From positions 992,001-1,056,000 of the forward strand of contig NZ_BSUK01000001.1 in NCBI RefSeq assembly GCF_030161555.1: 64,000 nucleotides of DNA, written 5' to 3'. This document shows, piece by piece, positions 1-64,000 of the stretch; position 1 is the first letter of the stretch; the number at the start of each line of letters is the position of its first letter. The position numbers and the translations under genes were made by a program. Source of the DNA: Luteimicrobium album (GTDB taxonomy: Bacteria; Actinomycetota; Actinomycetes; Actinomycetales; Cellulomonadaceae). The notes under the pieces are model-generated. The model was not told where the DNA came from, made no database searches, and was given only the letters and a program-made list of their open reading frames with translations.

Positions 1-2302
1 CGGTCGGCGGCGTGGTCGAGCGCCCGGGCGAGGTGGCCGTGGGCCGCCTCGGTGTCGCCCTGCCCCCAGGCCAGCATCGCCGCGGTGAGCTCCCAGTTCA
101 CCGAGAGCTGCGCCCCGCGCTTGGACTCGTCGACCTGCGCGAGCGACCGCCACGCGTCGTCGCGCCGGTCGGCGCGCCGGTAGACCTCCGCCGCCCAGAC
201 GTGGCCGACGGCGAGCCGAGGACCGGCGGGCAGCCGGTCGAGCGCCTCGGCCCCGAACCTCGCGCGGCCCCCGAGCGCCTGGTCGAGCGCCTCGATCACG
301 CCCGCGCAGTCGACGATGGCCGCGGACGACGCCGCGTCGGGCGCGAGCACGATCGCGCGGGCCCGCAGCAGGCCGCCCCGGTCGCCGAGCCCGACGTACG
401 CCGCCATGAGCGCCGCGCCGGCCCGCGACCGCGCGACAGCCGCGCTCGGCGGCAGTGCCGCCAGTCCGTCCTCGAGATAGCCGCACGCGTCCTCGAGGCG
501 GTCGCGCATGTAGCTGACGAAGCCGCGCACGACCTGCGGGCTCGCGAGCAGCTCCGGCGAGTGCCACCCGGCTGCCGCCACGCGGGCCTCGACCTCCTCG
601 GCGAGCGCCCACGCGCCGTGGAGGTCGCCCGTCCCGACGAGCGGCAGGGTGCTCTCCGCCAGGCACGCGAGCTCGAGGGCGGTGAGCCCCTGCTCCGCGG
701 CCAGGGCGGCGCCGCGCCGCAGGTGCGCGAGCGAGCGCGTGTCGTCGTACTCGCTGTACGCCTCGGCGCGTCCCACGAGGTACGCGGCGAGCGCCGCCGC
801 CGACGGCGCGAGGACCGCCTCGTCCTCGAGGATCGACCGCCCCCGGTTCACCGCGTCCGTGAGTCCCGCGCGCGACGCGAGGAACAGCTCGACGAGCGTC
901 GCCGTGGTCCCGACGGCGGTGCGGCGGTCGTCGGGCAGCTCGCCGAGGGTGCGGCGGGCGTGGGCGAGCTGGTCGGACGCGAGGTCGGGCCGGCCCTTGA
1001 CGGCGGAGACCGCCGCGTCGACGACCGTGAGCTCGGGCCCGTCGCGCCACGGAGACGGCACGAGGCCGAGGAGCGCGCGCACGGTCTCGTGCTCGCCCGC
1101 GACCACCCGGTCCGCCCACCGGTCGCTCAGGATCCGCGCCGCGAGCCCGCCGTCCTCGGCGGCGCTCGCGTGCGCGACGGCCGCCGCGAGGTCCGTGGCC
1201 TCGCGCGCGCGGGCGCGAGCGTCCGGTGCGTCGCTCTGTACGCCTCGGGATCGGTGCGGCGCAGGATCGCCTGGCACTGGGCTGCGAACAGGGCGTGCCA
1301 GCGCAGCACGACGTCGTCGTCGCGGTCGCCGACGGTCGTGAGGAACAGCGCGCGGCGCCGGCACTCCTCGAGCATCCGGGGCCCGTCGGGGCCCCCGACG
1401 AGCGTGGCGGTCGCCGCGTCAGCGGTCTCGGAGCACGTGGCCCGGAGCACGAACGACGCGAGCTCGTCGGGCAGGCCGCGCAGCACCTCCTCGACGAGGT
1501 AGTCGGCGAGCGGGACGTCCGGGCGCTCCATCGCGCCGAGCGTCGAGGACGGCGGCGCACCGTGGTCCGCGGCGCCGCGCAGCGCGGTGAGGGTGAGGCG
1601 CAGGGCCACCGGCCACCCGGCGGTGAGCTCGCGGAGGCGGTCCACGTCCGGGTCGGTGAGAGGAGTGGGCTCGGTGGCCGCGAGCGCCGCGACCTCGCTG
1701 CGGTCGAACGCGAGCGCGTCCTGGCGCAGCTCGCCGAGCAGGCCGTCGCCCCGCAGCCGCCGCAGCGGCAGCGCCGGGTCGGACCGGCTCGCGAGGACCA
1801 GGCGGACGTTCGGCGGCACGTCCTCGACGACCGCCCGCACCAGCCCGACGGAGCCCTTCCCGCCGAGCTCGTGGACGTCGTCGAGCACGAGGACGAGATC
1901 GGTGCCGAGCCCGCCCAGCGCGTCGACGAGCGCCGCGACGTGCTCGTCCGCGAGGCTCTGGCCGAGCGCGGGCGTCGCGAGTCCGTCGAGAGCGGACACC
2001 GACCCGACGGCGATGCGGAGCGCCTCGAGAAGCGCGCGGTGCAGGCGCGCGGGGTCGTCGTCGAAGCGGTCGACCGAGAGCCACGCGACCGGCACCGTGC
2101 TGCCCGCCGCCCACGCCGCGAGCGCGGTCGTCTTGCCGGACCCGGCGGGGGCGACGACGAGCGTCAGCGGGTGCGCCGCGACGAGGTCCGCAAGGAGCGC
2201 GTCCACGCGGGGGCGCCCGACGACGGCGGCGGGCACGGAGGGGACGCTGACGCGCGCCCGGGGCTGACGGCCCTCGGGCGCGGCCGCAGCGGGCGTCGCC
2301 AT
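1..2302 (-). CDS. MalT-type LuxR-family ATP-dependent regulator, 3' end off window, frameshifted
   Basis: Large STAND-type transcriptional activator. The N-terminus carries a Walker A P-loop (APAGSGKTT, around residue 55) and a Walker B-like LVLVLDDVHE, followed by winged-helix and TPR-like helical regions as in MalT/LAL regulators. The reading frame breaks near 1201-1225: after the conserved segment RWHALFAAQCQ the protein continues one frame over as an unbroken helical-repeat region to the window start. One missing C restores it. The C-terminal LuxR HTH must lie beyond base 1. The gene at 14353-17020 is a paralogue of the same architecture. The ligand is unknown. The start at 2302 is an ATG with only a short gap to the gene behind it. 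Confidence 0.85.
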
Positions 2303-2371
2303 CCCGCCAGCCTAGGAGCGCGGCGGCGCAGGTGGCGGCCGACACCCCGCTCGGCGGACCCCGGCGGCCGC

Positions 2372-3040
2372 TCAGATCGCGGTGATCCCGTCGCCGATCA
2401 TCTTGAAGCCGATGACCAGCAGCAGGATCGCCATGATCACGGCGTTGTTGTGGATCATCCAGGTCTTGAGCTCGTCGAGGATCTTGGCCGCGCGCGACCC
2501 CATCGCGAGGTACACGACGATCGGCGCGGCCACCCCCAGCGCGGCCACGACGGTGAACACGGCGAGCGCGCCGAGCTGGGTGCCCGTGTCGCCCGGGGCC
2601 GCCGCGGAGATGGCCGCGGCACCCGAGACGACGAGCAGCAGGTTCTTCGGGTTGACCGCCCCCAGGAGGACCGCCAGGCCGAACGCGGCCGGCGGCTTGA
2701 ACGTGTCGATCGCGCTCATCCACTTCGGCGTCGGCGGCTCGGCGTCGCCCTTCGGGCGCCCCGACCACTGGCGGAAAGCCACGAACAGGAGCAGGAGCCC
2801 GAGCACGATCTTGACCCAGGCCACCCAGCCGGGCTTGTCGTCGCTCGGGGTCGCCGCCCCCGCGACCAGCACGACGATCGCGCCGAGCACGTAGATCCCG
2901 ACGAGCCACCCGAGCAGGAACGACAGCGCGTTCGCCTTGGCCCGCGGCGTGACGAGCATGAGCACGACCGCCACGATCGGCAGCGGGCTCACGAGCACGC
3001 CCACCGCCACGGGTAGCGACTGACCGATCGCAGCGCCCAC
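2372..3040 (-). CDS. GAP/SfLAP-family integral membrane protein
   Basis: A 222-residue polytopic membrane protein with about six hydrophobic segments in a LysE-like layout. It has the features of the GAP (Sap, sulfolipid-addressing) family: a proline-rich first helix (LVSPLPIVAVVLML), the loop GAVNPKN near the middle and a long central hydrophilic loop. Members are annotated as small-molecule or lipid exporters, but a substrate cannot be read from sequence. It sits 69 bp downstream of the start of the MalT-type regulator gene, on the same strand, so co-transcription is possible. The ATG start at 3040 is followed directly by a plausible first transmembrane helix. Confidence 0.75.
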   Translation of the reverse strand: MGAAIGQSLPVAVGVLVSPLPIVAVVLMLVTPRAKANALSFLLGWLVGIYVLGAIVVLVAGAATPSDDKPGWVAWVKIVLGLLLLFVAFRQWSGRPKGDAEPPTPKWMSAIDTFKPPAAFGLAVLLGAVNPKNLLLVVSGAAAISAAAPGDTGTQLGALAVFTVVAALGVAAPIVVYLAMGSRAAKILDELKTWMIHNNAVIMAILLLVIGFKMIGDGITAI

Positions 3041-3207
3041 GCGAGCCTCCTCGACGACGCCCGGGCGACCCGGTGCCGGCCCGACGACGTCCTCCCACCG
3101 TGCCCGGCCGCCGTCGGGCGCGCCTCATCCCCTGCGGATGAGCCGCCGCTCCCTCCCGACGGCGCACGCTGGGGCCACTGGATCATCCGACGAGGGGACG
3201 ACCGACC

Positions 3208-4575
3208 ATAAGCACACCCGCCGTACCGTCGCCGGGGCAGAAGGTCACTGCCGACTACGCGAGCGCCGTCGGGCACGCGGCCTACCTATGGGGGTGGGCG
3301 CTCGTGAACCTGCACAACCGCCGCGACCTCATGGCGCAGGTGCCGGCACCCGGCCTCCTCGCGGGGATCGTGCCGGCGGCACCTCCCGGGCGGCTCACGA
3401 TGCTGACCGACTACGTGAGGCCGGAGGAGCGGCTCGTCGCGTGCCCCAACCAGGACGTGGCGTACGGGTTCGGCACCCTCGACGCCGAGCGCGGCCCCTC
3501 CGTGATCCAGGTGCCCGACTTCGGTGACCGGTTCTGGGTGTACCAGGTGGTGGACCAGCGGACGGACTCGTTCGTCGAGCTCGGCGCCATGTACGGGACG
3601 AAGCCCGGGCACTACTTGCTGGCGCCCGCGTCGTGGGACGGGGACGTCCCCGACGGCATCACCGGCGTGTTCCGCTACGACACACGCGTGGGCGTCGCGG
3701 CGCCGCGTGTGTTCCTCGACGACACCGACGAGGACCGCGCCCTCGTGCGGGGCCTGGTCGACCGGATCAGCATGTACCCGCTCGACGAGTTCGACGGCAC
3801 CCTCAAGGTCGTGGACTGGAGCGCCGTGCCGTCCTACGGCGGAGGCTCCGCCACCGGGGACGGCGGCGAGACCCCCGCGGTCGACCCCGACACCTTCTTC
3901 GACGCGCTCCCCGACGTGCTCGACGAGGCGCCACCCCTGCCGGGCGAGCAGGCGCTCTACGACTGGTTCCGCGCCGTGCTCGAGGCGTCCGCGCGCGACG
4001 GGGAGGTCGCCGCGGCGCTGCGGCAGGCCGCCCGCGACGCCGACGCGACCGTCGCCGAGCTGTTCGAGTTCCGGAACTACGGGCTGCCCCTGGACCACCA
4101 CTGGACCACCCAGCGTGCGGGCGCCCAGTTCGGCACGGACTACCTCCTGCGCACGGCCGTCGGGAAGTCGAACATCTTCGTCAACAAGCCCGAGGAGACC
4201 GCGTACTTCTACCTCGACCTGGACGCCGACGGGCAGCGGCTCGACGGTTCACACGCCTACTCGGTCACCTTCGCCGCAGGCGCGCTGCCTCCCGTGCGAG
4301 GCTTCTGGTCGCTGACCGTCTACGACAAGCACCACTTCTTCCACCCCAACGAGCTCGACCGCTACTCGCTCGGGACGAAGAACCAGCACCTGACGCACGG
4401 CGACGACGGTTCCCTCACGCTGACCGTCGGCGGCCCCGCACCGTCCGACCCGGCGGCGCTCGCGAACTGGCTGCCCGCTCCGGCCGAGGAGTTCACGCTC
4501 TACCTGCGCGCCTACTGGCCGGGCGCCGCGATCCTCGACGGCTCCTGGACCCCGCCCGCGGTGAACCGCTCCTGA
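3208..4575 (+). CDS. DUF1254/DUF1214 domain protein, possible ATA start
   Basis: The N-terminal half matches the DUF1254 pattern (segments YLWGWALVNLHNRRDLM and NQDVAYGFGTLDAERGPSV). The C-terminal half matches DUF1214 (GFWSLTVYDKHHFFHPNELD). A conventional GTG start exists at 3304, but the family-conserved N-terminus is already encoded upstream in the same frame. The only sensible initiation point is ATA at 3208, which follows a GAGGGG ribosome-binding site and precedes AGC ACA CCC (protein STPAVPSPGQ). Either an ATA start is used or the true base is G (ATG). Members are secreted or cytosolic proteins of unknown function. The 3' end overlaps the convergent HxlR gene by 64 bp. Confidence 0.8.
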   Translation: MSTPAVPSPGQKVTADYASAVGHAAYLWGWALVNLHNRRDLMAQVPAPGLLAGIVPAAPPGRLTMLTDYVRPEERLVACPNQDVAYGFGTLDAERGPSVIQVPDFGDRFWVYQVVDQRTDSFVELGAMYGTKPGHYLLAPASWDGDVPDGITGVFRYDTRVGVAAPRVFLDDTDEDRALVRGLVDRISMYPLDEFDGTLKVVDWSAVPSYGGGSATGDGGETPAVDPDTFFDALPDVLDEAPPLPGEQALYDWFRAVLEASARDGEVAAALRQAARDADATVAELFEFRNYGLPLDHHWTTQRAGAQFGTDYLLRTAVGKSNIFVNKPEETAYFYLDLDADGQRLDGSHAYSVTFAAGALPPVRGFWSLTVYDKHHFFHPNELDRYSLGTKNQHLTHGDDGSLTLTVGGPAPSDPAALANWLPAPAEEFTLYLRAYWPGAAILDGSWTPPAVNRS

Positions 4576-4973
4576 CCGACCCGGGCACGCGAGCGGGCGA
4601 TCTGCTCCTGGTGCTCCACCGCCCAGTCGGCGACGGCGGAGAGCGGTCCGAGCAGTGACCGGCCTAGGTCGGTCAGGGCGTACTCGACCGACGGCGGAAC
4701 CGTCGGGAAGACCGCGCGGGACGCGAGTCCGTCCTCCTCGAGCCCGCGCAGGGTCCGCGTGAGCATGCGCTGGCTGATGCCGGGGATCCCACGGTGGAGC
4801 TCGTTGAACCGGTAGGGCCGCTGCCCGAGGACCACCACGACGAGCACCGTCCACTTGTCGCCCACCCGGCGCAGCACGTCGGTCACGGGGCACTGCTCGT
4901 ACTCGTCGGCGACGACGGGCAGCACGAGCGGCGTCGCGACCATCGAGGGCACATCGGTGTGCGTACCGGACAT
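4512..4973 (-). CDS. HxlR-family winged-helix transcriptional regulator
   Basis: A 153-residue protein with the HxlR signature: an early cysteine (EQCPVTDVLRRVGDKWT), the recognition region GISQRMLTRTLRGLEEDGL and the wing VEYALTDLGRSL. HxlR proteins are often redox- or electrophile-sensing through that N-terminal Cys. The start is the ATG at 4973 (MSGTHTDVP), behind a GAAGG ribosome-binding site; longer in-frame starts run into the neighbouring gene. It is transcribed divergently from the SDR gene at 5052 with a 78-bp shared promoter region, the usual arrangement for a local regulator of an oxidoreductase. The C-terminus overlaps the end of the DUF1254 gene. Confidence 0.85.
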   Translation of the reverse strand: MSGTHTDVPSMVATPLVLPVVADEYEQCPVTDVLRRVGDKWTVLVVVVLGQRPYRFNELHRGIPGISQRMLTRTLRGLEEDGLASRAVFPTVPPSVEYALTDLGRSLLGPLSAVADWAVEHQEQIARSRARVGQERFTAGGVQEPSRIAAPGQ

Positions 4974-5051
4974 CGAACTGCCTTCTTCCGCGCGAGGCCC
5001 CGGTTCCCGAGGATGGGGTGCGTACTGATCGTAACTACCCCGGGAGGGACC

Positions 5052-5918
5052 ATGGCCGAGCAGGCCGGCAGCCGCACGATCGTCGTGAGCGGTGGCACCG
5101 ACGGGATGGGGCGCGCGTTCGCGCTCGCCCGCGCCGACCGTGGGGACCGCGTCCTGGCCGTCGGCAGCAACCCGGACAAGGGCGCCGCCCTGGTGCGCGA
5201 CGCGGCGCACGCGCCCGGTGTCGTCGAGTTCCTCCGGACCGACCTCACGACCGTGCACGACGCCGACGCGACGGTCCGCGCGGTCCTCGACCGGACGGAG
5301 CGGGTCGACGCCCTCGCGCTGTTCGCCAACCGTCAGGCGCCCCGTCGAGTCGAGACCCCGGAGGGCCTCGAGGCGACGTTCGCCCTGTACTACCTGAGCC
5401 GCGCCGTCCTGGGCGAGGGGCTGCTGCCGGCGCTACGGCGCAGCCCGGCGCCGGTCGTGCTCAACGTCGCCGGGGTCGGCATCACCAAGGGGCACATCCA
5501 CTGGGACGACCTGCAGCTCGTGGCCGACTACAGCATGGTCGCCGCGCAGCTCCAGGCGGCGCGGGCCGACGACCTGCTCGGCGTCCACCACGCCGCCACG
5601 CACCCCGACGTCCCGTACGTCCTCTACCACCCGGGCTTCACGCGTAGCGGCGACCTCAGCGTGCTCCCGGCCGTTCTCCGCACGGCGATCCGCGCCGCGG
5701 CGCGCGCGTCCGCACGACCCGTCGCCGAGTCCATCGCACCCCTGCTGGAGTACGTCGACGCACCGCCGACGGTGCCCCTCACCGCACGCGACCGGGACCG
5801 GACCGTCCCCCTGACCCTGGCGACGCTCGACCCGGGCGACGCGCGGCGGCTCGCCGAGGTGACCGCGCGGATCCTCGAGCGCCTGCGGACCCTCGCGCGC
5901 GCGCCGCGCGAGTCGTAG
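5052..5918 (+). CDS. Short-chain dehydrogenase/reductase family protein
   Basis: A 288-residue Rossmann-fold protein. The nucleotide-binding glycine motif is SGGTDGMGRAFA near residue 13, and an NVAG-type motif (LNVAGVG) follows in the middle. The catalytic YxxxK is not clear: the stretch around IHWDDLQLVADYSMVAAQLQA has Tyr but no Lys four residues later, so this may be an atypical or retinol-dehydrogenase-like SDR. The start is the ATG at 5052 behind GGGAGGG. The divergent HxlR gene probably controls it. It ends 9 bp before the next gene. The substrate is unknown. Confidence 0.75.
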   Translation: MAEQAGSRTIVVSGGTDGMGRAFALARADRGDRVLAVGSNPDKGAALVRDAAHAPGVVEFLRTDLTTVHDADATVRAVLDRTERVDALALFANRQAPRRVETPEGLEATFALYYLSRAVLGEGLLPALRRSPAPVVLNVAGVGITKGHIHWDDLQLVADYSMVAAQLQAARADDLLGVHHAATHPDVPYVLYHPGFTRSGDLSVLPAVLRTAIRAAARASARPVAESIAPLLEYVDAPPTVPLTARDRDRTVPLTLATLDPGDARRLAEVTARILERLRTLARAPRES

Positions 5919-5927
5919 GTTGGCGAG

Positions 5928-6470
5928 GTGACGCAGCCCGCTATCTCGTTGCCGACGTTCGACTTCGCGGCCTTCACCACCGCTCTCAACGCGCGACGCC
6001 GCGAGGTCGGCCGTGACTGGTACCAGCTGGCGGACGACCTGTGGAACCAGTCGTCGGACCTGAACGCCGCCCTCGACGAGGGTCACACCATGTGCGGCGG
6101 GGCGTTGTCCCGGCTGCCGAGCCGGGACGACACCTCGTGCCAGTACGCGATGTTCGCGCTGCGCTGGATGAACCGAGCACCGGAGGACTTCCTGACCGGA
6201 CCGGTCGTCGACGTCGGCGACACCCGCCTGCCGCAGGCCGACTCCGACAGCCGCCTGCGCTGGGACCTCGCCGAGCTGTACGCCGCCGTGGACGAGCAGC
6301 GGCGCGAACACGGCCTGACCTGGACCGCCCTCGCCGGCGCGCTGGGGTGCACGCCCGCCCGGCTGACGAACCTGCGCACGGCCCGTCAGGCCGACCTGGC
6401 GCTGGTCGTGCGACTGGCCCAGTGGGTGCACCGACCCGCGGCGTCGTTCATCCACCCGACGCGGTGGTGA
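5928..6470 (+). CDS. HTH-like (XRE-type) hypothetical protein
   Basis: A 180-residue soluble protein with a GTG start at 5928, 9 bp after the SDR gene. It looks like two degenerate helix-turn-helix repeats: residues about 15-85 (WYQLADDLWNQ...) and about 110-165 (LTWTALAGALGCTPARLTNL), the second resembling a Cro/C1-type HTH. No enzyme motif is visible. It may be a DNA-binding protein, but no family is recognised with certainty. Its stop lies 4 bp before the left 33-bp direct repeat that bounds the toxin-antitoxin segment. Confidence 0.6.
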   Translation: MTQPAISLPTFDFAAFTTALNARRREVGRDWYQLADDLWNQSSDLNAALDEGHTMCGGALSRLPSRDDTSCQYAMFALRWMNRAPEDFLTGPVVDVGDTRLPQADSDSRLRWDLAELYAAVDEQRREHGLTWTALAGALGCTPARLTNLRTARQADLALVVRLAQWVHRPAASFIHPTRW

Positions 6471-6474
6471 GCTG

Positions 6475-6507
6475 TCAGGGGTGGCCCGGCGCCTCGTGAG
6501 CGGCGTG
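6475..6507. repeat. 33-bp direct repeat, left copy (att-like)
   Basis: This 33-bp stretch is identical to 7584-7616, which encodes the last ten codons and the stop of the CDF exporter (AAHEAPGHP end). Identity stops at the edges of the 33 bp. The two copies bracket a 1,076-bp segment that holds only the HEPN/MNT gene pair. The arrangement resembles an integration or duplication at a gene 3' end, although no integrase is present. Confidence 0.85.
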
Positions 6508-6566
6508 AGGCGCGACCACTCGCAAGCCAACCCGACCCGTCATCGCAGATTCGCTATGGTGGATGC

Positions 6567-7021
6567 ATGGACACCTTCGGCGAGTTCCTTCGCGCCCGAC
6601 GATCGGCGGCTGGCCTCACCCAGCAGCGCCTCGCCAAGATGAGCGGAGTCCAGCAGTCGACGATCGCGGCGATCGAACGCGGGCGGCGGCAGCCATCGGA
6701 CGACGCCCGTCGGCGACTGTCCGCCGCCCTCCGCATCCGGCCGCGAGAGATCCTCCTCAACCGGCGTCGCGACGTCGTCGCCACGGCGGCTGACCGCGGA
6801 CTGCGGGACGTCAAGGTCTTCGGGTCGATCGCACGCGGCGAGGACACTCCTACTCGGACGTCGACCTCATGGCGACGTACCCACCCGGATTCGACCTCGT
6901 CGACAAGGCCGAGCTGATCGCCGAGCTCGAGCGACTCCTCACGGTGCACGTCGACCTCGTCTCGCGGACCTCCAGCGGCGCCGCGGCCGCCGAAGCCCGC
7001 AACGAAGCGGTCGCCCTGTGA
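6567..7021 (+). CDS. HTH-MNT nucleotidyltransferase antitoxin (MntA-like), frameshifted
   Basis: The N-terminus (residues 1-60) is a Cro/C1-type HTH (GLTQQRLAKMSGVQQSTI). It is followed by a minimal nucleotidyltransferase domain starting GSIARGED. As sequenced, the frame breaks at about 6848-6850. Restoring one C in ACTCCTAC gives GS-x10-DVD, the MntA catalytic motif, and an open frame to the TGA at 7019-7021. MntA antitoxins AMPylate and neutralise a HEPN toxin (type VII systems). Fusion to an HTH suggests autoregulation. The stop overlaps the GTG start of the HEPN gene (GTGA), which supports translational coupling. Confidence 0.8.
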
Positions 7022-7548
7022 CCGACGGCGCCGACCAGCACCTTCGCGACGAGGCCGACTATGCAACAGACGACGAGGAGCGGACGTACCGGGAGGATCG
7101 CGGCTACCCGAAGAACGCCCGGCCCTTCTCGAGCCAGCAGACGGTGCGCCGGCTGAGCGATCTGCTCGACGTGGCCGACCGCTGCGCGCAGATCGCCCGA
7201 CGCGGCGAGCCGGCCTTCTTCGCCGACGACATCGACGGCGAGCTCCTCCGAGCGGCAGCCGAGCGCTACCTCATCAGCCTCGGGACCGTCGTCGAGAAAC
7301 TTCACAGCGACTACAAGGATGCCGTCCCCGACGTCCCGTGGCGTGCTGTGACAGCCATGCGCAACCTCATCGCGCATCACTACGACAAGGTCGACGACGA
7401 GGTCGTCTGGCAGTCCATCTCGCGTCGTGTCCCCGAGCTGGTCGACGTACTGGGTCTCACCGGAGGCGTCAGCGACGCCGTGCTGCCGCCCCATCTCCGC
7501 GGGCAGGCGCCCCGCTCGTCCGACCCGTTCCCTGACTCGACGCCGTAG
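7018..7548 (+). CDS. HEPN-domain ribonuclease toxin (HepT-like)
   Basis: A 176-residue mostly helical protein with the HepT active-site motif R-x4-H-x-Y (RNLIAHHY) near residue 120, preceded by VPWRAVTAM as in HepT toxins. HEPN toxins are RNases that act on tRNA or mRNA and are silenced by AMPylation of the motif Tyr by MntA. The N-terminal 50 residues (an acidic DDEERTYREDRGYPKNARP region) are longer than in minimal HepT. The GTG start at 7018 overlaps the antitoxin stop. The toxin frame is intact although the antitoxin frame is broken in this sequence. Confidence 0.85.
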   Translation: MTDGADQHLRDEADYATDDEERTYREDRGYPKNARPFSSQQTVRRLSDLLDVADRCAQIARRGEPAFFADDIDGELLRAAAERYLISLGTVVEKLHSDYKDAVPDVPWRAVTAMRNLIAHHYDKVDDEVVWQSISRRVPELVDVLGLTGGVSDAVLPPHLRGQAPRSSDPFPDSTP

Positions 7549-7583
7549 CGCCGCGAACCGATCACCCCCTGGGGTGAGGCCAC

Positions 7584-7616
7584 TCAGGGGTGGCCCGGCG
7601 CCTCGTGAGCGGCGTG
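7584..7616. repeat. 33-bp direct repeat, right copy (3' end of CDF gene)
   Basis: Identical to 6475-6507. This copy is functional coding sequence: it is the last 33 bases, including the stop, of the CDF exporter on the minus strand. It is therefore probably the ancestral site, and the left copy the duplicate. Confidence 0.85.
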
Positions 7617-8516
7617 GCTCGCGGGCTCGAGCTGGAACGTCGAGTGCTCCACGGGCACGTCGAAGCGGGTCGCGACGCAGGCCTGGAGCGCGTCGAGGAT
7701 CTGGGGCGCGTGGCCGTCCCGGAAGCACCCGGAGTCGACGACGACGTGCGCGCTCAGCGTGGGCAGCCCGGTCGCGATGAGGGACGCGTGCAGGTCGTGG
7801 ACGTCGCGCACGTGCTCGACCCGCAGGAGCTGTGCGCGCACCTCGTCGAGGTCGAGTCCCGTCGGCGTCGTCTCGAGGAGCACCGACGCGGTCTCACGGA
7901 GCAGCACGAACGCCCGCGGCAGGATGAGCGCCCCGATGACGAGACCCGCGACGGCGTCGGCCCGGTACCAGCCTGTCATCGCGATCACGATCGCCGCGAC
8001 GATCACACCCACCGACCCGAGCGCGTCGTTGAGCACCTCGAGGAACGCCGCGCGCAGGTTGAGGCTGGCCGACCGGCCGCCGCTCAGCACCGCGAGCGAC
8101 ACCAGGCTACCCACGAGCCCGACGACGCCGAACACCACGAGCGCCGTGGACGGCACCTCCGGCGGGTGGAGCAGGCGCAGGACGCCCTCCACCAGCACGT
8201 ACACCCCGACGGCGAGCAGCACCGCCGACTGCGCGAGGGCCGCCAGCACCTCCAGGCGGCGCAGACCCCAGGTGCGGCGCGCCGTCGGCGGCCGAAGCAC
8301 GAGCCGCGACGCGACGAGCGCGACGAGCAGACCGCCCGCGTCGGTGAGCATGTGCGCGGTGTCGACGAGCAGCGCGAGGCTCCCCGTGACGAGGGCGCCG
8401 ACGGCCTCGGCGACGAGGATCGCCGTCGTGATCCCGAACGCGACCGCGAGCCGGCGCCAGTGCCCGGCGTCGGCGACGTCGCCCGCGCCGTGCGCGTGGT
8501 CGTGGACGTGGCTCAC
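7584..8516 (-). CDS. CDF-family cation efflux transporter (ZitB/CzcD-like)
   Basis: A 310-residue cation diffusion facilitator. The His-rich N-terminus (HVHDHAHG) is followed by six transmembrane segments. Metal-site motifs are visible in TM2 (LLVDTAHMLTDAGG, HxxxD) and TM5 (LEVLNDALGSVG), and a cytoplasmic domain with HDLHASLIATGLPTLSAHVVV follows. Such proteins export Zn2+, Cd2+ or Co2+ by H+ antiport. The GTG start at 8516 overlaps the stop of the upstream ArsR/SmtB-type gene, so the two are translationally coupled and probably metal-regulated. The last 33 bases are duplicated at 6475-6507. Confidence 0.92.
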   Translation of the reverse strand: MSHVHDHAHGAGDVADAGHWRRLAVAFGITTAILVAEAVGALVTGSLALLVDTAHMLTDAGGLLVALVASRLVLRPPTARRTWGLRRLEVLAALAQSAVLLAVGVYVLVEGVLRLLHPPEVPSTALVVFGVVGLVGSLVSLAVLSGGRSASLNLRAAFLEVLNDALGSVGVIVAAIVIAMTGWYRADAVAGLVIGALILPRAFVLLRETASVLLETTPTGLDLDEVRAQLLRVEHVRDVHDLHASLIATGLPTLSAHVVVDSGCFRDGHAPQILDALQACVATRFDVPVEHSTFQLEPASHAAHEAPGHP

Positions 8517-8893
8517 CGGACGGCCCTGGCGGCGGGGACGCTCGCACACCCCAGGACCGCGAAGCCGGTCGCGTCGAGGAGCCGCAGGGTCGCGTCGAGC
8601 AGGCCGCGCACGAGGTCCGGATGGGCGAGGCGGTACTCGACGGCCCGGCCCACCGGGCGTGCCTCGACCAGCCCGCACTCGCGCAGGCACGCGACGTGGG
8701 CGCTCACGGTGCTCTGGGCGAGGCCGAGGTGGTCGACGAGGTCGCGGACGCGGTGCGGGCCCTCGAAGAGGTGCTGCAGGATCGTCAGCCGCGCGGGTTC
8801 GCCCGCGGCGCGCAGGAGCGCGCTCACCGCCTCGGGGGCGCCGAGCCCCGCATCGCTCGAGCCTGGATCGTCCACAACCGATGTCATCGCCAT
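8513..8893 (-). CDS. ArsR/SmtB-family metalloregulator
   Basis: A 126-residue winged-helix repressor. The recognition helix region is VRDLVDHLGLAQSTVSAHVACLRECGLV and the wing is VEYRLAHPDLV. Cysteines occur in the recognition helix (VACLREC) and in a C-terminal GCASV, resembling the CmtR-like placement of metal ligands. It is the first gene of a two-gene operon with the CDF exporter (GTGA overlap), so it is expected to repress that operon until Zn, Cd or a similar metal binds. Confidence 0.88.
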   Translation of the reverse strand: MAMTSVVDDPGSSDAGLGAPEAVSALLRAAGEPARLTILQHLFEGPHRVRDLVDHLGLAQSTVSAHVACLRECGLVEARPVGRAVEYRLAHPDLVRGLLDATLRLLDATGFAVLGCASVPAARAVR

Positions 8894-8942
8894 GGACCGA
8901 TGTTATCGACCGTCGCTCGCCGCCGGGACACGCACACCCCCG

Positions 8943-9005
8943 CCGTGTGGGCATGCGTTTGGCTGTTTCGCGGGCGCGGAAACAGCCAAACGCATGCCCA
9001 CACGG
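8943..9005. repeat. 63-bp perfect hairpin in a divergent intergenic region
   Basis: Two 27-base arms (8943-8969 and 8979-9005) are exact reverse complements around a 9-base loop. The arms include GCATGCGTTTGGCTGTTTC. It lies between two divergent genes (ArsR/SmtB regulator and universal stress protein), so a terminator role is not expected. It is far longer than a typical operator. Confidence 0.85.
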
Positions 9006-9060
9006 TTCGGGAGGGGCCGCATCGCTAGGCTGACCGACAGACGACGGAGAGGTGGTCCGC

Positions 9061-9612
9061 GTGGGTAGCACGCCCGTTCCCCAGCCCGGCCTGGACCGCA
9101 TGGTCCCGTTCCCGGGCCACCCGCTCGTCGTCGGCGTCGTCCCCGGCCAGGACCCGCTCGTCGTGCGGACGGCCGCCTCGCTCGCGGCCGCGGTCGGCGC
9201 CCGGATCGCCTTCGCGTACGTCGACACCTCGCGGTACGTCGTGGAGGAGCACGCCGACGGCGCCGTGCGACACGCGCCGATCGACCCCGAAGGCATCGAC
9301 GACCGGTGGGAGGACACCGAGGACTCCCTGCGCGCGGGCCTCACCGACCTCCTGCGCGATGACGACCTCCACTGGGACTTCCGCTACCTCGCGGGCCTCC
9401 CCGACCGAGCCCTGACCCACCTGGCGCGGGCCGTGGACGCGTGCGCGATCGTCGTCGGGACGCGCGTCGCGGGGACCGGGCACCACATGCGCGAGCTCCT
9501 CGAGGTCTCCGTCGCCGCGCACCTGTCCCACCACCAGCACCGGCCGGTCCTCACCGTGCCGCTCGCCGTCGTGGACTGGAAGGAGATCCGCGCCCCCTGG
9601 GCGACGCGCTGA
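9061..9612 (+). CDS. Universal stress protein (UspA family)
   Basis: A single-domain Usp fold of about 183 residues. The first strand is PLVVGVVPGQDP. The ATP-binding signature G-x2-G-x9-G(S/T) appears in the form VVGTRVAGTGHHMRELLEVSVAAHL near the C-terminus, here given in part and somewhat degenerate. The GTG at 9061 is preferred over the GTG at 9052 because the GGAGAGG ribosome-binding site has a workable spacing only to 9061. Usp proteins respond to starvation, hypoxia or redox stress. It is divergent from the metalloregulator operon. Confidence 0.85.
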   Translation: MGSTPVPQPGLDRMVPFPGHPLVVGVVPGQDPLVVRTAASLAAAVGARIAFAYVDTSRYVVEEHADGAVRHAPIDPEGIDDRWEDTEDSLRAGLTDLLRDDDLHWDFRYLAGLPDRALTHLARAVDACAIVVGTRVAGTGHHMRELLEVSVAAHLSHHQHRPVLTVPLAVVDWKEIRAPWATR

Positions 9613-9616
9613 GCCG

Positions 9617-10048
9617 TCAGTCCGCGCGCTCGCCCGGCGTGACGCCGAGCGCGGAGAGGAGCCCGACGACCCGTCGGCGGATCTCGTCGCGGATCGGGCG
9701 CACGGCGGGGGCGTCGAGACCGGCCGGGTCGTCGAGCTCCCAGTCCTCGTAGCGCTTGCCGGGGAAGATCGGGCACGCGTCCCCGCAGCCCATCGTGATC
9801 ACGACGTCGGACGCCTGCACGGCGTCGACCGTCAGAACCTTGGGCTGCTCGGCGGTGAGGTCGACGCCGACCTCGGCCATGACCTCGACCGCCGTCGGGT
9901 TGATCCGGTCCGCGGGCATCGAGCCGGCGGAGCGGACTTCGACGGCGTCGCCCGCCAGCGCGCGCAGGAAGCCGGCAGCCATCTGCGAGCGCCCGGCGTT
10001 GTGCACGCAGACGAAGAGGACGGTGGGCACGGAGGATGGGGTGCTCAT
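9617..10048 (-). CDS. arsC: Arsenate reductase (LMW-phosphatase type)
   Basis: A 143-residue protein of the low-molecular-weight PTPase superfamily. The P-loop Cx5R is FVCVHNAGRSQMAAGF at about residue 14, and a second thiol motif MGCGDACPIFPGKRYEDWELDDPAG follows, typical of thioredoxin- or mycothiol-linked ArsC. It reduces arsenate to arsenite in the cytoplasm. The start is ATG 10048 behind AGGAG. It is transcribed 19 bp downstream of the ArsO-like flavoprotein gene on the same strand and belongs to the operon facing the divergent arsR. Confidence 0.93.
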   Translation of the reverse strand: MSTPSSVPTVLFVCVHNAGRSQMAAGFLRALAGDAVEVRSAGSMPADRINPTAVEVMAEVGVDLTAEQPKVLTVDAVQASDVVITMGCGDACPIFPGKRYEDWELDDPAGLDAPAVRPIRDEIRRRVVGLLSALGVTPGERAD

Positions 10049-10067
10049 GGGGGTTTCTCCTCGGAGG

Positions 10068-11416
10068 TCAGACGGCGGGGGCGCCGAGACCGATCGTGAC
10101 GGGCTGCGGCCCGGCGGGCGTGCCACAGCACGAGCCGCCCTCGACCCCGAGTGCCAGGTCGCTCGAGCAGACCCCCGTCGCAGGGAGGTTCAGCTCGACG
10201 GCGTCCGCCGCGGCCCGGTCGCCCGCGAGCGCCGCCGCGATCGAGCGCACCTGCTCGTACCCGGTCGCGAGCAAGAAGGTGGGCGCCCGGCCGTAGGACT
10301 TCATCCCGGCGAGGTAGAACCCGTCGTCGGGGTGGCGCAGGACCCGTTCGCCGTGCGGGGGACGGTCCCGCACGAGTGCAGGTTCGGGTCGATCAGCGGC
10401 GCGAGCGCGCTGGGGGCCTCCACGACGGGGTCGAGGTCGAGGCGTACCTCGCGCAGCATGTCGAGGTCGGGGCGGAACCCGGTCACGTCGACGATCGCCT
10501 GCACCTCGAGGTCGAGGACGTCGTCGCGCGAGGTCCCCAGCACCCGCACGGTGTCCTCGCCCGGGACGAGCCGCTCGATCGCCGTCCTCACCAGGAGCGT
10601 CAGCCGGCGGGCGTCGACCGCCGCCTTGAGGCGGGTGCCGAGCAGGCCGCGCGCCGGGAGCTCGTCGTCGGTCCCGCCGCCGAACAGCCGCCGGGCGGAG
10701 CCGCCGCGGATCGCCCACGTGATGCGCGTGCCCGGCGCGGTCTCGGCGAGCTCGACGAGGCTCAGCAGGGTGTTCGCGGCGGAGTGTCCCGTCCCGACGA
10801 CGAGCGTGCGGCGGCCCGCGAACCTCGCCCGGTCACGCCCCAGCACGTCGGGCAGGGGGCCGGTCACGAACTCCGCGGACTCCGCCTCCCCGGCTGCGGG
10901 GAGGCCGGAGACCCCGAGCGGGTTGGGCGACCCGAAGGTGCCCGACGCGTCGATGACGGCGCGGGCGTGGACATCGGCGACCCGGCCCGAGCCGTCGACC
11001 GTGCGCACGAGGTACCCACGGCGCTCGCGCCCGAGGGACCGGGTCTTGTCGGCACCCTCGCGGGCGACCGCGACCACGCGGGTCCCCGGCCGGACGCGCG
11101 GCGCGAGTGCGGGGGTCGCCGCCAGCGGCTCGAGGTACTGCTCGACCAAGTCATGACCGGTCGGCGTGCCGTCGGGATCCGGTGCGGTCCAGCCCGTCGG
11201 CGCGAGCAGCCGGCGCGCCGCGGCGTCGACGTCGTAGCGCCACGGCGAGAAGAGTCGCACGTGGCCCCACGAGGCCACGGCCGCTCCGACCTTCTCCCCG
11301 GCCTCGAGCACCAGCGCGTCCAGGCCGCGCTCGAGCAGGTGCGCCGCCGCCGCCAGGCCCACCGGCCCGGCCCCGATCACCACGACCGGAAGCTCGTCTC
11401 TCGCCACGCCCGCCAC
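10068..11416 (-). CDS. ArsO-like flavin-dependent monooxygenase, frameshifted
   Basis: FAD/NAD(P)-binding oxidoreductase. The N-terminal dinucleotide motif is VVIGAGPVGLAAAAHLLERGL. A second NADPH-type motif, TLVVGTGHSAANTLLSL, lies in the middle, and DVTGFRPDLDML follows, as in flavin monooxygenases. The frame breaks in the G-run at 10357-10361; one missing base joins it to the C-terminus GFYLAGMKSYGRAPTFLLATGY and a Cys-containing tail (SCCGTPAG). Its position between arsC and a divergent arsR matches ArsO of actinobacterial ars islands, whose exact reaction is not settled. The start is GTG 11416 or GTG 11407. Confidence 0.8.
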
Positions 11417-11423
11417 CCGCTCC

Positions 11424-11478
11424 CATCGATGCACTTCGATACGACTCGTCCGAACAACGTATCGACACTTCTCGATGG
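11424..11478. promoter_or_regulatory. Divergent arsR/arsO operator region with inverted sites
   Basis: Two related 20-bp sites face each other: CATCGATGCACTTCGATACG at 11424-11443, and its imperfect reverse complement at 11458-11478. They lie between the divergent flavoprotein and arsR starts. Paired ATCGA-type half sites are what an ArsR repressor would bind. The assignment is inferred from position and symmetry. Confidence 0.6.
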
Positions 11479-11494
11479 CTGGCAAGATGGAGCC

Positions 11495-11866
11495 ATGAGC
11501 CTCGACCTGACCGACGTCAGCACCCCGGACTGCTGCGCGACCGTCGTCCGCGAGTCGCTCGACCCCGCCGCGGCAGAACAGCACGCCCGGGTCTTCAAGG
11601 CGCTCGGCGACCCGACCCGCCTCCGGCTCCTCTCCATCGTCGCCGCGCACGACGGCGCCGAGGCCTGCGTCTGCGACCTCACCGAGCCCGTCGGGCTCGC
11701 CCAGGCGACCGTAAGCCACCACCTCAAGGTGCTCGTCGACGCCGGGCTGCTGACCCGGTCCCAGCGCGGGAAGTGGGGCTACTACGCGCTCGTCCCCGGC
11801 GCGCTCGACCAGGTCGCACGGTCGCTCGCCGACGTCGCGCCGGAGAGCCTCATCCCCCACGGATGA
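11495..11866 (+). CDS. arsR: Arsenical resistance repressor ArsR (CgArsR-like)
   Basis: A 123-residue ArsR-family repressor. It has an N-terminal vicinal Cys pair (DCCA, residues 13-14) and a CVCDLT segment (residues 58-60). This matches the As(III) site of Corynebacterium-type ArsR, which uses an N-terminal CC pair plus one downstream Cys, rather than the E. coli type alone. The recognition helix is VGLAQATVSHHLKVLVDAGLL. It is divergent from the ArsO-arsC operon across a region with inverted operator-like sites. Confidence 0.92.
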   Translation: MSLDLTDVSTPDCCATVVRESLDPAAAEQHARVFKALGDPTRLRLLSIVAAHDGAEACVCDLTEPVGLAQATVSHHLKVLVDAGLLTRSQRGKWGYYALVPGALDQVARSLADVAPESLIPHG

Positions 11867-11956
11867 GGCGCGAGCCCTCCCGCCACGCCACCGTGAAGGG
11901 GTAGGCACGACGACCGCCGCCCCGCGACGCGGCCGGGCGCACTTCGAGGAGGAACC

Positions 11957-12352
11957 ATGGCACAGAGGGTCACGGGCTGGGTCGGCTGGATCTGGTTCGC
12001 CGGCATCGTCATGTTCATCGCCGGCGTCTGGAACTTCTTCTACGGTCTCGCGGCCGTGCTGGGCCCCGACAAGGGCTACGTCGCGACGAGCGGCAAGCTG
12101 CTCGTCCTCAACCTCAACGGCTGGGGCTGGGCGCACCTGATCTTCGGGATCGTTCTGGCGATCGTGGGCCTGGTGGTCCTGAGCGGTGCGGCGTGGGCGC
12201 GGATCCTGGCGATCCTCCTCGTCGCGCTCAACCTCATCACGCAGTTCATCTGGCTGCCCGTGCAGCCTTGGTGGTCGCTGCTCGTCATCGTCCTGGACTT
12301 CTTCGTGATCTGGGCGCTGATCGTGCACGGCGAAGAGGCCGAGCGGGTCTGA
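11957..12352 (+). CDS. DUF7144-family four-helix membrane protein
   Basis: A 131-residue protein with four hydrophobic helices and the family-like pattern GWVGWIWFAGIVMFIAG at the start, AWARILAILLVALNLI in the third helix and a C-terminal ALIVHGEE. The ATG at 11957 follows GAGGAGGAACC. Its function is unknown; homologues are common small membrane proteins of actinobacteria. It starts a run of closely spaced membrane-protein genes that ends with the K+ channel at 13579-14370. Confidence 0.75.
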   Translation: MAQRVTGWVGWIWFAGIVMFIAGVWNFFYGLAAVLGPDKGYVATSGKLLVLNLNGWGWAHLIFGIVLAIVGLVVLSGAAWARILAILLVALNLITQFIWLPVQPWWSLLVIVLDFFVIWALIVHGEEAERV

Positions 12353-12356
12353 CCCG

Positions 12357-13097
12357 GTGGACGGAGCGCCGAGCACCGCGGGCGCCGCCGGCGGGGACCG
12401 CGACGACGCGGCTCTCGCCGGCGCTCCCGCGCGTCGCCGTCTCTTCCAGGGCTCCGGCGCCGCCCTCGCGGGCTTCCTCTTCGCGATCCTCTTCACGTGG
12501 GGTTTCGTCCTGCTCGACCACGGCCCGGGCCGCACCGCCGACGACGCCGCCCTGGTCGCGTACTACCAGGGCTCGGGCGGGACGTCGCTGATCGTCGCGG
12601 GCTTCTACCTGGTGCCGTTCGCCGGCCTCGCCTTCCTGTGGTTCATGGCGGCCTCCCGGCACCGGATCACCCAGCTCGCGCTGCGCGAGGACGCCCTGCT
12701 GGCGACCGTACAGCTCGCGTCGGGGATCGTGTTCGTCGCGATGTTCTTCGTGGCAGCCGCGGCGGCCGTCTCGGGGGTCGCGGCCATCCGCGTGGGCGAT
12801 GTCGACTCGGCCGACCTGGCGAGCGCGACCCGGACCATGCTCACGTACGGCGACGCGCTCCTCATGGTGTTCGGGTTCCGCATGGCGGGCGTCTTCATCC
12901 TCACGTCCACGACCCGCGCGCTCCGGGCGCAGCTCTTCCCCCGCTGGTTCGCCGTCCTCTCCTACGCGGGCGTCGCCGTGCTCCTGTTCTCGCTCAGCTA
13001 CGTCCGCTGGATCGTCCTCATCATCCCGGTGTGGGTCTTCGCCGCCACGGCGATCATCCTGTTCCGGCGGATCGTCGGGCAGAGGGCCGAGGCATGA
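12357..13097 (+). CDS. Hypothetical polytopic membrane protein
   Basis: A 246-residue protein with about six to seven transmembrane segments (for example FQGSGAALAGFLFAILFTWG and YVRWIVLIIPVWVFAATAII). A short hydrophilic N-terminus (about 30 residues) precedes the first helix. The GTG start at 12357 is 4 bp after the DUF7144 gene, and the stop overlaps the next gene's ATG (ATGA). No catalytic or transport motif is recognised. It is probably part of the same operon as the channel gene. Confidence 0.65.
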   Translation: MDGAPSTAGAAGGDRDDAALAGAPARRRLFQGSGAALAGFLFAILFTWGFVLLDHGPGRTADDAALVAYYQGSGGTSLIVAGFYLVPFAGLAFLWFMAASRHRITQLALREDALLATVQLASGIVFVAMFFVAAAAAVSGVAAIRVGDVDSADLASATRTMLTYGDALLMVFGFRMAGVFILTSTTRALRAQLFPRWFAVLSYAGVAVLLFSLSYVRWIVLIIPVWVFAATAIILFRRIVGQRAEA

Positions 13098-13579
13098 GCA
13101 TCGGCTCGTGGATCGACTTCGACTCGATGTCCGGCTGGACGGTCGTCTGGCTCGTCGTCACGGCCGTCGCCACGTGGCCCGCCGCACGCTACGGCCGCCT
13201 CGTCCACCTCGTCCACCTCCCCAACGGTCGTGTCCTGTTCGAGCCGCTGGTCAACCACGCGTCGTCGAGCGGCAACCGGTCCGAGATCGAGGTCCGCACC
13301 ACGGCGCTCGACCACGTGGACGGCCTGCGCGACACGCTCCTCGGCGCCGCCCGGCACACGTCCGGGGTCCGGTCCGACCCCCGCCCGATCTCGTCTGGGT
13401 CGCGAGCAGCCCCAAGGTCTCGTCGGGCGCCTCCGCGTCTGGCACGCGCCACCCGACGGGACGTCCGTCGTGTCCGCCGTCGTGCTCGCCACGTCCGAGG
13501 CGCTCCGCGACGCCGGGCTCACCGCGAGCCTGACCTCTCCCCCGCCGCCACCACCGTTCACACCCCTCCGGAGCTGTGA
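13094..13579 (+). CDS. Hypothetical membrane-anchored protein, triply frameshifted
   Basis: The ATG at 13094 overlaps the upstream stop. One N-terminal transmembrane helix (WTVVWLVVTAVATWPAARYG) is followed by a soluble region. The frame moves back by one base at the C-run 13378-13382, again at about 13425-13427, and again at the C-run 13539-13543. Restoring one base at each point gives a continuous protein that ends HTPPEL with TGA at 13577-13579, overlapping the ATG of the channel gene (TGATG). That clean junction supports three missing bases rather than decay. The family is not recognised. Confidence 0.6.
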   Translation: MSIGSWIDFDSMSGWTVVWLVVTAVATWPAARYGRLVHLVHLPNGRVLFEPLVNHASSSGNRSEIEVRTTALDHVDGLRDTLLGAARHTSGVRSDPRPISSGSRAAPRSRRAPPRLARATRRDVRRVRRRARHVRGAPRRRAHREPDLSPAATTVHTPPEL

Positions 13580-14370
13580 TGCCCGACGACGTCACACCGG
13601 CCGAGCGTCCCGCGCGTCGGGGTCCGTTCGCCGCGCTCGTCCGGACGGTCCGCCGGACGGACGACTTCGTCCTCGTGCTCGTGCTGCTCGTCGCGAGCTA
13701 CGTGCTGTACGCGGCGAGCGGGCACGGGGTCGTCCGCACGATCGTGACCGTCCTGTACGCGGCCACGTTCGTGATCGCGTTCCGGGCCACCGACCCGACG
13801 CGACGCCAGCGACGGGCGCTGGTCGTCACGTTCGCCGCCGCCGTCGTCGTCGTGGGGCTCTCCTACGCGTTCCTCCCGGAGGCGGACGCCGACGGCATCG
13901 CCAACATCTTCGTCACCGCGATGCTCCTGGTCACGCTCGTCTCGACGCTCGCACGCGTGCTCCGCCACCCCCGCGTCACGCTCCAGACCATCGCCGGGGC
14001 GCTCAGCGCCTACCTGCTGGTCGGCATGACGTTCAGCACGGTCTTCGCCGTGGTCTCGTGGCTGGGGCCGCACCCGTTCTTCGCGGGCGGCGGCAGCGAG
14101 GACCTGCGGGCGTTCCAGTACTTCTCGTTCAGCACGCTCACGACCACCGGGTACGGCGACCTCGCCCCGCTCAACCCGGCCGGCCGGGGCCTCGCGAACA
14201 TGGAGTCGCTCACGGGCCAGATCTTCCTCGCGACCCTGGTCGCGCGGCTCGTCGCGTCCTACCGGATGCTCCCGCTCCGGGGCCGCCGACCCGCCCCCGC
14301 CAGCGCGTCCACCCCGGACGACGCCGCCCCGTCCTCCGCGGGCGGCGACGGCTCAGGCGCCGGTCAGTAG
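13579..14370 (+). CDS. Potassium channel family protein
   Basis: A 263-residue protein with several N-terminal transmembrane helices and a C-terminal pore module. The selectivity filter is TTTGYGDLAP, preceded by the pore helix AFQYFSFSTLTTTG and followed by a final helix GQIFLATLVARLVAS. No RCK/TrkA nucleotide-binding domain follows; the tail is a short Pro/Ala-rich region. It belongs to the two-pore-helix ion channel family (Ion_trans_2). A GTG at 13576 is possible, but the ATG at 13579 fits the TGATG overlap. The end overlaps the convergent regulator gene by 18 bp. Confidence 0.85.
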   Translation: MPDDVTPAERPARRGPFAALVRTVRRTDDFVLVLVLLVASYVLYAASGHGVVRTIVTVLYAATFVIAFRATDPTRRQRRALVVTFAAAVVVVGLSYAFLPEADADGIANIFVTAMLLVTLVSTLARVLRHPRVTLQTIAGALSAYLLVGMTFSTVFAVVSWLGPHPFFAGGGSEDLRAFQYFSFSTLTTTGYGDLAPLNPAGRGLANMESLTGQIFLATLVARLVASYRMLPLRGRRPAPASASTPDDAAPSSAGGDGSGAGQ

Positions 14371-17020
14371 CCCGCGGTCGAACGCGGTCCGCACGGCGTC
14401 GCGCCGCCCCATCACACCGAGCTTGCGGTAGATCGCCCGCTGGTGCGTCTTCACGGTGTTGACGGACACGAACAGCGCCGCGGCGATGTCAGCCGCCGTC
14501 ATCGGGGAGCGCAGGTAGAGCAGGATCTCGCGCTCGCGCTCGGTGAGCTCCCAGAACGCGGCCGTGCGGCGCGTGTCGTCGTGCGCGGCGAGTGCGCTGA
14601 GCCTCGCCCCGATGAACGCCTCGTGCCGGGTCCCCCAGGCGAGGTGCGAGCCGAGCAGGTCGACCAGCTCGGGTCCACGTTCACCGAAGGGCCGCAGGAT
14701 GGTCCGGTCCTCGGCGTCGTCGAGCGCGGCCTCCAGCGCCTCGTGCGCCCGGCGCGCGTCACCCGCGGCGTCGTGCAGGAGAGCGGTGGTGAGGTCGAAC
14801 GTCACCGACAGCTCCGCACGCCGACGCTGCGCGGGCACCCGGGCGAGCGCGGCCCACGCCTCGTCACGCAGCCCGGCCCGGCGGTAGACGTCGGCCTCCC
14901 ACACCCGCACGACCGACATCCGGGGGCCCGGCGCGATCGACCGCAACGACCCGACCGCGCCCGCGGCGTCGCCCCCTCGAGCAGCACCCGCGCCTCGATG
15001 ACCCGCGCGACGTCGGCGATCGCGGGCTCCGCCGCGTGCAGGTCGGCCCGCGGCTCGACGATCGCGCGCGCGTCCGCCAGTCCCGCGGCGTCGCCCCGCG
15101 GCGAAGCACACCGCCATGAGGACGACGGCGGCCCGGAGGCCCACGACCCGGCTCCTGACCTGCGTCAGCGCGGCCGCCCGGCGCAGGTGCTCGGCGGCCT
15201 CGGCAAACCGGTCCTGCGCGTGGTCGACCAGGCCGAGCGCGACGAGCGCCGGCGCGATCGCCGCGGTCTGCGACCAGCCGAGGCGTTCCGCCCGTCGCAG
15301 GACGTCGCGCGCGACGCGTTCCGCCCCCGCCACGTCGCCGACGCCGAACATCGACGCCGCGCACTCGGCGAGGCACGCGAGCTCGATCGCGGCGTAGCCG
15401 GCCTCAGCGGCGAGCCGCGCTCCTCGCTGAGGTGGACCAGGGCGACGGTGTCGTCGTAGGCGAGCCGTGCCTCCGCCGAGCCGACGAGGTAGTAGGTCAG
15501 TGCTCTCGTCGACGGCGGCAGGTCGTCCGCCGCCGCGAGCAACGCCCGGCCACCCTCGAGAGCACCCGTACTCACCGTGCCGGCGCCGCGCTCACGGGCG
15601 ACGTAGAGCGCGACGAGGGCCTCGGCGACGTCGAACGCCGGTCGCCGGTCGGCCGGCAGCGCCGCCCTCCGGTCCCGGGCGAGCTCGAGCAGCGCGTCGG
15701 CGGACGGGTCGTCGTCGAGGGCGCGGCACGCCGCGTCGATCAGCACGATGTCGGCCGCGTCACGGTCACCCCCGCGCACGGTGTCGACGAGCGTCCGCAA
15801 GGTGGCTGTCTCGCCCGCCACGAACGCGTCCGACCAGCCGGCGAGCAGGAGCCTCGACGCCAGCCCCTGCTCACCCGCTCGCGCGGCGTGCCCGACGGCG
15901 GCCGCCAGGTCCCCCGCGGCGAGCACCTCCGCCGCGGCGCGGTGCACCCGGGCGAACCGGGCCGGGTCGGCGCGGCGCAGCACCTTCTGGCACTGCGCGG
16001 CGAACAGCTCGTGCCAGCGGTACGCCGTCGGGACGCCCGCCCGCTCGAAGGCGGTGAGGAACAGGCCCGAGCGCACGCAACGCTCCAGCAGCGCGGGACC
16101 GGTCTCGCCGTGCAGCGCCCGCGCGAGCTCCGCGTCGATGCGCCCCACCGCCGTCGCGTCGAGCACGAACGCCGCGAGCTCGGGGTCGAGGGTCTCGACC
16201 ACCTCCTCGAGGAGGTAGTCGGCGAGCGGCGTGGGGGCGACGGCCAGCTCGCGGATGCGTGCGGCCGGGTCGGGCGCGTCGCGCAGTGCGAGACCCGTGA
16301 GCCGGACGGCGGCCGGCCAGCCGCCGGTCGCCCGCGCGAGCTCCTCGACGGCGTCCGCGTCGACGTCGAGCCCCAGCTCGGCGACGACCAGCTCGACGTC
16401 GTCCGGCGCGAGCGCGAGGTCCTCGCGACGCAGGACGCCCAGGTCGCCGGACGCCTGCAGGCGCTGCACGGGCAGGGGCGGGTCGTACCGCGCCGCCATG
16501 GCCAGATGGACGCCGTCCGGTGCGTACCGGGCGAGGCTCGCGAGCAGGTCGCGCGCGCCGGGCGCGTGCAGGACGTGGACGTCGTCGAGCACGACGACGA
16601 GGGGCGTGCGCGCCTCCTCGAGCGCGACCAGCAGCGCGTCGACGTGGGACTGGCGCAGCCGCGCGCCGGCCCCGGAGGGCGCAGACCGTGCAGGGCGCGG
16701 AAGGGGTGCGCGTCGGGGGTACCGGCGTCGTCGGCCGGCTGCGGGAGCGCGGCACGCAGCGAGGCGAGGAGGCCACCGAAGAACCGGCGTGGGTCGTCGT
16801 CGAACGGGTCGAGCGACAGCCACGCGACGGGACGCGACTCCTTGTCCGCCCACTGCGCGAGCGCGGTCGTCTTGCCGTAGCCCGCCGGCGCGGACACGAC
16901 GACCACCCGGTGGTCGCGCGTCAGAGCGTCGAGTCGCAGCCGCAGCGCCGGACGGTCGACCGTGCGCGCCATCGCGTGCGGCACCGTGATCTTGACGCCG
17001 GGGTGCCCTGCCCCTGTCAT
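14353..17020 (-). CDS. MalT-type LuxR-family regulator with C-terminal HTH, frameshifted
   Basis: A STAND-family activator of about 890 residues. It has Walker A APAGYGKTT, Walker B LVVVLDDVHVL, a TPR-like helical middle and a C-terminal LuxR HTH (LTEREREILLYLRSP, then MTAADIAAALFVSVNTVKTH). Four breaks (about 16680, 15420, 15100 and 14975) split the frame. In each, shifting by one base restores strong similarity to the paralogue at 1-2302, so the intact gene is inferred. The regulon and inducer are unknown. The gene is convergent with the K+ channel and overlaps its end by 18 bp. Confidence 0.85.
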
Positions 17021-17085
17021 GGCTCGACGGTAGCGATACCTTTCGGGACGCGCGCGGGGAGCGTCAGCTCACCCCGCCCGGGGGC

Positions 17086-18834
17086 CTACGTCGCGGGGAG
17101 GGAGGCGACGGCGTCGTCCACGTCCCTGAAGACGGGCGGCTGCTCGTCCCGGTCGAGCGCGGCGCGGAGCTCTTCCCGCACCTGCCCGACGTCGCGCGCC
17201 ACGGCGAGCCGCGCATCCTGCCGTGCCAGGTCCTTCTGCAGGGTCGCGAGCATCTCGGCCGCGTCGACGTCGACGAAGGGCACGGTCGCGGCGTCGACGA
17301 CGACGAGCCGCGGGTGCTGCTGCGCCACCAGCGCACGGACCGCCGACCGCACCCGGTCGGCGTTCGCGAAGAACAGCCCCGACTCGGGCCGGACGACGAG
17401 CACCCCGTCCACCGGGTGCGAGGGGCGCCCGAGCTGCGAGGCCCGATCCGCGTCGACCCATGCTCCGGCGTCGTCCCGGACGAGCACCGCGACCCGCGCG
17501 TGGGACGCGCGCACGAGGAGCAGGAGCAGCGAGAGGACGATGCCGATCACGAGCCCGGGCAGCGTGTCGAACAGGAGCACGCCGAGCGCGGCGGCGAGCG
17601 CGGCGTAGAAGTCGTCGCGGGCGGCGGAGCCGTAGAGCGTGCGGACCGTCGGGGTGGCGAGGCGCCACAGGCGGCGCAGCGCCGCGACGTCCACGAGCTC
17701 GATCACGGCGGCGATCACGACGGCCGCGAGCGTCGCCTCGGGAAGCGACTCGAACAGCGACGTGAGGAACAGGAGGGTGAGCAGCGTGAGGACCGCGGCG
17801 GTGAGACCGGACACCTGGCTCTTCGCGCCCGCTCCCCCGTTGACGGCCGTCTTGGAGAGCGACCCGTTGACCACCATGCCGGACGCGAGCCCGGAGCCGA
17901 TGTTCGCCGCCCCCATGCCGAGGAGCTCGCGGTTGGGGTCGATGTCGTAGCCCTCGCGCGCCGCGTACGTCTTGGCGGCGCCGAGCGCCTCCGCGAACCC
18001 GATGAGCATGACCCCGACGCACGGGCCGACGAGGTCGGTGTACTGGGTCCATGTCGCGCCGGGGAGCCCGAGCGCGGGCAGCCCGGAGTCGATGTGCCCG
18101 ACGATGTCGACGCCGTGGTCGTCGAGGTGGAAGACCTTGACCGCGAGGACCCCGATGACCGCGACCACCAGCGAGCCGGGGATCTTCGGGGCGACGCGCT
18201 TGAGCACGAGCAGCACGGCCAGGCAGCCGACGGCGAGGGCCGCCGTCGTCCACTGGATGTCCCCGAGCTCGGTGAGGATGTGCCAGAGCTTCTCGAAGAA
18301 GTTGCCGTCGCCCTTGTCGACGCCGAGCGCGGCCGGGACCTGCCCGATGATGATCGTGAGCGCGAGCCCGATGATGAAGCCCTTGAGCACCGGCTCGGAG
18401 ATGAAGGACGCGAGGAAGCCGAGCCGCGCGATCCCGGCGACGACGCACAGCAGCCCCGTCACGAGGGCGACGGCCGTCGTGAGCGTCACGAACAGCGCGT
18501 CGTCGCCCTTCGCGAAGGCTCCCACCACGCTCGCGGACAGGGCCGCCGTCGCCGACATCGGCCCGACGATCAGGTGGCGGGAGCTCCCGAGCGCCGCGTA
18601 GAGGATGAGCGACGGGACCGCGGCGTACAGGCCGACGACCGGCGACACCCCGGCGATCCCCGCGTACGCGAGCGACTCCGGGACGAGCACCGCCCACACG
18701 GTGAGACCGGCGATGACGTCGCCGCGCAGCCACGACCTCCGGTAGCCCTGCAGGGACCCGAAGACCCACCAGGCGCGGGGCGGCGCAGGCGAGGGCGAGG
18801 GAGCGGCGCTGGGGTGCGGGGCGGTCGCGGTCAC
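17086..18834 (-). CDS. SulP-family anion transporter with STAS domain
   Basis: A 582-residue transporter. The SulP signature region is present (LVPESLAYAGIAGVSPVVGLYAAVP), followed by about 10-12 transmembrane segments and a C-terminal STAS domain (about residues 450-570; VVVDAATVPFVDVDAAEML, where a Ser/Thr is expected near the Asp). SulP proteins carry sulfate, bicarbonate or related anions. The GTG at 18834 is chosen because GGGAGGGTGGGG lies just upstream; an upstream GTG at 18873 would add 13 poorly supported residues. It is divergent from the DUF6325/SHOCT/DUF1269 cluster. Confidence 0.9.
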   Translation of the reverse strand: MTATAPHPSAAPSPSPAPPRAWWVFGSLQGYRRSWLRGDVIAGLTVWAVLVPESLAYAGIAGVSPVVGLYAAVPSLILYAALGSSRHLIVGPMSATAALSASVVGAFAKGDDALFVTLTTAVALVTGLLCVVAGIARLGFLASFISEPVLKGFIIGLALTIIIGQVPAALGVDKGDGNFFEKLWHILTELGDIQWTTAALAVGCLAVLLVLKRVAPKIPGSLVVAVIGVLAVKVFHLDDHGVDIVGHIDSGLPALGLPGATWTQYTDLVGPCVGVMLIGFAEALGAAKTYAAREGYDIDPNRELLGMGAANIGSGLASGMVVNGSLSKTAVNGGAGAKSQVSGLTAAVLTLLTLLFLTSLFESLPEATLAAVVIAAVIELVDVAALRRLWRLATPTVRTLYGSAARDDFYAALAAALGVLLFDTLPGLVIGIVLSLLLLLVRASHARVAVLVRDDAGAWVDADRASQLGRPSHPVDGVLVVRPESGLFFANADRVRSAVRALVAQQHPRLVVVDAATVPFVDVDAAEMLATLQKDLARQDARLAVARDVGQVREELRAALDRDEQPPVFRDVDDAVASLPAT

Positions 18835-18965
18835 GTCCCCCACCCTCCCGCGCAGCCCCGGGACGCGGATCACCCGCCAGGGATGAGCCGGACGACGGCG
18901 GCGCGGGTGAGGCTGGGGTCGAGGGGCGCTGCGCCGGCTCCCCGGTCTTCGACGAGAGGAACGCG

Positions 18966-19385
18966 ATGAGCGACACCATCTACGGCCCGGCGGACTTCTA
19001 TGCGATCAGCCTGTCGAACGGCGACGTCGACGACGGCGTGCGGCAGGCCGTCGTCGACCTGCTGGGGAACGACGCGATCACGGTCGTCGACCTGCTCGTC
19101 GTGCGCAAGGGCGAGGACGGCACGGTCGACGCGGGCGAGCTCGCGGAGGGCGTCGTGCCCGGCGTCGACGAGCTCGGCGAGACCGGCGCGCAGCTCGCGA
19201 GCGAGGAGGACGTCGAGGCCGTCGCCGAGCTGCTCGAGCCGGGGAGCGCGGCGCTCGTCGCGGTCATCGAGCACACGTGGGCCCGGGGTCTCGTCGAGGC
19301 GCTCGGCAAGGCCGGCGCGGAGGTCGTGCTCGCGGAGCGGATCCCCGCCGAGGTCGTCAACGCCAGCGCCGATTCTCTCGGCTGA
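18966..19385 (+). CDS. DUF6325-family protein
   Basis: A 139-residue acidic soluble protein with the family pattern ITVVDLLVVRKGEDGTVDAGEL, then LEPGSAALVAVIEHTWA and a C-terminal AERIPAEVVNA. Its function is unknown. Such genes often sit next to SHOCT-domain and DUF1269 genes in actinobacteria, as here, and appear in envelope or stress clusters. The ATG at 18966 follows GACGAGAGGAACGCG. It is likely first in an operon with the next two genes. Confidence 0.8.
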   Translation: MSDTIYGPADFYAISLSNGDVDDGVRQAVVDLLGNDAITVVDLLVVRKGEDGTVDAGELAEGVVPGVDELGETGAQLASEEDVEAVAELLEPGSAALVAVIEHTWARGLVEALGKAGAEVVLAERIPAEVVNASADSLG

Positions 19386-19421
19386 CCCACCCCATCGACC
19401 CGTCGACGAAGGAGCAGACCA

Positions 19422-19759
19422 TGATCGGACGAGCCAGGATCGGACGCGGCGGCCTCATCGGGACCGCCGCCCGCACCGCGGTCATCGCGGGCACCGCGAC
19501 CGCGACCACCGGAGCGGTGGCGCGGCACCAGCAGCGCAAGATGTACGACCAGCAGGCCGCGTACGAGCAGCAGGCCGCGCCCCAGCCCGTCTATGCGGAG
19601 CCCGTCCAGGCGGCACCGGCCCCGGCACAGGTCGAGGCCGCGCCCGCAGGCGGCGGTGACGACCTGTACGCCCAGCTCCAGCAGCTCGGGCAGCTCCACG
19701 CCCAGGGCATCCTGAGCGACGAGGAGTTCGCGCAGGCCAAGGCGAAGATCCTCGGCTGA
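19422..19759 (+). CDS. SHOCT-domain small protein
   Basis: A 112-residue protein. The N-terminal glycine/alanine-rich hydrophobic stretch (about residues 9-32) is followed by a Gln/Pro/Ala-rich linker and a C-terminal SHOCT domain (LYAQLQQLGQLHAQGILSDE, then EFAQAKAKIL). SHOCT modules are short oligomerisation domains found at protein ends. It lies between the DUF6325 and DUF1269 genes, with ATG 19422 behind GAAGGAGCAGACC. No specific role can be assigned. Confidence 0.85.
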
Positions 19760-19769
19760 GGCCGGCGCC

Positions 19770-20252
19770 ATGACCACCTTCACCGTCTGGAAGTACGACG
19801 ACGCCGGCCGCGCCGACGAGGCCGAGAAGATCCTGCGGGACGCCTCGCGCGAGGGCCTCGTGGAGATCCACGACACCGCCGTCGTGTCGTGGCCCCAGGG
19901 TGACGCACGACCCACCACGCACCACGGTCACGAGGACACCAAGAAGGGCACCGGCTGGGGTGCGCTGTGGGGGTTCGTGTTCGGGCTGCTGTTCTTCGTA
20001 CCGTTCATCGGCGCCGCCGCGGGCGCGGCGATCGGCGCCGCGGCCAAGTCGCTGAACGGGCTCGGGATCAAGGAGTCCGACCTCGACACGCTCCGCGCCC
20101 AGATCACGCAGGGCACGTCCGCCCTGTTCGCGGTCACGGAGGGCGCGGACCTCGACCGCCTCGGGGAGCGCGTGCACGGGCTCGGCGGCACCCTGCTCCT
20201 CACGAACCTCACCGACGCCGAGAAGAAGAACCTGCTCGAGGTGGTGGGCTGA
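19770..20252 (+). CDS. DUF1269-family membrane-associated protein
   Basis: A 160-residue protein. The N-terminal soluble region (TTFTVWKYDDAGRADEAEKI) is followed by a glycine-rich hydrophobic hairpin (ALWGFVFGLLFFVPFIGAAA) and a C-terminal soluble region. It matches the DUF1269 layout. It starts 10 bp after the SHOCT gene and is probably in one operon with it. Its function is unknown; a role in membrane stress is guessed only from association. Confidence 0.8.
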   Translation: MTTFTVWKYDDAGRADEAEKILRDASREGLVEIHDTAVVSWPQGDARPTTHHGHEDTKKGTGWGALWGFVFGLLFFVPFIGAAAGAAIGAAAKSLNGLGIKESDLDTLRAQITQGTSALFAVTEGADLDRLGERVHGLGGTLLLTNLTDAEKKNLLEVVG

Positions 20253-20283
20253 CGGCCTCCCCGGCCGTGTCGACGCGCGTCGT

Positions 20284-20880
20284 CTACGCGGCCGGGGTCA
20301 GCGCCCCGAGCAGCGCCAGCACCGCGCGCGTCGTCGAGCGCGCCAGGGTCTCGTCGACGGGCTCGGAGCCCGGCAGGAGCGAGCGCGCCATGATCGGGCC
20401 GACGAGCATGTCGCAGATGAACGGGACGTCGTCGTAGCCCGAGATCTCACCCCGTGCGACGGCGGCCTCGAGGACGTCGGCGACGCGGGCCCGGCGGGGC
20501 AGGATGAACTGGCTGGCGTACGTCCCCGAGAGGACGGGGTCACCCAGGACGGACTCGAGCAGCCCGGACAGGTTCTTGCTCATGAGCGGGTCCGCGAACA
20601 TCGCGACCTCGGCGAGCTGCAGCGCCAGGAGGTCACCCTCGAGCGAGCCGGTCTCCTGCGGGGGCTCCGCCCCGAAGTGCCGCCGGATCACGTCGAACGC
20701 GAGGTGGGACACGTTGCGGTACCGGCGGTAGAACGCCGGCCGCGTGGTGCCGATCTCGCTGCAGAGCGACTCGACAGTCAACTTGGAGAAACCTTCGGTC
20801 ACCATGACCCGTTCCGCAGCATGCAGGAGCGACTCGCGGATCGCTGGGTCAAGAGGACGCCCTACCGGCCGAGAAGACAT
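20284..20880 (-). CDS. TetR/AcrR-family transcriptional regulator
   Basis: A 198-residue TetR repressor. The N-terminal HTH runs from about residue 12 to 60 (TVESLCSEIGTTRPAFYRRY), and a ligand-binding domain follows. The ATG at 20880 is chosen because the upstream extension to 20979 would run through the shared promoter. It is divergent from the AvrD-family gene across 97 bp that contain the palindrome AGACCGGTCT. It probably regulates itself and/or avrD. Confidence 0.88.
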   Translation of the reverse strand: MSSRPVGRPLDPAIRESLLHAAERVMVTEGFSKLTVESLCSEIGTTRPAFYRRYRNVSHLAFDVIRRHFGAEPPQETGSLEGDLLALQLAEVAMFADPLMSKNLSGLLESVLGDPVLSGTYASQFILPRRARVADVLEAAVARGEISGYDDVPFICDMLVGPIMARSLLPGSEPVDETLARSTTRAVLALLGALTPAA

Positions 20881-20951
20881 GCGCACGACGGTACCAACTG
20901 TTCGGCCTGTCACAAGACACCGAGTGGCGTAAATCGTCGATAGCATCAGCA

Positions 20952-20961
20952 AGACCGGTCT
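20952..20961. promoter_or_regulatory. Palindrome AGACCGGTCT, candidate autoregulatory element
   Basis: A perfect 10-bp palindrome 17 bp upstream of the AvrD-family start. It resembles the ACCGGT core of the ARE boxes bound by gamma-butyrolactone receptors. Either of the two TetR proteins in this locus could bind it. The assignment rests only on sequence and position. Confidence 0.4.
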
Positions 20962-20977
20962 GATGAGAGGACATGCC

Positions 20978-21909
20978 ATGCCCGAAGCACTGCACGACGG
21001 ACTCCTGGCCAGCCTCGAGGACCTCCTCGGACCGAGCGAGGGCCGCTACTTCGCGGCCGGCTACCGCAACGTCCGGCACACACTGTCGACTCCCCGACCG
21101 GAGGGCAGCACGCTCACGGCGACCGCGACGGCCCACTACCCGCGCGACTGGTCGACCGACGGGTCGGGCCGGCCCCGCACGCCGCACCTCAGCTCCGTCG
21201 ACGCCGTCGTCCTCACGACCCTCGCGCTCGAGGACGCCCTGGGGCCCGGGGCCGCGCGCCAGTGGGTCCGCGACGTCGAGCTGCGCAGCGGCACCGAGCC
21301 CTGGTGGGACCTCGACACCGTCCCGGTGACGGTCAGCTCCGAGCCCTCCGACGACGGCGCGCGCTACCGCGGGACCGTCGGCAACATCCGGGCCGTCGTG
21401 CACCTGGCGGGCGAGGCCGCCGCCTCGTCCGGCGCAGCCGTGCCGCCCGACGTCGGCCCGTCCGTCTACCACGACGCCTACCGGCGGACCGAGTGCACCA
21501 CGTGGGTCCGCCCGGTCGACCGGGTGGCGCAGGACGTCCGGGCGACGCACGAGTTCGCCGTCGACGGCCCGGACGCCCCGTCCGGCGCGTCCGGGATCGA
21601 GTCGGCCTACCACCCCGCGCTGACGGTCGTCGACTACCTCGTCACGATGGGCCAGCTCACCCAGGTCCTCGTCTACGAACTCGCAGGCACCGCGCGGGCC
21701 GCCGTCGGGAACCTGTGGATGCGCAGCCTGCGCATCCTGGGCGTCCCCGCCCGGCGCCGCTCCCCGTGGCCCTGACGACGACCACGACGCTCGTGCACGA
21801 CCGGCTCGTCACCCGCGGCGGCGCGGGGCTGCACGACGTGCTGGTGCGGTCGGAGTCGTCGAACGGCGTGCACGCGGAGGCCCGCCTCGCGTGGAGCGTC
21901 GCCGCGTGA
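20978..21909 (+). CDS. AvrD-family protein (syringolide-synthase-like), frameshifted
   Basis: The N-terminus LLGPSEGRYFAAGYRNVRH and the overall pattern resemble the Pseudomonas AvrD family, whose founding member makes syringolide signals. The upstream frame stops at 21775. Shifting one base between about 21740 and 21770 continues it as LPVALTTTTTLVHDRLVTRG to a TGA at 21907-21909, giving about 310 residues, the usual AvrD length. That stop overlaps the GTG of the ArpA/ScbR-like gene. Known: AvrD couples a keto-acyl chain to a sugar-derived unit. Inferred: a butenolide-type signal is made here. The family call is from recall of the pattern and needs a profile search. Confidence 0.6.
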
Positions 21910-22496
21910 GCGACGACGACGCCGCGCGCGTCGTGGCGGCGGCCGCGGGCCTGTTCGCCGAGCGCCCGTACGCGGAGGTGCGCCTCGACGACGTCGCGGA
22001 CACCGCCGGGCTGACCGTCGACGAGGTCGTGGCGCGCGTGGGCGACCTCCACGCCGTGGCATCGGCGGTCCTCACGGCCGAGGGCGGCAGCATGCGTGCC
22101 GCGATGGCGGCGGCGCGCGAGCGGTCCGACGACCCCCTGGACGTCCTGGCGACGACGTTCCGCCTCGTCGGGGAGAACATGGCGAGCCGGGTCGAGGTCC
22201 GGGCCGGGATGCGGCTCGCCGCCGAGTCGCACCGGCACTTCCCCGAGCGGCGCATCGACCCGTACCGGACCTGGCGGGCGTTCGTCGTCGGGCAGCTCAC
22301 CGAGGCCACGAAGCGGGGGCTGCTCCGGCCCGGGGTCGACGTCGACGAGGTCGCCTGGCTGCTCGTGTCCGGCGGGATGGGGACGAAGGGCCTGCTGGAG
22401 TTCCGCGGGGCGTGGGACGAGGCCCCGCGCCGGCTCGCGGGGATCGCCGACGCGGTCGTGGGGCTGATCGCGGCCCCCGCGGGCGACGCGTGCTGA
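21906..22496 (+). CDS. TetR-family regulator resembling gamma-butyrolactone receptors (ArpA/ScbR-like)
   Basis: A 196-residue TetR protein. The HTH is somewhat atypical (LDDVADTAGLTVDEVVARVGD). The ligand domain has VEVRAGMRLAAE, FPERRIDPYRTWRAF and a VDVDEVAWLLVSGGMG segment that recall ArpA/ScbR receptors. The GTG start at 21906 overlaps the AvrD-family stop (GTGA), so the two are co-translated. Such pairing of signal-synthase and receptor genes is typical of butyrolactone systems. Another small-molecule-sensing TetR remains possible. Confidence 0.7.
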   Translation: MSDDDAARVVAAAAGLFAERPYAEVRLDDVADTAGLTVDEVVARVGDLHAVASAVLTAEGGSMRAAMAAARERSDDPLDVLATTFRLVGENMASRVEVRAGMRLAAESHRHFPERRIDPYRTWRAFVVGQLTEATKRGLLRPGVDVDEVAWLLVSGGMGTKGLLEFRGAWDEAPRRLAGIADAVVGLIAAPAGDAC

Positions 22497-22604
22497 CGCG
22501 TCACCGCAGGTCAGCGCACCCGAGCGGGTGAAAAATCTCGACGGCCTCCGTTTTGCTTCGTGTTACGGGTTGTCACATATCACAATGGATGCGGCAGCGC
22601 TGTC

Positions 22605-22633
22605 GGCCGAGCGACGCAGGGGGTCGCTCGGCC
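22605..22633. terminator. Hairpin between convergent genes
   Basis: Ten-base arms GGCCGAGCGA and TCGCTCGGCC around a 9-base loop lie between the convergent TetR and MFS genes, fitting a shared terminator without a clear U-tract. The rest of the 145-bp gap (22497-22641) holds an unusually AT-rich stretch at about 22540-22590 and no gene. Confidence 0.5.
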
Positions 22634-22641
22634 TCGGCCTC

Positions 22642-23991
22642 TCAGCTCGCCGCGGCCTGTGCCGGGGCATCCTCCGTCGCCGCGTCCGCGCGCGGACGCT
22701 CGCGCAGGCCCAGGGCGCACAGCGCGCCCACGACGAGGATCGCGGGCATGATCCACAGCGCACCGCGGTAGTCCGAGAGGTCCGGGGTGCCGCTGGGCAG
22801 CAGCCGTCCCGGGACCGCCTCGAGCACGCCGCCGATGATGAAGCAGAACCCGTTGACGATCGCCGACGCGCTGCCGATGAGGCTGGGCGGCACGGACTCG
22901 CCCGCGATCGTGAAGCCCAGCATGTGCGTGCCGGCGAGCAGGCCGACCGCGAACATGACGACCACGCTCACGCCCTGGGACTGAGCCGGGCCGTAGATGA
23001 AGAACGCGACGGCCACCGCCTGCAGGACCAGGCCGTAGACGGACGGCCACTTGCGCGAGTGCCACCGGTTGGAGATCACGTTCACCAGCGGCGCGCCGAG
23101 CGCGAGGCCGAGCCAGGCGAGCGCGGAGAGGATCGCGGCCAGCCCCGCGGACGCACCCCGCGCCGCCTGGACGCGCGGGCCCCACAGGACCCCCACCGCG
23201 AGCATCGTGCCGAACGACGCCCCCGCGAACAGCGCGGAGAGCACGACCTGACGGTTGGCGAAGCACTGGCCGAGGTCGTGCACGATCTCCGCGAACACGT
23301 TGCGGCCCGCGTGCTCAGCCTTCGCGGCCGCGATCTCCTCGGGCGTCGAGACCGGGTTGCGGACGATGAACACGAACGCGACGAGCAGCAGCACGCCAAA
23401 CGCCCCGAACCCCGCCAGGAGCTGCTCCCAGCTCATCGAGCGCAGCAGCGCCGAGATCGCGGGCTGGCTCACCGCCGAGCCCAGGGACGCGAACATCTGG
23501 ACCATGCCGAACATCAGCCCGTACTTGGCCGCGGCGAACCACTTGCCGCCGACGTAGCCGGCCCCGACGCACCCGAACGACGACCCGATCGCCAGCACCA
23601 CCTGCGCGCGAACCAGGGTCCCGAAGTTCGTCGTCGCCGAGTAGAGGAACGCGCCCGCAGTCACGAACGCGACGGCGATCGCGAGCAGCGGCCGGGTGCC
23701 GTAGCGGTCCAGCAGCGAGCCGGAGAAGAACTGGCAGACCGCGAACGCCCACGTGTAGATCGAGGCGGCCAGGCTGACCTGCCCGATCGACAGCGAGGCG
23801 TCGTGCTGGATGTCGGGCGAGACGATGCCGTAGCCCGTCTGGATCGCGAAGAGCCACACCACGAACACCGTGGCGAGGATCCAGATGGTCCACGCCTCGG
23901 GGCCGCCGGGCCGGTCGTGCGGACGCTCCTGGTCGTGCTTGCCGAACATGGAGGTCGTGGCGTGCACGTACCCCGCGTGACCCGTGGACAT
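22642..23991 (-). CDS. MFS transporter (OFA-like)
   Basis: A 449-residue major facilitator protein with about 12 transmembrane segments. The MFS loop 2-3 motif appears as GSLLDRYGTRPLL. Its pattern resembles the oxalate/formate antiporter group. The ATG at 23991 overlaps the guanine deaminase stop (TGATG), so the two are co-expressed. The pairing suggests transport of a purine or related compound, but that is inference. A cytoplasmic C-terminal tail rich in Ala/Glu ends the protein. Confidence 0.85.
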   Translation of the reverse strand: MSTGHAGYVHATTSMFGKHDQERPHDRPGGPEAWTIWILATVFVVWLFAIQTGYGIVSPDIQHDASLSIGQVSLAASIYTWAFAVCQFFSGSLLDRYGTRPLLAIAVAFVTAGAFLYSATTNFGTLVRAQVVLAIGSSFGCVGAGYVGGKWFAAAKYGLMFGMVQMFASLGSAVSQPAISALLRSMSWEQLLAGFGAFGVLLLVAFVFIVRNPVSTPEEIAAAKAEHAGRNVFAEIVHDLGQCFANRQVVLSALFAGASFGTMLAVGVLWGPRVQAARGASAGLAAILSALAWLGLALGAPLVNVISNRWHSRKWPSVYGLVLQAVAVAFFIYGPAQSQGVSVVVMFAVGLLAGTHMLGFTIAGESVPPSLIGSASAIVNGFCFIIGGVLEAVPGRLLPSGTPDLSDYRGALWIMPAILVVGALCALGLRERPRADAATEDAPAQAAAS

Positions 23992-25161
23992 CAGGACTCC
24001 TTCCGAGCGTGGACGAGGCGGCCGCCCGAGTAGGTGGCGGCGACGGTGCGGTCGTCGGACATGATCGACAGCACGAACAGCAGCTCCTCGGTCGACTCCG
24101 CCCGGGCGGAGCGGTACGCGAGCAGCGGCGTCGCGGACGGGTCGAGGACGACGAAGTCCGCCTCCTTGCCGACCTCGAGCGAGCCGATCTTGTCGTCGAG
24201 GTCGAGCGCGCGGGCCCCGCCGAGGGCCGCGAGGTAGAACGACTTGAGCGTCGTGCACGTGAAAGAGCCCGCTGCCGAGGAACAGGTTCGACGTCGGGCA
24301 GTGCGCGATCGCCGTCTGCGTCTCGCTCACCCGGCGCCGCTCGGACGCCGTCAGGTGCACGCCGTGCGCGAGCACCGACCGGCGGCCCAGCAGACCGTAG
24401 TGGTCGTACACGTCGAGGTAGCCCTTGCGCTCCGGGAACAGCGAGTGCACCCACTGGATCTCGCCGAGGTTCTCGGACACGTGCGTGTGCACGAAGGTCC
24501 CCGGGTGCTCCTTCCACAGCGTCCCGGCCGCCTCGAGCTGCTCGGGCGTGCTCGTCGGGGCGAACCGCGGCGTGATCGCGTAGAGCTGGCGCCCCTTCCC
24601 GTGCCACTTCTCGATCAGGGCCTTCGAGTCGTCGTAGCCCGACTGCGCGGTGTCGAGGAGCGCGTCGGGGGCGTTGCGGTCCATCAGGACCTTGCCGCCG
24701 ATCATCCGCGTGCCGCGACGCTCCGACTCCTCGAAGAACGCGTCCACCGACTGTGGGTAGACCGCGCAGAAGGTCACGGCCGTCGTCGTGCCGTTACGGA
24801 GCAGCTCGTCGAAGTACACGCGCGCGACGTCGGCGGCATGGCCGGCGTCCGCGAACCGCTGCTCCTCGATGAACGTGTAGTGGTTGAGCCAGTCGATGAG
24901 CTGGGAACCGAACGCCCCGATGATGCCCGTCTGCACGTAGTGCACGTGCGTGTCGATGAAGCCGGGGCAGATCACGGAGCCCGGCAGGTGCGCGACCTCG
25001 ACGCCGTCCGGGACGTGCTGCTCGGTCTCCTCGTACGGGCCGAACGCCGTGATGAGGCCGTCCTCGCTGACGACGAGCGCGTCCTCGATGTCGACGAGGG
25101 CGTCGTCGGAGTGGAACGGGTCGGCCTTGAACGAGACGGCGTGCCCACGAACGGCGGACAC
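23991..25161 (-). pseudogene. guaD: Guanine deaminase-like amidohydrolase with internal deletion
   Basis: The amidohydrolase features of GuaD are clear: GFIDTHVHY (metal HxH), NHYTFIEEQRF, VHTHVSENLGEI and AHCPTSNLFLGSGLF. Directly after GSGLF the frame changes, and the sequence resumes at TTLKSFYLAALGGARALDLD, through to the C-terminus RLVHARKES. In E. coli-type GuaD about 45 residues lie between these blocks, including the metal-binding Asp (TD[IV]GAG motif). That segment is absent here (junction about 24255-24265), so the product as sequenced should be inactive. The GTG start at 25161 follows AGGAAAC. It is coupled to the MFS gene. Confidence 0.75.
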
Positions 25162-25359
25162 GTTTCCTGCGGGAGATATCTGACCTCCTCGGTGCGCACC
25201 GGGAGTGCTGGGACCGGTGCCGGCCGTCGAAGCGGGTGGTGCGGACCACTCCAGCGTGACGCCACCTGCGGGAACGCGCCTCATCACCGGCGGATGATCT
25301 GCGCACGCCGCCGAGGCACCCCGGACGCGCAGCGCGGGCGGCGGTGGTAGGACTGCCTC

Positions 25360-26339
25360 ATGCCGGCGGCCACGCGACCCGCGATCGCCTGGTCCTGGCG
25401 CAACGCCGGGCTCGGTCTCGCCTATGCGGTGCCGGCGGTCGTCGTCACCGCGGCCGACCCCTCTGCCGGGCTGGCCTGGGCCGTGGGCGTGCTCCCCGCG
25501 GCGGCGCTCGGGCTACCGGGCCCGCGGCGTGCGCGCGTGGTCGTCGTGGTCGTCGGCGCCCTGGCCGGTGTCTCGATGGTGCTCGGCTCGCTCGTCTCGG
25601 GGACGCCCGCGCTCGCCGTCGCGACCGTCCTCGCGCTCGCCGTCGTCGTCGCCCTCACGACGGCGAACCCGCGTCGGCGTCTCGCGCCCCTCTCGCTCGC
25701 CCTCGGACTACCGCTCGTCGGTGCCGGGCTGAGCGAGGACCCCGCGTCCGGGGTGGGCGCGGCACTGCTCATCCTCGCCGGCTCGGTCTACGCGTGGCTC
25801 GTCTCGCTGCTCTGGCCGGGCGGCGCCGCGCGGGCCGGGCGCCCCGCGCCGTGCCGGCGCGGGCGGCCATGCTGCGCTACGGGCTGCAGATCGGGGTCGC
25901 GGGTGCGGGCGCCGCGGCGATCGGGCTCGCGTCCGGCTTCGACCACCCCGGCTGGGCCTGCACCGCGGCGCTCCTCGTGAGCCGGCCCGACGAGGGCGCC
26001 CTCCACGCCCGCAGCGTCGGCCGCGCGGCCTCGGTGCTGCTGGGCGCGCTCGTCGCCTGCGGGCTCGGGGCGCTCGACCCGCCCAGCGGGGTGGTGGCCG
26101 GCCTGGCCGCCGCCGCCCTCGCCGGAGTGTGCGCCACCGTGGGCAGCCGCTGGTACGTCATGCCGTTCTTCTCGACGACGATCGTCCTGTCGATGCTGGT
26201 GGCGCGCGGCGACGAAGGCACCGGGCACTGGTTCGCCGAGCGCGTCGGCGAGACGCTCGTCGGGATCGTGCTGGCCCTCGCGGCGGCGTGGGTCGCCTCG
26301 CGCCTCGCACCCCGGCGGCACGCGGCACCGAGCTCCTGA
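25360..26339 (+). CDS. FUSC-like membrane protein, frameshifted
   Basis: A hydrophobic protein of about 325 residues. The first half has several transmembrane helices (VLPAAALGLPGPR, ALAVATVLALAVVVALTTAN). A one-base frame break at about 25835-25860 separates it from the second half, which holds the more typical FUSC/aromatic-exporter part (RYGLQIGVAGAGAAAIGLAS, FFSTTIVLSMLV, GETLVGIVLALAAAW). It is probably an aromatic-acid or drug efflux-type protein. The ATG is at 25360, and it stands alone between the guaD and MFS genes. Confidence 0.7.
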
Positions 26340-26465
26340 GCGCGGCAGCCCCGCACCACGGCGCGCGCGTCCACGCTGCCGCTGCCACGATGAGTTCGAC
26401 GTGCCCGCCGAGGGGCGCGCGGGAGGGGGCACCATGTCCACCGCGGTGCTCGGCGGGCGGCAGGC

Positions 26466-27955
26466 ATGACGTCGTCAGCACAGAAGCCGTCCGGGACCGG
26501 GATGGCCCTGGGGGTTCTCCTCGCCACGTGCCTCTCCAACCTGGTCGTCAATGCCAACACGTCCGCCGTCGGCATCCTGCTCCCGGCCATCAGCCAGGAC
26601 ACGGGCACCTCCGTCGACACGCTCCAGTGGGCGGTCACCGGCTACTCGCTGATGGGAGCCGCGGTCATCGTCACCGCCGGCTCGCTCGGCGACGTGTTCG
26701 GCCGCCGTCGCGTCTTCCAGCTCGGCCTGCTGCTGTTCGTCGCGTCGTGCGTCCTGATCGCCCTCTCGCACACCGGTACCGGGGTGATCCTGGGCCGGGT
26801 CGTCCAGGGTGCCGCCGGCTCGACCATCCTGGCGTGCGGACTGAGCCTGCTCACGGTGGCCAACAGCGGCGACGCCCAGCTGCGCTCGGTGTCGCTCTGG
26901 GGCGCCGCCGCGGCGGTCGGCCCCTGGTCGGGGGACTCCTGGTCGACGCCACCGGGTGGCAGGGCCTGTTCTGGATCGACGCCGTCGTCGCGGTCGTCTG
27001 CATGCTGATCGCGGCCGTGACCGTGCACGAGTCGCGCGACCCGCACCGGTCGCGCGACATCGACTACACCGGTGCGTTCCTGGTCGCGCTCACCCTCAGC
27101 CCCGCCATCCTGGCCGTGAGCAAGGGCTCGGCCTGGGGGTGGGCGTCGCTGCGGACGATCGGCTGCCTGGCCGTCGCCGCCGCAGCCGGGCTCGCCTTCG
27201 TGGCCGTCGAGAGGCGCGTCCGGGTGCCCCTGCTCGACCTGGCGCTCCTGCGCAACCGCGTGCTGGTCGGGTCGACCGTCGCCATCCTCATCGGTGCCGG
27301 CACCATCAACGGCCTGATGTACCTGCTCAGCCTCTACTTCCAGAACCCGGCCGCACTCGGCATGTCACCGCTGGAGGCCGGGCTCGGCACCCTGCCCGCG
27401 ACCGTCGGTCTCGTCGTCGTGGCACCCCTCGTACCGAGGTTCGCCGCCAGGCTCGGGGGCCGGCAGGTCGTCGGGCTGGGCTTCCTGGTCACGGCCGTCG
27501 GCTTCGCGGTGGTCGGCTTCACCGACCCGTCGTGGAAGTACGGCGCCTTCGTGATCCCGCTCCTCGCGATCGCCGTGGGCAAGGGCCTGTCGAACGGGCC
27601 CGCCTCCTCCGCCGCGACCGCCAGCGTCTCCGCCGACCAGGTCGGCGCCGCCTCCGGGATCTCGAGCATGGCCCGGTACGTCGGCGCCGCCGTCGCGACC
27701 GCGCTCGCCGCCAGCGTCAACGCCTCGGTGATCACGGACCGCACCGTCTCCGGACACTCGACCTCCGAGGCGCTCGCCTCCGGCCTCGCCACGGCGTCCT
27801 GGGTGATGGCCGCGTTCAGCGTCGCGGGCGTCCTGATGGCGATGCTCATGGGACGGCGGTACCGCGCCGAGAAGGGCACGCTGCAGGACTCTGCCGCCTC
27901 TGCCGTGGCCCATCTCCACACCCTCCCCACGACGGCGAGCGGCGCCAGGGCCTGA
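26466..27955 (+). CDS. MFS transporter, DHA2 (drug:H+ antiporter) family, frameshifted
   Basis: A protein of about 497 residues with 14 predicted transmembrane segments. It has MFS motif A GSLGDVFGRRRVF, motif C-like regions and a typical DHA2 C-terminal half (GLGTLPATVGLVVVAP, AASGISSMARYVGAA). The N-terminal frame ends at about 26915-26930 and continues one base shifted as GGLLVDATGWQGLFWID; a single lost base explains it. It lies 127 bp upstream of the next MFS gene on the same strand. No local regulator is present. Confidence 0.85.
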
Positions 27956-28055
27956 CGGCTCACAGGCCCGGCGCGTCCCACCCGCCCAGCGCGGTCGTGG
28001 CCCGGCTCGCCGACCGCCGGGAACACCAGGACGTCGGCTGCGGTTCGGTTCGTTC

Positions 28056-29551
28056 GTGGCAAGCAACTCCTCCGGCGTCTCCCGCGCCTCCGTGGGCCTG
28101 CGCTCCGGGCGCGGCCCGATCCTGCTCTCCCTCATGCTGTCGACCGCGCTCGTCGCGCTCGACTCCACCGTCATCGCGACCGCGATCCCCACCATCACGG
28201 CGGACCTGGGCGGGTTCACGCAGTTCCCGTGGCTCCTGTCGATCTACCTGCTGGCCCAGGCGGCGTCGACCCCGATCTACGGCAAGCTCGCCGACATCGT
28301 CGGGCGCAAGCCGCTCATGCTGGCGGGCGTCGCCGTCTTCCTCGCGGGCTCGGTCCTGGCGGGCTTCGCCTGGTCGATGCCGGCGCTCATCGTCTTCCGC
28401 GCGGTCCAGGGCCTCGGCGCCGGCGCGATCATGCCCATGTCGATCACCATCGCGGGCGACATCTACACGGTCGAGGAGCGCGCGACCGCGCAGGGCTATC
28501 TCGCGAGCGTATGGGGTGTCTCGGCGGTCGCAGGGCCGCTGATCGGCGGCATCTTCTCCGAGTGGGTGTCGTGGCGCTGGATCTTCTGGGTCAATATCCC
28601 CCTCTGCCTCGTCGCGGGCTGGATCCTCACGCGGTCGTTCCACGAGAAGGTCGAGCGGCGCCCGCACCGCGTCGACTACCTGGGGGCGACCCTGCTCACG
28701 GCCTCGTCGATCCTCGTGCTGCTCGGCCTGCTCGAGGGCGGGCAGGCGTGGGCGTGGGGTCCGCCGCCGGGGTGGCGGTGCTCGGCGGCGGGGTGGTGCT
28801 GGGCGTCCTGTTCGTGCTGCGCCAGCGCGTCGCGCCAGAGCCCGTCCTGCCGCTGTGGGTGTTCCGGCGCCGGATCCTCGTCACCACCACGATCGCCTCG
28901 CTCGCGATCGGCGCCGTCGTCCTGGGTCTCACGTCCTACGTGCCGACGTTCGTCCAGATCAGCCTCGGGACGGGCGCGCTCGTGGCCGGCTTCTCGGTCG
29001 CCACGATGACGCTCGGGTGGCCGGTCGCCGCGTCGCTCGCCGGGCGCGTCTACCTGCGCTGGGGCTTCCGGACGACGTCGCTGCTGGGCGCCGTCATCGT
29101 CGCCCTCGGCGCGGCCCTGCTGCTCATGCTCGACGACACGTCGACGCCCTGGGAGGTCGGCGCCTTCTGCCTCGTCGTCGGGGTCGGGATGGGATTCAGC
29201 GCCGTCCCCACGATGGTCGCGGCGCAGTCGAGCGTCGGCTGGTCGGAGCGCGGCGTCGTCACGAGCGCCAACATGTTCGCCCGCTCGATCGGCTCGGCCG
29301 TGGGCGTCGCCGTCTACGGCGCGGGCGTCAACGCGACCCTCGGAACGCACGCCGGCCACCCTTCGGGGCCGGAGCTCGCGACCGCCGTCCACCGGGTGTT
29401 CGTCGGCGTCGTCGCAGGCGCTGCTCTCCTGCTGGTGGCCGTGCTGCTCATGCCGCGCAAGGTGCCGACGGACGCGGTCGTCGTCCCCGCCGACGATGGC
29501 GCGACCGTGGCCGACGAGGCGCCCGGGCAGACGGTCGGTGGCGCCGCGTAG
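28056..29551 (+). CDS. MFS multidrug transporter, DHA2 family, frameshifted
   Basis: A protein of about 500 residues. N-terminal ALDSTVIATAIPTI and motif A YGKLADIVGRKPLM are characteristic of EmrB/QacA-type transporters, followed by GRAVQ-like FRAVQGLGAGAIMPMS. A one-base break at about 28760-28775 separates residues 1-240 from the second half (VLPLWVFRRRI, SANMFARSIGSAVGVAVYG). The GTG start is at 28056. The C-terminal tail is Asp/Ala-rich. It is followed 10 bp later by the endonuclease IV gene. Confidence 0.88.
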
Positions 29552-29561
29552 GTTGGGCTCC

Positions 29562-30392
29562 ATGCGCATCGGAGCTCACGTGGACCAGCACGACGCCGTC
29601 GCCCAGTCTCTCGACATGGGCGCTGCCCAGGCCCAGGTGTTCCTGGGCGACCCGCAGGGCTGGAAAGGCCCGCAGTTCACATTCCCCGTGCACGGGTCCG
29701 ACGACGCCGCCCCCGAGGAGCGCGCCGCGGCCCTCCGGGACGCCGCGAAGGCGGCGGACCTCGACCTCTACGTCCACGCGCCGTACGTCATCAACGTGGC
29801 GAGCACGAACAACCGGATCCGCATCCCGTCCCGCAAGCTCCTGCAGCAGATGGTCACGGGCGCCGCGCTGATCGGGGCGAAGGGCGTGATCGTGCACGGC
29901 GGGCACGTCGGCAAGGGGGACGCGCTCGAGGTCGGCTTCGACAACTGGCGCAAGGCGATCGAGCCGCTGGAGTCCGAGGTCCCCGTGCTGATCGAGAACA
30001 CCGCGGGCGGTGACGGCGCGATGGCGCGCGGGCTCGAGCGTATCGAGCAGCTCTGGTCCGTGGTCGCGCCGGCGGCGGAGAAGGCCGGCGTGCCGCTGGG
30101 TTTCTGCCTCGACACGTGCCACGCGTGGGCGAGCGGCATCGCGCTGGAGACGGCGCCCGCGGACGTGAGCGCCGTCGTCGGGACGGTCTCCCTGGTCCAC
30201 GCCAACAACAGCCGGGACGCGTTCGGGTCGGGCGCCGACCGGCACGCGAGCCTCACGGACGGTCAGATCGACCCGGCCGTGCTGGTGTCCCTGGTCGAGG
30301 CCGTGGGGGCGCCGGTGATCTGCGAGACGCACGCCGAGGCCCCGCGCGACGTCGCGTGGTTGGAGAACCAGCTCGAGGGGGCGCACTCGTGA
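29562..30392 (+). CDS. nfo: Deoxyribonuclease IV (Nfo-like AP endonuclease)
   Basis: A 276-residue TIM-barrel protein with endonuclease IV signatures: N-terminal MRIGAHVDQ, YVHAPYVINVAS, VLIENTAGG (metal Glu), CLDTCHAWASGI and the C-terminal ICETHAEAP. It cleaves DNA 5' to abasic sites using a tri-zinc centre, in base excision repair. The expected HVNDSK-type motif appears as VHANNSRDAFGSGADRH. Its stop overlaps the GTG of the VOC gene (GTGA), suggesting co-translation. Confidence 0.88.
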   Translation: MRIGAHVDQHDAVAQSLDMGAAQAQVFLGDPQGWKGPQFTFPVHGSDDAAPEERAAALRDAAKAADLDLYVHAPYVINVASTNNRIRIPSRKLLQQMVTGAALIGAKGVIVHGGHVGKGDALEVGFDNWRKAIEPLESEVPVLIENTAGGDGAMARGLERIEQLWSVVAPAAEKAGVPLGFCLDTCHAWASGIALETAPADVSAVVGTVSLVHANNSRDAFGSGADRHASLTDGQIDPAVLVSLVEAVGAPVICETHAEAPRDVAWLENQLEGAHS

Positions 30393-30793
30393 CCACGCTG
30401 CGTCTGCGGGAGATCGTCCTCGACTGCCCCCAGCCGCGCGAGCTCGCCGAGTTCTACCGCGAGCTCCTCGAATGGCCGTACGCGCCGGGCCACGCCGAGT
30501 GGGACCCCGACGGCGACGACTGGCTCGTCCTCGTCGCCCCCGACGACGGCCCTCGTCTGGCCTTCCAGCGCTCCACCGCGACCCCTCCGCCGTGGTCACG
30601 GGACTCGACGGTCGGTCGCGTGCACCTCGACGTCGCCGTCGACCGGCTCGAGGACGCGCACGACGCCGCGGTCACGGCGGGGGCGCGGCCCATCAGCGGC
30701 ACGCCCGAGGAGGACGGCCACCCGGCCGACCGGTTCCGCGTCTACGCCGACCCGGCCGGACACCCGTTCTGTCTGGTGCAGGACGTGCAGTAG
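30389..30793 (+). CDS. VOC (glyoxalase/bleomycin resistance) family protein
   Basis: A 134-residue single VOC module pair with the beta-alpha-beta-beta-beta pattern: LREIVLDCPQPRELAEFYREL at the start (shown to 21 residues only in outline) and FRVYADPAGHPFCLVQ at the end. Metal-ligand positions typical of glyoxalases are partly kept (Asp and Glu/Gln). The GTG start at 30389 overlaps the endonuclease stop. The substrate is unknown. Confidence 0.8.
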   Translation: MTTLRLREIVLDCPQPRELAEFYRELLEWPYAPGHAEWDPDGDDWLVLVAPDDGPRLAFQRSTATPPPWSRDSTVGRVHLDVAVDRLEDAHDAAVTAGARPISGTPEEDGHPADRFRVYADPAGHPFCLVQDVQ

Positions 30794-30821
30794 CTCACCA
30801 CCCAGGAGAGGGGGCGCCGAC

Positions 30822-31013
30822 GTGCGTCCGGGTCGGGGGCGCACGCACATCGACCTGTCGCTGCCCGCCGAGCTCACCGAGGAGCGCACGCGCGCTGCGG
30901 TGGCGACCGGGGGTCGCGTGGTCAGCGGCGAGTTCCTGCCGAGGACCTGGACGGTCGCGTCCCCGGAGAACCACGGCGTCGACATCGCGGGCTGGGCCGA
31001 TCTCGAGGCCTGA
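30822..31013 (+). CDS. Short protein resembling the C-terminal half of a VOC domain
   Basis: A 63-residue protein with GTG 30822. The text THIDLSLPAELTEERTRAAV, GGRVVSGE and ASPENHGVDIAGWADL matches the second half of a pterin-dehydratase-associated VOC domain (usually ...DPEGNEVDVATW). It lies 28 bp after a complete VOC gene and just before a strong terminator. It may be a truncated paralogue or part of a frame-broken longer gene; no upstream half is evident. Confidence 0.45.
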   Translation: MRPGRGRTHIDLSLPAELTEERTRAAVATGGRVVSGEFLPRTWTVASPENHGVDIAGWADLEA

Positions 31014-31017
31014 GCAC

Positions 31018-31056
31018 GGCCGCGGCCCGGCGGGAGGATCCCACCGGGCCGCGGCC
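31018..31056. terminator. Strong bidirectional hairpin
   Basis: Seventeen-base arms (31018-31034 and 31040-31056) pair with one mismatch around AGGAT and are extremely GC-rich. The hairpin lies between the end of the VOC fragment (31013) and the end of the convergent subtilase (31073), so it can end both transcripts. Confidence 0.8.
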
Positions 31057-31072
31057 TTCGTCCAGCGGTGTG

Positions 31073-34000
31073 TCAGTCGTTCGCGCCCCTCAGCGACCAC
31101 GCGTGCGTGTGGCCCTTGAGGTGCGAGTACGACGGCGCGTGCTCCTTGCCGTGCGGCGCGGCCTTCGGCTTGGACGCCTTGGGCAGGTGCACCACCTCGG
31201 CACGCTTGCCCTTCGTGCCCTGCAGATGCAGGACGAGCGCGTCGGTGCCCTTCTTCGCGACGTCCGAGCCGAGCGAGTACACGATCGAGCTCCCGCCCTG
31301 GTCGACGTACAGCGGGCTGGAGACGACGACCCCGGGTCGGCGACGTCGAACTGGATCGCCGACGAGTCGTCGATGTCGGCGCCCGTGTACCCGGAGTACG
31401 TCCCGATCTGGTAGGTGATCGGGAACGACGTGTCGGTCTTCTTCACGCCGATCGCCGCCGGGTCGACGGGGACCAGCAGGACGTTGTTGTCGAACACGTT
31501 GGTGTCGACGTCGCCCTCGTTGTAGTTGACGGGCGAGACGCTCACCGGCGTCGGCGCACCCGTGTCCGGATCCCGGTCGTTCAGGTCGAGCACGAGCGCT
31601 TCGAGCAGGTCCGTCGACGTGGCGTTCTGGACGTCCACCTCGTAGTCGGCCTTGCCGTCGCCGTTCGTGTCGATCACCACGTACGGGATGACCATGTTGC
31701 CGATGGTCGCCCAGTCGCCCCACGACGCGATGCCGAAGGTGAGCGTGCCGTCGGCGTAGCCGTGCAGCCCCTTGGTCGAGCCGGCGCCGACGTACCGCAG
31801 GTCACCCGAGGTGTCCGTGGTGTTCGTCGTGCAGCCGTCCGTCTGGGTGCCGCGGCAGACCGGCAGCCTCGGGCTCTTCGCCCCGAGCTGGAGCACGGAC
31901 GCCAGAGACGTGAACGCCGTCGAGCCCTTGCCCTGCGCGACGCCGTGGCCCTTGAGGGTCAGCGCCGTGAGGGTGTTCTTGCCACTGCGGAACGTCGTCG
32001 CCTTGGTCGACGTGGTCGACGTCGGCTTCGCCGCCCCGTAGACCGGGACCCGAAGAGCAGACTTGCCCGCGGGCTTGACGAGCAGACGACCCGACGCGTC
32101 GGCGACGTACTGCCGGGCCTCGGCCGCACCCGTGTACGGGTTGGTCTGGGTCGCGGCCATGGTCGGGTCGAGCGTCTTGCGCAGCGACTTGGTGACGATC
32201 GTCATGGTGACGGTCGCGGTCCTGCTCGAGTGCGCCTTGAGGTTCATCGCGGCCGGCCTCACCGTGTAGGTGACACCCGGCTGCTTGACGATGCCCTGGT
32301 ACCTGAGCGTGACCGTCGTCGCCTTGCTCCCGGTGTTCTGGACCTTGACCGTGCGCTTGAGCGTCTTGACGGCCTTGGTGACCGGCACAGCCACGACGCC
32401 GAAGGACGCGGAGACCGCACCCTTGACGTCGGTGTCGTACGCCAGCACCGAGGTGTTGACAGCGCCCAGCGCGTCGACGCGGCCGGAGCCCACGCGGGCC
32501 GGGCCGAAGATGTCGCCCGTCTTGTCGTCGCCCGTGTACAGGTCGTGGTCCGCGGTGTTCATGATCGCGGCCTTGAGCTGCTCCGTGCTCCACGTGGGGT
32601 GCGCGACCTTGACGAGCGCGGAGATGCCCGCGACGTGCGGGGTGGCCATCGACGTGCCCGACTCGACCAGGACTCCGTTGCCGGTGCCCAGGCCCGCCGA
32701 GGCGACGGTGTCGCCGGGCGCCGTGACGTCCGGCTTCACGACCCCGAGCGAGCCGTGGGTGCCGCGCGAGCTGAACGAGCTCACGGTGTCCGTGATGGAC
32801 GGCGTGACGTCCTTGATGGTCGCCGCGAGGGACCCGTCGAACGTGACGTTGAGCGTGCCGGCGTCCACCGCGGACTGCAGGCGGTCGGTCGCCGTCTTCG
32901 GGAGCTGGATGACCGGGATCTTGTCGTCACCGAGGATCCCCGCGCCGAACACGTCGAGGCCGGACGTGAAGATCGCACCGGAGGCTCCGGCAGCGGCCAC
33001 GAAGTCGGCCCGTGCGGCCGAGCCGCACTTGCGCGTCGCGTCGTTGTCGTCCCAGACGAGCCAGGCGATCTTGCCCTTGACCTTCGCGGCGTCCTCGGCG
33101 GACAGCGCGGCGCAGCCGTCGGCGTTCGCACTGGACAGCGTGACGACGTCGGCCGTCACGGGAGCCTTGTTCGCCCAGTCGTAGGCGGTCGAGAACTGGC
33201 CCGCGACCGTGCCCGCGACGTCGGAGGGAGCGTTGACCTTCAGGCCGTCCCGGAGCTGGTAGGCGTCCACCGAGCTCGCGACGGCGAGCGAGCGGACCGC
33301 GTTCCCGGGCGCACCGCCCGTGTCGGTGAGGTCGCCGTTGTTGCCCATCGCGATGACCGGCAGGACGCCGTGCTTCGCGAGGTTGTCGATCACGGCGTTC
33401 TCGGGGTCGTCCACGACGCCGTAGTCCGAGCCCAGCGACATGTTGACGATGTCGAGGTGGTCGGAGAAGTTGCCGTCACCGTTCGGGTCGAGCGCCCAGT
33501 CGAGCGCCGGGATGACCTCGTCGGTCGAGCCGTCGCAGCCGAAGACCTTGAGCGCGTACAGCGACGCCTCGGGGGCCATGCCGGGGCCGATCTTCATCGC
33601 CGCGAGCTTGTCCGCGGTGAGCTTCTTGTAGCTGCCCTTGAACGTCGAGCCGTCGGCGTTCTCCCCGTACCCGGCGACCGTGCCGGACACGTGCGTGCCG
33701 TGGTCGTTGCAGCCGAGCGGGTTCGCGTCGGGGTGCGGGACCGGCTGGTACGTCTCGTCCTGCGGGTCGGCGTCGTAGTCGTCGCCCACGAAGTCGTAGC
33801 CGCCGACCACCTTGGCGGTCGGGGTCCACGCGCCCGCGCTGTCCGCGTGCGCCGCGTCCCAGGCCGCGACCGTGCCCGGCCCGCCGAAGTCGGCGTGCGT
33901 GTGGTCGATGCCGGTGTCGATGATGCCGACCGACACGCCCTTGCCCGTGTTCCCGTAGTCCTGCCACGTCGCCAGGGCCTGGGTGAGGTTGGCGGTGCTG

Positions 34001-34533
34001 GCGTTCGAGACCTTCTTGGGGACGAGCGGCGTGATCTTCACGACGTCGGAGCGCTTCGCGAGGGCCTCGATCGCCGCACCGTCCGCGTTGACCGCGACCC
34101 CGGGGACGGCGTTGGAGACCTCGAAGAGCTTCGTGGCGTCGTCGTCGTGCGCCTTGGCGGTGCCGACCACCGACGACGCGGTCCTGGCGACAGCGGACCG
34201 CCGCGCCTTCGCAGCGGCCTTCTTCTGCGTCGTCGTGCTGCTCGCGTCGGCGGAGGCGTCGGCGGCGCCGTGGCCGGCGAGCTGGACGAAGACGGAGTGG
34301 CGGCCCTTGACCGACGTCCCGAGCGAGCCCGCGAGCTTGGTGCTCGGGTCGACGGCGTGAGACGTCGCGACAGGTGCCGGCGTCGCGTTCGGACCTCCGT
34401 CGGCGGCGGTCGCGGAGGCAGCAACGCCGACCGACGCGACGAGGGTGGCGGCAACGGCGGCCACCACCCTCACTCCCCTGCTGTCAGTTCTGAGATGCCG
34501 GTCCCGTCCGGCTCGATTGCTTGATGGCGTCAT
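31073..34533 (-). CDS. Secreted S8 (subtilisin-like) serine protease, frameshifted near C-terminus
   Basis: A subtilase of about 1,150 residues. The N-terminal signal peptide is VRVVAAVAATLVASVGVAASATA. The catalytic triad is Asp (SVGIIDTGIDHTHADF), His (NDHGTHVSGTVAGYG) and Ser (VESGTSMATPHVAGISALV). A PA-type insert (about 430-560) lies between His and Ser. A long C-terminal beta-rich region follows. A G-run deletion at about 31330-31334 breaks the frame; the restored C-terminus reads VVVSSPLYVDQGGSSIVYSL and ends at 31073. It is a secreted multi-domain protease, probably for protein scavenging. Confidence 0.92.
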
Positions 34534-34783
34534 GCGCGGTTATCCCCTTCGACTCCGGGTTGCGGGAGGCCAGGGCACCTCGGTCCGACCGGGGTCACCG
34601 GTCGCCTCGGACACCGTCGTCCACCGGACCCGACGCGGGTGGACCTGGCCGTGCTGCGTCGTCACGCTACGTCGCGTGCGACGGGCTGAGAAGAGCCCGG
34701 ACAGCGCTGTCGCGAGCATGTTACTCACCCGTAACACAGAGCGCGCGGCCACCCGGCCGAGCACTTCGCCGTACGATGCGGAA

Positions 34784-35890
34784 ATGCCGCTCGACCTGGA
34801 TCTTCGCCCCTCGTCCCAGCCGGTCCCCGCCGCGGAACGCGCCGCAGCCCTGGCAGACCCGGGCTTCGGCCGGTACTTCACCGACCACATGGCGACCGCC
34901 CGCTGGACGTTCGACGACGGCTGGCACGACGCCGCCGTGCACCCGCTCGAGCCGTTCACGCTCCACCCCGCGGCCGCCGTCCTGCACTACGGGCAGGAGA
35001 TCTTCGAGGGCCTCAAGGCGTACCGCCACGCGGACGGCAGCGTGTGGCTGTTCCGGCCCGACCAGAACGCGCGGCGCTTCGCGCGCTCGGCCCAGCGCCT
35101 CGCGCTGCCCGTGCTCGACGAGGACGACTTCGTCGCGGCGGTCGAGGCGGTCGTGCGGGCCGATGCCGCCTGGGTCCCCGACGCGCCCGACGGCCAGGAG
35201 ACCAGCCTCTACCTACGGCCCTTCATGATCGCGACCGAGGCGTTCCTCGGCGTGCGGCCCGCGCACGAGGCGACGTTCGGGGTCGTCGCGAGTCCCGCCG
35301 GCGCGTACTTCAGCGGCGGCGTCCACGGAGTCAACCTCTGGGTCACCGACCGGTACGTCCGCGCGTCACGCGGCGGCACGGGCGACGCCAAGACGGGCGG
35401 CAACTACGCAGCGAGCCTGGCCGCGCAGGCCGAGGCTCGCGACCGCGGCTGCGACCAGGTCCTCTACCTCGACGGCGAGGAGCACGCCTGGCTCGAAGAG
35501 GCCGGCACCATGAACGTCTTCCTCGTCACCGCCGACGGCGAGCTCCTCACCCCCGCGCTCGGGAGCATCCTCGAAGGCGTGACCCGGGACAGCCTCCTCG
35601 AGCTCGCCCCCGACCTCGGCCTCACGCCCGTGGAGCGGCGCGTCGGGCTCGCCGAGCTGCGCGAGCGCCTCGCCGACGGCTCGGTCACCGAGGTCTTCGC
35701 CGCGGGCACGGCCGCCGTGATCACCCCGGTAGTCGGCATCCGCGGCGAGGACGGCACCGGCGCGGGCTACGAGCAGCAGGTCGGCGACGGCACGCCGGGA
35801 GCCACGAGCCTCCGGCTGCGGTCGACGCTCCTCGACCTCCAGTACGGGCGCACGCCCGACCTGCGCGGGTGGCTCCGCCGCGTCGTCTGA
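34784..35890 (+). CDS. ilvE: Branched-chain amino acid aminotransferase
   Basis: A 368-residue fold-type IV PLP enzyme. The substrate loop LHYGQEIFEGLKAYR is near residue 65, and the PLP lysine is in GTGDAKTGGNYAAS near residue 200. EEAGTMNVFLV and a C-terminal TEVFAAGTAAVITPV complete the BCAT signature. It transfers amino groups between Val/Leu/Ile and 2-oxoglutarate. ATG 34784 gives the usual actinobacterial length. It is divergent from the protease across about 250 bp that hold both promoters and no other gene. Confidence 0.95.
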   Translation: MPLDLDLRPSSQPVPAAERAAALADPGFGRYFTDHMATARWTFDDGWHDAAVHPLEPFTLHPAAAVLHYGQEIFEGLKAYRHADGSVWLFRPDQNARRFARSAQRLALPVLDEDDFVAAVEAVVRADAAWVPDAPDGQETSLYLRPFMIATEAFLGVRPAHEATFGVVASPAGAYFSGGVHGVNLWVTDRYVRASRGGTGDAKTGGNYAASLAAQAEARDRGCDQVLYLDGEEHAWLEEAGTMNVFLVTADGELLTPALGSILEGVTRDSLLELAPDLGLTPVERRVGLAELRERLADGSVTEVFAAGTAAVITPVVGIRGEDGTGAGYEQQVGDGTPGATSLRLRSTLLDLQYGRTPDLRGWLRRVV

Positions 35891-36025
35891 CGGGAAACCC
35901 GTACGGGAATCGCACGATTGTGCCGGTTCTCTCGCTTCCCTAGCGTGAAGTGGTCAGGTCGAGCTGGGGCGCGCGGCCGTGGGGTCGGCGCCGGGCCGAC
36001 ACCTCACGCAAGGAAGCGAGAACCC

Positions 36026-36777
36026 ATGACCCGCATCCGAGCCACGCTCGTCGCGATGGCCGCGGCCGCCGCGGCGCTGCTCACCCCGCTCCTGGCCGCA
36101 CCGGCCGCGAACGCCCACGGCTGGATCACGTCCCCCGAGAGCCGCCAAGGGTTCTGCGCCGAGGAGAGACGTCCTTCGACTGCGGCCAGATCAAGTACGA
36201 GCCACAGAGCGTCGAGGCCCCCAAGGGCTCCACGCAGTGCAGCGGGGGAAGCAGCTACACGATCCTCGACGACGCGAGCCTGCCCTGGCCCCGGACGACC
36301 ACCGGCACCACCGTGACGTTCCAGTGGAACCTGACCGCGGCGCACTCGACGGCGTCGTGGGAGTACTTCCTCGACGGCGTCCTGTACCGGACGTTCGACG
36401 GCGGCAACGAGCAGCCCGCCTCGAACATCTCGCAGACCATCGAGGGCCTGCCCACGGGTGACCACACGATCCTCGCCCGCTGGAACATCGCCGACACGGC
36501 GAACGCGTTCTACTCGTGCGTCGACCTGCACGTCGTCGCGGACGGCACCGACCCCGGCGACGGTGGCACGCCGACCGACCCGACCACCCCCACCGACCCG
36601 ACCACGCCGACCGATCCCGGCACGTGCAGCGCCGCCGCGTGGGCGTCGTCGAGCGTCTACCTCGGCGGTGACCTCGCGTCGTACGACGGGAAGATCTGGC
36701 GCGCGAACTGGTGGACGCAGGGCCAGACGCCCAGCAACGAGCAGTGGGGACCCTGGACGCTCGTCAGCTCCTGCTGA
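36026..36777 (+). CDS. AA10 lytic polysaccharide monooxygenase with CBM5/12-like module, frameshifted
   Basis: A signal peptide (LTPLLAAPAANA) is cleaved before HGWITSPESRQGFC, which places the copper-binding His at the mature N-terminus as in AA10 LPMOs. After a one-base break at about 36164-36170 the domain continues (FDCGQIKYEPQSVEAPKG, WNLTAAHSTASWEYFLDG, FYSCVDLHVV). A Pro/Thr/Asp linker (PTDPTT repeats) leads to a C-terminal chitin-binding CBM5/12-like module (WASSSVYLGGDLASYDGKIW...WWTQGQTPSN). It oxidatively cleaves chitin or cellulose outside the cell. Confidence 0.88.
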
Positions 36778-36794
36778 CCCGCCTCTCCCTGAGC

Positions 36795-36836
36795 TGTCAG
36801 AAGCTCGTGAGCCTCGAGGCTCACGAGCTTCTGACA
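36795..36836. repeat. 42-bp palindrome, TGTCAGAA family, copy 1
   Basis: A perfect palindrome of two 21-base arms with no loop (TGTCAGAAGCTCGTGAGCCT... to its reverse complement). The ends TGTCAGAA and TTCTGACA are shared with the copies at 37244, 38498 and 46902, all 42 bp long. It lies between the convergent LPMO and S4-protein genes. Confidence 0.9.
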
Positions 36837-36857
36837 CGTCCGGGCCCGACGACGGCG

Positions 36858-37211
36858 TCAGTCGCGGCCGCGCAGATGATCCAGCGCGCGGCGGTCGCGC
36901 TTGGTGGGGCGGCCGGTCCCGCGGTCGCGGACCCCGGCCGGCGCGACGTACTCGCGCGGCAGCGGAGCCGGCGAGCGGTCGACGTACGCCCCGACGGCCT
37001 CGGGCGCGCCGACCCGCTTGGGCAGCAGCGCCACGACGTCGACGACGCGGTCACGGTCGGTGCGGAACTCGACCGTGTCCCCGACCTTGACCGACGATGC
37101 CGGCTTGACCCGGGACCCGTTGACCCGCACGTGCCCGGCACGGCACCACGCCGTCGCGACCGACCGGCTCTTCGCCAGCCGGACCGCCCACAGCCACACG
37201 TCGACCCGCAT
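36858..37211 (-). CDS. RNA-binding S4-domain protein (Hsp15-like)
   Basis: A 117-residue basic protein. The S4 domain covers about residues 2-60 (VDVWLWAVRLAKSRSVATAW, HVRVNGSRVKPASSVKVGD). The pattern is like Hsp15/HslR, which rescues stalled 50S-tRNA complexes. The C-terminal tail is Arg-rich (RPTKRDRRALDHL). ATG 37211. Both sides of the gene carry TGTCAGAA-family palindromes. Confidence 0.88.
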   Translation of the reverse strand: MRVDVWLWAVRLAKSRSVATAWCRAGHVRVNGSRVKPASSVKVGDTVEFRTDRDRVVDVVALLPKRVGAPEAVGAYVDRSPAPLPREYVAPAGVRDRGTGRPTKRDRRALDHLRGRD

Positions 37212-37232
37212 CGCCCCATTGTCCAACGCCTC

Positions 37233-37296
37233 ACCGACCGGGTTGTCAGAACGTGGTGAGTCTCGAGCCTCACCACGTTCTGACAACCCGGTCGGT
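37233..37296. repeat. Palindrome, TGTCAGAA family, copy 2 (extended to 64 bp)
   Basis: The 42-bp core is 37244-37285 (TGTCAGAACGTGGTGAG... to CTCACCACGTTCTGACA) with a single mismatched pair near its centre. The symmetry extends outward (ACCGACCGGGT / ACCCGGTCGGT) to 64 bp. It lies between the divergent S4-protein and GNAT genes. Confidence 0.9.
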
Positions 37297-37338
37297 TAAG
37301 CGGTGGACCGGCCCGGCGCCCGCGCGCACGCTGGAGCG

Positions 37339-38484
37339 ATGGCACCGACGCTCCGGCTCGTCCAGCTCACCCCCGACGACGCCCCCGCCTCGCTCGACGA
37401 CCCGGCCGCCTGGCTCGTGCACGGCGTCGCCCGGGTGGACCGGGCCGTGCAGCTCGCGTCGCGCGGTCATGCCGATGCCGCCGACCCGGTCGCCCAGCGG
37501 CTCGGGCAGCTGTGGCACGCCGACTACGTGCGCACCCAGGCCGTCGTCGCCGTCCTCGTGCCCGACGACGCAGCCGCCTCCGTGGCCCCCTCGCCCGACG
37601 ACGTCGTCGGGTTCGTCTGGCTCCGCGCGCTCCAGACGTCCAACCCGGACGCCGTCGAGATCGAGCTCGACGTGCACCCCGACCACCGCCGCCGCGGGAT
37701 CGGAGCGGCCCTGTGGGAGGCGGCCATCGATCTCGTGCGCGGCATGGGACGGCACGTCGTGCAGGTGTGGTCGAACGTCCCGACCGAGCCGCCGGACGGG
37801 CCGGGCGCGCTCGCGCCCTCGACCGGCTCGGGCCGCATCCCCGCCGACGACGACGCCACGCGCTTCGCGCTGGCCCGCGGGCTCGCGTTCGAGCAGATGG
37901 AGCGGATGTCACGCCTCGACCTGCCCGTCGACCCGAGCCTGCTGCGCCGCTTCGCCGAGGCCGCCGCCGAGCACTCCCGCGACGACTATCGGGTCCGGAC
38001 CTGGGACGGGGACCTCCCCGAGGAGGTGCTCGCCGACGTCGCTGCCCTCGAGAGCCGGATGATGACGGACGCGCCGTCGGGCGGGCTCGAGGTGGAGACC
38101 GACCCGTGGGACGCCGACCGCATGCGGACGTGGCTGGCCCGGTTCACGGAACGCGGGCAGACGGTCCTGCTCAGCGGCGCCGAGCACGTCCCGACAGGCC
38201 GGCTCGTCGGCTACACCGCGCTCGTCCTCGCGGCCGAGCCCGACGACGCGCGCCCCACCGCCGACCAGGACACGACCATCGTCGATCCCGGGCACCGGGG
38301 CCACCGGCTCGGGATGGCCCTCAAGGTCGCGAACCTGCAGGCGCTGGCCGAGCGCCGACCCGACGTCCGGCGCATCGTCACGTGGAACGCGGAGGAGAAC
38401 GGGCCGATGCTCGACATCAACGTCGCGCTGGGGTTCCGGCCCGACGGCGGGTGGGCGGGCTGGCAGCTCCGCCTCCCGTCCTGA
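37339..38484 (+). CDS. GNAT-family N-acetyltransferase, two domains
   Basis: A 381-residue protein with two GNAT modules. The N-terminal one is more conserved, with the acetyl-CoA loop HPDHRRRGIGAALWEAAI at about residue 117. The C-terminal one carries DPGHRGHRLGMALKVANLQ at about 318 and ENGPMLDINVALGF. Tandem GNATs of this layout are common in actinobacteria, including MshD-like folds, but the substrate is not evident. ATG 37339 behind GGAGCG is chosen; an upstream in-frame GTG at 37303 would start nearer the palindrome. Confidence 0.88.
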   Translation: MAPTLRLVQLTPDDAPASLDDPAAWLVHGVARVDRAVQLASRGHADAADPVAQRLGQLWHADYVRTQAVVAVLVPDDAAASVAPSPDDVVGFVWLRALQTSNPDAVEIELDVHPDHRRRGIGAALWEAAIDLVRGMGRHVVQVWSNVPTEPPDGPGALAPSTGSGRIPADDDATRFALARGLAFEQMERMSRLDLPVDPSLLRRFAEAAAEHSRDDYRVRTWDGDLPEEVLADVAALESRMMTDAPSGGLEVETDPWDADRMRTWLARFTERGQTVLLSGAEHVPTGRLVGYTALVLAAEPDDARPTADQDTTIVDPGHRGHRLGMALKVANLQALAERRPDVRRIVTWNAEENGPMLDINVALGFRPDGGWAGWQLRLPS

Positions 38485-38497
38485 CCGCTCCCCGAGC

Positions 38498-38539
38498 TGT
38501 CAGAACGTGGTGTCCGTATAGGCGCACCACGTTCTGACA
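38498..38539. repeat. 42-bp palindrome, TGTCAGAA family, copy 3
   Basis: Fifteen-base arms TGTCAGAACGTGGTG / CACCACGTTCTGACA surround a 12-base centre that includes CCGTATA. The arms are identical to those of copy 2, and the centre CCGTATA is shared with copy 4. It lies between convergent GNAT and DUF4235 genes and may also end transcription. Confidence 0.9.
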
Positions 38540-38556
38540 CGTGGGAGAGGCCGAGC

Positions 38557-38886
38557 TCAGTCGCCCGGCCACTCCCCCGTCCACCGCTCGAACGCGCGCG
38601 CCCCGGCCCGATCGACGAGCGCCTTGACGCCCGCGAAGATCGCGCCCTGGATCAGCGCCCCGATCACGACCTGCCGCGCGGTGTAACCGGACTCGAGGGG
38701 CTTGGGCGCCTGGTCCTCGGGCCCCGGGACGGCCCGCCTGTAGATCAGCCGGAACACGCGCGCCGCGACGAGCCCGCCGACGATCGAGCTGACGATGCCG
38801 AACGGCTTGTAGAGGATCTTGGCCGCACGACGACGGTCCTGCGCGCGGGCGGGGTCCTCCGGCGCGTCCTGGGTGGAGTCGGTCAT
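38557..38886 (-). CDS. DUF4235-family membrane protein
   Basis: A 109-residue protein. A hydrophilic N-terminus is followed by a DUF4235 core with two hydrophobic segments (ILYKPFGIVSSIVGGLVAAR and VVIGALIQGAIFAGVKALVD). ATG 38886. Its function is unknown. A second member of the same family is at 59421-59744. Confidence 0.82.
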   Translation of the reverse strand: MTDSTQDAPEDPARAQDRRRAAKILYKPFGIVSSIVGGLVAARVFRLIYRRAVPGPEDQAPKPLESGYTARQVVIGALIQGAIFAGVKALVDRAGARAFERWTGEWPGD

Positions 38887-39014
38887 GGTTCGACGGTAGC
38901 CGCGCCCCCGTCCCCCGGCACGGCCTGCGGCCGACTGTGGGGAAACTGTGGCGGTCCCGGTCGGGGGCGGGCGCGGCCTGGCCACGGACCCGTCGACAGG
39001 CGCAGGATCGGGGT

Positions 39015-40154
39015 ATGAGCCTCTTCACGCGCCACCCTCGTGCCCGGTGGATCGTGCCGGGCGCGGCCGTCGTCCTCGTCGCCGGCGTCGCGGTCGGGGC
39101 GAACGCGGCCACGACGGCCCGCTCGTCCGGCAGCCCCGACCTGCCCCCGACGACGGCCGAGCAGCTCCTCGTGGACCTCCAGCAGCCGACGGCGCAGTCC
39201 CTGCAGGGCACCGCGACCGTCAGGGCGGACCTGGGCCTCCCGAGCGTGCCGGGCCTGACGGACGCGGCCGGCGTGACGGGCGCCGGCGCCCAGGGCACGA
39301 CGGGCGCGTTGTCGCTCCTCACCGGCACCCACACGGTGCGCGTGTGGACCGACGGGCAGGACCGTTCGAAGGTCGCCGTCCTCGCGGACGGCAGCGAGTC
39401 CGACGTGATCCGCGACGGCTCGGACGTCTGGCTGTGGTCGGGCGCGGACCGCACGGCCGCGCACGCGACGCTGCCGTCGTCGTCGGGCACGGAGAAGCAG
39501 AAGCGGAGCGCCGAGGGGCTCGCCGGGCTCACGACCCCCGACGCCGTCGCCCGGGCCGCGCTCGACGCCGTCGACCCGACGACGAAGGTCATCGCGGACG
39601 GCACCACCCGCGTGGCCGGGCACGACGCCTACGAGCTCGTGGTCGACCCGAAGACGGACGACACGCTGGTCGACAAGGTCGCCCTCGCCGTCGACGCCAA
39701 GACCCACGTGCCGCTGCGCGTCGAGGTCTACTCGACCAAGCGCACCGCACCCGTCGTCGAGGCCGGGTTCACGTCGGTCAGCTACCGGACCCCGGCTGAC
39801 TCGACGTTCGAGTTCACCGCCCCGAAGAGCGCGACCGTGAAGCAGCTCGAGCTCCCGACCGCGGGCGACCTGCCCCTGGCCGAGCTGCAGGCGGGCGCCC
39901 AGAAGCCCGACGTCGTCGGCCAGGGCTGGGACGCCGTCGCCGTCGTGACGCTCACGACCGAGCAGCAGAACGCTCTGAAGAACGGCGAGGCGGGCTCGCT
40001 CGTGAACACTCTGCCGACGGTCTCGGGTGACTGGGGCAGCGGGCACGTCCTCGCGGGCACGCTCTTCACCGCCGTCCTCACGGACGACGGACGCGTGGCG
40101 GTCGGCGCCGTGCCGACGTCGGTGGTCACGTCGGCCCTCGCGCAGACCCAGTGA
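39015..40154 (+). CDS. LolA-like secreted/lipid-binding-type protein (DUF2092-like)
   Basis: A 379-residue exported protein. The signal or anchor helix is WIVPGAAVVLVAGVAVGANA near residue 12. The mature part resembles the LolA/outer-membrane lipoprotein carrier-type fold of actinobacteria (VRVWTDGQDRSKVAVLADGS, DAYELVVDPKTDDTLVD, PLRVEVYSTKRTAPV). ATG 39015. Its stop overlaps the GTG of the ABC ATPase (GTGA), so the three genes 39015-42023 form one operon. It probably acts outside the membrane with the ABC exporter; the role is inferred. Confidence 0.8.
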   Translation: MSLFTRHPRARWIVPGAAVVLVAGVAVGANAATTARSSGSPDLPPTTAEQLLVDLQQPTAQSLQGTATVRADLGLPSVPGLTDAAGVTGAGAQGTTGALSLLTGTHTVRVWTDGQDRSKVAVLADGSESDVIRDGSDVWLWSGADRTAAHATLPSSSGTEKQKRSAEGLAGLTTPDAVARAALDAVDPTTKVIADGTTRVAGHDAYELVVDPKTDDTLVDKVALAVDAKTHVPLRVEVYSTKRTAPVVEAGFTSVSYRTPADSTFEFTAPKSATVKQLELPTAGDLPLAELQAGAQKPDVVGQGWDAVAVVTLTTEQQNALKNGEAGSLVNTLPTVSGDWGSGHVLAGTLFTAVLTDDGRVAVGAVPTSVVTSALAQTQ

Positions 40155-41113
40155 GCGTCGCCGCCGACGCCGCAGCCGCACCCGTCCTCGCGACGTCGGG
40201 CCTGACCAAGAGGTTCGGCGGGAAGACCGGACAGACGGCTGTCGACGCCGTGGACCTGACGGTGCCGCGCGGCGCGGTCTACGGGTTCCTGGGGCCGAAC
40301 GGGTCGGGCAAGACGACGACCATCCGGATGGTCCTGGGGCTCGTCCGCCCCACCGCGGGCGACGTCCGCCTGCTCGGCGGCCGCATGCCCGACGACGTCG
40401 CGACCGTCCTCCCGCGCGTCGGGGCCCTGGTCGAGGGGCCCGGCTTCCACCCGTACCTGAGCGGGCGCGCGAACCTGGCCCGGCTCGACGCCGCCGACCG
40501 CCTCGCCGACCCGCGCACGTCCGCGCAGAGGGTCGACGAGGCGCTCGACCGGGTGGACCTGCTCGGGTCGGCGCGCAAACGGTTCCGCGCCTACTCGCTC
40601 GGCATGCGGCAGCGCCTCGCGATCGCCGCGACCCTCCTGCAGCCGCGCGACCTGCTCGTGCTCGACGAGCCGACCAACGGCCTCGACCCGCAGGGCACGC
40701 GCGAGGTCCGCACCCTGATCGGGCGGCTGAACCAGGAGGGCGTGACCCTGCTGGTGTCGAGCCACCTGCTGTCCGAGATCGAGCAGGTCTGCACGCACCT
40801 CGGCGTGATGCGGACGGGGCGGCTGGTCGCGCAGGGCTCGTCCGCCGACGTCCTCGGGTCGACCCGCCCCTCGGCGGAGGTCACGACCCCGGACACCACG
40901 CGGGCAGCGGAGGTCCTCGCCGGCCTCGGCCTCGCGGACGTCTCCCCCACACCCGACGGCGTCACCGCGACCCTCGACGGCGTCGCGCCCGAGGCGGTGG
41001 TCGCCGCGCTCGTGGGGGCCGGCGTCGCGGTGCGCGGTTTCGTCGTCCGGCACGCGACGTTGGAGGACCGCTTCATCGAGCTCACCGGCGGAGGTTTCGA
41101 TGCCGACGAGTGA
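40151..41113 (+). CDS. ABC exporter ATP-binding protein
   Basis: A 320-residue DrrA/CcmA-type ATPase: Walker A GPNGSGKTTTIRM, signature YSLGMRQRLAIAATLL, Walker B LLVLDEPTNGLDPQG, and H-loop SSHLLSE. A C-terminal extension of about 80 residues resembles the DUF4162-type tail of drug exporters. The GTG start overlaps the upstream stop, and the 3' end overlaps the permease by 14 bp. It energises export by the partner permease. Confidence 0.92.
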   Translation: MSVAADAAAAPVLATSGLTKRFGGKTGQTAVDAVDLTVPRGAVYGFLGPNGSGKTTTIRMVLGLVRPTAGDVRLLGGRMPDDVATVLPRVGALVEGPGFHPYLSGRANLARLDAADRLADPRTSAQRVDEALDRVDLLGSARKRFRAYSLGMRQRLAIAATLLQPRDLLVLDEPTNGLDPQGTREVRTLIGRLNQEGVTLLVSSHLLSEIEQVCTHLGVMRTGRLVAQGSSADVLGSTRPSAEVTTPDTTRAAEVLAGLGLADVSPTPDGVTATLDGVAPEAVVAALVGAGVAVRGFVVRHATLEDRFIELTGGGFDADE

Positions 41114-42023
41114 CGCTCTCCCGGCCGCGCCCGCGGACGCGCCTGAGGTCGTCGAGCCCGTGGACGCCGTCGGGCGGGCCGAGCAGGGCGCGCGTCCCGG
41201 CGCCGTCGGGGCGTGGCTGCGGTTCCTGCGCTCCGAGCTGCGGCTGATCCTCGGGCGTCGGCGCAACCAGGTCGGGCTGGCGGTGCTGGCCGCGGTGCCG
41301 GTCGTCATCGCGATCGCCGTGAAGGTCGCGGACCCGACATCGAACGGCGACGACGCGACGTTCCTCAACCAGATCACCGGCAACGGGTTCTTCGTGGCGC
41401 TCGCCGCGCTCGCGCTCGAGATCGGCCTCTTCCTGCCGCTCGCCGTCGCCGTGCTCGCCGGGGACGCGGTCGCGGGCGAGGCGAACGTCGGGACGCTGCG
41501 CGGGCTGCTCGTCGTGCCCGTGACGCGCGGGCGGCTGCTCGCCGTGAAGTACGTGGCGCTCGTCCTCGGGGCGCTGCTCGGGGTCGTGCTGGTGGCGGTC
41601 GTCGGGCTGGTCGCGGGGGCCGTGCTGTTCGGGCTGCACCCCGTCGTCACGCTGTCCGGGACGACGCTCGGGCTCGGCGCCGGACTGGTCCGGCTGCTGC
41701 TCGTGGTCCTCTACGTGACCGCGTACCTCGCCGCGCTCGGGGCGCTCGGGCTGTTCGTCTCGACGCTCACCGAGCAGCCCATGGGCGCGACCGTCGGGAT
41801 CATCATCCTCAGCACCGCGATGTGGATCCTCGACTCGATCGAGCAGCTCCACTGGCTGCACCCGTGGCTGCTCGTCGACCACCAGCTCGCTCTCGTCGAC
41901 CTGCTCCGCGACCCGGTCTACACGCACGACCTGTCGCTCGGGCTGCTGACCGACCTCGCGTACGTCGTCGTGTTCCTCGCCGCCGCGTGGGCGCGGTTCA
42001 CGAGCAAGGACGTCACGAGCTGA
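41100..42023 (+). CDS. ABC exporter permease (ABC-2 type)
   Basis: A 307-residue integral membrane protein with about six helices and the ABC-2 pattern VLAGDAVAGEANVGTLRGLL, which precedes the helix containing LLAVKYVALVLGALLGVVL. It overlaps the ATPase gene by 14 bp. Hydrophilic N-terminal residues (about 1-40) are Pro/Ala-rich. The substrate is unknown. Confidence 0.9.
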   Translation: MPTSDALPAAPADAPEVVEPVDAVGRAEQGARPGAVGAWLRFLRSELRLILGRRRNQVGLAVLAAVPVVIAIAVKVADPTSNGDDATFLNQITGNGFFVALAALALEIGLFLPLAVAVLAGDAVAGEANVGTLRGLLVVPVTRGRLLAVKYVALVLGALLGVVLVAVVGLVAGAVLFGLHPVVTLSGTTLGLGAGLVRLLLVVLYVTAYLAALGALGLFVSTLTEQPMGATVGIIILSTAMWILDSIEQLHWLHPWLLVDHQLALVDLLRDPVYTHDLSLGLLTDLAYVVVFLAAAWARFTSKDVTS

Positions 42024-42145
42024 CCGGCGTCCACCGCGTTGCGGCGACTCATCGCACGGGGTGGACACTGTGCCGGTGATCCGAAGGGACTGCTGCACGG
42101 ATAGGTGACACCTCACTTGTGGTGCCGTGAGGCGTCACTGGAAGG

Positions 42146-42442
42146 ATGTGCCTTGTGCCCGCACCCCATCCCAAGGAGTTCCGCGACGATGTCGTGGCTG
42201 TCGCCCGTCGCGGCGAGGCCCCGGTCAAGCAGATCGCGAAGGACTTCGGCATCTCCGAGTCGTGCCTGCGCAACTGGATGCACGCCGCTGACGTCGAGGA
42301 CGGCGCCAAGCCCGGCGTGACCGCGTCCGAGTCGGCCGAGCTGCGCGAAGCACGTCGCCGGGTGCGTCTGCTCGAGCAGGAGAACGAGGTGCTCCGCCGG
42401 GCTGCGGCGTACTTCGCCCAGGCGCACCTGCCGGGAAAATGA
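42146..42442 (+). CDS. IS3-family transposase OrfA
   Basis: A 98-residue DNA-binding protein: HTH_Tnp_1-like (HPKEFRDDVVAVARRGEAPV, IAKDFGISESCLRNWM) plus a leucine-zipper region (ARRRVRLLEQENEVLRRAAA) that dimerises the transposase. The ATG at 42146 follows GGAAGG. The stop overlaps the start of orfB (ATGA in GGAAAATGAGC), a site for coupling or a programmed frameshift. Confidence 0.92.
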   Translation: MCLVPAPHPKEFRDDVVAVARRGEAPVKQIAKDFGISESCLRNWMHAADVEDGAKPGVTASESAELREARRRVRLLEQENEVLRRAAAYFAQAHLPGK

Positions 42443-43326
42443 GCTACCCGCTCGTCCGTGAGCTCGCCGGTGACGGGATCCCCGTCGCGGTGACGTGCCG
42501 GGTGCTCGAACTCGCTCGCCAGCCCTACTACCGGTGGCTCGCGCAGCCGGTGACCGACCGTGAGCTGGAGCAGGCCTACCTCGCCAACGCCCTGTTCGAC
42601 GCCCACCGTGACGACCCGGAGTACGGGTACCGGCTGCTCGCGGACGAGGCCCGCGAGGCCGGGCACGAGGCGTGCGACCGAACCATGTGGCGTCGCTGCG
42701 CAGAGAACTCGTGGTGGTGCGTGTTCGGGAAGAAGAAGGGCAAGGGCGGCAAGCGACCCGGGCCGCCCGCGCATGACGACCTCGTGAACCGGGACTTCAC
42801 CGCCGAGGCACCGAACGAGCTGTGGCTGACGGATATCACCGAGCATCCCACCGGCGAGGGAAAGGTCTACCTGTGCGCTATCAAGGACGTGTACTCGAAC
42901 CGGATCGTCGGGTACTCCATCAGCGACCGGATGAAGTCCTCCCTGGCCGTCCGGGCGCTCGAGAACGCCGTCGCCCGGCGGGCCGTGGACGGTGCCGACG
43001 TGGCCGGATGCATCGTCCACTCCGACAGGGGCAGCCAGTTTCGAAGCCGGAAATTCCTGGCCGCGATGCGACGTCATGACCTGGTCGGATCCATGGGCCA
43101 GGTCGCCTCCGCCGGTGACAACGCCGCGATGGAGTCGTTCTTCGCGCTCCTGCAGAAGAACGTCCTGGACCGGCGCAGGTGGTCCACCCGCCACGACCTG
43201 CGAATCGCGATCATCACCTGGATCGAACGCACCTACCACCGGCGCCGTCGCCAGCAGCGTCTGGGACGTTTGACCCCGATCGAGTTCGAGACCATCATCA
43301 CCACTCAGGTCGCACTCGCCGCCTGA
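42439..43326 (+). CDS. IS3-family transposase OrfB (DDE integrase)
   Basis: A 295-residue retroviral-type integrase. The HTH_21 region comes first (AYLANALFDAHRDDPEYGYR), followed by the rve catalytic core with the DDE residues in ELWLTDITEHP, CIVHSDRGSQFRSRKF and GDNAAMESFFALLQKN. The C-terminal RRRRQQRLGRLTPIEFE is typical. The frame is intact and overlaps orfA by 4 bp. A fused OrfAB could arise by frameshifting. Confidence 0.95.
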   Translation: MSYPLVRELAGDGIPVAVTCRVLELARQPYYRWLAQPVTDRELEQAYLANALFDAHRDDPEYGYRLLADEAREAGHEACDRTMWRRCAENSWWCVFGKKKGKGGKRPGPPAHDDLVNRDFTAEAPNELWLTDITEHPTGEGKVYLCAIKDVYSNRIVGYSISDRMKSSLAVRALENAVARRAVDGADVAGCIVHSDRGSQFRSRKFLAAMRRHDLVGSMGQVASAGDNAAMESFFALLQKNVLDRRRWSTRHDLRIAIITWIERTYHRRRRQQRLGRLTPIEFETIITTQVALAA

Positions 43327-43769
43327 GATCACCTGTCACCCGTTCGTGCAGCAGTCCCGAACACGCGTGGCAGTCGTCGCGGTGGCGTCGCCGCACAGAC
43401 GACGGCGCAAGCCGAAGCCGGCCCCCGCGACCACGCAGACGTCGCTGCCCCCTGACGCCGCGTCGGTCAGCGCCTCGGCCACTTGCGTCCGTGCCTCGAA
43501 GCACTGCTCGAAGGGCCTCGACCTCGTCTTCCGCGCCCACGGCGACGTCCGCACCACCGCGGTCGCACGGCCCGACCACGGGGCGGGCGTCGTCTCCGTC
43601 GGGCTGGCCGTCCCGGACGGCGCCACCGCGCAGCTCTGGGCGTACGACGACGGCCGCCGCGTGGAGTACGGCTGCATCGAGGACAGCAGCAACCCGTGCT
43701 CCCCCACGACCGGCACCGCGAGCCCGGCAGGCTGAGGCTCGCGGACTTCACGTCCCCCGCCGGCCTCAC

Positions 43770-43843
43770 GCCGAGCAAGCAGGTTTCCTGCCGAGCAAGC
43801 GGCCGTTCCCCGCTTGCTCGGCGGAGAATCTTCTTGCTCGGCG
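43770..43843. repeat. Nested hairpins built from GCCGAGCAAG
   Basis: GCCGAGCAAG occurs at about 43770 and 43790, and its reverse complement CTTGCTCGGC at 43813 and 43834. The inner arms (43790-43802 and 43810-43822) are exact. The outer arms pair with interruptions, giving a long bulged hairpin. It lies in the 224-bp gap after the IS-split gene and before the CAP gene, and could act as a terminator. Confidence 0.7.
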
Positions 43844-43959
43844 GGCTGCGCGACGCCGTCGCGCGACCACCGCAGGCAGACCGTAGTAGCAACAACCGAT
43901 TCCCGCACGTCGAAACGGTTCGACGTGCGCGATCGGGTGAAGTTCCACACCATGGGTGA

Positions 43960-45183
43960 ATGACTCGTGCGCAGGGGAGAATCCGCGCGTGGCTCGCCGC
44001 GGTCGTCGTCGCCGGAGCCACGCTGTTCGTCGCACCGAGTGCGGCACACGCGTCCGGGCCGGGCACGCTCGCCGCGGACATCAACGCCGCGCGAGCCTCC
44101 GCAGGCCTGAGAACCCTCAGATATGACGGTTCCCTCAACGCGGTCGCCCAGTCGTGGGCCAACCACATGGCGGCAACCGACACTCTCGCTCACAACCCGT
44201 CGACCCCGTCGCGGATACGCTCCGGCTGGTCCGCATGGGGTGAGAACGTGGGCTTCACGACCACCGGCAGCGCGAAGGTCTTGCACCAGGCGTTCATGGC
44301 GTCCGCGGGGCACCGCGCGAACATCCTCAACCGTTCGTTCACGTCCCTCGGCGTCGGGTGGGCCACCAAGAACGGTCACACCTACGTAGCCGAGGTTTTC
44401 GCGGCGTACCCGCAGGCGAAGTCGGCCTCGAAGCCTACGAAGGCCTCGCCCAAGCCCAAGCCCACGTCGAAGCACACCAAGGCCTCGCCCAAACCCAAGC
44501 CCACGTCGAAGCGCACCAAGGCCTCGCCCAAACCCAAGGTCGCGTCCAAACCCACCACCGGGTACGAATCCCGCTCGTCAGACCTCCACTCGACGGGCAC
44601 GAGCGGGCACACGCCGACCACGTCGTCGCCGCGCGCCAGCACCCACGGTCTCGCCCTCGGAGCCACCGGACCTCAGGTGCGCGCAGTACAGGTCCGCCTC
44701 GGCGTGCACGGCCATCCGGTCCGCGTCGACGGCAGGTTCGGTCCCGCCACCTCCCATGCGGTCCGCGCCTTTCAGCACGACGCGGGGCTGAAGGTCGACG
44801 GGGTGGTCGGGAAGCAGACCGCCTCCGCGCTCGCCAAGGCGGCCCGCACGAAGTCGGTGGTCAAGAGGGCCGCCGTCGTGAGCGCGTCCGCAAAGCTTCG
44901 GTGGCAGGCGGACACCGCGTCCGCCGAGTACCTCGCGGTCTCGCCTGGGCCGCGGATTGTTCAGCCGCCGTCCTGGAGCTCTGTCGAAGCGTCGCCGCCG
45001 GTCGTCGCCTCGCTGATCTGCTCGGCCGTGCACAACCTCACGACAGGGAGCGCACCCGATCAGACGGGTACGCAGACCTCACCTATCGCGCCGAAGCCTG
45101 CGTTCGCGACGACGGCATCATTCTCGTCCGGTCAGCTCCGGGTGGCCGACGCCTTCACGCGGATGCCGTCGCCTGGGCGGTGA
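43960..45183 (+). CDS. Secreted CAP-domain protein with peptidoglycan-binding domain
   Basis: A 407-residue protein with signal peptide WLAAVVVAGATLFVAPSAAHA. A CAP/SCP domain spans about 36-150 (LAADINAARASAGLRTLRYD, MAATDTLAHNPST, WGENVGFTTT, GHRANILN). A Lys/Pro/Ser linker of three 13-residue repeats (KASPKPKPTSK) leads to a PG_binding_1 domain at about 228-290 (LALGATGPQVRAVQVRLGVH, FQHDAGLKVDGVVGKQT). The last 100 residues look unrelated to known domains and may be out of frame. It probably acts at the cell wall. Confidence 0.85.
   Translation: MTRAQGRIRAWLAAVVVAGATLFVAPSAAHASGPGTLAADINAARASAGLRTLRYDGSLNAVAQSWANHMAATDTLAHNPSTPSRIRSGWSAWGENVGFTTTGSAKVLHQAFMASAGHRANILNRSFTSLGVGWATKNGHTYVAEVFAAYPQAKSASKPTKASPKPKPTSKHTKASPKPKPTSKRTKASPKPKVASKPTTGYESRSSDLHSTGTSGHTPTTSSPRASTHGLALGATGPQVRAVQVRLGVHGHPVRVDGRFGPATSHAVRAFQHDAGLKVDGVVGKQTASALAKAARTKSVVKRAAVVSASAKLRWQADTASAEYLAVSPGPRIVQPPSWSSVEASPPVVASLICSAVHNLTTGSAPDQTGTQTSPIAPKPAFATTASFSSGQLRVADAFTRMPSPGR
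44440..44556 (+). repeat. 39-bp tandem repeat, three copies, in the CAP gene linker
   Basis: Three consecutive 39-bp units (44440-44478, 44479-44517, 44518-44556) encode KASPKPKPTSK[HR]T, with the last copy diverged. Copies one and two are nearly identical at DNA level, so slippage can change linker length. Confidence 0.8.
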
Positions 45184-45213
45184 GGACGGCGTCGTGCGCG
45201 ACGGCGGGCGACC

Positions 45214-46548
45214 TCACGGTCGCTCGGAAGCCTCGCCCCGGCCGGCGGCGCCGCGCGGCGGCCAGACGACGGCGTCGTCGGCCCAGGTGTCCGGCGTTCC
45301 GATCCTGCGGATCGAGCGCACCGACGCCACGATCGCCCAGCTCGCGGCGAGGCCGGCCGCGAAGATCCCGAAGGTCCAGGTCGGACCCCAGACGCTGAGC
45401 ATGACACCCGCGAGGAACGGGGAGAGCGGCGTGAGGCCGGCCGTGCACAGCATGAGGACAGCGTTCATCCGCCCTTGGAGGGCGCCTGGCGTGATGGCGG
45501 CCGCGTACCCGATCAGCCCTGCGTTGAGGGCCGGGACCGCGAGGCCGGCGATCGCCATCCCGACGAGGTAGCCGGCGTACGCCCCTGAGAAGGCGATGAC
45601 CGCAGTGCCCACGACGACGACGAGCAGCAGGACGACGGCCAGCGGGCCGACGCGGAACCGCGCGATCAACCGTCCGGCGGCGAGCGAGCCGAGGAGCATC
45701 GCCGCGCCGCCCACACCGTCGATCAGGCCGATCCGGAACGGAGGGGTGTGCAGGTCGGCGAGGTGCAGGTTCAGCCCGGCGTAGAGCCCGTTGAACGTCA
45801 GGTTGACCAGCGCGAACACCCCGAGCGACGCGCGCAGGAACGGGATCGACATGACGTAGCGCCAGCCCTCGTCGAACTCGCGACGCATCGGCTCGCGCTC
45901 GCTCCGGTGCCTCACGGGATCACCCAGCGGTACCCGCACCGCGAGCGCGCAGACCAGCGCGACGAGGTGCCCGACGGCGCCCGCGAGCGCCGGCAGGACG
46001 CGTGAGACGGCGTAGAGGAGCCCGCCGAGGGGACTTGCCACGAGGCTCGCGACGGCCGACCGGCCCTGGACCGCGGCCATCGCGGAGCCGAGCTGCGGCG
46101 TCGGGACGACGTGCCTGATCGCTGCCGACTCGGACGGCTCGTAGACCGAGCGCGCGACGGCCGCGAGGAACGCGGCGACCGCGAGGTGCCCGGTGGTGAT
46201 GCCGCCGAGGAGCCAGGCGACACCGAGGCTGCCCCAGGCCGCGAGCCCGAGGACGCTGCACGCGACGACGATGGTGCGACGGTCCCAGCGGTCCGCGATG
46301 ACCCCGGCGGGCATGGTCGCGGCGAGCGCGCCGATCTGCGCGACGGCCCCGATCACACCCGCGACGACCAGCGAGCCGCTGAGCGCGAGCGCGAGGAGCG
46401 GCACCGCGAACGTCGCCATCCCGGAGCCCACGACCTCGACGGTCTTGCCCGTCATGAGGAGCATGTAGGGGCGGTTGTGCCAGAGGGACGGCGGCGGCGT
46501 CGCGACCGCCTCGTCGGCGCGTCCCGGTGTCGTCGTCGGCTCGATCAT
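45214..46548 (-). CDS. MFS transporter (MFS_3/enterobactin-exporter-like)
   Basis: A 444-residue transporter with 12 helices and a typical MFS_3 start (NRPYMLLMTGKTVEVVGSGM), motif A-like AGVIADRWDRRTIVV and the mid-loop SEREPMRREFDEGWRYV. ATG 46548 lies 2 bp from a 20-bp palindrome that overlaps the ribosome-binding region. The C-terminal tail is hydrophilic. The substrate is probably a drug or siderophore, but unproven. Confidence 0.85.
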   Translation of the reverse strand: MIEPTTTPGRADEAVATPPPSLWHNRPYMLLMTGKTVEVVGSGMATFAVPLLALALSGSLVVAGVIGAVAQIGALAATMPAGVIADRWDRRTIVVACSVLGLAAWGSLGVAWLLGGITTGHLAVAAFLAAVARSVYEPSESAAIRHVVPTPQLGSAMAAVQGRSAVASLVASPLGGLLYAVSRVLPALAGAVGHLVALVCALAVRVPLGDPVRHRSEREPMRREFDEGWRYVMSIPFLRASLGVFALVNLTFNGLYAGLNLHLADLHTPPFRIGLIDGVGGAAMLLGSLAAGRLIARFRVGPLAVVLLLVVVVGTAVIAFSGAYAGYLVGMAIAGLAVPALNAGLIGYAAAITPGALQGRMNAVLMLCTAGLTPLSPFLAGVMLSVWGPTWTFGIFAAGLAASWAIVASVRSIRRIGTPDTWADDAVVWPPRGAAGRGEASERP

Positions 46549-46550
46549 CC

Positions 46551-46570
46551 AGACACGATATATCGCGTCT
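46551..46570. promoter_or_regulatory. 20-bp operator-like palindrome AGACACGATATATCGCGTCT
   Basis: A near-perfect palindrome (one mismatched pair) immediately upstream of the MFS start codon, centred on CGATATATCG. PadR- and TetR-type repressors bind similar sites, and this one would also block ribosome access or a -10 element. No adjacent regulator gene is present. Confidence 0.5.
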
Positions 46571-46611
46571 TGCGGGAGGTCTACCCCTCGCGAGGGCGCG
46601 CCGGGCACGCC

Positions 46612-47706
46612 CTACGGGGTGGTCGGGACGGACTCCTGCGGCGCGGGCGCCTCCCGCCCGACGACGGCGCAGCCCGCCCGGTCCAGCGCGACCCGCACCC
46701 GCGTCCCCGGCTGGGGCGCGGTGGTGCCCGCCACCGCCACGAGCCGCTCCACGCCGACCGGGCCGTCGACGTCGACCGTGACCTCGACGCCCCGCGGCCG
46801 GAACAGCGACTCGACCACGGTCGCGGGCCAGGTGTGCGCGGTGGGCGCTGCGCCGTCGTCGGGCAGGACGCGGAGGCCCGTGGGCCCGACCGCCACCGAC
46901 CTGTCAGAACCACGCTCCCGTATACGGGCATCAGGTTCTGACATGTCGCCCCGCTCGAGCGCGGAAGCCGGCCAGGACGCCTGATAGCCCAGGAACTCGG
47001 CGACCGCGCGCGACGCCGGGGCTCGCCACAGCTCGGGCGGCGTCGCGACCTGCAGCACACGCCCATGCGCCATCACGGCGACCCGGTCGGCGACCTCGAA
47101 GGCCTCGTCGTGGTCGTGCGTCACGAAGACGGCGGTCGTGCCGGTCTCCCGCAGGGCCACGCGCAGGTCGGTCGCGAGGCGCTCGCGCAGGCCGCGGTCC
47201 AGCGCGGACAGGGGCTCGTCGAGCAGCAGCAGCCGCGGCCGCGGCGCGAGCGCGCGGGCCAGCGCGACCCGCTGCCGCTCGCCGCCCGAGAGCGTCGCGA
47301 CCTGCCGGCCGCCGTACCCCTCGAGCCCGACGACGCCCAGCAGCTCCGCGACCCGCTCGCGCCGCGCGTCGCGCGGCGTCCGCGCGACCCGCAGCCCGTA
47401 CTCGACGTTCCCCGCGACCGTGTGGTGCGGGAAGAGCTGGCCGTCCTGGAACATCAGCCCGAAGCCGCGCCGGTGCACGGGCACGCCGTCGAGGTCGGAG
47501 CCGTCCCACGTCACCCGGCCCGCCACGACCGGCTCGAGCCCCGCGACCGCCCGCAGCAGGCTCGACTTTCCGCAGCCGCTCGGCCCGAGGAGCGCGAGCA
47601 CCTCCCCGAGCGCGACGTCGATCGACACACCGTCGACGGCCGTCACGGCCCCCTTGCCCGTGTCGTACCGGACGACGACGTCCCGCACCGCCAGCCCCTC
47701 GCTCAC
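46612..47706 (-). CDS. thiQ: Thiamine ABC transporter ATP-binding protein
   Basis: A 364-residue ABC ATPase: Walker A GPSGCGKSSLLRA, signature LSGGERQRVALARAL, Walker B LLLLDEPLSALDR. The C-terminal TOBE-like region (about 290-350) follows. The linker between the ATPase core and the TOBE region (GDMSEPDARIRERGSDRS) is encoded by a TGTCAGAA-family palindrome (46902-46943), kept in frame. The GTG start overlaps the thiP stop (GTGA). The thiamine assignment follows from the operon and the upstream TPP riboswitch. Confidence 0.88.
   Translation of the reverse strand: MSEGLAVRDVVVRYDTGKGAVTAVDGVSIDVALGEVLALLGPSGCGKSSLLRAVAGLEPVVAGRVTWDGSDLDGVPVHRRGFGLMFQDGQLFPHHTVAGNVEYGLRVARTPRDARRERVAELLGVVGLEGYGGRQVATLSGGERQRVALARALAPRPRLLLLDEPLSALDRGLRERLATDLRVALRETGTTAVFVTHDHDEAFEVADRVAVMAHGRVLQVATPPELWRAPASRAVAEFLGYQASWPASALERGDMSEPDARIRERGSDRSVAVGPTGLRVLPDDGAAPTAHTWPATVVESLFRPRGVEVTVDVDGPVGVERLVAVAGTTAPQPGTRVRVALDRAGCAVVGREAPAPQESVPTTP
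46902..46943. repeat. 42-bp palindrome, TGTCAGAA family, copy 4, inside thiQ
   Basis: The outer arms TGTCAGAACC / GGTTCTGACA and inner arms CCCGTA / TACGGG pair in this 42-bp unit. It is the only copy inside a coding sequence and preserves the frame (14 codons). The end motifs and length match the intergenic copies, and the centre CCGTATA matches copy 3. Confidence 0.85.
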
Positions 47707-49467
47707 AGCTCACCTCCGTCACGCTCGCCGCGCAGCTGCTCGGCGGCCAGCATCACCGCGGCCGTCAGGGCCGCCAGCACGCACGACGCCGCGAGCGCCA
47801 TGCCGTAGTTCCCCTGCCCCGGGCGGCCGATCAGGTCGAAGATCGCGACCGGCAGCGTCGCGGCGTCCGGGCGCGCGAGGAACGACGTCGCCCCGAACTC
47901 TCCCAGGCTCGCCGCGAACGCGAAGCCCACCGCGAGGCCGAGCGACCGGGCCGCCAGAGGCACGTCGACCGTCCGCAGGACGCGCCCGGGCGCCGCGCCG
48001 AGCGTCGAGGCCGCCTCGCGCAGCCGCGGGTCGATGGCCCGCAGCACGGGCAGCACGGTCCGGACGACGAGCGGCACCGCGACGACCGCCTGCGCGATCG
48101 GCACCAGGAGGCCCGCGGTCCGCAGGTCGACCGGGAGCCCGAGCGGCTTGTCGAGCGTCACGAGGAACCCGAAGCCCACCGTCACGGCCGACACCCCCAG
48201 CGGCAGCATGAACAGCGAGTCCAGCGTCGCGACCGCTCGGCGCCCGACCCGGCGCCGCGGGCGCCGGGACACGACGAGCGCCACGAGCCCGCCGACCACC
48301 AGCGCGATCACCGTCGCGACCAGCGCGATCCGCACCGAGTTCCACGTCGCGGCCCACACCGTGACGCTCAGGGCGCCCCGGTCCCCCGTCGAGCCCAGCG
48401 CCCGGTAGTTCCCCAGGGACCACGCGCCGTCCACGTGCAACGACCGGACCAGCAGGTTCACCAGCGGCGTCGCCAGCAGCACCACCACGACGACGACCGT
48501 CACCGCGAACGGCACCAGATCACCCCCAGCACCGACCGCGTGCCGTCCGGGCCCCGCCCCCACAGGCGCAGCCGCCGGTCCGACGCGCGGTCCGACCCCA
48601 GGCTCAGGGCCCGCTCCCGACGCGCCCGCGTCCGCGACGCCACGAGCAGCACCACCGCCACCACGACGAGCTGCACCACCGACAGCACCGACGCCGTCCG
48701 CAGGTCCAGGAACTGCGTCGTCTGGATCCAGATCTCGGTCTCGATCGTCCCGAACTGCAACCCGCCCAGGACCAGGACCACCCCGAACGCCGTCGCGCAG
48801 AACAGGAACACGATGCTCGCCGCGCTCGCGATCGCCGGCGCCAGCGCCGGCAACGTCACCGTGCGGAACGCCCGCCACGACGACGCCCCCAACGCCCGCG
48901 CCGCCTGCTCCGCCCGCGGATCCAGCCGCGCCCACAACCCGCCGACCGTCCGGACGACCACCGTGTAGTTGAAGAACACCAGCGCCAGCACGATCGCCGT
49001 GAACGTCCCGTCCAGGTGCAGGAACCCCAACGGGCCCCCTCGACCAGCAGCGACCGGAACGCCACCCCCACCACGACCGTCGGCAGCACGAACGGCACCG
49101 TCACCAGCGCCCGCACCAGCCCACGCCCCGGCCAGCGGCACCGGAACAGCACGTACGCCCCCGGCACCCCGAGCAGCACCGACAACACCGTCCCCAGCAC
49201 CGCCTGGCCCAACGTCAGCCCGACGATCCGCCACGTGCGCAGGGTGCTGAACACCTCACCGAACCCACCGAGGTCCAGGTGCCCGTCGACGACGAACCCC
49301 TTGCCGACGAGGGTGAGGACGGGCCACGCGAAGAAGATGACGAGGAACGCGAGGGGAACGACGACGGCGAGCCCCCACAGCGTCGCCCGGGTCGCCGTGG
49401 GCGCGATCCGGTGCGGACGCCCGGTTCCGTCCGGGGTCGGGAGGGGTTCGTGCGCGCGACCTACCAT
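47703..49467 (-). CDS. thiP: Thiamine ABC transporter permease, two frameshifts
   Basis: A fused double permease of about 588 residues and about 12 helices. The first half has LVTVPFVLPTVVVGVAFRSL and an EAA-like loop (AARALGASSWRAFRTVTLP). The second half has a matching EAA loop (AASTLGAAPGRVLRTVDVP). The frame breaks at about 49034-49039 and at about 48522-48527, both in G/C runs, and one lost base at each restores it. The start is ATG 49467. It is coupled to thiQ by GTGA and lies 763 bp behind thiB. Confidence 0.85.
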
Positions 49468-49705
49468 CCGGACCCTCGTTCCTCGGGTCCTCCCGCCAGA
49501 ACCGCCACGGTCGCGTGCACGAACCCCTCCCGACCCCTTGCTGTCAGGTCGCCTTCGCAGGCCCGCACCCGGGCTCGCCAGGGCGCCGCGGGGCTCGCCG
49601 GCGCGTACGCCTCGCGTTCCTGCTGGGGCGCGCCGACGACCCGCGTAATCCGGTTCGCCGTCGGGCGAGGTGCTGTTGTGGCGGGCTGCCCGACGGCGCA
49701 GCCCG

Positions 49706-49761
49706 CGAGATGCGGTGATCTGCAGTTCCGCGGCGCGCCGTCCGCAGATCTCCGCATCTCG
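49706..49761. repeat. Hairpin with 18-base arms (CGAGATGCGG type)
   Basis: Arms 49706-49723 and 49744-49761 pair with one mismatch, with outer CGAGATGCGG/CCGCATCTCG and inner GATCTGC/GCAGATC. A smaller GC hairpin (49681-49706, GCGGGCTGC/GCAGCCCGC) abuts it. Confidence 0.75.
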
Positions 49762-49872
49762 GCCCGCAGCCGGACGGTGGGTACGACCGAGCGGTCACGT
49801 GCTGCGCTCACGGCTCGCCCTCCCTGCCGATAGCGCCCCCTCGCGAAGCAGGCCTCCCGGCGGGGTACCTCG

Positions 49873-49927
49873 CGAGACGGGGGAATTTGTTCTTCCGAGC
49901 CAGGTCGAAGCGGATTCCCCCATCTCG
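49873..49927. repeat. Hairpin with 14-base arms (CGAGACGGGGGAAT type)
   Basis: CGAGACGGGGGAAT at 49873-49886 pairs with ATTCCCCCATCTCG at 49914-49927, with one mismatch and a 27-base loop. It is the second hairpin in the thiB-thiP gap. Confidence 0.7.
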
Positions 49928-50100
49928 GCGTGCTCGCCCGGCCCGACGGCGCAGCCACAGCCTGAGCGTCGCCCCGGGCGCCCGGGCCATGCGCCGTCGT
50001 CGGGCAGGACCGGAACCCGAAGACCGACGCAACCCGCATGCCCGGGCGCCGTCAGACGGAGGGATGCGGACGCCAAGGCCAGGCCCGCGTGGTGCAGGAC

Positions 50101-50209
50101 GGGCGTCGGGCGGGGGTGTCGCGCGCGATCGTGGCGGGTCTGGCGGGAGCCGAGCGAGGAACGAGCGAGGCGGATGGAAGATCGCGCGCGACACCCCCGC
50201 CCGGCGCCC
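50101..50209. repeat. Large hairpin, 30-base arms, just after thiB
   Basis: Arms 50101-50130 and 50180-50209 are reverse complements with one mismatch, including GTGTCGCGCGCGATC and its complement, around a 49-base purine-rich loop. It begins 22 bp beyond the thiB stop, so it could end or attenuate transcription before thiP. Confidence 0.8.
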
Positions 50210-50230
50210 GGGACCCGACCGAGCACGACA

Positions 50231-51334
50231 TCAGCCAACGACAGCAGCCGTCCAGTCCTTGATCCACTGCTCACGGTGCTGCGTGATGTCCGCGGCGGGC
50301 ACGTCGAGGGGCTTCGTCGCGAGCGGCGCGAACTTCTTCCACGCGGCGGGGATCGTCGCGGCCGGGTCGACGGGGTACATGTACATGAGGTCCGGGATCG
50401 TGGACTGGACCTCGGTGGACTGGAGCCAGTCGACGACCTTCGCGGCGGCGGCCGGGTTCTTGGCGCCGTTCAGGACGCCGGCGTACTCGACCTGCCGGAA
50501 GCAGGTGTCGAGGAGCGCGCCGGTCGTGGTGGACGTCTTGTCCTTGCTGAGCGTGAACGCGGGCGACGACGAGTACGACAGCACGATCGGGCGCGGACCC
50601 TTGCCGTCGGCGCCGGAGAAGTCGGTGTAGTACGCGTCCTCCCAGCCCTGGTCGATCTTGAGCCCGTTGGCCTTGAGGGCCTTCCAGTAGTCGAGGTACC
50701 CGTCCTGGCCCTTGGCGCTGATCGTGGCGAGGAGGAACGCGAGCCCGGGCGACGACGTCGCGGGGTTCTCGACGACGGTCAGGTCCTTGTAGGCGGGCTG
50801 GGTGAGGTCGTCGAGGGTCTTCGGCTCGGCGACGCCCTTCTTCGTGAACCAGGTGTGGTCGACGTTGAGGCACACGTCGCCGTAGTCGATCGGGGTGAGC
50901 TGCTGCTTCCCGTCGCTGCCGTCGACGGCGTACTGCGCGGCCTCCGACGGCTGGCCGGCGGGCGTGTGGTCGGCGAGGACGCCGGCGTCGACGGCGCGGG
51001 TCGCGAACGTGTTGTCGATGCCGAACACGGCGTCGCCCAGCGGCGAGTCCTTGGTGAGGACGAGCTGGTTGGTGAGCTGGCCGGCGTCGCCCTGCTTGAC
51101 GAGCTTGACGGTGATGCCGGTCTGCTTCTCGAAGGCGGCGAGCTGCTTCTTGTCGACGGCGAACGAGTCGTGCGTGATGAGGGTGACGGGCCCGGTGGAC
51201 GCGGCGACGGGGGCGGTGCCGCTGCCCGACGGCGCCGCTGCGCCGTCGTCGCTGCTGCAGCCCGCGAGGGCGAGACCGAGGGCGAGGGTACCCACGCCCG
51301 CCATGAACGCGGCGCGGCCGGTGATGTGCTGCAA
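50231..51334 (-). CDS. thiB: Thiamine ABC transporter substrate-binding lipoprotein
   Basis: A 367-residue periplasmic-type binding protein. The lipoprotein signal peptide ends VGTLALGLALAGCSSDDG, with the lipobox LAGC. The mature part has VTLITHDSFAVDKKQLAAFE, GDAVFGIDNTFATRAVDAGV and IDYGDVCLNVDHTWF, as in ThiB. The TTG at 51334 is preferred because GGAGG sits six bases upstream; a GTG at 51346 lies on that site. The TPP riboswitch about 80 bp upstream supports thiamine or its phosphates as ligand. Confidence 0.9.
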   Translation of the reverse strand: MQHITGRAAFMAGVGTLALGLALAGCSSDDGAAAPSGSGTAPVAASTGPVTLITHDSFAVDKKQLAAFEKQTGITVKLVKQGDAGQLTNQLVLTKDSPLGDAVFGIDNTFATRAVDAGVLADHTPAGQPSEAAQYAVDGSDGKQQLTPIDYGDVCLNVDHTWFTKKGVAEPKTLDDLTQPAYKDLTVVENPATSSPGLAFLLATISAKGQDGYLDYWKALKANGLKIDQGWEDAYYTDFSGADGKGPRPIVLSYSSSPAFTLSKDKTSTTTGALLDTCFRQVEYAGVLNGAKNPAAAAKVVDWLQSTEVQSTIPDLMYMYPVDPAATIPAAWKKFAPLATKPLDVPAADITQHREQWIKDWTAAVVG

Positions 51335-51412
51335 GGTGTCCTCCACATGGTGCTGGAGGGGCGTGCGTGGCGTCCGCCGGGCGGCTGCTCGACGAACGCC
51401 ACGACGGAAGAG

Positions 51413-51517
51413 ATTCCCGACTTCCTCCACCGGTACTAACCGGGTCAGGTTCGAGGGTCTGCGGTGGTCCCGCACTCTCAGCGCCCATCCGCCGGGGCGG
51501 ACGACGCTCCCCTGTCG
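51413..51517 (-). promoter_or_regulatory. TPP riboswitch (THI element)
   Basis: On the minus strand the conserved THI-box blocks occur in order: AGGGGAGC, GCTGAGAGTG, ACCCTCGAACCTGACCCGGT, TAGTACCGG and GGAGGAAGTCGGG. This is the standard thiamine pyrophosphate aptamer. It precedes thiB and would shut the transport operon off when TPP is plentiful, probably at translation initiation or by termination in the 80-bp leader. Confidence 0.95.
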
Positions 51518-51599
51518 TTCAGCCCCAACCCTAGCGCCTGGGCACACCTCGAGGCGTGGCAGGTGCCCGTCTCGGCCGCGCCGCCACCGAGCCCGACGC

Positions 51600-52601
51600 T
51601 CACCGACCCGTGAGTCGCGCGTCCCGCCACAAGTCGATGCCCGCGTCGACCGCGAGCCGGTCGATCTCGGCGAGCTCGGCCGAGGTGAAGCTCAGGTCCT
51701 CGAGGGCGAGGACGTTCTGGTCGAGCTGCTCCGGCCGGCTCGCGCCGATCACGAGGGAGGTCACGCGCTCGTCGCGGAGCCCCCACGCGAGCGCCAGCTG
51801 CGCCAGGCTCTGTCCGCGCCCGCGGGCCAGCTCGGCGAGACCGCGCAGGTTCTGGACAGTCTCCGGCGCGAGCAGAGCGGGGGCCAGCGACTTCGACTGC
51901 GTCGCACGTGAGCCCTCGGGAATCCCGTCCAGGTACTTGTCCGTGAGCATCCCCTGCGCGAGCGCGCTGAACCCGATGACGCCGACGCCCAGCTCTGCCG
52001 TGACATCCAGCAGCCCGTCCTTATCGACCCAGCGGTTCAGCATCGAGTACGACGGCTGGTGGATCAGCAGCGGGGTGCCCAGGTCCGAGAGCATCGCCGC
52101 GATCTGTCTGGTCTGCTCGGGTCCGTAGGAAGAGATCCCGACATAGAGGGCCCGGCCCGACGTGACCGCGGTGTGCAGTGCACCGGCGGTCTCCTCGAGC
52201 GGCGTCGAGGCGTCGGGGCGGTGCGAGTAGAAGATGTCCACGTAGTCGAGGCCCATCCGCCCGAGCGACTGATCCAGACTCGCGAGCAGATGCTTGCGGC
52301 TCCCGCTCGGTCCTCCGTACACGCCGTCCCACATGTCCCAGCCCGCCTTGGTCGAGATCACGAGCTCGTCACGGTGGCCGCGCAGGTCGGTACGCAGGAG
52401 CTGGCCGAGGGACTCCTCGGCCGAACCCGGCGGCGGCCCGTAGTTGTTGGCGAGGTCCAGGTGGACCATCCCGTGCTCGAACGCGCGGCGGGCGACGGCC
52501 CGCTGGCGTTCGAAGGTCACGTCGTGGCCGAAGTTGTGCCAGAGCCCGAGGGAGAGCACCGGCAGGACGAGGCCGGACCGGCCCACGTTGCGGTACAGCA
52601 T
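51600..52601 (-). CDS. Aldo/keto reductase (YghZ-like)
   Basis: A 333-residue TIM-barrel NADPH reductase. The catalytic tetrad is visible: Asp and Tyr in HLDLANNYGPPPGSAEESL, Lys in ELVISTKAG, and His in YVDIFYSHRPDASTPLEETA. The C-terminal cofactor motif is LVIGASRPEQLDQN. It resembles the YghZ/KCNAB group, which reduces L-glyceraldehyde-3-phosphate and similar aldehydes. ATG 52601 overlaps the stop of the sugar ABC ATPase (TGATG), so it is the last gene of that operon and may act on the imported sugar or its aldol product. Confidence 0.9.
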   Translation of the reverse strand: MLYRNVGRSGLVLPVLSLGLWHNFGHDVTFERQRAVARRAFEHGMVHLDLANNYGPPPGSAEESLGQLLRTDLRGHRDELVISTKAGWDMWDGVYGGPSGSRKHLLASLDQSLGRMGLDYVDIFYSHRPDASTPLEETAGALHTAVTSGRALYVGISSYGPEQTRQIAAMLSDLGTPLLIHQPSYSMLNRWVDKDGLLDVTAELGVGVIGFSALAQGMLTDKYLDGIPEGSRATQSKSLAPALLAPETVQNLRGLAELARGRGQSLAQLALAWGLRDERVTSLVIGASRPEQLDQNVLALEDLSFTSAELAEIDRLAVDAGIDLWRDARLTGR

Positions 52602-53421
52602 CAGTTGGCCTCCCGGTCGGCGGGCCCCGCGGTCAGAGCCTCGGTGGACGGCGGCATACCGGCAGCGCCGGTCACCTGGGCCACCAGCTCGACACCGCTG
52701 ATGTCGGATACCCGCTCCCCGTTCACGACCTCGCCGGCCCGCATCACCCAGACCTGCTGGGCGAGGCGCATCACCTGCTCGAAGTTGTGGGAGATGATCA
52801 GCACGCTCGTGCCCTCGTCGACGATCCGGCGGATGAGGTCCTCGACCTGCGCGGTCTCCCGGAGGCCGAGCGCCGCCGTGGGCTCGTCCATGATCACGAA
52901 CTGGCGCGACCACATGACCGCCCGTGCGATGGCGATGGCCTGCCGCTGTCCGCCGGACAACCGCTTGACCGTGCGGGTCGCCGACGGCACGTTGACGGCG
53001 AGTCGCTGGACCAGGTCCTGCGAACGGCGCCTCATCTCGGCCCGTCGAAGTATCCCGATGCCTTTCGGGCCCCAGGTGAGCTCGCGGTTGAGGAAGACGT
53101 TCTGCCAGACGGTGAGCTGGTCCGCCAGCGCAAGATCCTGGTAGACCGTCTCGATCCCGGACCGGCGCGCCTCCAGCGGGGAGGCGAACCGGACGGGCTG
53201 ACCGTCGATCAGGATCTCCCCGAGTCCGGGCTGTGGTAGCCCGATAGGCACTTGATCAGCGTCGACTTCCCGGCACCGTTGTCCCCGACGATCGCGGTGA
53301 CCTCGCCGACGTTCGCGAAGAGCGAGGCCCCCTTGAGCGCCTGCACGCTTCCGAACGACTTGCTGATCCCGCGCAGCTCGATCTTGGGCGTCCCGGCCTC
53401 GGCTGTCGTGGTGGTTCCCAT
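52601..53421 (-). CDS. Sugar ABC transporter ATP-binding protein, frameshifted
   Basis: A single-domain ATPase of about 273 residues, RbsA/XylG-like but not duplicated: Walker A GDNGAGKSTLIKCLSGY, signature LSGGQRQAIAIARAV, Walker B VIMDEPTAALG. A lost base near 53235 splits the frame after SGYHSPDSG, which resumes GEILIDGQPVRFASP. ATG 53421 is chosen because GGAGG lies eight bases upstream, and the preceding gene's stop overlaps the region. It pairs with the permease and binding protein upstream. Confidence 0.88.
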
Positions 53422-53423
53422 GG

Positions 53424-54416
53424 TCACTTCCTCCCTCGCATCAGGGTGGCGGCCGCGAGCACGACCACGCCGACCACGGCGGGCTCGTAGAACGCATCGA
53501 CGCCCACCATCGTCAGCCCGGTCTGCAGGACCGTGAGGAGCAGAGCACCGAGCGCGGGGCCCCAGACGGTCGCACGCCCGCCGAACAGGCTCGTGCCCCC
53601 GAGGACCGTCGCAGCGACGGCCTTCATGACGTAGTCGGTGTTCGTCGCCGGCTGCGAGGCACCGACGTAGAGCACGAGGAAGACGGCCCCGACACCGGCC
53701 ATCGTGCCGCAGACGATGTAGCCGACGAGCTTCACCCGAGACACGCGTAGGCCCATCGCCTTGCTCCCGTCGGCGTTGTCGCCCACAGCGAGCAGGTGGG
53801 TGCCGACAGGCGTGTGAGCGAGCAGGACGTGCAGCAGGAGGACGATGCCCGCCACGATGAGGAAGTTGTAGCGGAAGATCCCCACCGAGTCCGACGCGAT
53901 CGTGGTCAGGACATGGTCGGAGACCGGCTTCGGCACACCCTTGGACCAGATCAGACCGATGCCCTGGACGAGGCCCATCGTGCCGAGCGTGACGATCATG
54001 TCGGGAATCTTGACCCTGCCGACGAAGAAGCCATTCACCGCGCCGACCGCCGCGCCGACCGCGATCGCGGCGAGGACGCTGAGGACCAGTCCGCCGCCGT
54101 CGTAGACGGCGCCGAGAACGACCGAGGCGAGCGCGAGCGTGCTCGCCATCGACAGGTCGATGCCCGCCAGCATGACGGCGAACGTCATGCCGACCGCGAG
54201 CAGGACGGGGATGGCGGAGTCCGCGAGCATCCCGTCCAGGTTGTCCCAGGTGAGGAACGTCGGGCTCAAGATCGTGAAGATCACCATAGCCAGCACCAGT
54301 GACACGGGTGCCGCGATCTTCATCCAGAGCTCTTCGCCACCTGCGCGGCGGACCAGCCCCCGGAGTCCTGGGCCGGTATCCACCCGGGCGGTCAACGTGT
54401 TCGTCGTCGCCGTCAT
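53424..54416 (-). CDS. Sugar ABC transporter permease (RbsC/XylH-like)
   Basis: A 330-residue permease of the ribose type with about nine to ten helices. It has the characteristic VGMTFAVMLAGIDLSMASTL after an N-terminal helix, PDMIVTLGTMGLVQGIGL, and a C-terminal TSLFGGRATVWGPALGALLL. ATG 54416. It overlaps no frame break. It transports the sugar bound by the protein encoded upstream. Confidence 0.93.
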   Translation of the reverse strand: MTATTNTLTARVDTGPGLRGLVRRAGGEELWMKIAAPVSLVLAMVIFTILSPTFLTWDNLDGMLADSAIPVLLAVGMTFAVMLAGIDLSMASTLALASVVLGAVYDGGGLVLSVLAAIAVGAAVGAVNGFFVGRVKIPDMIVTLGTMGLVQGIGLIWSKGVPKPVSDHVLTTIASDSVGIFRYNFLIVAGIVLLLHVLLAHTPVGTHLLAVGDNADGSKAMGLRVSRVKLVGYIVCGTMAGVGAVFLVLYVGASQPATNTDYVMKAVAATVLGGTSLFGGRATVWGPALGALLLTVLQTGLTMVGVDAFYEPAVVGVVVLAAATLMRGRK

Positions 54417-54447
54417 GCTGAACGTTCCTTTCTCTCTCGCCGGGCTC

Positions 54448-55485
54448 TCAGCCCTCGAACGGGTTGGGGACCTCGAAGCCCTCGGGCGGCTGCGGGGACG
54501 CGTCGAGCGCAGCCTTGGCATTGTCCTTGGTCACGGCGAGCACGGGGGTGTCGACCGACGCGGGGAGCGTCTTGCCCTGGGCCGCGGCCTGGCAAGCCTG
54601 GACCGCCTGCGACCCCATCAGGTAGGGGAACTGCTCGATCGCAGCAGCGAGCTTGCCCTCGGAGATGGCCTGCAGCTCCTCCTTGGTCCCGTCGATCCCG
54701 ATGACCTGGACTTCACCCGACCTTCCTTCCTGGTCGACGGCCTCCTGGATGCCGAGCGCCTGGGTGCCGGCCACGGTGAAGAAGCCCTTGATGTCCGAGT
54801 GCGCGCGCAGTATCGCCGCGGCGCCGTTCTTGGCCTTGGCCCGGTCGGCGTCGGCCGAGATCGTCTGGACGATCTCGAGCTTGCCCTGCACGGCCTCCTT
54901 GAAGCCCTTGATGCGCGCGAGGCTGCCGGCGTCCGAGGCGAGTGCGCCGACGACGGCGACCTTGGAGCCCTCGGGCACGAGCTTGAGCAGCTGCTCCCCG
55001 GCAGCCTTGCCCGCGTCCTCGTTGACGGTGCCGACGTAGGTCGAGACGGTGACGCCCTGCGCCGCGGCCTTCTCCTTGTCCATCACGAGGTCGACGTTGA
55101 CGACCGTCGCATCCTTGGCCTGCGCGAGCGGGGCGATGAGGTTGGTCGGGCTGGTCGGGTTCACGATGTAGCAGTCGTAGCCGGCCGACACCAGAGCGCT
55201 CGCCTTCGTCGCCTGTCCCGAGTCGTCGCTGACATTCTGGGCGGCCGAGGTGGTGAGCTTCGCGCCGATCTTCTTCGCCTCGTCCTGGGCTCCCTCGACC
55301 ATCGAGCCGAAGTACACGTTGTCGAGCGGCTTGGTGACGAAGGCGATCTTGAGCGTCTTCGCCGTCGAGTCGCCTCCGCTGCCGCCGGAGTCACGGTTGC
55401 ACGCCGTCATGGCGGTCGCGACACCGAGGGCAACACCGAGCGCCAGGGTGCCGCGCAGCACCTGGCGTGAACGGGTGAGCTTCAT
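54448..55485 (-). CDS. Sugar ABC transporter substrate-binding lipoprotein (RbsB-like)
   Basis: A 345-residue periplasmic binding protein of the LacI/RbsB type. The signal peptide ends TAMTACNRDSG with a lipobox Cys. The binding-domain pattern is IAFVTKPLDNVYFGSMVEGA, YIVNPTSPTNLIAPL, GFKEAVQGKLEIVQTI and EVQVIGIDGTKEELQAI. ATG 55485. First gene of the ABC operon, 31 bp before the permease. The operator-like site at 55575-55598 is in its promoter region. The sugar is unknown. Confidence 0.92.
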   Translation of the reverse strand: MKLTRSRQVLRGTLALGVALGVATAMTACNRDSGGSGGDSTAKTLKIAFVTKPLDNVYFGSMVEGAQDEAKKIGAKLTTSAAQNVSDDSGQATKASALVSAGYDCYIVNPTSPTNLIAPLAQAKDATVVNVDLVMDKEKAAAQGVTVSTYVGTVNEDAGKAAGEQLLKLVPEGSKVAVVGALASDAGSLARIKGFKEAVQGKLEIVQTISADADRAKAKNGAAAILRAHSDIKGFFTVAGTQALGIQEAVDQEGRSGEVQVIGIDGTKEELQAISEGKLAAAIEQFPYLMGSQAVQACQAAAQGKTLPASVDTPVLAVTKDNAKAALDASPQPPEGFEVPNPFEG

Positions 55486-55574
55486 CGATCTTCTCCTCAT
55501 TGAGTGTGTCCCGAGCGGGACGGTCCGTCGGGTACGAGCCAGATCCCGTCTCGTACCGCCAGAGGTTAGACAGA

Positions 55575-55598
55575 TTCTGACATCGTTGTCTAGCAGAA
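55575..55598. promoter_or_regulatory. LacI-type operator-like palindrome (site A)
   Basis: TTCTGACATCGTTGTCTAGC, ending AGAA: ends TTCTG/CAGAA and inner GACA/TGTC are symmetric. The nonamer ATCGTTGTC recurs at site B (57082-57090). Site A lies 90 bp upstream of the binding-protein start, in the ABC operon promoter, so the LacI regulator at 58292 is the probable binder. Confidence 0.65.
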
Positions 55599-55628
55599 GC
55601 CCGTTTTCTGTCCGATCCGAGGGTCAAT

Positions 55629-56986
55629 TCACAGGATCTCGTCCCGGCCGGCCGGCCGTGGGACACCATCGCCGACCGGCATCCCGGCAGGCGTCGACCA
55701 CCACCCCAGAGCGACGCCCGCGATGGCGGCGGCCCCGCGTCCTGCGGACTCGACCCCGGAGGCCGTCACGAGGGGCTCGCCGACGGCACGCACCTTTGCA
55801 CCCATCCAGGCCGCCGACCGGGTGCCACCCCCGTGAGCACGACGGCGCCCTCCACCCGCGCGACGTCCCGGACCGTTCGGACCCCGTCCGCGGCGGCCTG
55901 GGCGTAGTAGGTGACCAGAGCCGCCCACGCCCGGTCGTCGGCCCTTCCCGGGCCGTGGCCTTCCTCCCACAGGACCGCGTCTTCGCGGCTCGTCGCGGCC
56001 GCGCCGACGACCGGCACGCCCTCGAGCTCGGACCGCGGACGGCCCGATGCCCGCTCGAATGCGGCCATCGCCAGTCCAGGGCGCAGTCCCTCCCAGATCA
56101 GCGCGACCTCGTCCGCTCCGGCGCCCGGGCGAGGCTCGATGGTCAGGCCGAGCGCGACGGCGTGCTCTGCCCACGCGACGCGACCCTCGCCCGGGGGTGT
56201 CGTCCAGGCGATCAGCCCCTCGCTGGTCCCGACCGAGTCGAGCACCTCGCCGTCCGCCAGGCCCACACCGACGGCGCCGACGAGGTGGTCGTGACCCGCG
56301 AGCACCACCGGCGCGCCGGGTTGCAGGCCGATCCGCTCCGCGACGCCCGTCACAGCCCGTGCACCCGGCCGGGCCGCCCAAGGCACCACGACGCCCTGGC
56401 GTTCCAGCCCGCCGAGCTCCCACACATCAGCGACGGGCCTCCGCGCGATCGGGTCGTAGGCGCCGGTGGTCGACAGGAGTCCGGCCTCGGCGACGACCGA
56501 CCTCGTCATCCGCCAGACCCACGCGGCCCCGATCCCGAGGAACGTCCCCGCCGGGAGTCGGCTTCGCCCGGCGAGCCAGGACAGTTTGGCCAGGCTCGAC
56601 GTCGCGCGCAGGTGGTTGCCCGTCAGGCCAGCCACCCTCTGCTCGCCGAGCGTGCGCGCGATCACCCGGACGACCTCCTGCCCCCGCATGTCGTACCAGG
56701 CCGGGAAGTGGAGATCGGCGAGGCCGCCATCGGTCAGCACGGTCCCTACCTCACCCATCGTCGCGACTCCCACAGCCGCCACGGCCGCCGGTCCGAGGCC
56801 GAGGCCGCTGACGGCTTCGTCGGCGGCCTCCAGCGCCGCGGCGACGGGGATGTCCACCCCGTCGCTGGTCCGCACGGTCGGGGTCACGACACGGCTCGTC
56901 CCGACGAGCGAACCGTCTGGACGGAAGGCACTCGCCTTCACGCTCGAGCTCCCGAAGTCGAGCCCGACCACCACCTGCACACCCAT
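55629..56986 (-). CDS. FGGY-family carbohydrate kinase, frameshifted
   Basis: A kinase of about 450 residues of the FGGY/ASKHA type. Phosphate-1 motif VVGLDFGSSSVKASAF is at residue 5, then VGVATMGEVGTVL and VLDSVGTSEGLIAW (adenosine-side motif). The frame breaks at the C-run at about 55827-55832 and resumes as the conserved C-terminus (GVESAGRGAAAIAGVALGWW). ATG 56986 follows GGAGG. It phosphorylates the imported sugar or a product; the substrate cannot be read from sequence. It is divergent from the aldolase gene. Confidence 0.85.
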
Positions 56987-57073
56987 GCACCGCACCTCCA
57001 CGTCGACGGCCCTAGCCCACCCCATCCGAGTCGCGGATTCGACTCGAAGCGGCATGTCTGTCTGTTCGCGCTA

Positions 57074-57096
57074 TTCTGTCTATCGTTGTCAGACTG
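57074..57096. promoter_or_regulatory. LacI-type operator-like palindrome (site B)
   Basis: TTCTGTCTATCGTTGTCAGA shares TTCTG and ATCGTTGTC with site A, with weak TCTG/CAGA symmetry. It lies between the divergent kinase (56986) and aldolase (57176) starts, so one operator could control both. Confidence 0.65.
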
Positions 57097-57175
57097 CGGC
57101 AAGCAGTGGCACGGGCCAGAACCAGCCCGCCGGCAGGCTCCCCGAGCATCCCGGCGGCACTCAGAGAAGAGGAAG

Positions 57176-58167
57176 ATGACACTCATCACGCTGCGCCGGG
57201 CGCTCGACGAGGCACGTACGGGCGGCTACGGGATCGGCGCCTTCAACGTCACGGACCTGGTCCAGACGGAAGCCGTCCTCACCGCTGCGAGCGAGACCGG
57301 CTCCCCCGTGATCGTCCAGACGATCGCGGGCGCGTCCGCGCACGGCAGTGACGAACTGTTCTGGTCGTTGCTCCAGCGCACGATCGACCACTACCCGGAC
57401 GTGCCGACCGTGCTCCACCTCGACCACGGCCCCGACCCCGACACGTGCCGCCGGGCCATCGACGCCGGCTTCTCCAGCGTCATGATCGACGGCAGCCTGG
57501 ACCGCGTCACCCATCAGCCGGCGACCTTCGAGGACAACGTCGCCGCCACGGTCGAGGTCGTCGAGTACGCGCACGCCCGCGGCGTGTCCGTCGAGGGCGA
57601 GCTGGGGACCATCGGCGGCTCGGAAGACGGCACGGCGCATGCCGAGATCGTTCTCGCCGACCCGGAGCAGGCGGAGTCCTTCGTGAACCTCACGGGGGTC
57701 GACGCGCTCGCCGTCGCCATCGGAACGTCGCACGGCGCCTACAAGTTCACGAGCCCGCCCGACGGGACGGTCCTCCACATGGACCTCATCACCGAGATCG
57801 CCCGCAGGGTGCCCGACACCCACCTCGTCATGCACGGCTCCTCCTCGCTTCCGGCGGACCTCCGCACGGTCATCAACGCGCACGGCGGCACGCTGCCCGA
57901 GTCGTGGGGGTCCCGGAGAGCGAAAAGGCACGCGCGACGACCCTCGGAGTCACCAAGCTCAACCAGGGGATGGACTCGCACATGGCGTACATGGCTGCCC
58001 TGCGGACCGCGCTCGACGAGGACGGTATGACGGTCGACCCGGCTCCGGCCGAACGGGCCGGACGCGTGAGGATGCAGGCCCTCCTCGAGGAGCGCATGCG
58101 CATCTTCGGCCAGGCAGGCCACACGGGCGACTACGCCCTCGAGCCCTTCCGTCCTGTCCAGGCGTGA
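57176..58167 (+). CDS. Class II fructose/tagatose-bisphosphate aldolase family protein, frameshifted
   Basis: A Zn-dependent class II aldolase of about 330 residues. The N-terminus YGIGAFNVTDLVQTEAVL is followed by the Zn ligands in VLHLDHG, VEGELGTIGG, IGTSHGAYKF and MHGSSSLP. A G-run deletion at about 57906-57910 breaks the frame; restoring it gives GVPESEKARATTLGVTKLNQ to the end. It resembles GatY/KbaY/FbaA enzymes, which cleave a ketose (bis)phosphate into two trioses. ATG 57176. Its role in the sugar route is inferred from neighbours. Confidence 0.88.
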
Positions 58168-58291
58168 TCCTCACGGCGCGGACCGGCGGTGCGTCCGTCT
58201 ACCCCCTCGGGGAGAGACGAAGGCCCGCCGGTCCCGCCGAGGCCACCCGGCAACACCGTGCCCTGGGAAGCTCACTCACTAGGATCCACCC

Positions 58292-60743
<2,452 letters not shown>

Positions 60744-61073
60744 CCCCCTGACGACCGCGGACGCCGCGGTGCCCGGCCCGGGCGCCGCGGCGTCCGTCGT
60801 CGGCGGGGAAACTCACCCGCGGCGGCGTGTCACGTCTCACCCGGCCGGTCCGTCTCTCGAGGAGAGGCCCACCCGGGACCGTCGGCTCGACCGTCGCGAC
60901 CGCCAACCGTTGACCTGCCAAAACACTTCGCTGCGAGCAAACGGAGGCAGTTTCCATTTACTGTTGACGTGCGCCCGACCGGCTGCTGTGCTGGAACCTC
61001 ACCGCCTCTCCGCCGTCCCTTCACGACGGCGCCCGGCCGGCTACCCACCCGATGACGAGTCCCTGGAGGACGC
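60744..61073. other. 330-bp intergenic region upstream of the DHA2 exporter
   Basis: No gene is seen. It holds a relatively AT-rich stretch at about 60905-60975 with TTGACC near 60909 and TTGACG near 60965 that could be promoter elements for the exporter at 61074. No clear operator palindrome is visible. Confidence 0.45.
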
Positions 61074-62672
61074 GTGTCCGAGCACCCATCGGTGAGCTCC
61101 CTGGAGGAGCCCGCCCCGACGGCAAGCGTCAAGGCCGTCGACGAGCACGTCGCCCCCGACACGGGGACGGCGCCCACCGAGCTGTCGAACTACCCGCGCC
61201 GCTGGGCCGCGCTCGCCGTGATCGCCGCCGCCCAGCTCGTGATCATCCTCGACACCTCCATCATGAACGTGGCCCTCCCGTCCGCGGCGAAGGACCTGGC
61301 CATCCCCTCGTCGGACCTTCAGTGGGTGGTCACGGCCTACACGCTGGCGTTCGGCGGACTGCTGCTCCTCGGTGGACGCATCGCCGACTACGCCGGCCGC
61401 AAGCGGATCTTCCTCCTCGGCCTCCTGGGATTCGCCGCGGCGTCCGCGCTCGGCGGCGCCGCGCAGAACGAGGGCATGCTCATCGGCGCCCGCGCCATCC
61501 AGGGCGCGTTCGGCGCCCTGCTCGCGCCCGCGGCGCTCGCCCTGATCACTGTGATGTTCACCGAGTCGCACGAGCGCGCCAAGGCGTTCGGCGTGTTCGG
61601 CGCGATCGCGGGCGGCGGGTCCGCGGTCGGCCTCATCCTCGGCGGGGTCCTGACCGACTCCCTCGACTGGCGCTGGTGCCTCTACGTGAACGTCCCCGTC
61701 GCGATCATCGCGGCGCTCTTCGCGCTTCGCCTCGTGCCGGAGTCGAAGGCACACGGCGACACCAAGCTCGACATCCCGGGCGCGGCGCTCTCGATCGTCG
61801 GGCTGGCAACGCTCGTCTACGCGTTCACCGAGGCGTCGAAGCAGAAGGTCCTGCCGAACGGCAGCGTCACGACGGTCGGCTGGACCGACTCGCTCGTGCT
61901 CACGCTCCTCGCGGTCGCCGTCGTCGCGCTCGTCGCGTTCGTCGTCGTGGAGACCCGCGTGAAGAACCCGCTCCTGCCGATGCGCGTCGCCCTCGACCGC
62001 AACCGTGGTGGGTCCTACCTGATCTTCCTGCTGGTGGGCGCCGGGCTGTTCGCGATGTTCTTCTTCCTCAGCCTCTTCCTGCAGCAGGTCCTGGCCTGGT
62101 CGCCGCTCAAGTCCGGCCTGGCGCTCCTCCCGTTCAGCCTCGGGATCATCGTCATGGCGGGCATCGTGTCGCGGCTCCTGCCCCGGTTCGGCCCGCGGCC
62201 CCTCATGATCGTGGGCCTCGCGCTCGCGACCACGGGCATGCTCCTGCTGATCCGGACGAGCCCCGACGCGTCGTACGTCAGCACGGCCCTGCCTGCCATG
62301 ATCGTGATGAGCCTCGGCATGGCGCTCGTGTTCATCCCCGCGTCGTCGACGGCGCTCGTGGGCGTCCAGCCGCACGACGCCGGCGTCGCGTCCGCGCTGC
62401 TCAACACCGCCCAGCAGGTGGGCGGCTCGCTCGGGCTCGCGCTGCTCAGCACGCTGTCGATCTCGGCGTCGTCGTCCAAGCTCACCGACCTCGTCAAGGG
62501 CGGCAGCGACCCGAAGGACCTCGCGGTCCAGCACACGGCCAGCGTGTACGGGTTCCACACCGGGTACTTCTGGGGCGCGATGCTCTTCGCCATCGGCCTC
62601 CTGGTGTCGATCTTCCTCATCAACGCCAAGAAGGACGCGCTGCCGGCCGAGGGCGCGGTCGCGGCCGGCTGA
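61074..62672 (+). CDS. MFS multidrug exporter, DHA2 (EmrB/QacA-like), intact
   Basis: A 532-residue exporter with 14 helices. It has VIILDTSIMNVALPS, motif A GGRIADYAGRKRIF, motif C-like GGGSAVGLILGGVL and GVASALLNTAQQVGGSLGLA. GTG 61074. It has no frame break and ends before a strong terminator. It is similar in type to the two frameshifted DHA2 genes at 26466 and 28056. It probably exports toxic compounds. Confidence 0.93.
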   Translation: MSEHPSVSSLEEPAPTASVKAVDEHVAPDTGTAPTELSNYPRRWAALAVIAAAQLVIILDTSIMNVALPSAAKDLAIPSSDLQWVVTAYTLAFGGLLLLGGRIADYAGRKRIFLLGLLGFAAASALGGAAQNEGMLIGARAIQGAFGALLAPAALALITVMFTESHERAKAFGVFGAIAGGGSAVGLILGGVLTDSLDWRWCLYVNVPVAIIAALFALRLVPESKAHGDTKLDIPGAALSIVGLATLVYAFTEASKQKVLPNGSVTTVGWTDSLVLTLLAVAVVALVAFVVVETRVKNPLLPMRVALDRNRGGSYLIFLLVGAGLFAMFFFLSLFLQQVLAWSPLKSGLALLPFSLGIIVMAGIVSRLLPRFGPRPLMIVGLALATTGMLLLIRTSPDASYVSTALPAMIVMSLGMALVFIPASSTALVGVQPHDAGVASALLNTAQQVGGSLGLALLSTLSISASSSKLTDLVKGGSDPKDLAVQHTASVYGFHTGYFWGAMLFAIGLLVSIFLINAKKDALPAEGAVAAG

Positions 62673-62683
62673 CCCACGCCGCA

Positions 62684-62739
62684 CACACACGACGGCGCCC
62701 CCTCCACCTTTGCGGGTGGAGGGGGCGCCGTCGTGTGTG
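62684..62739. terminator. Strong bidirectional terminator hairpin
   Basis: Twenty-five-base arms (62684-62708 and 62715-62739) pair perfectly around TTTGCG. It lies between the DHA2 exporter end (62672) and the end of the convergent small membrane gene (62747), so it can end both transcripts. Confidence 0.85.
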
Positions 62740-62746
62740 CAGGGTG

Positions 62747-62896
62747 TCAGGTGCGGCAGCGGCCCCGCCCGACGAAGCCCAGGATGATCGCCACGACCAG
62801 GACGATGATCCCGATCCACAGCAGCAGGTGACCCAGCGGGAACCCGAGGATCACGAGCACGACACCGACGATCAGGATGATCAACCACAGAGGCAC
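62747..62896 (-). CDS. Small two-helix membrane protein
   Basis: A 49-residue protein with GTG 62896 behind GAGGAGGG: two hydrophobic helices (PLWLIILIVGVVLVILGF and HLLLWIGIIVLVVAIILGF) and a basic tail GRGRCRT. It is close to the small DUF6131/lmo0937-like hydrophobic proteins often found in actinobacteria. Longer upstream starts are not supported. Confidence 0.7.
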   Translation of the reverse strand: MPLWLIILIVGVVLVILGFPLGHLLLWIGIIVLVVAIILGFVGRGRCRT

Positions 62897-63013
62897 GAGG
62901 GCCCTCCTCTCGACGCCGCCGCGCTGTGCGACGGCCTGAGCGACCCTCACACGAGCCCGGGTGCTACGCATCCTGGACGAAGCCGGTCGCTCCCGGCAGA
63001 GCACCCGAGACCG

Positions 63014-63379
63014 TCAGGAGCCGGACGACTTCGCCTCGAGGTAGTCCCGGAGCACGGTCGCGTTCGCGGTCGCCGGGTCGTGGGCGCCGAACAGGAGCGT
63101 CACCGTCGGGTGCCCGGCACCCCAGGCGAGCGCGTGCTCGACGGCGTCCGGCCGGGCGTCCAGCTCGGCCCGTAACCGCTCGGCGAACTCGTCGAACTTC
63201 GCCGGGTCGTGCCCGTACCAGCGGCGCAGCAGCTCGTCCGACGGCGCGATGTCCTTGTCCCACTCGTCGAGGTCCGCCTTCTCCTTGCTCACGCCGCGCG
63301 GCCAGAGCCGGTCGACGAGGACGCGGTACCCGTCGTCGTCGGCCGGGGCCTCGTAGACGCGCTTGATCCGGTAGCCCAT
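63014..63379 (-). CDS. DUF488-family protein
   Basis: A 121-residue protein with the DUF488 pattern: KRVYEAPADDDGYRVLVDRL, WPRGVSKEKADLDEWDKDIAP, SDELLRRWYGHDPAKFDEF and HPTVTLLFGAHDPATANA. Its function is not established. ATG 63379. Divergent from the adaptor gene at 63518. Confidence 0.9.
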   Translation of the reverse strand: MGYRIKRVYEAPADDDGYRVLVDRLWPRGVSKEKADLDEWDKDIAPSDELLRRWYGHDPAKFDEFAERLRAELDARPDAVEHALAWGAGHPTVTLLFGAHDPATANATVLRDYLEAKSSGS

Positions 63380-63517
63380 GCCTCCCAGGCTCCCACCGCC
63401 CCGCAGGGGCGCACAGGTGGCAGACAGGTACACGACAGTGGTGCTCCAGAGCCCTTCTCTACGGTCAGTCCGCCCGGGACGACCGCTCCCGGGCCGTTCG
63501 ACCGCCCGAGGGAGATC

Positions 63518-64000
63518 ATGGGAGCCGTCATCCACCGCGTCTGGGCCCGGCCAGGGAGCCGGGCACTCACCGTCGGGATCGTCGCCGCGATCCTCGTCGC
63601 CGCCGCCGTCGTCTGCTGGCTCGTCCTGCGTCCCTCGGACGAGGCGTCCGCGTCACCGAGCATCAAGCAGGTCACGCAGACCGCGACCGTCGGGACGTCC
63701 ACGTTCGAGAAGTCCGTCTCCGCGTCCGGGTCGCTCACGCCGACCGTCGACGAGGACGTGAGCTTCGCGGCGTCCGGCACCGTCACGTCGGTGAAGGTCG
63801 CGGAGGGCGACACGGTCAAGAAGGGCGACGTCCTCGCCACCATCGACACTCTCCAGCTCCAGGCGAACCTGCTGTCCGCCAAGGCGGACCTCGCGACCGC
63901 GAAGGCCGACCTGGCGTCCGCGGAGGACGCGAACGACGGCAGCGACGCCGCCGAGCAGCAGGTCGACGCCAAGGAGGCGGCCGTCAAGGTCGCGCAGGCG
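63518..64000 (+). CDS. Efflux periplasmic-type adaptor (HlyD/MacA-like), 3' end off window
   Basis: The first 161 residues of a membrane-fusion protein. An N-terminal transmembrane anchor (LTVGIVAAILVAAAVVCWLV) is followed by the lipoyl/biotin-like half-domain (VSFAASGTVTSVKVAEGDTV, KKGDVLATIDTLQL) and the start of a coiled coil (AKADLATAKADLASAEDAND). ATG 63518 behind GGGAG. The partner ABC or MacB-type genes should follow beyond the window. Confidence 0.88.
   Translation, partial: MGAVIHRVWARPGSRALTVGIVAAILVAAAVVCWLVLRPSDEASASPSIKQVTQTATVGTSTFEKSVSASGSLTPTVDEDVSFAASGTVTSVKVAEGDTVKKGDVLATIDTLQLQANLLSAKADLATAKADLASAEDANDGSDAAEQQVDAKEAAVKVAQA

What the first reader, a model, noticed from the sequence alone, without database searches (positions are those of the whole stretch)
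6475..7616. Type VII HEPN/MNT toxin-antitoxin segment flanked by a 33-bp duplication of a gene 3' end
Seen: 6475-6507 and 7584-7616 are identical for 33 bp. The right copy is the end and stop codon of the CDF gene. The 1,076 bp between them hold only the HTH-MNT and HEPN genes. This looks like insertion at a gene 3' end with duplication, the pattern used by integrative elements, but no integrase is present. It may be a minimal mobile or cassette-like unit moved in trans.
Basis: partly seen in the sequence, partly recalled or inferred. Interest (0 to 1): 0.75.

Follow-up and report, generated by a model that had tools for sequence, protein, structure and literature searches.

The report
Toxin-antitoxin pair inserted at gene's end
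In this actinobacterial genome a two-gene toxin-antitoxin-like pair sits between two identical 33-bp copies of the end of a neighbouring metal-transporter gene, and similar pairs in other genera, one with an unoccupied single-copy site in a sister species, suggest that such bare pairs likely insert into gene ends and duplicate them without carrying any recombination enzyme of their own.

Summary
The repeat is real: 6475-6507 and 7584-7616 match 33/33, and the right copy is the 3' end and stop codon of a CDF gene. Only an HTH-MNT gene (frame-broken here) and a HEPN/HepT-like gene lie between. The nearest relative, Luteimicrobium xylanilyticum, has the pair at the same place without the left copy, but has also lost the end of the upstream gene there, so the window's own ancestral state stays open. 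The pattern recurs. Among 118 MNT/HEPN pairs sampled from the same class, 5 are bracketed by strong direct repeats, against 0 of 537 and 1 of 780 control intervals. In four (window, G009, G202, G548) both copies hug the pair and the HEPN-side copy belongs to the 3' end of a different convergent gene. For G202 a congener (G015) has the same two flanking genes tail to tail with one copy and no pair: an empty site. Best reading: insertion of a bare type VII-like TA operon with long, variable target duplication, as reported for restriction-modification units. A trans-acting integrase is not excluded. Against it: the left copy is unchanged although the pair predates the split from L. xylanilyticum (about 4 changes expected). 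New variant of a known kind.

The parts
5928..6470 (+). Upstream HTH-type gene (180 aa, 'HTH180'); its stop codon lies 4 bp before the left repeat
   Evidence: weak HTH, below cut-off; found in 8 of 221 family genomes including this one, the 6 outside the genus aligning to residue 178 or 180
6475..6507 (.). Left 33-bp repeat: orphan copy of the CDF gene 3' end, stop codon first (TCA on + strand)
6508..7583 (+). Segment between the repeats (1,076 bp), the inferred inserted unit; GC 0.694 against 0.740 and 0.747 for 1 kb on each side
   Evidence: homologous to L195 from 6540 to 7445 at 79% nt
6540..6566 (+). Conserved leader of HTH-MNT (CATCGCAGATT..GCTAT), kept in G002 and L195; probable promoter
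   Evidence: conservation; promoter role inferred
6567..6851 (+). HTH-MNT antitoxin-like gene, N-terminal piece (Xre-type HTH plus start of the nucleotidyltransferase)
   Evidence: HTH_31 49.6 bits; frame break relative to G002
6851..7021 (+). HTH-MNT, C-terminal piece in another frame (YSDVDL motif)
   Evidence: no Pfam match of a 50-aa part on its own
7018..7548 (+). HEPN/HepT-like toxin gene, 176 aa, RX4HXY motif as RNLIAHHY
   Evidence: PF01934 51.5 bits, cut-off 23.5; motif
7584..7616 (.). Right 33-bp repeat: native 3' end and stop codon of the CDF gene
7584..8513 (-). CDF cation efflux transporter, the inferred target gene (start codon approximate)
8513..8893 (-). ArsR-type regulator upstream of CDF
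   Evidence: HTH_5 56.4 bits

Best explanation
The segment is a bare two-gene HTH-MNT/HEPN operon that likely inserted into the 3' end of the CDF gene and duplicated the last 33 bp of that gene, without carrying a recombinase. Before insertion the HTH180 and CDF genes would have met tail to tail with 4 bp between their stop codons; the left copy still has that junction (shown: sequence). The break would have fallen inside the CDF coding end, and the target stretch was copied on both sides, so that the transporter kept an intact end on the HEPN side and an orphan end was left upstream of HTH-MNT (inferred). The joining step is probably host break repair or illegitimate recombination at a staggered break, of the kind thought of for restriction-modification units that insert with long and variable target duplication (inferred). 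Once in place, toxicity of the HepT-like toxin after loss of the pair would select against precise deletion between the repeats, which would keep both the pair and its repeats (predicted from type VII systems; not tested). For G202 the insertion with duplication is shown by comparison with an empty site; for the window it is inferred by analogy.
For: Left copy directly follows HTH180 stop + GCTG; joining the flanks gives a sensible tail-to-tail gene pair. Recurrence: 5 of 118 distinct MNT/HEPN pairs have flanking direct repeats of >=50 bits and >=85% identity within 600 bp, against 0 of 537 displaced intervals of the same loci and 1 of 780 random intervals of related CDF loci (Fisher p 2e-4; 1.2e-3 without the window). 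In 4 of the 5 both copies lie within 160 bp of the pair and the HEPN-side copy is at the 3' end of a convergent gene: window CDF 33 bp 100%; G009 SnoaL-like gene 129 bp 95%; G202 membrane-protein-like gene 48 bp 85%; G548 amidohydrolase-like gene 356 bp 95% (the last three gene names are my reading of the sequences). The segments between these repeats are 841-1,076 bp. Empty site: in G015, same genus as G202, the LLM-gene side (88% nt over 1,431 positions) lies tail to tail with the single-copy end of the target gene; the left G202 copy aligns to 1496-1541 there and the right side from 1510 onward at 72%. The G548 copies are equally far from the sister gene in G533 (91.0% over 356 and 90.8% over 447 positions), which suggests a lineage-specific duplication. 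In G533 another HTH-MNT/HEPN pair sits directly behind the same gene, and G939 is its empty site. The window's module recurs at 79% nt in another family at an unrelated place (L195): it moves as a unit.
Against: G002 has the pair at the same locus without the left copy; an older left copy must then have been deleted there. A pair older than the G000/G002 split should have a left copy with about 4 changes (4-fold sites differ at 123 of 585, summed by hand); none is seen, P about 0.017 if neutral (0.001 to 0.14 by gene). 113 of 118 pairs show no such repeats. The threshold was set after the first cases were seen. The fifth case (L198) lies 290-305 bp from the pair. No empty site was found for the window, G009 or G548. 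The G533 fragment is only about 77% alike and not at the far edge of its insert.
Confidence: 0.52

Rival explanations
1. Remnant or trans-mobilised cargo of a site-specific integrative element: a tyrosine integrase used the CDF 3' end as attachment site, and only the toxin-antitoxin pair is left between attL and attR.
For: All four tight cases sit at gene 3' ends; in the window the repeat begins exactly at the stop codon and in G548 close to it; the end of the same amidohydrolase-like gene is occupied in two species, G548 and G533, by different pairs, 2 of 19 loci of that gene. A 23-bp repeat beside the G647 pair reads to me like a tRNA 3' end, but ARAGORN and Rfam call no tRNA there.
Against: No integrase among 14 genes scanned, the pair included; the four targets are unrelated genes and their repeats share no core beyond shuffled level; repeats vary from 33 to 356 bp; in 221 family genomes the 33-mer is found only at CDF ends plus this one orphan copy; 3 of 80 related CDF loci gave an extra match to their own end, none a distant direct repeat.
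Confidence: 0.22
2. The left copy is a later, unrelated ectopic copy (template switching or short gene conversion) of the CDF end, dropped beside a toxin-antitoxin pair that was already there.
For: G002 has the pair and no left copy; the left copy is unmutated although the pair predates the split.
Against: Does not explain why the same layout recurs round MNT/HEPN pairs at other genes, nor the G202/G015 empty site. G002 lost the conserved HTH180 end at the same point, so its lack of the copy can be secondary.
Confidence: 0.2
3. Assembly artefact in an error-rich single-contig genome.
For: 81.6% completeness in one contig and several frame-broken genes in the window.
Against: Indel errors do not copy 33 bp to a place 1.1 kb away; both junctions carry unique sequence, and the surrounding blocks are colinear with G002.
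Confidence: 0.03

Closest known systems
Insertion of restriction-modification units with long and variable target duplication (Nobusato et al. 2000; Furuta et al. 2010, both seen only as cited in PMC3874152 and PMC3031569, passages read)
   Same: Small, likely addictive unit; flanking direct repeats of tens to hundreds of bp made of host target sequence; found by comparing related genomes; no recombinase seen in the unit here
   Different: Cargo here is an HTH-MNT/HEPN pair, hosts are of the window's bacterial class, and the four tight cases all sit at the 3' end of a convergent gene
Type VII toxin-antitoxin system HepT/MntA (PMC7641770, passages read)
   Same: HepT-like PF01934 protein with RX4HXY; nucleotidyltransferase with GSX10DXD in G002
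   Different: Antitoxin carries an N-terminal Xre-type HTH; the proteins scanned score below the NCBIfam HepT and MntA cut-offs; the window's antitoxin frame is broken
Integrative elements that target gene 3' ends with a tyrosine integrase (recalled)
   Same: Gene 3' end duplicated on both sides of the insert
   Different: No integrase seen, no shared attachment core, about 1 kb in size
Toxin-antitoxin pairs in Tn3-family transposons (PMC7157771, search listing only) and the ccdO157 islet (PMC2654758, passages read)
   Same: Small toxin-antitoxin pairs acquired as units
   Different: No terminal inverted repeats here; gene-end duplication not described in what was read

Membership tests
Type VII toxin-antitoxin (HepT/MntA) | HEPN toxin of PF01934 with RX4HXY | tested here: met
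   51.5 bits against cut-off 23.5; RNLIAHHY; 98 of 118 pairs have the motif
Type VII toxin-antitoxin (HepT/MntA) | Adjacent MNT antitoxin of PF01909 with GSX10DXD | tested here: inconclusive
   Not in one frame in the window; met in G002 (PF01909 43.4 bits; motif) and motif in 115 of 118 pairs
Type VII toxin-antitoxin (HepT/MntA) | NCBIfam equivalog cut-offs for HepT and MntA | tested here: not met
   26.1 of 60 bits (window HEPN) and 33.9 of 60 (G002 MNT); so 'type VII-like', not filed as HepT/MntA proper
Type VII toxin-antitoxin (HepT/MntA) | Toxin growth inhibition and AMPylation by the antitoxin | not testable with these tools
   needs expression and mass spectrometry
Insertion with long target duplication | Long, length-variable direct repeats of host sequence round the unit | tested here: met
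   33, 48, 129 and 356 bp in four tight cases
Insertion with long target duplication | Relative with unoccupied site and a single copy | tested here: inconclusive
   Met for G202/G015; for the window no such genome among the 3 held of the genus
Integrase-type integrative element | Integrase gene in or beside the element | tested here: not met
   None in 15 sequences from 14 genes of 2.4-14.4 kb; the rest of the genome was not scanned
Integrase-type integrative element | Common attachment core across insertions | tested here: not met
   Longest exact match between any two of the four repeats is 6-8 bp, shuffles reach 9-12; 33-mer in 3 of 221 genomes
DDE-type transposon | Terminal inverted repeats and short fixed target duplication | tested here: not met
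   Repeats 33-356 bp; longest exact inverted match of the 40-bp ends of the four segments 5-6 bp, shuffles reach 7-9

The most novel reading that the evidence does not exclude
HTH-MNT/HEPN operons are themselves minimal mobile units of about 0.85-1.1 kb: they insert at the 3' ends of ordinary genes with a 33-356-bp target duplication that leaves the gene intact, need no recombinase of their own, and persist because toxicity blocks the precise reversal between the repeats.
Probability: 0.35. Interest if true: 0.76.

Novelty: new variant of a known kind. Interest (0 to 1): 0.6.

Why it matters
How small chromosomal toxin-antitoxin pairs move when no transposon, phage or integron is seen round them is an old open question. 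The loci found here (window, G009, G202, G548, and G202/G015 as an occupied/empty pair) give concrete junctions at which the joining mechanism can be read, and they extend the long-target-duplication mode, reported for restriction-modification units, to another kind of likely addictive gene pair.

Tried and rejected
Empty site for the window: not found. Only 3 genomes of the genus are held; G001 lacks the pair and its matches to window 1-14000 are scattered over several contigs (40 of 1309 candidates scored); G002 is occupied. The 80 CDF loci from named genomes include G002 itself (L071); none of the other 79 gave a match to the pair or to HTH180 within the DNA held.

Empty site for G009: SnoaL-like and lipoprotein-like genes are both present in G033 and G175 but not adjacent. 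For G548: the gene beside its left copy was not found beside the target gene in any of the other 18 loci.

CDF 3' end as a common attachment site: not supported. Of 80 CDF loci, 3 gave an extra match of more than 45 bits to their own CDF end: one tandem (L094) and two inverted just downstream (L125, L129).

Plasmid or phage carriers: no DNA match in 72,556 plasmid records. By protein (L195 HEPN): 12 plasmid and 2 phage records, all below 37% identity, none covering 80% of the query.

tRNA attachment sites: 5 tRNA calls lie in or within 1.5 kb of the 118 pairs, none with a duplicated 3' end above 21 bits. The G647 repeat (23 bp) reads like a tRNA 3' end but no tRNA is called there; not counted. 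The L194 repeat (28 bp) looks palindromic; not counted. L197, L232 and L289 pass the looser 40-bit limit but fall below 50 bits or 85% identity; not counted.

Looser threshold: >40 bits in 8 of 118 pairs, 3 of 390 random intervals (p 6e-4), 0 of 73 CDF-bounded intervals. An earlier run had 1 of 312 random intervals above 50 bits.

Sampling limits: the 118 distinct pairs came from 137 loci given to (recounted); duplicates by HEPN sequence, loci without a clear pair and those with flanks under 80 bp were dropped. One search used the same 118. Not every place listed was fetched. In one search the start of the L275 pair was reset by hand to the start of its MNT frame.

PDB: no convincing sequence relative of the HEPN protein (2 hits, E 0.54 and 0.8). 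Structure prediction, protein-database search and RNA models were not used.

Literature: 'long target duplication' (19 of 19 papers listed) and the wider term sets (25 of 73 listed, 25 of 74, 25 of 73, 20 of 197, 15 of 180, 10 of 17) gave no listed title or abstract start that describes MNT/HEPN pairs inserted this way. Only these listings and the passages named were seen; no paper was read whole. Furuta 2010 is not held.

Full report
OBSERVATION. The 33-bp direct repeat is exact and at the stated coordinates. It has no other copy in the 4.18-Mb genome within 3 mismatches, and occurs in 3 of 221 family genomes. In G096, as here, it is the end of a CDF gene, encoding ...HAAHEAPGHP and the stop. 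So the right copy is the native gene end and the left copy is an orphan. The left copy begins 4 bp after the stop codon of the upstream gene (HTH180).

THE PAIR. The HEPN gene (7018-7548) matches PF01934 at 51.5 bits and carries RX4HXY as RNLIAHHY. The gene before it starts with an Xre-type HTH and continues into an MNT domain, but in this assembly the two halves lie in different frames. G000 is 81.6% complete in one contig and other genes in the window are broken in the same way, for example 14365-17020 in three frames, so a sequencing indel is the likely cause. PADLOC's candidate family PDC-S09 matches the antitoxin of G002 (69.3 bits). The HEPN of the window and the MNT of G002 score below the NCBIfam HepT and MntA cut-offs, hence 'type VII-like'.

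CLOSE RELATIVE. G002 has HTH180, MNT, HEPN, CDF and ArsR in the same order, but its HTH180 stops aligning at residue 173 while the 6 homologues outside the genus align to 178 or 180. About 80-90 bp are missing, and HTH180 runs in frame into HTH-MNT as one 330-aa frame. G002 therefore carries a derived deletion just where the left copy would be, and cannot say whether its ancestor had that copy. Dating speaks against an old left copy: 123 of 585 fourfold sites differ between the two genomes (summed by hand), about 4 changes would be expected in 33 neutral bases on one lineage, none is seen, P about 0.017. Constraint or gene conversion could explain this, but it counts against the simple insertion story.

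RECURRENCE. A first scan of 30 HEPN loci turned up a second bracketed pair, in G009. There a 129-bp repeat (95%) spans the last 49 bp of a SnoaL-like gene, stop included, and 80 bp beyond it. In the enlarged sample of 118 distinct MNT/HEPN pairs (from and the fetches; defined), 5 have flanking direct repeats of at least 50 bits and 85% identity, against 0 of 537 displaced intervals in the same loci and 1 of 780 random intervals in related CDF loci (p 2e-4, and 1.2e-3 without the window). The threshold was chosen after the first cases. In four of the five both copies lie within 160 bp of the pair, and the HEPN-side copy is at the 3' end of a convergent gene: CDF (window), SnoaL-like (G009), a membrane-protein-like gene (G202), an amidohydrolase-like gene (G548) (the last three names are my reading). 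The segments between the repeats are 841-1,076 bp; the repeats share no core and the segments have no inverted ends beyond shuffled level. The fifth case (L198) is looser, and 113 of 118 show nothing.

EMPTY SITES. In G015, a congener of G202, the LLM gene (its side 88% identical in nucleotides) and the target gene meet tail to tail with a single copy; in G202 the pair stands between two copies of that stretch. In G533 a different HTH-MNT/HEPN pair sits directly behind the orthologue of the G548 target gene; in G939 that gene is followed after about 20 bp by the next gene, so that 2,537 bp of G533 stand where G939 has 19 unaligned bases. A decayed fragment like the gene end lies inside that insert, not at its far edge, and the pair runs the other way relative to the gene, so this case is only suggestive. 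G548's two copies are equally distant from the G533 gene.

MOBILITY. The window's pair is 79% identical in nucleotides from 6540 to 7445 to a pair in another family (L195), in unrelated surroundings. G009 and G172 carry pairs 77-86% alike in protein, and none of three G009 flanking genes was found in the 3.3-kb G172 locus. The segment's GC (0.694) is about the lowest tenth of the window. No close copy was found on plasmids or phages.

MECHANISM. The layout fits insertion with long, variable target duplication, which passages in PMC3874152 and PMC3031569 describe for restriction-modification units. The duplication keeps the target gene whole, which may be why survivors sit at gene ends. The joining by host break repair and the retention by toxicity are my inference. 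An integrase acting in trans remains possible: gene-3'-end targeting is its hallmark (recalled), but no enzyme was seen nearby and no shared core was found.

VERDICT. It is a new variant of a known kind: shown by comparison for G202, inferred for the window.

Noticed in passing
window 8943-9005: A 27-bp perfect inverted repeat with a 9-bp spacer (CCGTGTGGGCATGCGTTTGGCTGTTTC), upstream of the ArsR gene; a 20-bp part of it has no other copy in the window.
   Followed up: partly
L071 about 7492-8484 (G002, minus strand): In L. xylanilyticum the deletion fuses HTH180 in frame to HTH-MNT into one 330-aa frame; part of HTH180 there seems to read in another frame.
   Followed up: partly
window 3146-5861 and 8894-11843: Two stretches without a match at the same place in G002, so that the HTH180-to-ArsR block is an island of synteny between two indels.
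   Followed up: no
window 14365-17020 and 47706-49467: Genes that break into three frames relative to G002; together with 81.6% completeness this suggests many indel errors in the assembly.
   Followed up: partly
L094 3365-3528: A CDF gene followed after about 30 bp by a 133-position, 76% copy of its own 3' end.
   Followed up: no
L336 (G533) 4482-7018: 2,537-bp insert behind an amidohydrolase-like gene holding HTH-MNT, HEPN, a decayed gene-end fragment and a 443-aa gene not yet classified; G939 has the empty site.
   Followed up: partly
G240 (contigs C12, C40, C63, C67, C74): Six HTH-MNT-like matches in one 2.5-Mb genome.
   Followed up: no
L237 (G647): A 23-bp direct repeat that reads like a tRNA 3' end on both sides of an MNT/HEPN pair, without a callable tRNA.
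   Followed up: partly
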